29,877 nt of DNA from a virus. This document shows, in pieces, positions 1 to 29,877 of this stretch. Numbering within the stretch: position 1 is the stretch's first letter; each line of letters opens with the position of its first letter. A program made the position numbers and the translations under genes. Under the pieces are notes generated by a model that did no database searches, was not told where the DNA came from, and saw nothing but the letters and a program-made list of their open reading frames with translations. Location: the IMG/VR virus record IMGVR_UViG_3300018412_000035, positions 1-29,877 of that record. One strand, written 5' to 3'.

Positions 1-2
1 AT

Positions 3-749
3 GAATCGCTGCACGTAATAAAGCCGTTTCGCATACCGGATAGCTGGACCGTTGACCGGTCCCATGACTGGGGCGAGTCAAAGCCGTTCTCCAACCTGTG
101 GTGGGCGCAAGCAGATGGCACCGTCGCCGAGCTGCCTGATGGCCGCCAGTTCTGCCCGCCGGCCGGCTCGCTGATCTTGATTGGTGAGTGGTACGGCTGC
201 CCGCCGGATGAGCTGAACAAGGGCCTGAATATGTCGTCCACGAACGTCGCTAAAGGCGTGGCGTGGATAGACAAGCGGTTAGTGGGCGAAGACGTCGACG
301 AACCGGAAGAGATTCAACTCGACGGGGTTACGCAGGGCCAGTTGCACATTATGCCTGGCATCTGCAGCGAGGTTATTCCTGGGCCGGCTGACGGCTCGAT
401 ATTCAACACCGGGGATAACGAGTTATCGATCGCTCAGAAGATGGAGAGTCAAGGCGTTGAATGGCTTGCAGCCGACAAAAAGCCCGGTTCTCGCATCAAT
501 GGCGCGTCGATATTCGCTGACATGCTGGAAGCTGTAATCGAAGGTAAGAGGTTGGAAGCAGGCGTGCCTGAGAAGCCAGCCTTCTACGTTTTCGACTACT
601 GCCGAGGCTGGATTAGCCGTATCCCTGTGCTTGTCCGCGACGATAAAAACCCTGACGACGTAGACACCCAGCAGGAAGATCATGACTGGGATGGCACACG
701 TTACCGCGTACTGCACTCACCGAAAAAGGTTGGCGCAGTCTTCTTCTAA
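3..749 (+). CDS. Phage terminase large subunit, C-terminal part (5' end outside window)
   Basis: This is the ATP-driven DNA packaging motor and headful/cos nuclease subunit; only the nuclease half is in the window. The frame is open from the first complete codon at position 3, so the gene begins upstream. An HDWGESKPF motif near the start fits the first acidic residue of the RNase H-like nuclease domain. The end contains the acid-rich DDKNPDDVDT segment followed by DHDWDGTRYRV, the usual closing motif of terminase large subunits. The stop at 747-749 overlaps an AAGGAG ribosome binding site serving the portal gene. The ATPase (Walker) part cannot be examined. Position immediately before portal and MuF genes supports the assignment, which is family-level knowledge plus visible motifs. 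Confidence 0.9.
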   Translation, partial: ESLHVIKPFRIPDSWTVDRSHDWGESKPFSNLWWAQADGTVAELPDGRQFCPPAGSLILIGEWYGCPPDELNKGLNMSSTNVAKGVAWIDKRLVGEDVDEPEEIQLDGVTQGQLHIMPGICSEVIPGPADGSIFNTGDNELSIAQKMESQGVEWLAADKKPGSRINGASIFADMLEAVIEGKRLEAGVPEKPAFYVFDYCRGWISRIPVLVRDDKNPDDVDTQQEDHDWDGTRYRVLHSPKKVGAVFF

Positions 750-760
750 GGAGCTCATCA

Positions 761-2182
761 GTGAGTGAATTAAGCACCGGGGAACAATTCCTCGTTAATG
801 CCCTTGCTGATGCTATCGGGCGCCAGCGCATGCTTTATGCAGGGCGTAATGGCAACGTCAAACGGACCAAGTTATGGGATGAGTTCGGTTACCCGGACAC
901 TCTGACGTTCGACAATTTCTATCGCCAGTATCGCCGCGGCTCAACCGGTTTTGCAGCTGTCCATAAGTTGCTGGATTCCTGCTGGATGGACAGGCCGACC
1001 ATTATCGATGGTGACGAAGACAAGGAGTCGACCAAAACTACTCCCTGGGAAAAGTCAGTTACCAAGCTGATGAAAAAGCACTGGGCGAAAATTAAAGACG
1101 CCGATCGCCGCAATATGGTCGGGCGTTACTCAGCGCTCCTGATTCAGGTTAAGGATAGCCGTGACTGGAGCGAGCCTGTTGATGTGGAGCTGGTCCAAAA
1201 GCTTGGCAGTGCTGCGCTGGTTAAACTCATTCCGGCATGGGAGCAACAAGTTAAGCCGGGTAATCTTGATATTGATACTTGGTCAGAAACCTACGGGCAG
1301 CCGGTCAGCTATCAGTTCAATGAACAACCGATAGGCGACGAGGGCACGTATAGCAGCCCTCGTTCGGTTCAGGTGCATCCGGACCGCATCATTCTGCTCT
1401 GTGAAGGTTCCGAAGATGAAAATATCCTGTCGGGAATCCCTCTTCTTGAGGCCGGCTACAATGACCTCCTCGATATCGAGAAGACGAAAGGCGGCAGTGC
1501 TGAGGGGTTCCTGAAGAACGCCAGCCGCCAACTGGCTATGGAATTCGATGCTGCAACCCAGATTGATACGCTCATCAAGCAAGCCAAGGATGCTGGATAT
1601 AACAGCCTTGGTGATGCGATGAATGACAAGGTAAATAAGCTTAACCGCGGTACGGATGCGGCAATAGCCATGCAGGCAGGGAAGGCGAGCGTTCTTTCTG
1701 TTGCGGCAGCTGATCCGACACCAACGTGGACGGTTTCTGCAAACTCATTCGCGTCGACGATTCAGTGCCCGTTTAACATCCTGTTTGGCAAGCAGACCGG
1801 CAACCTCGCTTCAGAGGAAGATAAAACGGCGTGGGCTAACCGTTGCAATGAGAGACGCTGGGGCTTTATGTCCGACGTCATCACGCGAGTGATAGAGCGA
1901 TTTTGGACCATCGGCATTATCGACCCGCCGAAGTCTGGTGAGGTCACTCTGGCATGGTCCGACTTGCTGGCACCCAGTGAGAAAGAAAAACTCGCTAATA
2001 TGGCGACGATGGCGGATGTGGCGCAGAAAACGCAGCAAGCCTACGGCACCCCGGCGGTTGATGAAAACGAGGTGAGGGCAGTTGGTGAGTTGGAGCCTCG
2101 CAAGGAGGTGACTCCGCCCAACCCAGATAACAAGGTGACAACCGATGATCCTCTTTCCGATGACTCAGGAGCAAAAGAGTAA
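761..2182 (+). CDS. Phage portal protein (DUF1073-like)
   Basis: The 473-residue product is the probable dodecameric portal at the capsid vertex, through which DNA enters and to which the neck attaches. The start is GTG at 761, 11 bases after the terminase stop, with AAGGAG at 748-753. The N-terminal half has the DUF1073-type pattern (YRRGSTGFAAVHKLLDSCW; later a glycine- and asparagine-containing GGSAEGFLKNA segment), and the C-terminal third holds the conserved CPFNILFGKQTGNLAS motif followed by NRCNERRWGF, typical of this portal family. The last 45 residues are charged and low in complexity, as is common for portals. Pfam names this family after the anti-CBASS protein Acb1, but the context here is clearly structural. 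The 3' end overlaps the next gene by 38 bases, suggesting translational coupling. Confidence 0.88.
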   Translation: MSELSTGEQFLVNALADAIGRQRMLYAGRNGNVKRTKLWDEFGYPDTLTFDNFYRQYRRGSTGFAAVHKLLDSCWMDRPTIIDGDEDKESTKTTPWEKSVTKLMKKHWAKIKDADRRNMVGRYSALLIQVKDSRDWSEPVDVELVQKLGSAALVKLIPAWEQQVKPGNLDIDTWSETYGQPVSYQFNEQPIGDEGTYSSPRSVQVHPDRIILLCEGSEDENILSGIPLLEAGYNDLLDIEKTKGGSAEGFLKNASRQLAMEFDAATQIDTLIKQAKDAGYNSLGDAMNDKVNKLNRGTDAAIAMQAGKASVLSVAAADPTPTWTVSANSFASTIQCPFNILFGKQTGNLASEEDKTAWANRCNERRWGFMSDVITRVIERFWTIGIIDPPKSGEVTLAWSDLLAPSEKEKLANMATMADVAQKTQQAYGTPAVDENEVRAVGELEPRKEVTPPNPDNKVTTDDPLSDDSGAKE

Positions 2183-3146
2183 AGTCGGCACACCGATAAT
2201 CCCCCGCAGCAAAGTCGACCCCACGCAATCAGCAAAGCCCGTTAGCAAGATGTTTCAGGATATCGAAGGCAGATATCTGGATATCAAGCGCCGGCTGAAG
2301 GTACTGTTTGACCAGCGGTTAACTGGCCGGCAGAGGGAGGCTAACGGTGAGCGATCATGGCTGATGTGCAATAACGAAGGCGCTGAGCTGTCGCTCTACC
2401 AAGTTAACGCCGGCACCTACATTTACGACATGACGGCGGCGCAGTTGGCCGACCTTCTCCAGATTGTGCAAACGATTCTGGATGATGCTCTGCTCGATGG
2501 TGGCAGCCAGAACCTCTGGGCGCTGGATTATGTCTCCTCAGAGTATGAGAGAGGAACGCAGCGGGCCTTCACTAACCTGTCTGTACAGTCGACGGTCTAC
2601 TCCAGCCAGACGTCGCTGCAGCAACTGCTGTCCAGCCCTGCATACCAGAACCAGATCGCCAGTGCTTACATCAGTACATACAGCGACTGGAAGGGGATAA
2701 GTGATGCTGTTCGCGCCGATCTCGCTAACGTTATTGCCGATGCCATAGGCCGCGGAATTAACCCCCGGGAAACAGCCAGCATTATCAGCAAGCGCCTTGA
2801 TGTGTCGATGGGTAAAGCTAAGACCATCGCCCAGACCGAGCAGGTAGGCACGCTGCGGCAGGCACAATGGAACGAAACGGACTGGGCGGCTGATCGGCTT
2901 GGGCTGAATACCGGCCTTCTGTGGCTGTCGGCGCTAAAGCCTACGACGAGGGAGTGGCATCGGGCCAGGCACGGTAAAGTTTTTACGACGGAAGAAGTCA
3001 GGGACTTTTATGCAGAAAACGGTAACAGATATAACTGTTATTGTGCTCAGGTTCCGGCCCTAATTGATGATAACGGCAAGCTCTTTAACGAAGGGCTGTC
3101 AGATAAGCTCGCAGCCGAGCGCAAAGCGTGGAAGCCGGGAGAGTAA
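2145..3146 (+). CDS. MuF-like minor head / head morphogenesis protein
   Basis: The 333-residue protein resembles the SPP1 gp7 / Mu gpF head morphogenesis family, minor capsid proteins that ride with the portal and may be ejected with DNA. The C-terminal segment, about residues 240-310, shows the MuF pattern: an alpha-helical AKTIAQTEQVGTLRQAQW stretch, then ALKPTTREWHRARHGKVF, and a cysteine pair (YNCYC) near the end. The start chosen is ATG 2145, with AAGGTGAC just upstream inside the portal gene; a second in-frame ATG at 2160 has no visible ribosome binding site. The gene overlaps the portal gene in another frame. It is followed by an HNH cassette rather than directly by the protease gene. 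Confidence 0.85.
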   Translation: MILFPMTQEQKSKVGTPIIPRSKVDPTQSAKPVSKMFQDIEGRYLDIKRRLKVLFDQRLTGRQREANGERSWLMCNNEGAELSLYQVNAGTYIYDMTAAQLADLLQIVQTILDDALLDGGSQNLWALDYVSSEYERGTQRAFTNLSVQSTVYSSQTSLQQLLSSPAYQNQIASAYISTYSDWKGISDAVRADLANVIADAIGRGINPRETASIISKRLDVSMGKAKTIAQTEQVGTLRQAQWNETDWAADRLGLNTGLLWLSALKPTTREWHRARHGKVFTTEEVRDFYAENGNRYNCYCAQVPALIDDNGKLFNEGLSDKLAAERKAWKPGE

Positions 3147-3155
3147 AGCGGTAAA

Positions 3156-3219
3156 ATGGTCATGTCCGGCTAGGGTAGCTCCCGAAAACGCAGAACACAG
3201 ACTGCGCGCCGGACACCAT
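3156..3219 (+). other. Foldable RNA leader (possible three-way junction) before the HNH gene
   Basis: Between the MuF stop (3146) and the HNH start (3249) lies a segment able to form a closed stem: ATGGT 3156-3160 pairs with ACCAT 3215-3219, and GTCCGGC 3164-3170 with GCCGGAC 3208-3214, leaving a CAT bulge. Inside it, GGG/CCC (3173-3175 with 3181-3183) and CGCAG/CTGCG (3189-3193 with 3202-3206) can form two further hairpins around a GAAAA linker. There is no T-run, so it is not an ordinary terminator. I do not recognise it as a known ribozyme or riboswitch. Pairing is seen in the sequence; a function is inference. Confidence 0.4.
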
Positions 3220-3248
3220 CATCTGTGAAGCCTACTGTGAGGTTTGAA

Positions 3249-4016
3249 ATGAGCAATATCGATGAGCTGAAATTGCTTCAAAAGCAATCTTTGGCAGCCG
3301 CGAGACTCAGCGGAGAAAAACACTACCGTGGTTATGTTCCGTGTAAGCATGGGCATGTTTCTGACAGGCTGGTATCAACCCAGCAATGCTGCAAGTGCCT
3401 CGAATTAAGAAAGCGTGGCATGCGTAAAGCAGATGGGGTTCCCCAGTCGAAATCATCAAGAGTGAAGAAAAATACAGCCCTCAACCTGGGGAAAACACAC
3501 TATTTCACAGGCGTGGCATGCAAGCGTGGCCACATCGCCACCCGACTTGTGTCGACGAGGCAATGTACTGAATGCCTATCCTTGCGGGATCGTAAAGATG
3601 CTCCGCAGATATTAAGTGAGGCGGCGAAAAACAGGCTGAACGCAGCCAGACGTAGTCGAGTTGGTCGGGCCAAGAGCAGGGCGTACTACGGCAATGTTTT
3701 AAAGCATGACCCTTGCTATAAGCTGCGCCGCAAGGCCTATGACGAAATCAATAATGCTCTCACCTGGAATAGCGGAAAGGTGAAAATGGCGATTGGCTAC
3801 ACCTCTGACGAACTGCGCGAGCGTATACAGTCTCAATTCCAGCCCGGAATGAAATGGAACAATAGGGGCGAATGGGAGATTGACCACCGTAAGCCCATAT
3901 CAGCCTTTATCGCTGAAGGGGTGACCGATCTGATGGTCATTAATGCGCTGGATAATCTCCAGCCCCTCTGGAAAGAGGAAAATGCCATCAAGGGCAGCAA
4001 ATACATACCAGCTTAA
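3249..4016 (+). CDS. HNH homing-type endonuclease with two Cys/His zinc-binding repeats
   Basis: The 255-residue protein is a probable DNA endonuclease of the free-standing phage HNH type. The C-terminus carries WEIDHRKPISAF (Asp212-His213), then INALDNLQPLWKEENAIKG with Asn236 and Asn245, an HNH finger typical of phage nucleases. The N-terminus has two near-copies of a module: residues about 21-53 (Cys32, His36, Cys47/48, Cys50) and about 80-112 (Cys91, His95, Cys106, Cys109), sharing the core RLVST.QC..CL; these look like zinc-binding DNA-recognition fingers. The start chosen is ATG 3249, which has GTGAGG six bases upstream; GTG 3225 is possible but has no clear ribosome binding site. It sits between intact MuF and protease genes, with its own leader and terminator, as expected for a mobile insertion. 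Confidence 0.82.
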   Translation: MSNIDELKLLQKQSLAAARLSGEKHYRGYVPCKHGHVSDRLVSTQQCCKCLELRKRGMRKADGVPQSKSSRVKKNTALNLGKTHYFTGVACKRGHIATRLVSTRQCTECLSLRDRKDAPQILSEAAKNRLNAARRSRVGRAKSRAYYGNVLKHDPCYKLRRKAYDEINNALTWNSGKVKMAIGYTSDELRERIQSQFQPGMKWNNRGEWEIDHRKPISAFIAEGVTDLMVINALDNLQPLWKEENAIKGSKYIPA

Positions 4017-4029
4017 TCAAACACAACAA

Positions 4030-4051
4030 GGTCGCTCAGGCGGCCTTTTTT
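4030..4051 (+). terminator. Intrinsic terminator after the HNH gene
   Basis: GGTCGC 4030-4035 pairs with GCGGCC 4040-4045 (one G-T pair) around a TCAG loop, followed by six T. It lies 14 bases after the HNH stop and before the protease gene. Confidence 0.75.
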
Positions 4052-4082
4052 ATTGCCTGAAATCCACCAATGAGGACCCAGC

Positions 4083-5468
4083 ATGAAACGCAACCGCGTT
4101 AACGTGCTGACCGTCGTCAACTCCGCTTCAAACATCACCACTGAAACCATCGACGGCAAGCCACATATCGTGGTTCGCGGCATCACGCCTGTCGTGGACG
4201 ATATTGTGATGAACCGGAAGTTGTACCCGGCAGCAGAAATCGAAAAAGCCTACAACACGCTTGAGCGTAACCCGATGCCGCTGGGCCACCCGAAAGTGGA
4301 TGGTAAGCATGTTTCGGCGCGCGATGTCCGGGCGGTGAATGAATATCACGTCGGCGCATGGCTGCAGAACGTCAGCCACAAAGACGGGAAGGTGACGGGC
4401 GACATGTACGTCAACCGCCAGTACGCCGAATCCAGCGATAAGGGCAAGCGCCTGGTTAACCGTCTGGATGAGATGGCAGCCGGTACCAACACCGACCCGA
4501 TCCACATCTCCACGGGCCTGCTGTATTCAGGCATCGCGGCCAACGGCGAATCGAAGGGTAAGAAGTACAACGAAATTGTCACCAACATGGTTTTCGACCA
4601 TACAGCCGTGCTGCTCGATGAACCCGGGGCCGGGACGCCAAGTGAAGGCGTTGGGATCTTCGTGAACTCCGAAGGCGAAGAGGTAGAGATTGAAGTTGCT
4701 CTGCTCTCTGATGCCGCCGACTGCACCCGCGAAGGGCTGCTGAACAAAACCCGATTCTTCTTCACCAACGCCTCGAATTTCTCTTTCGACGATATCCAGC
4801 GTGCCATTAGCGACAAACTTCACGAAGGCCGTGCTGATGATAAATGGCTCTGGCCCGAATCGGTATGGCCGGACAACTTCATCTACCGCGATGAAGCCAA
4901 GTATTTCAAACAGAAGTACCTCATCGATGACGACGGCAAAGCCGTGTTCGTCGGCGAACCTGTAGAAGTCGTGCGCAAACCCATTGAGTACGAGATTAAA
5001 ACCAACGGAGAGAACGATCCGATGAAAGAACTGATTATCAATGCGCTGCAAGCCGCGGGTAAGCCGACTGAAGGCAAGTCCGATGCCGAACTGATGGACG
5101 CTTACAACCAGTTAGCGGCAGAGAAGGCGGCAGCCAAGAAAGAAGGTGATGACGAAATTGACCCCGCCACCGGAAAGCCTAAGAAAAAAGAACAGGCCAG
5201 CAACAGCGAAGAAGCGCCGGCATGGTTTAAGCCCTTTGCTGACGATCTCGCCGCGGTTAAGTCTGGCCTTACCGCCAACTCTGACAAAGAGAAGGGCGAA
5301 AAGCGCGCGGTCGTAAAAGCGAAATTCGGGCTGGACGACCTCGCGGTGAATGCGCTTGACGGCGCCGCCCTTGATGGCCTGTTTGCTCAGTGCCAGACCT
5401 CTACCGGCCTGAATGGTGCATTCCGTCCGGTCAACAACAACGATTCTTTCAGCGAAATGCCGGAGTAA
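4083..5468 (+). CDS. DUF2213-type prohead protease / scaffold protein
   Basis: This 461-residue protein probably supplies the capsid maturation protease (N-terminal about 190 residues) and an assembly scaffold (C-terminal part). The N-terminal half shows the DUF2213 pattern: GITPVVDDIVMNRKLYP, then NPMPLGHPKVDGKHVSA with a conserved His, and a VFDHTAVLLDEPGAGTP strand. The middle (about residues 215-300) is a separate domain that I do not recognise. From residue 314 the sequence is rich in Lys, Glu and Ala, helical in character and lacks conserved motifs, as expected for scaffold. ATG 4083 has TGAGGA about seven bases upstream. It lies directly before the decoration and capsid genes, the usual place for protease/scaffold. 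An internal in-frame start at 5022 may give the scaffold alone (see findings). Confidence 0.82.
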   Translation: MKRNRVNVLTVVNSASNITTETIDGKPHIVVRGITPVVDDIVMNRKLYPAAEIEKAYNTLERNPMPLGHPKVDGKHVSARDVRAVNEYHVGAWLQNVSHKDGKVTGDMYVNRQYAESSDKGKRLVNRLDEMAAGTNTDPIHISTGLLYSGIAANGESKGKKYNEIVTNMVFDHTAVLLDEPGAGTPSEGVGIFVNSEGEEVEIEVALLSDAADCTREGLLNKTRFFFTNASNFSFDDIQRAISDKLHEGRADDKWLWPESVWPDNFIYRDEAKYFKQKYLIDDDGKAVFVGEPVEVVRKPIEYEIKTNGENDPMKELIINALQAAGKPTEGKSDAELMDAYNQLAAEKAAAKKEGDDEIDPATGKPKKKEQASNSEEAPAWFKPFADDLAAVKSGLTANSDKEKGEKRAVVKAKFGLDDLAVNALDGAALDGLFAQCQTSTGLNGAFRPVNNNDSFSEMPE

Positions 5469-5471
5469 AAA

Positions 5472-5903
5472 ATGGCTAAAGACGGGAAACACGTAATTCA
5501 CGCGGGCGGGATTTTCCCCAACCCGCAACTTAATCGTGAAGGTTCTGCGGCCGCAGCGTTTCTGCCGGGTACCGTTATCTTTTTCAGCGCAGCCAAGCCG
5601 ACACCCTCTGTTGACGGCACTGAAGACGCGATTCTCTACGTCGCTAACTACGACTATCTGCGCTGCAAAACGGTTGACGATGCCTATGCGATCGGTGACT
5701 GGGTGGTAAACATCCAGCCAACGCCTGGCGTTTTCCTCAACGTTCGCGCTGCCGCTGGTACCTACACCAAGGGCCAGCCGGTTTCTGTGGCCAATGGCCA
5801 AATTAAAGCACTGGCAGAGGGTGAAACCATCTTTGCCTATGTCGAAGAAGACAAGTCCCTGACCGCCACAGCAGGCGATCTGGTTCGCGTCGTGTTCAAG
5901 TAA
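5472..5903 (+). CDS. Head decoration / capsid stabilising protein
   Basis: The 143-residue protein lies between the protease/scaffold and major capsid genes, where siphoviruses encode their capsid cement or fibre protein. The sequence is beta-rich and small-residue-rich, with segments such as GTVIFFSAAKP, IGDWVVNIQ and GQPVSVANGQIKALAEGE that suggest a compact beta-tulip or SH3-like fold; the last reads like the C-terminal strand pair of DUF2190-like decoration proteins. ATG 5472 follows the previous stop by three bases, with GGAG at 5462-5465 inside the end of the upstream gene serving as ribosome binding site. The role is inferred mainly from gene position; no enzyme motif is present. Confidence 0.72.
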   Translation: MAKDGKHVIHAGGIFPNPQLNREGSAAAAFLPGTVIFFSAAKPTPSVDGTEDAILYVANYDYLRCKTVDDAYAIGDWVVNIQPTPGVFLNVRAAAGTYTKGQPVSVANGQIKALAEGETIFAYVEEDKSLTATAGDLVRVVFK

Positions 5904-5914
5904 GGAGAGACTGA

Positions 5915-7012
5915 ATGTTTGTATTTTCCACCCGACGCGCGACTGAGACGGGCAACCTCGAAGCGAACCAGGCGCAGTTCAATGAGCTGCAACTGGCGCG
6001 CAATATGAGTGCTCAGGCCGTTGCTGATTTCGTATCCCGCACCCGCTGGCGTGGTGATGCGGCAAACACTCCGGCGCTGGACGCGACGAACGCTGTCGAC
6101 GATATCCGCCGCCTGTATCGCGCTTATGATCAGACTGTGCTGGCTGAATTCGAACCAACTACTGAATTCACTCTGCTTAACGACCTGATCCCGTTGTCCC
6201 GCTCTGTCCGTCTTGAAGAGTCCGTGTACGAGTATGCTCGCACCGGTGGCCGCGGCTGGGCGCATACCTCCATGTCCGGCCAGATTGGTGCGGCGCTTGA
6301 TGCGCGCGCGTACACCTTCGACGGTACGATGGTTCCGATCCACGACTCTGGCTTCAAATTCCAGTGGCGTGACCCTATTTTCAACAAAGGCTCCGCTCTG
6401 GCTTCTCTGGCCGACGCTCAGCGCGGCTCTGTTGATGATGTTCGTCGTCAGTACGTGGATTACGTCTTCAATGGCTTCCGAGATTCCGCTGGCAACTATA
6501 TCGCCTTTGATGGCAAGACCTGGAAGGGGGTGAAAGCCGATGAGCGGGTACAGATTGTCGATCTCAGCGCTTCCGGCCTAAATATCGACTTCACCAGCGC
6601 AAGCGCAACGGCGGAGCAAATCCGCAACGCGGCCATCGCACTACGTGGCGTGATGAAGCTTACCAACCTGCAGTATGCGCAGCAGACCTGGTATGTTTCC
6701 GGTCAGATCATCACCAACCTTGAACGCTACTTCAGCGATAACTACCAGTCCGACACCATTCTGCTGGAGCTGTTGAAGCTCTCCGGTATTGCTGCCATCA
6801 AAGAAGATGCGCAGCTGACCGGTAACCAGATCCTTATTGTCCCGCTTACTGCCGGCGTTATCGCTCCGATTGTAGGTCAGGCCGTTGGTACCGTTGCGGA
6901 CCCACGCCAGTTCTACAACAGCGACTACGTCTGGCGCACCTGGGGTGCGATGGGCCTGATGGTTAAGACTGACATCAACAATCGCAAATCCGTTATCTAC
7001 GCACACAGCTAA
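5915..7012 (+). CDS. Major capsid protein (HK97-fold, DUF6260-like)
   Basis: The 365-residue protein is the probable shell subunit. It follows the decoration gene with AAGGAGAG ahead of ATG 5915. The N-terminal about 100 residues are polar and helical (LEANQAQFNELQLARNMSA, then RRLYRAYDQTVLAEFEP), fitting an N-arm or delta-like domain. A central GGRGWAHTSMSG stretch resembles an E-loop region, and the C-terminal part is a mixed alpha/beta domain with ITNLERYFSDNYQSDTILLEL and a closing RTWGAMGLMVKTDINNRKSVIY strand pair, the typical ending of this capsid family. Codon use is strongly biased to enterobacterial preferred codons, as expected for a highly expressed protein. No cleavage site can be assigned by eye. 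Confidence 0.88.
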   Translation: MFVFSTRRATETGNLEANQAQFNELQLARNMSAQAVADFVSRTRWRGDAANTPALDATNAVDDIRRLYRAYDQTVLAEFEPTTEFTLLNDLIPLSRSVRLEESVYEYARTGGRGWAHTSMSGQIGAALDARAYTFDGTMVPIHDSGFKFQWRDPIFNKGSALASLADAQRGSVDDVRRQYVDYVFNGFRDSAGNYIAFDGKTWKGVKADERVQIVDLSASGLNIDFTSASATAEQIRNAAIALRGVMKLTNLQYAQQTWYVSGQIITNLERYFSDNYQSDTILLELLKLSGIAAIKEDAQLTGNQILIVPLTAGVIAPIVGQAVGTVADPRQFYNSDYVWRTWGAMGLMVKTDINNRKSVIYAHS

Positions 7013-7021
7013 GGGGCATTT

Positions 7022-7279
7022 ATGGCACTGGTAAAAGTGGTTCGAGACAACCTGCTTTCCGGTGCCAATCTCCAGAAGCTGGAGGTTGGCGCGCAGGTCT
7101 CGGTAAGCGGTGATGTCGCTAAACGTTGGGCGGCCGCCGGTCTGGTTGAAATCATTAGCGATGAAGATCAGGTGCTGGAAGTGGCTACGCCTGTTGATGA
7201 TGCTGCAGAGCAGGCAGAGCAGGCAGAGCAGGCAGAGCAGCAGGAAGAATCTGCCAGCAAATCGAAGAAGGCAAAATAA
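7022..7279 (+). CDS. Small head-module protein with Ala-Glu-Gln repeats
   Basis: The 85-residue product starts at ATG 7022, with AAGGGG upstream. Residues 1-45 form a small folded part (VKVVRDNLLSGANLQKLEVG, then VAKRWAAAGLVEII), similar to short proteins found after the capsid gene in many siphoviruses; I cannot name a function. The tail from about residue 52 is acidic and then basic: four identical 9-base units at 7205-7240 encode repeated Ala-Glu-Gln, followed by SASKSKKAK. Such a tail is probably disordered. The stop is three bases from the next ATG, so the gene belongs to the neck operon. Confidence 0.75.
   Translation: MALVKVVRDNLLSGANLQKLEVGAQVSVSGDVAKRWAAAGLVEIISDEDQVLEVATPVDDAAEQAEQAEQAEQQEESASKSKKAK
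7205..7240 (+). repeat. Tandem 9-bp repeat, four copies
   Basis: GCAGAGCAG is repeated four times without mismatch inside the 85-residue head-module gene. A change in copy number would add or remove three residues each time without shifting the frame. Confidence 0.9.
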
Positions 7280-7281
7280 CC

Positions 7282-7662
7282 ATGGCTGACCCAATCACGG
7301 CGGCAGACGTGCAGGCGTTCCTCGGTGAGTTGGGTTACGCCATTCCCGGCGCTCTGCTCGATCCGATTCTCTGCGTGGTGAACAAGATTATCCCGTGCCT
7401 CGATGGTGCGGGGTATGACGACTGCAGCGCAAAGCTCATCCTGATGTATGCCGCTGCACTCATGGCGACGTCATCCGGCGCCCGCCGCATCAAATCGCAG
7501 GGTGCTCCGTCCGGCGCTTCCCGCTCGTTTGAGTATGGCGACGACAGCATCACCTGGCTACGCGACTCCTTGTCCCGACTCGATACCAGCGGCTGCACCA
7601 GTGAACTCCCGATCAGCGCCGGCAACAGTGTGGGGCTGTTTATGGTGGTCGGGGGCTGTTAA
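7282..7662 (+). CDS. Head-tail connector-like protein
   Basis: The 126-residue protein starts at ATG 7282. It has an N-terminal helical domain (ITAADVQAFLGELGYAIP, then AKLILMYAAALMATSSGARRIKSQ), the pattern of gp6-like DNA-packaging or head-completion adaptors that sit under the portal. The conserved SQGAPSGASRSF segment, about residues 73-84, is typical of the family found at this position. Six cysteines (for example in PILCVVNKIIPCLDGAGYDD) are unusual but scattered. The stop overlaps the next start (TAATG). Assignment rests on gene order between capsid and tail completion genes and on general sequence character. Confidence 0.72.
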   Translation: MADPITAADVQAFLGELGYAIPGALLDPILCVVNKIIPCLDGAGYDDCSAKLILMYAAALMATSSGARRIKSQGAPSGASRSFEYGDDSITWLRDSLSRLDTSGCTSELPISAGNSVGLFMVVGGC

Positions 7663-7835
7663 TGGCATGGGTTTCAGTTCAGCAACGACTGCCGCGGACG
7701 TTTACCCGGGTGTGGGTGATCACCGATACCGGTGAGCAAACGACGGCGTACGTGAAAAGCGACGGAGAGTGGTTCATCAACTGCGACCGCATACGCGCCA
7801 CAGGCGCTGTTGTGCTGCGATGGAGGGATGACTGA
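7662..7835 (+). CDS. DUF551-like small protein
   Basis: A 57-residue reading frame begins at ATG 7662, overlapping the previous stop by one base, and ends at 7835, overlapping the following ATG by one base, so it is sewn into the neck operon. It starts MAWVSVQQRLP and continues RVWVITDTGEQTTAYVKSDGEWF, the pattern of DUF551 proteins (W.SV..RLP, then a V.V.D..G strand). DUF551 genes usually sit among early or accessory phage genes, so this location is unusual. No function is established for the family. Being short it is easily missed, but perfect start/stop coupling on both sides supports translation. Confidence 0.68.
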   Translation: MAWVSVQQRLPRTFTRVWVITDTGEQTTAYVKSDGEWFINCDRIRATGAVVLRWRDD

Positions 7836-8197
7836 TGTCATCGGTAGCTAATTGGTCATACACCGCGACGGCGACAATCTGGCGGCGCATACGCGATGCC
7901 GACGGTAGTGATACCGACGGCGGAGGTCAGCCGTACGGATGGGAAGCGCCGATCGCCATTCTCTGCGACTACCAGGGTGGACTCTCTGCGAAAATCGGTG
8001 ACCTTGGCCGGGAAATCGTGGTCAAAAACACGATATGGACCGAGTACGCAGCGGCGAGGGATGGGGATTCCATTCTTATTGGCGCATCAACCGCGCTGCA
8101 ACCGCCGGACGAGGCCGACGAGATACGGCAGATCGTTCAATTCGCCGATACGTTCGAGCGACTGGCGGATGATTTCGCAATAATCACGGGAGTATAG
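7835..8197 (+). CDS. Head closure / head-tail connector protein
   Basis: The 120-residue product starts at ATG 7835, overlapping the upstream stop as TGATG. It is beta-rich: WSYTATATIWRRI at the N-terminus, IAILCDYQGGLSAKIGDLGREIVVKNTIWTEY (here described as two strands with a glycine turn), then RDGDSILIGAS and a C-terminal DTFERLADDFAI. This fits head-closure connectors of the SPP1 gp16 type, found directly downstream of the gp6/gp15-like adaptor. The role is inferred from order and length. The next gene begins two bases after the stop. Confidence 0.7.
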   Translation: MSSVANWSYTATATIWRRIRDADGSDTDGGGQPYGWEAPIAILCDYQGGLSAKIGDLGREIVVKNTIWTEYAAARDGDSILIGASTALQPPDEADEIRQIVQFADTFERLADDFAIITGV

Positions 8198-8199
8198 GC

Positions 8200-8568
8200 A
8201 TGGGCGCTAAAGTTCGCGGCATCCGCCAGGCCAAGGCCAATCTTGACCGCATCATTAAGGACGTGCATGGGCGCAAGGTTGTGCGCGCGTTGCAGTCGGC
8301 GATGCTTATCGGTAGCGCGCAGGCGGCGCTATATACCCCGATCGACACGTCCACTCTCATCAATAGCCAGTTCCGGGAAATCACTGCTAATGGTGTGCGG
8401 GTGACCGGGCGCGTAGGCTACACGGCTAACTATGCCGTATTCGTTCACGACCCTGAGGTGAAGCAGACCTTCAGGCGCACAACGGCGCAGAAAGAGTTCT
8501 TAACGAAGGGCTTCGAGGATACCCGCAACCAGATAGACGCCGCGGTTAAGAAGGAGCTCGCACTATGA
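8200..8568 (+). CDS. Tail completion / neck protein (HK97 gp10-like)
   Basis: The 122-residue protein begins at ATG 8200. Its plan fits the HK97 gp10-like tail-component family: a helical, basic N-terminus (RQAKANLDRIIKDVHGRKVV), the sequence ALYTPIDTSTLINSQF, which matches the common AP.DTG.L..S motif region of the family, then a strand pair ending GYTANYAVFVHDPE and a terminal helix. Such proteins connect the head-closure ring to the tail tube. The 3' end overlaps the next gene by four bases (ATGA). Confidence 0.78.
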   Translation: MGAKVRGIRQAKANLDRIIKDVHGRKVVRALQSAMLIGSAQAALYTPIDTSTLINSQFREITANGVRVTGRVGYTANYAVFVHDPEVKQTFRRTTAQKEFLTKGFEDTRNQIDAAVKKELAL

Positions 8569-8948
8569 CTCCCCCGATGTACATGCGCCTGAAAGACCTG
8601 TTTATGGAAGAAGGGCTGACCGCGGGGTTTAAGGTGCAATGGCGGCAGTGGCGCGATACCGGGAAGGCAGCCGATCAGTTCATCGTGTTCCGGCCTTCCG
8701 GCGGAACTAATATCGAATACGACCGCGGCGGCGACTGGTATGTGATGGTCGATGTCGTCTCGTCGAAATCGAATCCTGATGCTGCTGATGCCGCGGTGAA
8801 CGCTATCGTTGAATACGTCAGTGCTCAATCCGGTGCCGATGATTGCGTCGGCGCGCTGAGCCTTGTCGGCAACGTTCCGGCGCCAATAACCACCGAAGAG
8901 GGCCGGTTAGTTACCCGACTGCTCATCTCCTGCACATACGGCGAATAG
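8565..8948 (+). CDS. Tail terminator protein
   Basis: The 127-residue protein starts at ATG 8565, coupled by a 4-base overlap to the upstream stop. It has the alpha-beta pattern of lambda U-like tail terminators: N-terminal helix (MYMRLKDLFMEEGL), a strand with FIVFRPSGGTNIEYDRGGDWYV region, then a long helix ADAAVNAIVEYVSAQ and final strands. These proteins form the ring that stops tail polymerisation and binds the neck. Identification is by position just before the tail tube gene and by length. The gene is followed by an intrinsic terminator at 8967. Confidence 0.72.
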   Translation: MTPPMYMRLKDLFMEEGLTAGFKVQWRQWRDTGKAADQFIVFRPSGGTNIEYDRGGDWYVMVDVVSSKSNPDAADAAVNAIVEYVSAQSGADDCVGALSLVGNVPAPITTEEGRLVTRLLISCTYGE

Positions 8949-8966
8949 TCGCCAGAATCACCCATC

Positions 8967-8991
8967 AGGCTGCCATCTGGCGGCCTTTTTT
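8967..8991 (+). terminator. Intrinsic terminator between neck and tail-tube genes
   Basis: AGGCTGCC 8967-8974 pairs with GGCGGCCT 8979-8986 (one G-T pair) around ATCT, followed by six T. The ribosome binding site of the tube gene (GAGAGG) begins about five bases after the T-run. Confidence 0.8.
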
Positions 8992-9006
8992 ATTTGAGAG
9001 GCATAC

Positions 9007-9771
9007 ATGCAAGGCTGCGCTAATGATACCGGCAAGCTGATTGGGAAGGCGGCCGTGCTCCGCATGGCTATGGGCTGTGCGGATACGGTCCCTGCGCTTT
9101 CTGAATGGAAACGCCTGGGGGCGTTGACGACTAAGGGCTTCGACTACTCCATGAATACCGTCACCTCTGAGGCTGACGATACGAAAGGTCTGGTGGAGAA
9201 CCTGGTTAACAACATGGACTTCACCATCTCTGGGGAAGGTGAGTTCCGCAAAAAGGATAAAACGACTGAAATCGGCGCCATCGCTATCTCGAAATATATT
9301 TTCGATGAAGTGCAGGCGGGCCGCCAGCCGACGATCTGGGTTCGCTTCGACTTTACTGGCGAAGACGCCGGCACCTACATCATGGGGTATTTCAACACCA
9401 CTTCATGGTCTGGTGACTTCGGTACTTCCGACATCTCGACCTTCTCCGGTGAGTGGAAAGTTGCCGACGCGGATACCGTGGTATTTGAAGTTGCTCCGCC
9501 GGCGCTGGCGTTCACCACGAACCTGGCACCGACTAAATCCGTTGCTACCGGCTCCGCTCTTAACATGCCGGTGGTGGTTGAAGGCGGCACGTCTCCATAC
9601 ACCTACGTGTGGAAAAAAGACGGCTCCGTCGTCAGCGGGCAAACCACTGCAACGTTTAACAAAGCGAGCGCCGTGTCTGGAGACGCCGGGGTTTACACCT
9701 GTGAGGTCACCGACTCCTCAGCGACGCCAGTCAAAATTACCTCAGTGGCATGCACGGTCACGATCAGCTAA
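9007..9771 (+). CDS. Major tail tube protein with C-terminal Ig-like domain
   Basis: The 254-residue protein is the probable tail tube subunit. Residues 1-160 show tube-protein character: GKAAVLRMAMGCADTVP, TTKGFDYSMNTVTSEADDTKG (split by a turn) and a strand-rich part ending SGEWKVADADTVVFEV. Residues about 165-254 form an added Ig-like domain of the I-set/Big type: a strand pair, GGTSPYTYVWKKDGSVVSG, then SGDAGVYTCEVTDSS with the classic D.G.Y.C motif and a final TVTIS strand. Many siphovirus tube proteins carry such domains exposed on the tail surface. ATG 9007 has GAGAGG upstream. The gene is separated from its neighbours by a terminator upstream and a hairpin downstream. Confidence 0.87.
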   Translation: MQGCANDTGKLIGKAAVLRMAMGCADTVPALSEWKRLGALTTKGFDYSMNTVTSEADDTKGLVENLVNNMDFTISGEGEFRKKDKTTEIGAIAISKYIFDEVQAGRQPTIWVRFDFTGEDAGTYIMGYFNTTSWSGDFGTSDISTFSGEWKVADADTVVFEVAPPALAFTTNLAPTKSVATGSALNMPVVVEGGTSPYTYVWKKDGSVVSGQTTATFNKASAVSGDAGVYTCEVTDSSATPVKITSVACTVTIS

Positions 9772-9790
9772 CCACGTCGTGAATAGTACA

Positions 9791-9809
9791 AAGGGCGTTC
9801 TGCGCCCTT
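9791..9809 (+). other. Hairpin downstream of tail tube gene
   Basis: AAGGGCG 9791-9797 pairs with CGCCCTT 9803-9809 around a five-base loop. No T-run follows, so it may protect or attenuate the transcript rather than terminate it. Confidence 0.45.
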
Positions 9810-9830
9810 GATACTGTTTATGGAGCGACT

Positions 9831-10535
9831 ATGACCCCCATTAAAGAATTAGGTGAGTGCCTTATCGGTACCGATGACCGGGAATTCTTTTTCCGACCGT
9901 CGTTTCGCAACATGGCGCGCATCGGCGAGCCAGAGGAAATCGTTCAGACGTTCTATGACCTGTGCAACGATGAGGCTACCCCACTAATACAGCGCGCGGC
10001 CGAGGCCTATATACGTGACGAATACAGCCGCCTTCCTGATTGTGTGCTGCGATATATCCAGAGCGGACTGCTGACCCGCAAAGCCATAATGGCAGCGCAT
10101 ACGGTGCTTACGGCATGCTGCGATGACGACATTGGCGCGCTGGTTGGTTGGATGAAGTCTGGGAAGACCCGTAAGCGTGGCTTTGTCTGGCGCCCGGGCA
10201 GCATGCCGCCGGAGAACATGGTCATCATCGCGCGAAACCTGATGATGCACGGCATCGTCGGCAAGGCGAAGGTGCGTAAGCTTCAGCGCTACGAAACGAA
10301 CGAGACCACCTCGGAATTCCGCGCAACTGACTACATCATGGCGGCCCGCAACCATTTCGGCATAAGCCGGGATGAGGCCGAAAACCTGACGATGACGGAA
10401 TTTGCAATACTTCTCAACGCCAAATACCCGAACCAGAAAGGCTTTACGCGCGAAGAGTACGACACGGTTATGGACGAAGACGATCGCCGGTGGCAGGCGA
10501 TGATGGATAAAGAGCGAACCAGTAAAGACAGCTAA
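9831..10535 (+). CDS. Tail assembly protein (DUF6246-like, lambda G position)
   Basis: The 234-residue protein starts at ATG 9831 with GGAG upstream. It lies between the tail tube gene and the tape measure gene, where lambda-like phages encode tail assembly chaperones. It is largely helical and charged; recognisable segments are FFFRPSFRNMARIGEPEEIV near the N-terminus, a cysteine-containing HTVLTACCDDDIGALVGWM in the middle, and a helical C-terminus (DEAENLTMTEFAILLNAKYP, then DRRWQAMMDKE). This matches the DUF6246 type as I remember it. I saw no canonical slippery heptamer near the stop and no extension in another frame, so a lambda-like G/GT frameshift product is not supported. Confidence 0.7.
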   Translation: MTPIKELGECLIGTDDREFFFRPSFRNMARIGEPEEIVQTFYDLCNDEATPLIQRAAEAYIRDEYSRLPDCVLRYIQSGLLTRKAIMAAHTVLTACCDDDIGALVGWMKSGKTRKRGFVWRPGSMPPENMVIIARNLMMHGIVGKAKVRKLQRYETNETTSEFRATDYIMAARNHFGISRDEAENLTMTEFAILLNAKYPNQKGFTREEYDTVMDEDDRRWQAMMDKERTSKDS

Positions 10536-10646
10536 AGGACCTCGGATCAGGACTGTTATTTTTATAGATTGCTAGTCCAACTCTTTATGCACACTTCACG
10601 TATTTATGGTTAAAATAGTCGATTCTTAACCTGGCTTGAGGCATAG

Positions 10647-11186
10647 ATGCTTACAATTGAAGAGATAGGCCAATCTGTCCGTAATAACATTCAACTCGTA
10701 TTGGATAATTTCGGATTGCCTCTAGCTGTCGGTCCTATAAGTGATGAGGATTACAAAGTTCTCTCTGGCGGCTTTGGAGAGTTGGAATGGGACTACGTCC
10801 TTGCTACGCATGGAAACTCTCCCGAGCGTTATGAATTTTGTATCAAGTTGGTCAACCATGAGGTGATGGAAAGCGTTCCATCAGGGGCAGCTTTGTGTAT
10901 CTTCGGGGTTGAAGAGCACACATTCAGCATCCATATGATTGAAAGCTTTGTAAGAGATGATGCAGAGCACCCACTTAAAGGTCGTATGGTTCTTATCACG
11001 TTAATGAGTGCATATTTGTTCTGTATGGCTGTAGAATGCCCAACCGTACGCATCATTGAACCTGTTCCAGAGCTGCTTGGTTTCTACGGAAGCTTTGGAT
11101 TTAACATGTTATCATGCGGGTATATCATGGAAGCAGACCTTTCTGATATTGAAGATGTGTTCAACAAATTCGCACAATTAAGCTAG
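10647..11186 (+). CDS. GNAT-like accessory protein (putative acyltransferase)
   Basis: The 179-residue protein starts at ATG 10647 with TTGAGG six bases upstream. Its codons are visibly AT-richer than those of the flanking structural genes, which marks it as an accessory insertion. The C-terminal half fits an N-acetyltransferase fold: PLKGRMVLITLMSAYLFCM resembles the acetyl-CoA-binding helix region, followed by a strand (CPTVRIIEP) and PELLGFYGSFGF, close to the common LY...GF motif B. The pyrophosphate-binding glycine pattern is not clearly conserved, so activity is uncertain. It interrupts the usual step from tail assembly gene to tape measure. It could modify a host or phage protein, or be a degenerate GNAT; substrate unknown. 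Confidence 0.6.
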   Translation: MLTIEEIGQSVRNNIQLVLDNFGLPLAVGPISDEDYKVLSGGFGELEWDYVLATHGNSPERYEFCIKLVNHEVMESVPSGAALCIFGVEEHTFSIHMIESFVRDDAEHPLKGRMVLITLMSAYLFCMAVECPTVRIIEPVPELLGFYGSFGFNMLSCGYIMEADLSDIEDVFNKFAQLS

Positions 11187-11369
11187 ACGGGATCCCGTTA
11201 CAGGTTGTACGATGTGTCACCCCTTACCTTTCAGGTAATGAGGGTTATCAATACAGACGGCAATCTGAAGTTGATAGTACTGATTGGTATACCCGATTGG
11301 TAATGAGTAGAGGCAACAACTACTCTTAATTTGAAAGTTAGAGACACACTACAAGTCTCCGAGGTACTT

Positions 11370-11543
11370 ATGAAAGCTCAAAAAGCAACCAAGCCAGAAG
11401 TTAAATTCGACACTATGAAAGCATTCGCAGGAATGGGTGCTGCTGTTGAAGTGCTGATGAAGGCTGCGCCTAACGCGTTTACCCATGCAACCATCGTGGG
11501 TAAAGAACAGCAAGGTAAGCCGCGTCGCCGCAAGGCAGCATGA
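11370..11543 (+). CDS. Small basic hypothetical protein
   Basis: A 57-residue frame from ATG 11370 (an in-frame TTG at 11331 would add 13 residues) has GAGG about eight bases upstream. The product has a short amphipathic helix (DTMKAFAGMGAAVEVLMKA) and a strongly basic end (GKPRRRKAA). I do not recognise it. A clear intrinsic terminator follows 20 bases after the stop, which supports a real transcription unit. Its place between the DUF6246-like gene and the tape measure would also fit a reduced second tail chaperone, but no sequence evidence favours that. Confidence 0.5.
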   Translation: MKAQKATKPEVKFDTMKAFAGMGAAVEVLMKAAPNAFTHATIVGKEQQGKPRRRKAA

Positions 11544-11563
11544 TCCTAGCTGGTGCTTTTTGG

Positions 11564-11587
11564 AACCCGCCATTTGGCGGGTTTTTT
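11564..11587 (+). terminator. Intrinsic terminator after small basic protein gene
   Basis: AACCCGCC 11564-11571 pairs perfectly with GGCGGGTT 11576-11583 around ATTT, followed by a T-run. It separates the + strand unit from the opposing gene ending at 11604. Confidence 0.85.
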
Positions 11588-11603
11588 GATTTCTGGTCCT
11601 TGC

Positions 11604-12071
11604 TCACTTCCCAATCAGCGCTGATAATCCTGCGGTAGTCACGGCTTGTACCACGGCTTTAATGGCTTCCGTCGACATTTCGCCGAGGGTTGATTTGGCC
11701 TTTTCCTTCTGCTCATCGTTCATGTTTGAAATTGCAATGAGGTCCTCCAGGACGACAACAGCATCACGATGAAACTTGATGGTCTGGACGTTCAAGATTG
11801 CAGAGAGGCCGCCATCTTGTTGAATGAAGTCAATACCCTTAGCAGTAATAATAATCGCTCCGGGGTTTATGCTATAGCCGTTAAGGTGATGCCGTAACCC
11901 GCTGTGAATCAGCTCGTGTTCTTCGAGGTAAAGCAGGTTTGCTACAAAGGTATCATCACTATCAAACATTGATTTCAACTCAACATATGCATTGTTTTGC
12001 AGATGGTTTGGGTAAGCATTAAACAGTATCTGGAGAAGCTCTTTTTGCTTTTCCCTTTCAAGTTTTATCAT
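11604..12071 (-). CDS. Accessory protein of unknown function on opposite strand
   Basis: The 155-residue product is read against the late operon. ATG 12071 is preferred over TTG 12077, with a GGGA-containing ribosome binding site seven bases upstream. The N-terminus (REKQKELLQILFNAYPNHL, then FVANLLYLEEHELIHSGL and ITAKGIDFI) resembles a winged-helix fold with the common ITAKG wing motif. The C-terminal about 35 residues are Ala/Thr-rich and hydrophobic (EAIKAVVQAVTTAGLSALIG), which could be a membrane-seeking or packing helix. Independent strand, AT-rich codons and position in the island suggest a gene expressed in the lysogen, for example in exclusion or stress response; that is inference. 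Confidence 0.68.
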   Translation of the reverse strand: MIKLEREKQKELLQILFNAYPNHLQNNAYVELKSMFDSDDTFVANLLYLEEHELIHSGLRHHLNGYSINPGAIIITAKGIDFIQQDGGLSAILNVQTIKFHRDAVVVLEDLIAISNMNDEQKEKAKSTLGEMSTEAIKAVVQAVTTAGLSALIGK

Positions 12072-12164
12072 TTTCAATCCCGTAAGTTGTTTTTGCTCAG
12101 GAACAAGAAAAGTCTACTATAGCTTGAATTTTGCCATGGGAAATAGCGTTCCAATGACACTCTT

Positions 12165-12193
12165 TTGTCGTTCCCCCGCATCCCTGCTACGAT
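12165..12193 (+). promoter_or_regulatory. Probable sigma70 promoter for lipoprotein gene
   Basis: TTGTCG at 12165-12170 and TACGAT at 12188-12193 are separated by exactly 17 bases, close to the consensus, and lie 31 bases before the lipoprotein ATG. This would allow expression in the lysogen independent of late transcription. Confidence 0.6.
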
Positions 12194-12224
12194 TGCCGCA
12201 TCATTTACTGATGGGGATAGGGAT

Positions 12225-12629
12225 ATGAAAAAGATTTTATTGGCAGCGGTTTTAGCCGCGTCGTCGTTTGTTATTGCTGGATGCGCACCAAAGCCACCTT
12301 CTCAAGTGGCAATATCAACTGCAAATTACGGCACCTTGCCGACTGATTATCAGCAGCAAATTAAAAATCACATGACATCCATTCTGAAAGACCCGGAGTC
12401 AGCCAGATATACGTTTGAGCCTCCATTCAAAGGTTATTCGCAAGATGGCTCCCTTTCTTCAACGGGTGGTGGTGTAACGTATGGTCAAGTCGTTGGTGTG
12501 CAGGTCAATGCCAAAAACAGTTATGGTGGTTACACAGGGAATCAGCTTTATGTGTTCATGTTCGCCAATGGCGTCATGTACGACTCTACGGCAAACTTTC
12601 AATATGGCCGTGTAAAGCGAGCACCTTAA
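12225..12629 (+). CDS. Small prophage lipoprotein
   Basis: The 134-residue protein starts at ATG 12225, chosen because it begins a textbook lipoprotein signal: MKK, a hydrophobic stretch (ILLAAVLAASSFV) and the lipobox IAGC with Cys at residue 20 (approximately). The mature part is polar: QQIKNHMTSILKDPESARY, then Gly/Tyr-rich strands (GYSQDG, GGVTYGQVVGVQV, GGYTGNQLYVFMF). After the Cys comes Ala rather than Asp, so outer-membrane sorting is expected. A good promoter sits just upstream and an intrinsic terminator just downstream, making this a self-contained moron. Phage lipoproteins of this type may alter the host surface or block superinfection; no specific role can be read from the sequence. 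Confidence 0.8.
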   Translation: MKKILLAAVLAASSFVIAGCAPKPPSQVAISTANYGTLPTDYQQQIKNHMTSILKDPESARYTFEPPFKGYSQDGSLSSTGGGVTYGQVVGVQVNAKNSYGGYTGNQLYVFMFANGVMYDSTANFQYGRVKRAP

Positions 12630-12643
12630 AGATAAATAATAAC

Positions 12644-12667
12644 AACCTCGCTCCGGCGGGGTTTTTT
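12644..12667 (+). terminator. Intrinsic terminator after lipoprotein gene
   Basis: AACCTCGC 12644-12651 pairs with GCGGGGTT 12656-12663 (one G-T pair) around TCCG, followed by six T. The tape measure ribosome binding site (GGAGAAAGG) begins about eight bases later. Confidence 0.85.
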
Positions 12668-12684
12668 ATTGCCCGGAGAAAGGT

Positions 12685-15600
12685 ATGGCAGAGAACGCTG
12701 GCAGCATTTATTACGACATTGAGATGGATGTGCAAGGTCTGCTGACTTCGCAGCAGCGTGTAAATCAGCGCCTTGATCTGATGGAGCGTGGCTTTGATAA
12801 AACAACACGTTCTATTGATACTACAGAGCGATCGATGTCGAGTTTATCGCGCGTAGCTGTTGGACTTACTGCTGCTCTTTCCGTTCAGCAGGTGGCTGAA
12901 TATGCTGATGCATGGGCGACAGTAAACAATAAACTCTCAAACTCAGTAAGGCCGACAGAACAATTAGCTGATGTAACTCAGCGTGTATTTGATGTTACTC
13001 AGGCAACCAGAAGCAGCCTTGATGCTACGGCAACACTTTACGCCAGACTGGAAAGAGGGACGCGGCAGTACAATACGTCGGCTGCAGATCTGGCCAAGCT
13101 CACGACAATCATTAACCAGGGGTTTGTTGTTTCCGGTGCCACAGCTCAGGAGGCTGAGAACGCAATCATTCAGCTATCCCAAGGCATTGCTTCTGGCGTT
13201 CTGAGGGGGGAGGAATTCAACTCAGTAGCCGAGCAAGGCAGCCGTCTCATGGTTGCACTGGCTGATTCTTTAGGTGTTGGAATCGGCGAACTGCGGGCGA
13301 TGGCTGCGCAAGGGAAGTTGACCACCGACGTTGTGGTGAATGGGCTTCTTTCTCAGGGGACTGTAATCGGTGCTGAATTTGCCAACACAACTACGACTAT
13401 CAGCCAGGCTCTTCAGGTTGCTGGCAACAACATCACTAAGTTTTTTGGTGAAAATTCTACGGTTAAAACAGGCGCGGCAATTTTCAGTGATGCAGTCGTC
13501 ACCATCAGTGAAAATATTGGCGGACTGAGCGCGTTGCTGACTGGTGTCGCGGCTATTCTTGGGAGTCGGTATGTCGGCGCCTTAACTATGGCCACTGCGG
13601 CTAAAATCAAAGCAGCTGCCGCATCTCGCACGCTTTCAGCAGAAGAATCATTAGCGGCTCAGGCTGCCGCGAATAAAGCAGCGGCAGACCTCAGGGCTGC
13701 AGCGGTCGCAAAAGAACGGGCCTTGGATGAGATAAGGCTCGCAGAAATGATGCGGCTTACTGCTATCAGCGAAACCAACGCTGCGGCAGCTGAACAGCGC
13801 TTGTCCGTTGCAAGGGTTGCGGCTGCCGGTGCGGTTGATAATTATAATCGAGCACTGGCGGCAAACAGGGCTGCTCAAATTGCTCTCTCATCTGGTGCCA
13901 GCCTGGCTAGCAGGGCTCTCGGGTTAATTGGTGGGCCTGCCGGAGCGGCAATGCTTGCTGCTAGTGCAATCCTTTACTTTTCACAGCGCGCAAAAGAGGC
14001 CAGGAATGACGCTAATGTCCTTGCAGATAGCGTTAACGATCTGAGCTCAAAATTCCAGACGATGTCGCATACAGAGCTGGCGGCAACGATAGGAAAGCTA
14101 AGCCAAAGCCTGCCTGAATTAAGTGACGCGGTATCTGACGCACAAAAGGAATTCAATGACGCGACATCTGCTGTCCAGCGACAACAGAGAGAAATTGCAA
14201 ACTGGGGTACGAATACAACGAGAGGGCGGCAGGCTGCCGAGGCACTTGGCGGCGCACAGGATAACCTAGCTATAGCCACCCTTGAGCTGGAGAAGGCCCA
14301 GAACAGGCTAAGCCAGACCCAAAACGCTATTAACATTGGTCGCGCTACGCTGAACGGAACGATGAAGCAAGGTATTGATTTGCTCCGCAGGGATGGACAG
14401 GAAGCGGGAATTGCTGCCGGCATGATGAGCAAGTTGGGAGATATGATTAATTTTGCTGCCAAGGCAAAAGACAAATTCAACTCCAGCAGCCTCATGGTTG
14501 AACGCCCGAAAGATGTTCAGGAGTATCTGGATAAGCTACAGGATCAGGTAACACTTCAGAGCGAACTTAATGACAGGAAGCGAGCGCAATTAAGGGCTGA
14601 GCAGGATATTAGGAAACTCGGTGGATCAGAGGCGGATGTTAACCTTGCTCGTGACAGGGCCGCCGCTGAATTTGATGCTCAACAGGCGCAGCAAAACAAT
14701 AAAAAGGCCACCAAGGACGCAACCGCGGAGGCTAAGAAAGCTGAAACTCAAGAGCAACGGAACGTGAAAGTTCTTGAAGAATATAGCCAAAAAGCAAATT
14801 TATCGGCTGACTCAACAAGCGACCTTTCACGCGAGCAGGCGATTCTTGCAGCAAAGCAGAAGTTAACAAATGCCACGCCACAGCAGATTGCACAGGTTGA
14901 GCGTGATGCTGCGGCCGCTTGGGATAAAGTTGCTGCGCTTAAGGCGCAGAATGCAGTCCCAATCCTAAAAGAGAATGCTGATTACGCCGCTGAGAGAAAG
15001 GCGCTTGATAGTCTGAAAGACCAAAAAGATACCAATGGTCAGCTTATAATTTCTCAAGAGCAATATAATCAGGCTAGCGAGGAGTTAGAACAGAAGCACC
15101 AGGTCGCTTTAGCAAAAATACGTGCAGGGCAGGTGGTGACACCACAGCAACAGGCTCAAGGTGAGGTAGATCCGGTGCGACGCCTTGCCAACCAGCACGC
15201 TCAAGAATTAGCGCTCATCCAACAGTTTGAAACCCAAAAGGGCCAGATCACTGCTAATGGACTTGCATTGATGAATGCTGCTAATACTCAGTACGAGCAG
15301 CAGCGTATCGCGGCTCAGTGGGCGCTCTTCACTCAGCAAAGCATCGGTTATGAAGCTTTGGGCGCTGCGGTTGATGCGTTTGGTAGTCAAGCATCCAATG
15401 CGTTAACTGGAGTAATAACGGGCAGTATGTCAGCTAACGACGCACTCCGCTCAATCGGCAATACCATTCTGAACGACGTAATTGATACGTTCGTGCAAAT
15501 GGGTATCCAACAAGCCAAATCCGCCATCATGGGTGCAACAGCTCAGAATGCGGCGATAGCTACCACGACCGCGGCGCAGGTAGGTGGCCTTGCCACTACC

Positions 15601-16173
15601 ACTGCGGCGAGCACAGCCTCTGCCGGTACGACAATGGCCGCATGGCTTCCTGCTGCTCTGGTTGCATCTGTGGGCTCGTTTGGTGCAGCGGCTATCATCG
15701 GTGGTGCTGCGCTGGTTGGCGCGTTTGCTCTAACTAAAGCGCTGGGCCGTAAGAATGGTGGCCCTGTAACTGCGGGCAGTGTCTATCCGGTCGGTGAGGG
15801 GAACCTTCCTGAATTCATGCAGACCAGCAAAGGCCTGTTCATGATTCCAGGTGATAGCGGGAAGGTATTCAGTAACAAAGAGGTTACTGGTTCTCCGAGT
15901 ATCAAAAAGGCATCGACCGGTAGTGAGTATCAAAGCCAAAAAAGCGATTCGGGTAATGTTTCTGGAATATCGAACTCAAACCAGGGGTTAAACGTGCAGG
16001 TGGTCATCAACAATCAGGTGTCGAACGCTAAGCCTCAATACATGGGGGCTAATCAGGTTGATGGTAACTATATAATTGAGTTTCTGGTTTCTGATGCAGA
16101 GCGTAACGGACCATATATCAGTACGCTACAATCGACGTTTGGAGTATCTCGCAGAGCAAATGGGGACTTTTGA
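12685..16173 (+). CDS. Tail tape measure protein
   Basis: The 1162-residue protein is the longest in the window and sets tail length; it also likely takes part in DNA passage. ATG 12685 follows GGAGAAAGG. The N-terminal about 50 residues are coiled; residues about 60-260 match the TMP_2 tape-measure domain (NSVRPTEQLADVTQRVFDV, GFVVSGATAQEAENAIIQLS, then SGVLRGEEFNSVAEQGSRLM). Residues about 310-410 and 470-860 are Ala/Gln/Glu-rich coiled-coil. Hydrophobic Gly/Ala-rich segments occur near residues 405-435 and 985-1025 (AALVASVGSFGAAAIIGGAA), possible membrane-spanning parts. The C-terminus has a GGPVTAGSVYPVGEGN segment typical of the family. Length would predict a tail somewhat longer than that of lambda if the usual scaling of about 0.15 nm per residue applies. 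The stop overlaps the next ATG. Confidence 0.95.
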   Translation: MAENAGSIYYDIEMDVQGLLTSQQRVNQRLDLMERGFDKTTRSIDTTERSMSSLSRVAVGLTAALSVQQVAEYADAWATVNNKLSNSVRPTEQLADVTQRVFDVTQATRSSLDATATLYARLERGTRQYNTSAADLAKLTTIINQGFVVSGATAQEAENAIIQLSQGIASGVLRGEEFNSVAEQGSRLMVALADSLGVGIGELRAMAAQGKLTTDVVVNGLLSQGTVIGAEFANTTTTISQALQVAGNNITKFFGENSTVKTGAAIFSDAVVTISENIGGLSALLTGVAAILGSRYVGALTMATAAKIKAAAASRTLSAEESLAAQAAANKAAADLRAAAVAKERALDEIRLAEMMRLTAISETNAAAAEQRLSVARVAAAGAVDNYNRALAANRAAQIALSSGASLASRALGLIGGPAGAAMLAASAILYFSQRAKEARNDANVLADSVNDLSSKFQTMSHTELAATIGKLSQSLPELSDAVSDAQKEFNDATSAVQRQQREIANWGTNTTRGRQAAEALGGAQDNLAIATLELEKAQNRLSQTQNAINIGRATLNGTMKQGIDLLRRDGQEAGIAAGMMSKLGDMINFAAKAKDKFNSSSLMVERPKDVQEYLDKLQDQVTLQSELNDRKRAQLRAEQDIRKLGGSEADVNLARDRAAAEFDAQQAQQNNKKATKDATAEAKKAETQEQRNVKVLEEYSQKANLSADSTSDLSREQAILAAKQKLTNATPQQIAQVERDAAAAWDKVAALKAQNAVPILKENADYAAERKALDSLKDQKDTNGQLIISQEQYNQASEELEQKHQVALAKIRAGQVVTPQQQAQGEVDPVRRLANQHAQELALIQQFETQKGQITANGLALMNAANTQYEQQRIAAQWALFTQQSIGYEALGAAVDAFGSQASNALTGVITGSMSANDALRSIGNTILNDVIDTFVQMGIQQAKSAIMGATAQNAAIATTTAAQVGGLATTTAASTASAGTTMAAWLPAALVASVGSFGAAAIIGGAALVGAFALTKALGRKNGGPVTAGSVYPVGEGNLPEFMQTSKGLFMIPGDSGKVFSNKEVTGSPSIKKASTGSEYQSQKSDSGNVSGISNSNQGLNVQVVINNQVSNAKPQYMGANQVDGNYIIEFLVSDAERNGPYISTLQSTFGVSRRANGDF

Positions 16174-16418
16174 TGGATGAAATAAAGAGGTTTTCAGGGC
16201 CAGTAGACGGATACAGTATGGGTATTGATGTTGGTAAAACAACAATATTCCGATACAACAGGCTGGTAAAGTTTAGGCTTGAACTGACTAACGGCACGAT
16301 CGTGGAAGGAATCATTCCGGCCAATTCGGAATTTAAGGTTACGCCTCAGGATGGGGATATCAAAAAATTCGATGTCATAATCGAAGATATTCCTAAGTCG
16401 CCACAAGTTGTCGAATAG
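16173..16418 (+). CDS. Small tail-module protein, function unknown
   Basis: The 81-residue product starts at ATG 16173, overlapping the tape measure stop by one base (TGATG), so translation is coupled. It is predicted mostly beta: GYSMGIDVGKTTIFRYN, VKFRLELTNGTIVEGIIP, and DIKKFDVIIEDIP. No motif or family is recognised. Its coupling to the tape measure gene suggests a role in tail assembly, but it could be an accessory gene. An intrinsic terminator follows within six bases of the stop. Confidence 0.65.
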   Translation: MDEIKRFSGPVDGYSMGIDVGKTTIFRYNRLVKFRLELTNGTIVEGIIPANSEFKVTPQDGDIKKFDVIIEDIPKSPQVVE

Positions 16419-16423
16419 AAACC

Positions 16424-16445
16424 AACCCGCTCCGGCGGGTTTTTT
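16424..16445 (+). terminator. Intrinsic terminator after small tail-module gene
   Basis: AACCCGC 16424-16430 pairs perfectly with GCGGGTT 16435-16441 around TCCG, with six T. The core is nearly identical to the terminator at 12644, and the next ribosome binding site (GGAG) follows within a few bases. Confidence 0.85.
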
Positions 16446-16459
16446 ATTGGAGTAGACAA

Positions 16460-16747
16460 ATGGAAGATAAAAAATTGCTGGCATCCATATCGGTCGACAC
16501 CAGCGAGGCTCAATCGCAACTTGATAGCCTAATCTCCTTACTTGAGCTTAAATTTGGTTCCCTTCAACCTGTCTCTGAGCGTATCAACCAGGAACTCTTT
16601 GCTGTGGCGAAAGACATCGTTTTTGCTGATAGCCCTTCCGCAGGATGCACAGGACTCGACATTGTCTATGGTGTGCGGTTCGGCGCTAAATATGAATTGC
16701 TCACTGCCGCAATCAGGGCAGGAGAGTTTGACTCTGAATTTCTCTGA
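16460..16747 (+). CDS. Small hypothetical protein after tape measure
   Basis: The 95-residue frame starts at ATG 16460 with GGAG nine bases upstream. The N-terminus, KLLASISVDTSEAQSQLDSL, resembles the helical starts of tape-measure-type proteins; the rest (GLDIVYGVRFGAKYELLTAA) has no known motif. It lies in the late direction and is followed by a terminator at 16829, both favouring a real gene. It is, however, almost wholly overlapped on the other strand by a zinc-ribbon frame (16538-16750) that also has a good ribosome binding site. Either or both may be expressed. Confidence 0.55.
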   Translation: MEDKKLLASISVDTSEAQSQLDSLISLLELKFGSLQPVSERINQELFAVAKDIVFADSPSAGCTGLDIVYGVRFGAKYELLTAAIRAGEFDSEFL

Positions 16748-16750
16748 CAT
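16538..16750 (-). CDS. Zinc-ribbon protein (ECs_2282-like)
   Basis: A 70-residue frame on the - strand begins at ATG 16750, preceded by AGAAAGGA at a suitable distance. It has two CxxC knuckles, CPDCG at residues 11-15 and CASCG at 34-38, followed by a charged helix (SKEFLVDTLRDRLKG). This arrangement (knuckle, strand pair, knuckle, helix) matches my recollection of the small ECs_2282 family of putative zinc-binding proteins in enterobacterial prophages. Function is unknown. It is antisense to most of the 95-residue frame at 16460-16747. A perfect inverted repeat lies in its leader (16769-16787). The motif makes a chance frame unlikely. Confidence 0.6.
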   Translation of the reverse strand: MSEKFRVKLSCPDCGSEQFIFSAEPHTIDNVESCASCGRAISKNDVFRHSKEFLVDTLRDRLKGTKFKLK

Positions 16751-16768
16751 ATACCCCATCCTTTCTCT

Positions 16769-16787
16769 GTGTGAAAAACACACAGTA
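16769..16787. repeat. Perfect inverted repeat in leader of zinc-ribbon gene
   Basis: CTGTGTG and CACACAG flank AAAAA, giving a 7-bp dyad at about 16769-16787, roughly 20 bases before the zinc-ribbon start on the - strand. It could be an operator or an RNA hairpin; no T-run follows on either strand. Confidence 0.55.
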
Positions 16788-16828
16788 ACAGTGGTACACA
16801 TTTAGCAACATCCTGATATTCGATCAGT

Positions 16829-16849
16829 GCCGCAGCCGCGGCTTTTTTT
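16829..16849 (+). terminator. Intrinsic terminator before M-like tail gene
   Basis: GCCGC 16829-16833 pairs with GCGGC 16838-16842 around AGCC, followed by seven T. The ribosome binding site GGAGG of the next gene begins only about seven bases later. Confidence 0.75.
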
Positions 16850-16864
16850 ATGCTCGGAGGAAAC

Positions 16865-17341
16865 GTGGCAACAGTTTCATACCCGGATATGCTGCCGCTT
16901 CCTCAGCGCGCAGACCAGAACATGACGCAGGATACTGCGTGGCAGACAACGCAGCCGGCAATTGGGCCCGCTATCTTCACGCCGCTAACCACTGACCTGA
17001 AATCGACCTGGTCTCTGCAGTGGAAATTCACGCTGCAGCAGGCTGAACGGTTTAAATCGTGGCTCCGATCACCGACGTACTGCGACCGTGGACGTAACTG
17101 GTTCCAGATGCGCATTGACCTCGGCGATACGCAGGGCGTGCAGCTGCAGACCCTGCATTTCATCAGCATGCCGGTACAGACCAGTAAAAACGGCAATATC
17201 GTCATCTGGACCGCCAGCGTCATTTGCAACGGTATCGAGGACATCACCGAGGACTACGACGACTGGATCGTCGAGGCGCCAGAGAACTACGGCTACTGGC
17301 TGGATTATCTGGTCACTGCCGTTATGCCGAGGGCTGATTAA
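16865..17341 (+). CDS. Minor tail protein, lambda M position
   Basis: The 158-residue protein starts at GTG 16865, chosen because GGAGG lies five bases upstream; an in-frame ATG at 16850 lies within the terminator T-run. It is beta-rich with many aromatic residues (WSLQWKFTLQQAERFKSWL, GRNWFQMRIDL, NIVIWTASVICNG), like lambda M and distal-tail proteins that link the tube to the tip. The last base of the stop is the first base of the next ATG. Assigned by order: tape measure, M-, L-, K-, J-like genes. Confidence 0.78.
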   Translation: MATVSYPDMLPLPQRADQNMTQDTAWQTTQPAIGPAIFTPLTTDLKSTWSLQWKFTLQQAERFKSWLRSPTYCDRGRNWFQMRIDLGDTQGVQLQTLHFISMPVQTSKNGNIVIWTASVICNGIEDITEDYDDWIVEAPENYGYWLDYLVTAVMPRAD

Positions 17342-17811
17342 TGCCGACTTTACGAGAGTGGAAAGAGCGCCGGCCGGCGAGCGATATCAAGCAGACCGTC
17401 GAGTTTTATCACCCGGCGTTCGGCTATTACCGAGTGGTCAATAAGCTGTTTCGTGAAGCGACGTTCGGCGGGAACGTTTACCAGCCTGCGGCCTTCGAAA
17501 TTACAGAGCCCACACAAAACGGGTCGGCCATCATCACAATGGCTATCACCTTTCTGCAGGGCGCCGAGGACGTCAGGAACGCGCTGAAGAGCTGGACGGG
17601 TGCCGGGCGCATGACGCCCATTACCTGCAAATACCAGCAATGGAATGCGATCGGTGACGCTACGCCTATGAAGACGTGGTCGCTGTTTGTGAAAGACGTC
17701 GGCGCAGACGGCAGCAACGTCACGGTGAACTCTGGCAAGACCAACCCGCTGACGCTGGCCAACCCTATCATTTACACCACGAAAGACTACCCAGGGCTGA
17801 TTACCGTATGA
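17341..17811 (+). CDS. Minor tail protein, lambda L position (DUF1833-like)
   Basis: The 156-residue product begins at ATG 17341, overlapping the previous stop. The pattern is that of DUF1833 tail proteins: N-terminal LREWKERRPAS, a strand with VEFYHPAFGYYRVVNK, a GGNVYQPAAFEITEPTQNGS stretch and a C-terminal strand-rich half. It probably builds part of the tail tip. Unlike lambda L no cysteine cluster for an iron-sulfur site is seen; only one cysteine (in ITCKYQQW) is evident. The stop overlaps the NlpC-like gene start by four bases (ATGA). Confidence 0.8.
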   Translation: MPTLREWKERRPASDIKQTVEFYHPAFGYYRVVNKLFREATFGGNVYQPAAFEITEPTQNGSAIITMAITFLQGAEDVRNALKSWTGAGRMTPITCKYQQWNAIGDATPMKTWSLFVKDVGADGSNVTVNSGKTNPLTLANPIIYTTKDYPGLITV

Positions 17812-18203
17812 CACAGAGCGAATTTATCGGGCTTGTTAATGGCAAGCCCTGGGCTAACCGCGCCTGCACCTTTGATGAGTTGGATTGTTGGGGACTCGTG
17901 GTGTTGTATTACCGGCATGTTCTGGGTCTGGAGCTCCACCACGTCGCCGGCTATGAATCTGGCTTAGATTTCATCACCTGCTACGAAGAGGAGTTCGACC
18001 ATTGGCGCCGGGTTCCTGTGCCGGTTTCCGGCTGCCTTGCGGTGTTCTATTACGGCAATCAGCCGGCGCACGTCGGCGTGATGATTAATCCGGGGAAATG
18101 CCTGCACTCACGCGGCGAGTTCGGTTTTGTCCGCACGGACAGCGCAGTCATCCTTCAGAAAATTTATAACAAAGTGGAGTATCTGGTGCATGGTTCGATA
18201 TGA
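17808..18203 (+). CDS. NlpC/P60-like tail peptidase, lambda K position
   Basis: The 131-residue protein has the NlpC/P60 cysteine peptidase layout: FDELDCWGLVVLYY with the catalytic Cys27 at the start of a helix, PAHVGVMI with His88 on a strand, and CLHS with His100 as possible third residue. In lambda, protein K joins a JAB metallopeptidase domain to NlpC; here only the NlpC part is present. The protein may cut peptidoglycan during DNA entry or process a tail protein. ATG 17808 overlaps the L-like stop. Its own 3' end overlaps the J-like gene by 14 bases, linking it to the ubiquitin-like domain described there. Confidence 0.87.
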   Translation: MTQSEFIGLVNGKPWANRACTFDELDCWGLVVLYYRHVLGLELHHVAGYESGLDFITCYEEEFDHWRRVPVPVSGCLAVFYYGNQPAHVGVMINPGKCLHSRGEFGFVRTDSAVILQKIYNKVEYLVHGSI

Positions 18204-20673
18204 GCTCCAGCGCCTGCCTGGCGCACCTAAGCAGCGCGGGACCACTGAAGCCGGTACGACTCTGATAACGCTTCTCGACTCGCTGAGGCTGCACAATGAC
18301 GTCGTGGTTAAGCTCAACGGTCGCAAGCTGGCGGATGACTTCGATCTTGGCTATCGGCTGCGCGCTGGCGACGTCATTGCGATATTTGACCAGCCACAGG
18401 GCGGCGGCCTGATTAAGACGCTACTTAACCCTATTGAGCACCTGAATCCGATCCGGTTCACCAAGAAGGTGCTGGCGGGAATCACCGGGCAACAGACTGC
18501 ATCATCACCCTCTATTTCAACTGGCGAGTCTCCGAACAACGACGCAACAGGGCAAACTAACCGGGCACGGCTCTACAAGGGGCGTCCGAATATTTACGGT
18601 CAGTGCCGCGTCTTTCCGGACCTGATTCAGCAGGCGCTGTTTGAGTTTATCGACAACAACAAATACATCACCGAATGGTTTGAGGTCGGGTATGGGAAAT
18701 ACACCATATCCTCTGTTCGCTACTCTGAATCGAACCTTGGCAGCCTGGCCGGCGCAAGTTATGAGACGTTCGACCCTGGCGTGACGATCGGGACTATCGA
18801 TGTCGGGTATCAGTTTGATGATGTCGATAACGAAGAGGTGCCGGGCCTGAACGAGAGCGAGGACTTCCCGGCACAGACGGCGACGACTACAGCGCCGACG
18901 GCGCTGGTGATAGAGAGCAACCAGCTCAAGGCAACGGTGCTCTCTAACGATGACAACTTCACATACTTCGCTGCGCTGGCCGTTCCGCACCCGGTGACGT
19001 TCGTTATCAATGCCACCTGGAACGCCGGCGGCAGCCCGGTAACCCGTAACGTGACCGGCAGCGGGAATATCGTTTATTCGGAAAGCTTCATCGGTACGGA
19101 CATTCTCTCCTATACGACGTTCTATCTCGGCGATATGACGGGGGAGATCACCACGCTGCCAGCTGACGCAACCATCAACCTGACGTTGTTCACTCTGAAC
19201 GACCAGACGCCGCTGGTGATTGGTCCGTCGGTTTCACCATTGGTGTCTTCGCAGGTATGGGTGCACGTAATGGTGCAGCTCGGCGCAACGGCGGGGACGT
19301 CACGCTATCGGATACGGTTCTGGAAAGTTGACGACAGCAACAACCAGATACCGGGCACTTCCGAGCAGTACGATTATTTCTTCGATAACGATTTTCAGGT
19401 GACTACGCGGTATTTTCGTACCTCGCACAAATACACGCCGGCCGCCGGCGCGGGGCGTTACGCGGTGACGATTGAGCGCCTCGATAACAGCAATGACGGC
19501 AACGTCGTAACGCTAATGGCTATCCACGCGGTGAATGTGCGCGAAAACGTGGTTTACCCTGACGACACTATCGCCAAAGTCACCATTAAGGGGCCGAACA
19601 ACAGCAACAGTAACCGCGAGCAGAAATACAACATGCTCGCTCAGCGTCACACTATCAGCTACGACCGCGTGACCGGCCTGATTGATTACACGCTGCGCCC
19701 AAGCCGCTCGTTTGCCGACGCCGCACTGCATGAATGGATAGTCATCGGCAGGCAGGACGCATCGAGCATCGATATCGCTACGCTGTACGCGATCGCCGAT
19801 TCGATAACAGTCCCTGAGCTCTCGTACTTTGATTACACCTTCTCGGATGAAAAGTTGTCCCTCGGCGAGCGTATCAAAACCATCTGCAATGTGGCCCGCG
19901 TCGACGGGAACAACATCGGTGATGTGCTGACGTTCTGGCGCGATGAGAAAGTCGCGAATCCGGATGCAGTTTTCGCGCGCTCAAACATGTTCTGGGACGA
20001 GTATAAAGTTTCCTGGCAGATGTCACTGCCCGGCGGTTACGACGGCGTCACGGTAGATTATGTCGACCCGCTCACCAATAAGAAGGCCTATATCTACCTG
20101 CAGATTGACCAGAGCGGAATTGTCGAGGTTGGGGACGCAACCATCAACGCGCTCCAGATCAGCCTGGATGGCTCCCGCAATAAGGCGCAGGCGGAGGACA
20201 GGGCGTGGCTTGAGGCGCGCCGCATTATGCTCTCGCGCGTCGGTATGACAGTTAAAGTCCTGGACTCAACGCAGGTTATCCGCGGCGCTGTCGTGCAATG
20301 CCCGGACATGTACGACAACAAGCAGCAGAACGGATATATCACTGCCCGCAGCGGGGATATATTCAGCACCTCTGAGCGTATCGATTTCACTTTCGGCGAT
20401 ATGTGGGTTGTGATGACGGATAGCCTCGGGAATTACCGCGGCCGCTGGCGCGCATACCCCGTAACCGGCAAGCCTAAAGCATTTCAGGCTGCAGCTGACG
20501 CTTTCGACCTGAACATTTACGACAGAACGACGGTGCAGAACGCCAGTCGCTACTTCATCGCAACCAGCACAGAACTTAACTCCACTATCTGGCGGGTCGA
20601 AACAGCCAAACCCAATGGCGACGACACCCAGACATTAACCCTCTCTGAATATTCAGACTCGATTTATCCGTAA
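18190..20673 (+). CDS. Tail tip / host specificity protein (J-like) with N-terminal ThiS-like domain
   Basis: The 827-residue protein starts at ATG 18190 with GGAG ten bases upstream; longer upstream frame lies inside the NlpC gene and lacks support. Residues 1-73 look like a beta-grasp ThiS/MoaD/ubiquitin-like domain: strand, helix (TTLITLLDSLRLHNDVVV), NGRKL, then LRAGDVIAIFDQPQGGG, close to the closing DGD...GG of ThiS. Lambda encodes a comparable domain as separate protein I. The remainder matches J-like tip proteins (Phage-tail_3 type): GRPNIYGQCRVFPDL, TEWFEVGYGKY, and a C-terminal half with LGERIKTICNVARVDG and AWLEARRIMLSRVGM. Tip proteins of this kind form the tail end and hold the spike. 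No separate I gene is seen. Confidence 0.88.
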   Translation: MVRYELQRLPGAPKQRGTTEAGTTLITLLDSLRLHNDVVVKLNGRKLADDFDLGYRLRAGDVIAIFDQPQGGGLIKTLLNPIEHLNPIRFTKKVLAGITGQQTASSPSISTGESPNNDATGQTNRARLYKGRPNIYGQCRVFPDLIQQALFEFIDNNKYITEWFEVGYGKYTISSVRYSESNLGSLAGASYETFDPGVTIGTIDVGYQFDDVDNEEVPGLNESEDFPAQTATTTAPTALVIESNQLKATVLSNDDNFTYFAALAVPHPVTFVINATWNAGGSPVTRNVTGSGNIVYSESFIGTDILSYTTFYLGDMTGEITTLPADATINLTLFTLNDQTPLVIGPSVSPLVSSQVWVHVMVQLGATAGTSRYRIRFWKVDDSNNQIPGTSEQYDYFFDNDFQVTTRYFRTSHKYTPAAGAGRYAVTIERLDNSNDGNVVTLMAIHAVNVRENVVYPDDTIAKVTIKGPNNSNSNREQKYNMLAQRHTISYDRVTGLIDYTLRPSRSFADAALHEWIVIGRQDASSIDIATLYAIADSITVPELSYFDYTFSDEKLSLGERIKTICNVARVDGNNIGDVLTFWRDEKVANPDAVFARSNMFWDEYKVSWQMSLPGGYDGVTVDYVDPLTNKKAYIYLQIDQSGIVEVGDATINALQISLDGSRNKAQAEDRAWLEARRIMLSRVGMTVKVLDSTQVIRGAVVQCPDMYDNKQQNGYITARSGDIFSTSERIDFTFGDMWVVMTDSLGNYRGRWRAYPVTGKPKAFQAAADAFDLNIYDRTTVQNASRYFIATSTELNSTIWRVETAKPNGDDTQTLTLSEYSDSIYP

Positions 20674-20759
20674 CGCACAGCAGTAATAATTAACCTTCGC
20701 GCACACCATTAGATTAGTTTCTGAGGGTTTCGTGCGCCATATATAGGGCGACATGCACA

Positions 20760-21446
20760 ATGGCAGAAGTTCCACTCCCAACCCCGACTAAGGTCCCGGT
20801 ACCCAGCACCGATATTCGTAATGCTGTATTTGCCGGCGCAAAGCTGGACGAAGAGGTTACTGGTACTGGCGATTTCTATACTGATCGCCTTGGTGTAAAA
20901 CGCCTGACGAACACTGGTAGAAATAATCAGTTCAATGCGGCGCAGCTGGATAGGTCTAATCGGTTTGAGCAATTCCTTCTGTCCTCCGGCTACGTTTTTC
21001 TAGGCGACTATGAGGACGGTCCATTCCTGTTCAGCGCACGCAATCAGTATATTCGTTATGACAATCAGTATTATCGCCTGAATGCTGCTACTGATGTCGG
21101 TTTTATCACTACCGGAACGACAGCGGCCAGCTTCGCAAACGACGTTACTCACTTTGCTCTGATGGATGGGGACACGCTTCGCCAAAACCTGGGTTCAGGC
21201 GACGGAATAAAATGGATTGGCGGGCTGGGGTATACAACCCCTGAAAAATACCTGGCCAGGGGGGATGGGGTAACAGACGACACGGCAGCATTGCAGCTTG
21301 CTATATTTGAAGCAAAGATGTCGGGGCGGGAAGTTCTTCTTAGCTCCACGTACCTCATCTCTGAAGGTTTTAAACTTGATTCGTCAGTCGCAATCAGAGG
21401 CACAGGGAAGAAGTCGGGATTTGTAACAAAAGACAGCATTACGTAA
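20760..21446 (+). CDS. Tailspike N-terminal part, truncated by in-frame TAA
   Basis: The 228-residue product begins MAEVPLPTPT, the conserved virion-anchoring start of many enterobacterial siphovirus tailspikes, and runs to a TAA at 21444-21446. Residues 1-140 form the anchor (ending DGDTLRQNLGSGDG) and residues about 155-228 the beginning of a pectate-lyase-like beta-helix (ARGDGVTDDTAALQLAIFEA, the usual DG.tDDT.A.Q.Ai motif). The same frame stays open after the stop to 22772 and continues the beta-helix, so this is an interrupted gene. The crossover site 21178-21203 lies exactly at the anchor/beta-helix junction, making the anchor common to both spike versions. The upstream 86 bases contain a GCGCAC/GTGCGC inverted repeat but no convincing promoter. 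Confidence 0.85.
   Translation: MAEVPLPTPTKVPVPSTDIRNAVFAGAKLDEEVTGTGDFYTDRLGVKRLTNTGRNNQFNAAQLDRSNRFEQFLLSSGYVFLGDYEDGPFLFSARNQYIRYDNQYYRLNAATDVGFITTGTTAASFANDVTHFALMDGDTLRQNLGSGDGIKWIGGLGYTTPEKYLARGDGVTDDTAALQLAIFEAKMSGREVLLSSTYLISEGFKLDSSVAIRGTGKKSGFVTKDSIT
21178..21203 (+). repeat. Left invertase crossover site (dix-like)
   Basis: The 26-bp site has half-sites TTCGCCAAAACC and GGTTCAGGCGAC around a central TG. The halves form an imperfect dyad, the usual form of Hin/Gin/Cin sites. It matches the right site, read on the other strand, at most positions and sits inside the spike coding region at codons for LRQNLGSG. Confidence 0.85.
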
Positions 21447-22772
21447 CAGAGAATACTGTTTCACATTACGGCAGATAACGTGACGCTGGAGAACTTCTCT
21501 GTACTGACCTCTGCTGATGGATTTGGTGCTGTCGGTAGCGTTGGCTGCTATGTTATCCGTGTGGTAGATAACGTTGAGCGCACCAGAATATGCGGACTGA
21601 ATATTGACGGCCGTCACTATGGCGCGATGGGGTTCTGCACAGGCATATCAATTTCCTGGTCGAACCATGGTTTTTATCAGAACAACAATATTCAGAATTG
21701 TTCTGTAGGTATTCATGGCGGCGGAAGTTTCAACGTCATTGATGGCAATATCTGTGATAACCATTTTGTCGACGACCCGGAAAACTTCACGAACGCATGG
21801 GACAGCACGAGTATGTACTGGGACGGCTTCATGTTCGAAGGTCTTAAGTACAGCGCTATCACCAATAATACCGCGACGAATAATGGGCAGTCCGGGATTT
21901 ATTTTGGTGGTGGCGGGAGTTCAGTTTCCTGTTACAACATAATCTCCGGAAACATTGCAAACTGGAATTTTAACCACGGCATCGATAATGGTGTCAGTGG
22001 GACTCAGTCCGCTACAAATGACGTGTACGGGAACACCATAAACGGCAACATATGTAAAAACAACAGATATAATGGAATATGGCTCGGCACGGTGCATGAT
22101 ATTGTTGTCAATTCAAACATCGTTGTGATAGACGAAGAGCACAAAGCTAAGTTTAATTCAACTGGCGACAGTTCCGGGATTGGGCTCAGGCTGAACACAA
22201 CAAAGAACTGCGTGGTTTCTGATAATGATGTTTTCGTTACCGCCAACGAGTTCAGCAGTATCTATTTCCGTGGTGTCGGTAACGTTCTTGGTGATAACAG
22301 AATCAGAGGCAAGGATATTATTGTCGAAAACCTGATAACGAATAACTCAGCCAAAGGGCTAACAGGCACATTCAAACCGACAATTGCGGTCGGCAGTGGT
22401 GTCACACTGGACAGCACCGCAACGCGAGGAACGTACATAATCAACAATAATAAGATTGTGTACGACCTGGACCTGAACATAACAACGGCATCCGCGACAG
22501 GGCCGCTGCAACTCTCGGGATTTCCGTTCCTGGGCTCGGGTACGATTTATCAATACCTCGGGCAATGTCAGTTTACCTCTGGTATGAAGACCGGGTTCTA
22601 TCAGGGAAATATAGGCGTGAACGTTTACGCTAATAACAGTGTAGTGACAATCGCCGCGCTGGTCACGGGTGTATCGACTGATATTGGTACCTATTTAGGA
22701 AACACAGTCAGAATGCGTATCAAGCTGGAAATAATCATGAATGCCGCCGATTTCGAAGGCACATTTAACTAA
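21447..22772 (+). pseudogene. Tailspike beta-helix remainder, separated by premature stop
   Basis: This part continues in the same frame as the upstream piece, reading QRILFHITADNVTLENFSVL directly after TAA. It has repeated parallel beta-helix rungs: NNNIQNCSVGIHGGGS, SAITNNTATNNGQSGIYFGG, GNTINGNICKNNRYNGIWLG, VNSNIVV and later strands, typical of NosD/pectate-lyase-like spikes that bind or cut capsular polysaccharide or O-antigen. The full gene would encode 670 residues. Translation could restart at GTG 21480, but no ribosome binding site is seen, so the domain is probably not attached to the virion. A single C-to-T change (CAA to TAA) would explain the stop; a sequencing error or deliberate readthrough are alternatives. 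It is followed by a small gene at 22782. Confidence 0.8.
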
Positions 22773-22781
22773 GGAGTGAAT

Positions 22782-22922
22782 ATGTCTGAAGAAGTTAAAT
22801 TAATGACCGATGAAGCATTGAAATCGCTCATTGAGTCTCGCGAATCAGAACCCGAACCACCGGAAAAGAACACAGTTTCAATTCCCCCTTCAGCTTTTAA
22901 TGGTGAGTTTGTCCCTGACTGA
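22782..22922 (+). CDS. Small acidic protein downstream of + strand spike
   Basis: A 46-residue frame starts at ATG 22782 with an excellent AAGGAG seven bases upstream that overlaps the spike stop. It reads MSEEVKLMTDEALKSLIESR, then a Glu/Pro-rich stretch and SAFNGEFVPD. No family is recognised. Its place just after a spike gene, inside the invertible segment, suggests a spike-associated factor such as an assembly chaperone; the other cassette also carries one small gene in the equivalent place. A hairpin follows at 22928. The short length limits certainty, but the ribosome binding site is strong. Confidence 0.62.
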   Translation: MSEEVKLMTDEALKSLIESRESEPEPPEKNTVSIPPSAFNGEFVPD

Positions 22923-22927
22923 AATAT

Positions 22928-22945
22928 CCCGCCAGCAATGGCGGG
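22928..22945. terminator. Hairpin between convergent spike cassettes
   Basis: CCCGCCA 22928-22934 pairs perfectly with TGGCGGG 22939-22945 around GCAA. It lies between the two convergent small genes at the middle of the invertible segment and could stop transcripts from both sides, although T-runs on either side are weak. Confidence 0.5.
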
Positions 22946-22956
22946 CACCTTTAGTG

Positions 22957-23151
22957 TTAAGCCTCATCAACATCAGAATCAGCCAGCCCGAACCATTCAC
23001 AGCCCGTCTGGTTAATCTCACCTCCGGAGATATCCCCCGTCATTTTGTAGTTAACGCCGTCTTCCTGTAGAACTGGCGCTTCAGTAACGGTAAACAGTGA
23101 GCCATCAGGCATCTGCAATACATCGTCAATGCTGATTTCGGTAAATTTCAT
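22957..23151 (-). CDS. Small acidic protein downstream of - strand spike
   Basis: The 64-residue frame starts at ATG 23151, with GGGGGAG just upstream, nine bases after the end of the opposing-strand spike cassette. It reads MKFTEISIDDVLQMPDGSLF, then TVTEAPVLQEDGVNYKMTGD and a Cys/Trp-containing acidic end. It seems beta-rich and is unlike the 46-residue protein of the other cassette. I do not recognise the family. It would be expressed together with its spike only after inversion, so a spike-specific partner is plausible. Confidence 0.65.
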   Translation of the reverse strand: MKFTEISIDDVLQMPDGSLFTVTEAPVLQEDGVNYKMTGDISGGEINQTGCEWFGLADSDVDEA

Positions 23152-23160
23152 AACTCCCCC

Positions 23161-24900
23161 TTACATGAGTGCGCTGACGCCGGTGGCGTAAACCGTAATA
23201 GCTACGGCGGTATAGTTGGTAATGGTCAGGACGCCAGCATTCTGTGAAAGATGAATGAGACCATCGCCTGAGGTTCCGGCAGTGACTGAGAATGTCCCGG
23301 TTGGGTCAGCCACCTTGGATATTGTTCCGGTTGAAGCGTCCACAAAGAGCAGCGCAGCGGCATAGCCTGAGCTGATAACTGCCCGAATCGCTATTATGTG
23401 CGCCCCGCGAGCCGTCATAGTGGAAGAGGCCCCGCTGGAGATGGTCGTTGCGCCTTTTGATGCCACACCGCCGATACCAAAACCTGATGTGTCTCGACTC
23501 GCAGGCGTATATGTCTGGTACCAGCCGTAAACCGGAGCACCGAAGGTACCACCGTGGACTATGCGGTTATCATAAACGAACGGGCGGCAGGCTTCATTTT
23601 CCAGACGAATGGCATAGTTACGGGCACCATACAATTTGTTGTGCTGTATGCTGGCGTCGATTGCCAGAGCGCTTACGCGGATAACAGATGCCGTGTCGTC
23701 CACTGAACCCATTGACTGGAGCGTGCAGTGCTCTACCGAGCAGTTAAGCCCGTTAACGTAAACGTGCGGGTCTGTGGTCAGGGCCGCTGTTCGCCGCGAA
23801 GTGACGCGGGTCATGGTGCAGTCCCCCTCCATTATGGCAAGAATTGTTCCACACTCATCCAGTGTGCCGCCATCCCAGTCCCAGTCAGAACCGGATATAA
23901 TGCGAGACGCAAAACTGGCGTCAACATCCCTCAGCAGTAGAACGCCTTTTGAAGAGGCATACTGAAAATACCAGCCATGGCGAGAGGCATTTTCCGGACT
24001 GTAGATGCTGGGCCCAAGAAATTTAACACCTTTGTTCGCTGACTCAGGCCTGGCCGGGTCCTCAACCATATAAAACATAGGTATGTTTGATTTGGACCAA
24101 GTGAGTTCGGTGCCTGTAAAAGTTACGGCATTGGCACCTTCAATCGTGCAGGGTACGGTAGAAGTGATCCCCTCAATTTTTGTGCCGCTGCCAAAAAAGA
24201 TATGGCGTGACGCATTTTTAATTGTCAGGTTTTTAGTGCAGTTCTCAATATGAAGACCTTCAATCTTCAGCGCATTCGAACCGTCATCACTTGTTGTCTC
24301 TCCGGGACCAATATAGAGGCCGCTGGACTCCCCGTCAGTGAGATAATCCGACGAGCACTCCATTATCCGGACATCCATAAAAACACCATCCCAGTTCTGA
24401 TCCATTTTAATGCCATAGCCTGTGAGGCGATACATGGTGATGTCTTTGATAGTGGCGTAAGAGCAGTAGGACAGGTCAATGCCTGAACCACTAAAAGGTG
24501 AGTCAGCGGTTTGTTCCTGAAAGTCGCCAATAAACCCGCCACCTGAAATTGCCGGGGCAATTAGTCGCGCGCCGTTTACCCGGTTAACATAATAATCGCT
24601 GGTACCTTTAGAGTAGAATGCAAAAGTGCCAGGGTCAGGAATGATTCTCGTTGCTTTAGGGATGTGGTACTCAACGCCCGATATTAATGGCAATGAGCAC
24701 TGATACACCCCATTACCAAACCAGATATCAAAGAATTTTGTTTCGCCATAATTATAAACAGAATTATCCCTGCCAAGAATTGACCTCAGCACAGATAAAA
24801 TCGCCTCTGTTGACGACGTCTCCCCGGTATTATCGACACCCGGAATAGCATCAACATGCAGGTAGGAGATGTAGTTGTGTACTGAGCCCCCCTTTTTCAT
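23161..24900 (-). CDS. Silent alternative tailspike beta-helix cassette (lacks anchor and start)
   Basis: The 579 residues from ATG 24900 form a complete beta-helix spike domain without a virion anchor. The frame is in fact open further upstream to 24963, through the crossover site, so ATG 24900 is probably an ordinary internal Met (ASLVFMKKGGSV) and not a start: it has no ribosome binding site. Features are VDAIPGVDNTGETSSTEAI, close to the usual spike DG.tDDT.A motif region, a capping IWFGNGVYQCSLPL strand, many rungs (IKDITMYRLTGYGIKM, IEGLHIENCTKNLTIKNAS) and a C-terminal beta-rich GASSTMTARGAH...TVYATGVSALM end. After inversion it would replace the + strand beta-helix in frame. No stop or frameshift interrupts it, in contrast to the expressed copy. 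Confidence 0.85.
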   Translation of the reverse strand: MKKGGSVHNYISYLHVDAIPGVDNTGETSSTEAILSVLRSILGRDNSVYNYGETKFFDIWFGNGVYQCSLPLISGVEYHIPKATRIIPDPGTFAFYSKGTSDYYVNRVNGARLIAPAISGGGFIGDFQEQTADSPFSGSGIDLSYCSYATIKDITMYRLTGYGIKMDQNWDGVFMDVRIMECSSDYLTDGESSGLYIGPGETTSDDGSNALKIEGLHIENCTKNLTIKNASRHIFFGSGTKIEGITSTVPCTIEGANAVTFTGTELTWSKSNIPMFYMVEDPARPESANKGVKFLGPSIYSPENASRHGWYFQYASSKGVLLLRDVDASFASRIISGSDWDWDGGTLDECGTILAIMEGDCTMTRVTSRRTAALTTDPHVYVNGLNCSVEHCTLQSMGSVDDTASVIRVSALAIDASIQHNKLYGARNYAIRLENEACRPFVYDNRIVHGGTFGAPVYGWYQTYTPASRDTSGFGIGGVASKGATTISSGASSTMTARGAHIIAIRAVISSGYAAALLFVDASTGTISKVADPTGTFSVTAGTSGDGLIHLSQNAGVLTITNYTAVAITVYATGVSALM

Positions 24901-24924
24901 AAAAACCAGAGAGGCTCCAGGCAG

Positions 24925-24950
24925 TTCGCTTGAACCCAGGTTTACGCGAA
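24925..24950 (-). repeat. Right invertase crossover site (dix-like)
   Basis: Read on the - strand, the site has half-sites TTCGCGTAAACC and GGTTCAAGCGAA around a central TG; 10 of 12 positions are dyad-symmetric. It lies at the open 5' end of the silent spike cassette and 44 bases before the invertase start. Confidence 0.85.
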
Positions 24951-24993
24951 CAATCCCGGCAATTTACAATCAGCTATTTCAAAGGGTTGCATA

Positions 24994-25545
24994 ATGCTGA
25001 TTGGCTACGCGCGGGTGTCTACCGGCGATCAAAACCTCGATTTACAGAAAAACGCGCTGGTTCGCGCAGAATGTGAGCTAATTTTCGAAGACACCGCCAG
25101 CGGGGAAAATGCGAAGCGTCCCGGATTAAGGAAAGCTATTCGCCGTCTTCGACCTGGTGATTCGCTGGTGGTCTGGAAACTGGATCGCCTCGGTCGCAGC
25201 GTACGCGACCTCATTACGTTGGTATCTGAACTGCAGGAGCGGGGAATTCATTTTCGCAGCCTGACCGACAGCATTGATACAAGCACGCCAGCAGGCCGCT
25301 TCTTCTTCCATGTCATGAGTGCCCTGGCGGAAATGGAGAGGGAATTGATAGTGGAGCGCACCCGCGCCGGTTTAGCCGCTGCAAGGGAGCATGGGCGCAT
25401 CGGTGGCCGCCGCCGGATAATGACCACCGAAGTTGTGGAACTCTGCCGGCGCATGCTGGAAAACGGAGCTACACGCCAGCAGGTGGCCGACGTGATCGGC
25501 GTAGGGGTTAAGACGGTTTACAAATATTTGCCAGTAACGGGATGA
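24994..25545 (+). CDS. Serine DNA invertase (Gin/Hin/Pin family)
   Basis: The 183-residue protein is a small serine recombinase: YARVSTGDQN with the nucleophile Ser9 and Arg7, LVVWKLDRLGRSVRDL with Arg65 and Arg68 of the active site, RFFFHVMSALAEMERELIVERTRAGL as the long dimerisation helix, and a C-terminal helix-turn-helix (NGATRQQVADVIGVGVKTVYKYL). Length fits Gin (193) and Hin (190). ATG 24994 has only a weak GGG upstream, suggesting low expression, as is known for other invertases. It lies 44 bases outside the right crossover site. These enzymes bend the DNA into a synapse with Fis bound to an enhancer; I could not identify an enhancer by eye. Its likely substrate is the tailspike segment. 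Confidence 0.93.
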   Translation: MLIGYARVSTGDQNLDLQKNALVRAECELIFEDTASGENAKRPGLRKAIRRLRPGDSLVVWKLDRLGRSVRDLITLVSELQERGIHFRSLTDSIDTSTPAGRFFFHVMSALAEMERELIVERTRAGLAAAREHGRIGGRRRIMTTEVVELCRRMLENGATRQQVADVIGVGVKTVYKYLPVTG

Positions 25546-25564
25546 GCTTTAAGCCTAATGGCTA

Positions 25565-25672
25565 TCAAAACTTTTCGTGATTATTCGATATGCCTTCCCA
25601 CAGTTGTAAAAGCCCAAACATCATGAGTCCTGAGAAAGTAAAGAGCGTTGCGGCAACAAGTAAAGTAGTCAT
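25565..25672 (-). CDS. Possible small membrane peptide
   Basis: A 35-residue frame on the - strand starts at ATG 25672 and reads MTTLLVAATLFTFSGLMMFG, then LLQLWEGISNNHEKF. It has one uninterrupted hydrophobic segment (residues about 3-24) and a polar end, the build of single-pass small membrane proteins. No good ribosome binding site is seen (GGCTCTTA only), which lowers confidence. It is convergent with the invertase gene and about 20 bases from its stop. It may be a real small protein of the attachment region or chance. Confidence 0.4.
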   Translation of the reverse strand: MTTLLVAATLFTFSGLMMFGLLQLWEGISNNHEKF

Positions 25673-25680
25673 TTAAGAGC

Positions 25681-25975
25681 CTGTGTTTTTATTGATTACA
25701 TATTAGACACCACGACATCTAAATAGTTGCTGAGCTTTACAAAACAATGAAGTATTGCTACCTGGCCTAAGGTGCCCCACCAGGTAGCCGTATGCAAGAG
25801 CTACCGGGCTGGGCTGGTGCTATTCGAGCAGAATAGACACCGTGGGTGATTGTACAGACCGGTCAGCATACAACCCAGCCATCTGCCGATTCCCGAGCGT
25901 CTTTCAGAGTGATCTATACAAATTCATCGGTGGATTCTTTTTCGTCAACGCGAAAGGATATGGGCTGGGACATCA
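25681..25975. other. Intergenic region without convincing gene
   Basis: Apart from the inverted-repeat cluster at 25757-25880, I see no reading frame with a ribosome binding site, no tRNA and no terminator with a T-run here. The stretch probably belongs to the attachment region. Confidence 0.5.
25757..25880. other. Cluster of strong inverted repeats between invertase and integrase
   Basis: GCTACCTGG 25757-25765 and CCAGGTAGC 25780-25788 form a perfect 9-bp dyad. CTATTC 25820-25825 pairs with GAATAG 25831-25836, extended by GTG/CAC after a one-base bulge. GGCTGGG 25807-25813 is complementary to CCCAGCC 25874-25880 and could enclose the second hairpin. No T-run follows. The region could be a structured RNA, a protein-binding array or part of an attachment site; I do not recognise it. 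Confidence 0.4.
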
Positions 25976-26205
25976 ATGGGGCATGGATGGGGCATAAAAT
26001 GAGGGCGAACGAGGGCGAACTTAGTAACCATGTATCCATCAAGGCCATAACCTGTTGTTTATGAATGCGCTCTTGGGCGACCTTGGATGTTAATAGAAAC
26101 TACGCTCTTATATTATCAATATGTAGCATGTTGATATGTAACGTAATGATATATCAATATATTATCCATTCAATGCAATGTCATGGGGCAGGGATGGGGC
26201 AAAAT
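25976..26205. other. Putative attP region with paired ATGGGGCA repeats
   Basis: ATGGGGCA occurs as a pair 11 bases apart at 25976 and 25987 and again as a pair 11 bases apart at 26183 and 26194, all in the same direction. The second pair overlaps the 3' end of the integrase gene. Such paired direct repeats on both sides of an AT-rich core resemble arm-type integrase binding sites. A perfect match to the IHF consensus lies at 26152-26164, and the core-like stretch 26100-26160 contains dyads such as ATCAATATG/CATGTTGAT. A 10-bp tandem duplication of GAGGGCGAAC lies at 26001-26020. The crossover core itself cannot be chosen without the host junctions. Confidence 0.5.
26152..26164 (+). promoter_or_regulatory. 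Probable IHF binding site
   Basis: TATCAATATATTA matches the consensus WATCAANNNNTTR at every fixed position and overlaps the integrase stop codon, as expected for a bend site next to an attP core. Confidence 0.5.
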
Positions 26206-27451
26206 CAGCTAGTTTCTGGTTCAAAAGCGCCACCTGCTCCGTGTTTTTTTCCGCCATCCATTTTCCATAAACCTTGTAAACCATCTGCGCATCAGCGTGA
26301 CCCATTTGCGTTGCGATAAAGTTTGGATTTGCGCCAGCTGACAATGACCAGCAGGCGTAAGTATGTCTCGTCTGATAAGCGTTACGGTGTCGAAGGCCGG
26401 CACGCTTAATGTGAGCATCCCAAATTTTCTTTATCGAACCGACCGCATAATGGTCTCCTGCAAGGTAGTTTCTCCCTGTTAGTCGTGGATCAAACACAAA
26501 CGTGCATTCGTGTTTTTCTTTGCGTCCGTACTCCCGTAGGTTTACTTCTACTTCATGCTGTTTACCAAACCTTGTCATCTCTGCCTGGCTGCGGAGTGCT
26601 TCTATTGCTGGTTCAATCAGGAAAACAACCCGGTTCGTTCCAGCTTTAGTTTTTGGCATGGTAAATTCATTTGTGGGCGTAAAGTTCCTCCTGATCATCA
26701 TCGTTCCCGCTTTCAGGTCGATATCCTCCCAGGCCAGTGAAACCAGCTCCCCATGACGAATTCCTGTGTATACTGCAAGGGCCCAGATGTTCCTGATCTG
26801 CGTATGCTTACAACTATCAAGCAGTCGAAGAAACTCATCACTCGAAAGAGGGTCGGGGTCTGGACGACTTCTTGTTAAAGCTGATATACCGTTAAACGGG
26901 TTTTCTGCTGTGTACCCACTCGCTACAGCAAAACTGAACATTCCTGAAATAGTGGTCATGTAGTTGTTAACAGTGGGTACCGTTCTTCCTTTTGATGGCT
27001 TATGTCCTTTTTTAGGCACCTTCCACCCGGTCAAAAGTTCCTTTCTTATAAGCAGCAAATCCTCTCTGTTAACTGAGGAAATGAACCTGTCCCCGCCGAT
27101 CCGTGGCACCATGTTTTTTACAATGGACTCATAGCCAACAAACCCGTTGCTGCTCATCTCAATCCGCTTGAGCTCAAGCCATTTCTCAGCAATTTCCTTT
27201 ACTGTTATTTCCTTTTTCTCAACTCCAAATTTTTTCAGGTTAAGAGATTCAGGAAACTGGCTGGCATAGTTGAAAGTACCCATTTTGATTGCGAAACATA
27301 CTGAGCTTCTTAGCTCGCCAGCCGTCTTTCTGTTTTTTGGTGTATCAGGAACGCCAAGGTTTTCCCTGACCCTGACGCCCTGATAGATGAACCATATGCG
27401 AAGCGATCCGCCATGATTCTCAACGCCAGTTGGATATGACGATTTGGCCAT
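26162..27451 (-). CDS. Tyrosine integrase
   Basis: The 429-residue protein integrates and, with Xis, excises the phage genome. The N-terminus (about 1-80) resembles the DUF3596 arm-binding domain (GSLRIWFIYQGVRVRENLG). A core-binding SAM-like domain follows (about 85-195). The catalytic domain shows TGIRHGEL with Arg232, PKTKAGTNR with the beta-hairpin Lys, YQTRHTYA with Arg362, MGHADAQ with His385 and VYGKW with nucleophile Tyr395. The first His of the usual HxxR box is Tyr here, which is common in this branch. ATG 27451 has GGAGGAAG six bases upstream. The gene ends in the putative attP region, so transcription runs towards the attachment site, as in lambda. Confidence 0.95.
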   Translation of the reverse strand: MAKSSYPTGVENHGGSLRIWFIYQGVRVRENLGVPDTPKNRKTAGELRSSVCFAIKMGTFNYASQFPESLNLKKFGVEKKEITVKEIAEKWLELKRIEMSSNGFVGYESIVKNMVPRIGGDRFISSVNREDLLLIRKELLTGWKVPKKGHKPSKGRTVPTVNNYMTTISGMFSFAVASGYTAENPFNGISALTRSRPDPDPLSSDEFLRLLDSCKHTQIRNIWALAVYTGIRHGELVSLAWEDIDLKAGTMMIRRNFTPTNEFTMPKTKAGTNRVVFLIEPAIEALRSQAEMTRFGKQHEVEVNLREYGRKEKHECTFVFDPRLTGRNYLAGDHYAVGSIKKIWDAHIKRAGLRHRNAYQTRHTYACWSLSAGANPNFIATQMGHADAQMVYKVYGKWMAEKNTEQVALLNQKLADFAPSLPHDIALNG

Positions 27452-27493
27452 TCTTCCTCCCCAGCGCCCAAGAGCATGTTAAGAATATCGCTT

Positions 27494-27742
27494 TCAGCAT
27501 GAATGAGCACCTGGCTGTTTCGATAACTGGCGCTCTATCCACTGATTTATCGCTTCCAGGTTATACATGCATTGGCTGTTCGGGTTTGGATCACCATCAG
27601 GTGATACATGCATATATTCTCGGCCAACGAACCAGGAGTTCTTTCTGGCTCGTTCAATTGTTCCAGAACGAAGACCGGTAATTTCTGTGAGTTTCTTTTC
27701 TGTGACCCACTTGTTAGGCACCAGTTGAATTACGTCGCTCAT
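27494..27742 (-). CDS. Excisionase (Xis, DUF1233-like)
   Basis: The 82-residue protein starts at ATG 27742 with AGGAGAG upstream. It begins MSDVIQLVPNKWVTEKKLTE and continues ITGLRSGTIERARKNSWFVG, the winged-helix DNA-binding pattern of the DUF1233 excisionase family, and ends with YNLEAINQWIERQL. Excisionase binds near attachment sites and directs integrase to excise the prophage. It lies 42 bases upstream of the integrase gene in the same direction, the usual xis-int order. A longer frame exists upstream but overlaps the DUF4222 gene and has no good start signal. Confidence 0.88.
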   Translation of the reverse strand: MSDVIQLVPNKWVTEKKLTEITGLRSGTIERARKNSWFVGREYMHVSPDGDPNPNSQCMYNLEAINQWIERQLSKQPGAHSC

Positions 27743-27755
27743 ATACTCTCCTGAA

Positions 27756-27995
27756 TCAGGCCGCGCGCTGGGCGCGCAACTTCTTAATGTGCTCGCTCTG
27801 CTCCAGTTCGGCGCGTATCTGGTGCGCTTCTTCAAGGGTGAGCGGTTCGAAATCGTTATTAAATCGGTCGATGCTTGCCGTGTTGATCCGACCCTGGCGC
27901 CAGTAACGAACCGTCTTGTCATCACAGCTATGAATCAGCACCGGCCATCCGTGGCTGTCGGCGTAAACCTGTCCGCGCTGTATCAGTTTGAACAT
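27756..27995 (-). CDS. DUF4222 family protein
   Basis: The 79-residue product starts at ATG 27995; GGAGG lies five bases upstream, favouring this over GTG 27998. It reads MFKLIQRGQVYADSHGWPV, then HSCDDKTVRYWRQGRI, the SH3-like pattern of DUF4222, small proteins of lambdoid early regions without known function. A basic, helical C-terminus follows (SEHIKKLRAQRAA). The start overlaps the stop of the upstream zinc-finger gene (TGATG), so translation is coupled. Confidence 0.85.
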   Translation of the reverse strand: MFKLIQRGQVYADSHGWPVLIHSCDDKTVRYWRQGRINTASIDRFNNDFEPLTLEEAHQIRAELEQSEHIKKLRAQRAA

Positions 27996-28216
27996 CACGG
28001 CCTCCGGTGCTTACCGCGTAATTCCTCTTCCTCCTGACAGTCAGCACAGCGCTGACATCCAGCCACCAGTTCCCGACGCCGTGCCGGTATAGGGTCCCCG
28101 CAATCCACACAGTGAGTGGCCGATACCGCGTTATGGTTGATGCGCATGTTCTGGATGGTTTGTTCAAGTCGACGTTCTGCCAGCTCGTTGGCCTGATCGA
28201 TGATTTCTGCGCTCAT
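27995..28216 (-). CDS. DksA/TraR-type zinc finger protein
   Basis: The 73-residue protein has an N-terminal helix (IIDQANELAERRLEQTIQNM) and a zinc finger CVDCG...CQRCADCQ (four Cys at about residues 36, 39, 54, 57), matching small phage members of the DksA/TraR family, which may bind RNA polymerase in its secondary channel. The coiled-coil tip of DksA is missing and the Asp-Ala pair is not evident, so effect on transcription is uncertain. The start at ATG 28216 overlaps the DUF1382 stop (ATGA). Confidence 0.88.
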   Translation of the reverse strand: MSAEIIDQANELAERRLEQTIQNMRINHNAVSATHCVDCGDPIPARRRELVAGCQRCADCQEEEELRGKHRRP

Positions 28217-28404
28217 GCTGCACCGCCTTCGCTTTTTTCCGCTTCAACCGCCATCTGCTCAAGCTTTCGTGAAAGCTCGGCAGACAGTGCCTGGAACTCT
28301 TCCTCTGTCGCTACCGGGATCGGCACAAAACGGATACCGATATGAGCGAGGCCATGTGCGGCCTCAAGGCATTTCCTTAAATCAACGGGAGAGGCTCTGT
28401 TCAT
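28213..28404 (-). CDS. DUF1382 family protein
   Basis: The 63-residue product reads MNRASPVDLRKCLEAAHGLA, then HIGIRFVPIPVATEEEFQAL and a helical end, a close fit to DUF1382, a short conserved protein of lambdoid delayed-early regions with unknown function. It overlaps both neighbours by four bases (ATGA at each end), evidence for translational coupling within one operon. Confidence 0.88.
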   Translation of the reverse strand: MNRASPVDLRKCLEAAHGLAHIGIRFVPIPVATEEEFQALSAELSRKLEQMAVEAEKSEGGAA

Positions 28405-29087
28405 ACTGCACCGCCTTCAACGCGTTTGAACTCGATAACCCAAACCCAGGGGTTCGCCTGCCAATTTTCGGCGCCGTAGATGGATTCCCACAGGCTTCTG
28501 AATGAGGATCGATACAGTTCATTCATTTCGACGAAGTAGGGCATGTCCTCTGACCAAAACTGGAAAAACTCATCGCTGGCCGCGTAATTCCTTGCGACTA
28601 CTGTCTGGTCCCACACCTCGGTATGAACTCCCTCGCGTTGTGCGTCCTCTTCGCTGATAGCGTTCAGCCGCTCAACCCGCACATCGGTGATTTCCAGCAG
28701 AATGCGGCTGGCCCAGCGCGGCATGTGCAGCGATGGCGTCCACTTCTCAGGCGTTGCCGGTTTATTGCAGACAGCTACGGGTACACGGTGGGTTTGCTCC
28801 GTCCACGAATTTCTCTCGCTGGCTTTGTATACCAGGGTGGCGACGTCGGTAGCCCGGCTATGGACACGAAATGTCTCGCGTACCCAAATTCGATCGCCTG
28901 GTTTACCAAATGCGCTGTTCAGATAGTTGCCTGCCGACAGCTCCCCGGCCAGTTCATTGCCAGCCAACTCGCACCCAAGGTTTTTATCGAATAACGGAAA
29001 CTTTATCGGGCGCCGTGTCTGCGTCTTCCGGCCATCAAGCAGCGCACAGACCATCTTCGAGTTAAAAATCATTCCGCGCTCAATCAT
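28401..29087 (-). CDS. Early-region protein, ASCH/'morphogenetic protein'-like
   Basis: The 228-residue protein starts at ATG 29087 with GAGG upstream. The N-terminus, MIERGMIFNSKMVCALLDGR followed by KTQTRRPI, is shared by phage proteins often labelled morphogenetic protein and related to the ASCH (PUA-like) fold, which is expected to bind RNA or nucleotides. Other marks are GDRIWVRETF, HMPRWASRILLEITDVRVERL and a C-terminal WQANPWVWVIEFKRV; these order as in ASCH domains (G.....WVRE.f, then a strand-rich end). The label morphogenetic is not supported by context here, since the gene lies in the early operon. Function remains unknown. Confidence 0.8.
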   Translation of the reverse strand: MIERGMIFNSKMVCALLDGRKTQTRRPIKFPLFDKNLGCELAGNELAGELSAGNYLNSAFGKPGDRIWVRETFRVHSRATDVATLVYKASERNSWTEQTHRVPVAVCNKPATPEKWTPSLHMPRWASRILLEITDVRVERLNAISEEDAQREGVHTEVWDQTVVARNYAASDEFFQFWSEDMPYFVEMNELYRSSFRSLWESIYGAENWQANPWVWVIEFKRVEGGAV

Positions 29088-29424
29088 TCCAGGCCTCCAG
29101 TTCGTTATCGATCTCTTCGTCGATTTCTTCGGTGGTTGCTTCTTCGTTCAGAAAGTCACGAGCTTCTTTGATGTATTGCTCTCGGCGTTCGTGGTACCAG
29201 GCTGAGAATTCAGGACTCCAGCCATTTGGTGAGCCGTCATAGTCAACTTTGGCGTTACGTTCAGCCATGCTCTCAACCATGCTGTAAGCAGTAGTGAGCG
29301 CCGCTTCGCGGATATAACCGCGCAGGTCGCGCTTGCGCCAGACCATGCTAAATTTCGAGTCGCAGCGGCCTTTAAATTCAACTTCCCAACGGCGAATACA
29401 GCGTGCGTTTAGTGATTTGCTCAT
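29080..29424 (-). CDS. Hypothetical early protein
   Basis: The 114-residue product starts at ATG 29424, chosen because GGAG lies ten bases upstream and the stop of the preceding gene overlaps it as ATGA; a longer frame to 29547 would only add sequence antisense or out of frame to the neighbour. The product begins MSKSLNARCIRRWEVEFKGR, has a helical middle (AALTTAYSMVESMAERNAKV) and a very acidic end (EEATTEEIDEEIDNELE). No family is recognised. It overlaps the downstream gene by eight bases. Confidence 0.75.
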   Translation of the reverse strand: MSKSLNARCIRRWEVEFKGRCDSKFSMVWRKRDLRGYIREAALTTAYSMVESMAERNAKVDYDGSPNGWSPEFSAWYHERREQYIKEARDFLNEEATTEEIDEEIDNELEAWND

Positions 29425-29642
29425 GATTCCACTCCATACCGCCCATTCATGCGGCCAATAACACTGACAAATTTCACCAGGCTGACACCCATCGGCCGGA
29501 CCTTCTCGTAGTGCTTGCGAAGGATGGGGGGGCATACAGCGTTCCACTTCGGTTTAGGCTTTGCGCTCATCGCTTTGGTTAGCTCTTCTGCGCAGCGACG
29601 AGCCTGCGCGCGGAGGATGTTTTCCTGTTCTTCTGGCGTCAT
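29421..29642 (-). CDS. Hypothetical early protein
   Basis: The 73-residue frame starts at ATG 29642, overlapping the upstream stop by four bases. It begins MTPEEQENILRAQARRCAEE, a charged helix, followed by a basic PKPKWNAVCPPILRKHYEKV segment and a GVSLVKFVSVIGRMNGRYG end. I do not recognise the family. Coupling on both sides supports expression. Confidence 0.72.
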   Translation of the reverse strand: MTPEEQENILRAQARRCAEELTKAMSAKPKPKWNAVCPPILRKHYEKVRPMGVSLVKFVSVIGRMNGRYGVES

Positions 29643-29877
29643 GCTGCCTCCCGCTTCTTATTGAGGTGGGGTGCATTCGAAAGGAAAACGGCCTTTGCAA
29701 ATCCAAGAGGAGTTGCACTGCGAATGTTGGCGCGCTCGTCGCCGGGCGGACATTCGTGAATTCGGTTGTCCGGATACCAGTCAGTCACCAATCCGGCAAA
29801 GGACGTTCCGGATATGGCCTCGATCGCCTTTTTCTTCGGCACCATGCGGCCGCAGGCCATCTTCACGGCGTCGATAG
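29639..29877 (-). CDS. Hypothetical early protein, 5' end outside window
   Basis: The frame is open to the right edge of the window, so the start is probably outside; an internal GTG at 29866 has no ribosome binding site. The visible 79 residues read IDAVKMACGRMVPKKKAIEA, then GLVTDWYPDNRIHECPPGDE and a basic end (SNAPHLNKKREAA). No domain is recognised. The stop overlaps the next gene by four bases (ATGA), placing it at the upstream end of the visible operon. Confidence 0.65.
   Translation of the reverse strand, partial: IDAVKMACGRMVPKKKAIEAISGTSFAGLVTDWYPDNRIHECPPGDERANIRSATPLGFAKAVFLSNAPHLNKKREAA

Follow-up and report, generated by a model that had tools for sequence, protein, structure and literature searches.

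A DNA inversion switch that very probably exchanges beta-helix tailspike domains in a temperate Klebsiella-type siphovirus

Here we analyse a tailspike locus in a viral stretch of 29,877 nucleotides (IMG/VR record IMGVR_UViG_3300018412_000035; hereafter the window, meaning this whole stretch), in which a spike gene, a second spike cassette on the opposite strand and a DNA invertase gene follow the central tail-tip gene. The locus comprises the following features:

18127-20673, + strand: central tail-tip (J/TipJ-like) protein, upstream of the switch (phrog_469 tail protein, E 2.9e-252)
20760-21191, + strand: fixed N-terminal spike anchor, 144 codons, running through the TG core (phrog_17635 tail fiber, 1.2e-15)
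21178-21203, + strand: left inversion site, TTCGCCAAAACC-TG-GGTTCAGGCGAC, with anchor-side half TTCGCCAAAACC and cassette-side half GGTTCAGGCGAC
21192-22772, + strand: cassette A (currently joined), predicted beta-helix spike domain with an in-frame TAA at 21444-21446
22782-22922, + strand: 46-aa ORF behind cassette A
22957-23151, - strand: 64-aa ORF behind cassette B, from the ORF list
23161-24936, - strand: cassette B (silent), intact predicted beta-helix spike domain (PF13229, 5.2e-07; phrog_22037 tail spike, 1.4e-14)
24925-24950, - strand: right inversion site, TTCGCGTAAACC-TG-GGTTCAAGCGAA, with invertase-side half TTCGCGTAAACC and cassette-side half GGTTCAAGCGAA
24994-25545, + strand: serine DNA invertase of the Gin/Hin type (PF00239, 1.2e-48; PF02796, 2.7e-08; phrog_125 DNA invertase, 1.7e-84)
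25012-25083, + strand: probable recombinational enhancer, nt 19-90 of the invertase gene, positioned as in the annotated P1 cin enhancer

The two 26-bp sites lie head to head as inverted repeats around the same asymmetric 2-bp core, TG, are identical at 22 of 26 positions, and are the only full sites of this kind in the window. When 20400-26200 was resampled 20 times with a Markov model, the top-scoring inverted 26-mer pair of a copy had 18-20 matches, so that the observed pair alone stands just moderately above chance; that the sites are real is settled by comparative evidence, namely a fixed spacing of -69 and equal cores across loci. The original prediction held that such a pair brackets one beta-helix spike domain per strand, with the left site at the junction of anchor and beta-helix, and our scan of sites and survey of modules agree with it; the invertase that it placed 44 bases away does adjoin the right site, but at a distance of 43 bases.

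Joining the anchor to the silent cassette would give 431 + 1777 = 2208 bases, a length divisible by three as predicted, and the two cassettes have the same codon phase at the site. Since a TAA stands in the silent frame four codons before the right site, this frame has no start outside the site; the right site lies, as had been proposed, at the open 5' end of a startless cassette, an ATG at 24900 inside the cassette B frame aside. Among the 37 related modules with a TG core described below, the first ATG of the silent frame within 60 codons carries a Shine-Dalgarno-like motif in only one. The original prediction overlooked the in-frame TAA at 21444-21446: the spike in its present joined form stops there after 228 residues, leaving silent domain B as the only intact spike domain in the window, so that inversion would be needed for a full-length spike in this record.

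The invertase gene is an intact ORF encoding a Resolvase-family serine recombinase with an HTH_7 domain and the catalytic Ser; its product matches the DNA-invertase structures 4m6f and 3uj3 (E about 1e-70), and Ser9 is kept in all 83 module invertases scored. The probable enhancer is identical to that annotated in P1 cin at 51 of 72 positions, and invertase codons 7-30, where the P1 cin enhancer is annotated, have the lowest synonymous diversity of 157 codon windows. A Fis-like motif scores 7/7 at nt 71 of P1 cin and likewise of the window invertase gene, with a weak second site. Fis may stimulate the window invertase, and this enzyme would presumably act on the window's own sites.

For both exchanged domains, models of moderate confidence predict a right-handed beta-helix fold. 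The model of domain B (pLDDT 71.9) aligns in VIA to the Sf6 tailspike with Z 27.4 (rmsd 2.7 over 338 residues) and, over residues of about 27-484, reaches Z up to 28.9; its Foldseek TM-scores are low (TMq 0.19-0.46 among the matches listed). By sequence, domain B resembles the Klebsiella phage May tail spike at 30% over 99%. The prediction for domain A comes by way of its 97% amino-acid relative in locus L068, which lacks the TAA and whose model (pLDDT 68.0) matches the Dettilon tailspike (Foldseek E 2.2e-22). Domains of this kind would bind polysaccharide, probably depolymerising it; domains A and B may recognise different capsules or O-antigens, and inversion would then change the capsule or O-antigen range. 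The 46-aa ORF behind cassette A matched nothing in Pfam or PHROG at E 0.1.

Our survey took in 91 loci, the window among them, whose invertase match runs over 160 residues, and sought the right site freely as the best site-like 26-mer within 300 nt before the invertase. In 90 of these loci it starts at exactly -69, the exception (L067) being cut there. A left site is present in 85 loci; five of the other six have none in the available stretch, and the sixth is the truncated L067. The resulting 85 modules of this layout, counting the window, comprise 37 with a TG core and 48 with a CT core, and left and right cores are equal in all 85, an equality that the search did not require. Every TG module carries TTCGCGTAAACC as its right outer half, keeps both sites in one codon phase with cassettes reading in frame across the site, shows the same TAA four codons ahead of the right site, and places its left site within the spike ORF, with at least 132 codons ahead of it; single linkage puts all 37 TG anchors in one group. 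The anchor has relatives at 62 loci (61 from IMG/VR and one from GTDB), 43 of which have a site match of at least 22/26 at the same junction. The switch system is common and widespread.

Overall, we consider it very likely that the window carries a two-state DNA inversion switch of a temperate Klebsiella-type siphovirus, swapping beta-helix spike domains behind one anchor; what the original prediction observed in the window is real, and its interpretation is essentially right. The 3.7-kb segment is probably flippable by the adjoining enzyme, and the window record itself holds one orientation state only. In the mechanism that we propose, the invertase would pair both sites, cut in the central TG and turn the segment, such that the outer half-sites would stay on the anchor and invertase sides and the inner half-sites would travel with the cassettes. 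The 144-codon anchor would read in frame into domain A in one state and into domain B in the other, and whichever domain is then at the right site would lack a start, its frame being closed by the TAA that stands four codons past the site. The phage would have a single spike anchor that can carry either of two polysaccharide-binding domains, both probably depolymerising.

An unlikely alternative is that the switch was active in an ancestor and is now frozen with a broken spike, heading for loss. Its appeal lies in the in-frame TAA of domain A and in how common decay is at this anchor: among the 62 anchor loci, an invertase matches over 160 residues in 5, only C-terminal remnants of one are left in 9, and 15 have none despite at least 4.5 kb of downstream DNA (the presence of an invertase is not decidable in the other 33, which have less than 4.5 kb). 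At least one cassette ORF is under 450 codons in 5 of the 37 TG modules, and the L076 invertase is interrupted by a stop. The window, however, retains an uninterrupted invertase with its Ser9, two full sites and an intact domain B in phase with the anchor.

A search of relatives for the opposite orientation, set beforehand as a test, found both orientations. The same segment lies inverted in 16 module pairs (12 TG and 4 CT, in 11 independent groups), compared with 9 pairs that share an orientation. Inverted segments are 99.92% identical between L077 and L079, whose contig names share the IMG number 2857980404, and 99.86% between L071 and L072. In two plasmid records of Klebsiella michiganensis FDAARGOS_647, a 4180-bp segment is inverted at 99.95% between flanks of 2873 and 7077 bp at 100%. 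The crossover in these relatives lies inside the site: outer halves fit unswapped with 0 mismatches in 12 of 12 TG inverted pairs, and inner halves fit better swapped in 6, those of the other 6 being too alike to discriminate. Some of these inverted pairs of records could stem from an assembler choosing one state of a culture that contains both, and both states would then exist all the same. A single orientation was seen in L167/L168, in BUCT708/BUCT709 (100% over 14.6 kb) and in all seven CT-type E. coli prophage loci L169-L175, which amount to nearly one observation because four of them are 100% identical over 15.6 kb.

These pairs also bear on the very improbable reading that the locus reflects mosaicism by homologous recombination, with the sites a conserved linker coding LR(Q/S)NLGS. 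The junction is a general module boundary (across 20 loci, all 190 anchor pairs can be aligned, with a median identity of 93.75%, versus 16 of 190 pairs of cassette N-termini), but the inversions end at the sites, with outer halves kept and inner halves visibly swapped in six pairs, the right site lies outside any spike gene with constant spacing to the invertase, and, apart from the inversion, just 2 mismatches separate the FDAARGOS_647 records. Barely credible is a switch that toggles a whole gene or promoter: the CT-core sister class does flip whole spike genes, with a long-ORF start codon 20-23 nt inside the left site in 47 and the right site in 48 of 48 modules, but the window belongs to the TG class, whose left site lies within the spike ORF and whose cassettes share one phase in 37 of 37 modules. 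Three other candidates were rejected: a shufflon (Rci tyrosine recombinase, multiple sites), because the adjoining recombinase is of the serine type and the window has two full sites only; a promoter inverton, because the sites sit in the spike reading frame; and a chance repeat, because one spacing recurs in 90 of 91 loci.

Fusion of the anchor to the silent domain was found in relatives as one distant case and no close one: in L056, an anchor 82% alike over residues 58-146 is joined to a full-length 30% relative of domain B. In L068, the relative of active domain A occupies the silent, OFF position, and the junction TTCGCGTAAACC-TG-GGTTCAGGCGAC joins the window's inner half-site to the outer half-site of the invertase side; since its anchor is just 41% like that of the window and its partner cassette is different, L068 is not the window phage flipped. 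Distant relatives of domain B (30-34%) came from tblastn on the comparison loci, and none closer than about 34% was found across loci, IMG/VR, plasmid and phage searches. With the silent domain alone, the IMG/VR scan gave 2 stretches fitting a pattern and no relative, tblastn on plasmids gave no match, and the phage search gave 7 records at about 30%. The anchor scan of GTDB contigs returned 1 locus, in Klebsiella grimontii, with no invertase match in the available stretch; the DNA match of that genome is just 48 bp, and in its family an invertase match at E<=1e-60 was found in 8 of 392 genomes sampled. Megablast matched window 18000-29800 in 106 of 5426 E. coli complete genomes, the match being confined to the right end (about 28000-29660) among the 40 matches listed, and the relative of the window invertase from L006, taken as query, has matches in 54 of the 5426, in 22 of them over 80% or more of its length.

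Fibre inversion has long been known (Mu, P1, carotovoricin), and the exchange of beta-helix spike domains would be a variant of it. The Mu G segment exchanges tail-fibre C-termini, and e14 and Salmonella flagellar Hin are further inversion systems. The window resembles the Gin, Cin, Pin and Hin systems in its serine invertase, two inverted sites, 2-bp core and predicted exchange of a receptor-binding C-terminal part, as well as annotated P1 cin in having a probable enhancer within the invertase gene; whereas P1 (C segment) is annotated as exchanging tail-fibre C-termini, the window would exchange whole beta-helix tailspike domains behind a siphovirus anchor, the exchanged domains being mostly 500-700 codons long. 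Escherichia phage LLS (PQ299149), whose record annotates IR-L/IR-R inverted repeats and a Fin invertase, likewise has a central tail fibre, a fibre with internal IR-L, an opposite fibre and an invertase, but its exchanged parts carry Phage_tail_C_2 and Peptidase_S74 and no beta-helix family in Pfam; the site scan found no site of the window's 26-bp family in LLS, and the open-access literature searched yielded no paper on it. Klebsiella phage KPP5665-2 has an invertase 89% identical to that of the window and 26-bp sites, the right one at -69, but a CT core and two complete flipped genes; the words 'invertase' and 'invers' are absent from the accessible text of its genome paper (PMC5658490). 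For carotovoricin Er and pantailocins, a review (PMC12090994, whose references list Nguyen 2001) describes how the killing spectrum changes when the fibre-coding DNA, next to an invertase gene, is inverted; these are Erwinia and Pantoea tailocins and exchange fibres, not spikes. The suggestion that beta-helix exchange is little described held in so far as no inversion switch of beta-helix spike domains was found in the open-access literature searched (bioRxiv and subscription journals lay outside the search), but the switch itself proved common.

A broader idea, to which we give slightly less than an even chance, is that the inversion site also serves as a general docking point for receptor-binding domains: invertase and site would let many enteric siphoviruses capture, re-pair and silently store unrelated beta-helix domains, such that a prophage may keep a reversible second receptor specificity and exchange it with other prophages. 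Touching on the same subject, the junction coded by the site is near-constant, LR(Q/S)NLGS, and one domain is of the Salmonella P22 tailspike family.

The tropism of Klebsiella and other enteric phages is commonly viewed as fixed, narrow and set by the tailspike through capsule or O-antigen. With a widespread reversible domain switch, one genome sequence would show half of a phage's possible specificity, the silent domain would escape host-range prediction based on the annotated spike, and virions of two kinds could come from a single clonal lysogen. The switch would furthermore offer a testable system for temperate phages facing capsule-changing hosts, with sequences of both states on record for one strain.

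The two inverted 26-bp sites with core TG that the original prediction proposed as borders of a spike-domain switch were confirmed in the window, which is the whole IMG/VR virus record (29877 bases). The sites are identical at 22 of 26 positions, compared with 18-20 for the best inverted pairs in 20 Markov-resampled copies of the region. The elements of the switch are:

21178-21203, plus strand: left inversion site, TTCGCCAAAACC-TG-GGTTCAGGCGAC
24925-24950, minus strand: right inversion site, TTCGCGTAAACC-TG-GGTTCAAGCGAA
Start at 20760, plus strand: spike ORF, just 3' of a J/TipJ-like tail-tip gene (phrog_469) and spanning the left site
23161 to the right site, minus strand: opposite spike ORF (domain B), running four codons past the site to a TAA
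24994-25545: invertase ORF

The predicted layout of one spike domain per strand also holds, but an overlooked in-frame TAA at 21444-21446 truncates the currently joined spike (the fixed N-terminal anchor plus domain A) to 228 residues; downstream of this stop the frame reopens and runs to 22772. Klebsiella prophage records come closest, within the phage collection, to the window's first 20.6 kb (Klebsiella phage 2 LV-2017, 64% covered at 84.5%), and amid the head genes lies a 263-residue ORF (3225-4016) whose end looks HNH endonuclease-like by eye.

The window invertase carries a Resolvase catalytic domain (PF00239, 1.2e-48) and HTH_7, matches DNA invertase in PHROG (1.7e-84), and has as its top solved structures the DNA-invertases 4m6f and 3uj3 (about 1e-70), which we take to be Gin of Mu. 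Domain B, the silent cassette, matches Beta_helix (PF13229, 5.2e-07) and the tail spike family phrog_22037, and its AlphaFold model (mean pLDDT 71.9) resembles the Sf6 tailspike (Z 27.4, rmsd 2.7, 338 residues) and a Klebsiella K1 capsule lyase (Z 24.4, rmsd 2.7, 366 residues). By sequence, domain B resembles the Klebsiella phage May tail spike at about 30% over 99% of its length, a likeness beginning at residue 4, which is at the junction. Domain A occurs in the OFF position in a related locus, L068 (97% amino acid identity over 430 residues, 92% nucleotide identity over 1768 bp), where it is joined to the invertase-side half-site, adjoins a 96% identical invertase and is without a stop at the position of the window's stop. 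Modelled through this relative (pLDDT 68.0), domain A has the Dettilon tailspike as top match (Foldseek E 2.2e-22). Since the L068 anchor is 41% like that of the window and the partner cassette differs, L068 shows this cassette in its opposite state, in a different phage.

Relatives were collected by an anchor scan (146-residue query; 61 IMG/VR loci and one GTDB locus) and an invertase scan (at least 596 confirmed relatives, best 80 kept). An invertase match over 160 residues was present in 91 loci, including the window, L068 and L064-L067 from named phages; 85 of these also possess the left site and form a module set (37 with core TG, 48 with core CT) that is a non-random group of close relatives because the best 80 matches were kept. 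The six left out are L067, which is cut short, and L086, L105, L111, L124 and L141, which have no left site in the stretch examined. Within 300 nt 5' of the invertase, the best-scoring 26-mer resembling the site starts at -69 in 90/91 loci, the cut L067 being the exception, and left and right cores agree in 85/85 modules.

That relatives should carry opposite orientations was borne out by all-against-all comparison of the 85 segments: 16 pairs proved to be inverted along more than 80% of their segment (12 TG, 4 CT; 7 and 4 independent groups, respectively, by hand count from the list), and 9 pairs had the same orientation. In L077/L079, whose contig names have IMG number 2857980404 in common, a 4822-bp segment is inverted at 99.92% between flanks of 99.9%; L071/L072 are inverted over 4208 bp at 99.86%. 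Outside the module set, two plasmid records of K. michiganensis FDAARGOS_647 share identical flanks of 2873 and 7077 bp around a 4180-bp segment inverted with 2 mismatches, and L038 has the segment of L050 turned round (3989 bp, 90.8%). In every one of the 12 inverted TG pairs the outer half-sites matched without swapping (0 mismatches), while inner half-sites fitted better swapped in six (0 or 1 versus 2-6 mismatches) and were non-discriminating in the other six; the crossover therefore falls within the site.

The K. michiganensis plasmid records L152 (NZ_CP044110) and L153 (NZ_CP044111), typed conjugative, carry the TG switch and a phage-type spike anchor with IS26 and genes of conjugal transfer (TraG N-terminal domain protein, DsbA family) as neighbours, apparently as a prophage fragment within a plasmid. 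L038 holds two anchors face-to-face on opposite strands (4190-9131; 58% and 31% to the window's anchor), with no invertase match in the stretch examined. L082 and L087 have cassettes inverted at 99.6%; since their right flanks, containing the invertase, are 91.8% identical and the invertases lie in separate parts of the tree, the invertase gene itself seems to have been exchanged.

Other lineages were each found in a single orientation: L169-L175, which are seven prophage loci of CT type in E. coli (L169-L172 match at 100% along 15.6 kb, the remaining three at 99.98% or more), L167/L168 (99.8%) and BUCT708/709 (100% over 14.6 kb). For this comparison 12 regions were drawn from the matches listed. 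Two others among them, L165 (E. coli p10A) and L166 (p10B), come from two blood isolates and share an invertase, but are not comparable because cassettes are missing beside the L165 invertase; where p10B has its spike genes, p10A has an IS26 copy together with chromosomal genes, which suggests an IS26-linked rearrangement at the switch. Both orientations are seen in relatives, and the window record shows one state, with domain A broken.

One close invertase family serves two classes of switch. In the TG class, to which the window belongs, the spike ORF runs for at least 132 codons before the left site, which lies within it, both cassettes have equal codon phase at the site (37/37), and the silent frame reaches TAA four codons beyond it (37/37); this class is a domain exchange. 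In the CT class a long ORF has a start codon 20-23 nt inward of the site (left 47/48, right 48/48), preceded in the commonest flanks by a TTTGGAGCAAAAA stretch, and it is two complete genes that trade places. The invertase tree has at least three class-label changes on well supported branches, its bootstrap being not settled. Relative synonymous diversity across 83 invertase genes (omitting L076, with a stop, and one gene shorter than 540 bases) was 0.33 in codons 7-30 and 0.644 in the rest of the gene; none of the 157 windows was lower, and 0/20000 codon permutations went as low. This dip lies where P1 cin has its annotated enhancer (nt 19-90) and fits a predicted Fis-bound enhancer overlapping the invertase gene, with one clear Fis-like motif of two expected.

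Gin-type enzymes classically invert receptor-binding parts in Mu and e14, and such inversion is annotated in P1. The record of phage LLS also annotates inversion, but its fibres show no beta-helix family. Tailocins likewise invert receptor-binding parts, according to a review (PMC12090994), and a genome-wide inversion survey describes prophage-located inversions in four species of Proteobacteria, at tail fibres in particular (PMC5903667). The text of the KPP5665-2 paper (PMC5658490) is without 'invertase' or 'invers', and no paper combining DNA invertase with tailspike was found in the open-access literature. Receptor-binding-part inversion is already known, the spike-domain version being what this literature did not yield.

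The TG modules hold 74 cassettes, 71 of them of at least 200 residues; grouping these at 40% identity yields 34 clusters, of which 15 contain both ON and OFF members. Cassettes are re-paired between modules, as in L109, where one from the L006/L016 cluster stands with one from the L074/L083 cluster. Tail fibre or tail spike names predominate among the 25 PHROG families listed for cassettes, and the silent cassette of L099 belongs to the Salmonella P22 tailspike family (PF09251, 2.8e-55). Of the 34 representatives of these clusters, 10 have a Pfam match (E<=0.01) to a beta-helix-type or depolymerase family, so the beta-helix is established in the window and in several other cases but not in all. 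Among 20 loci with the window-type anchor, the last 120 anchor residues align in 190/190 pairs (median 93.75%), and just beyond the site 16/190 pairs are alignable. L005, L010, L013, L014, L019, L021, L025, L027 and L058 look like frozen switches: an anchor and one cassette are followed by only a C-terminal invertase piece of about 22-107 residues, as though a single deletion had removed the second cassette together with the right site and the 5' portion of the invertase gene. An invertase match over 160 residues is present in 5 of the 62 loci with an anchor and a C-terminal remnant only in 9; 15 show no invertase in at least 4.5 kb, and 33 have too little downstream DNA to tell. The switch is often lost and one spike retained.
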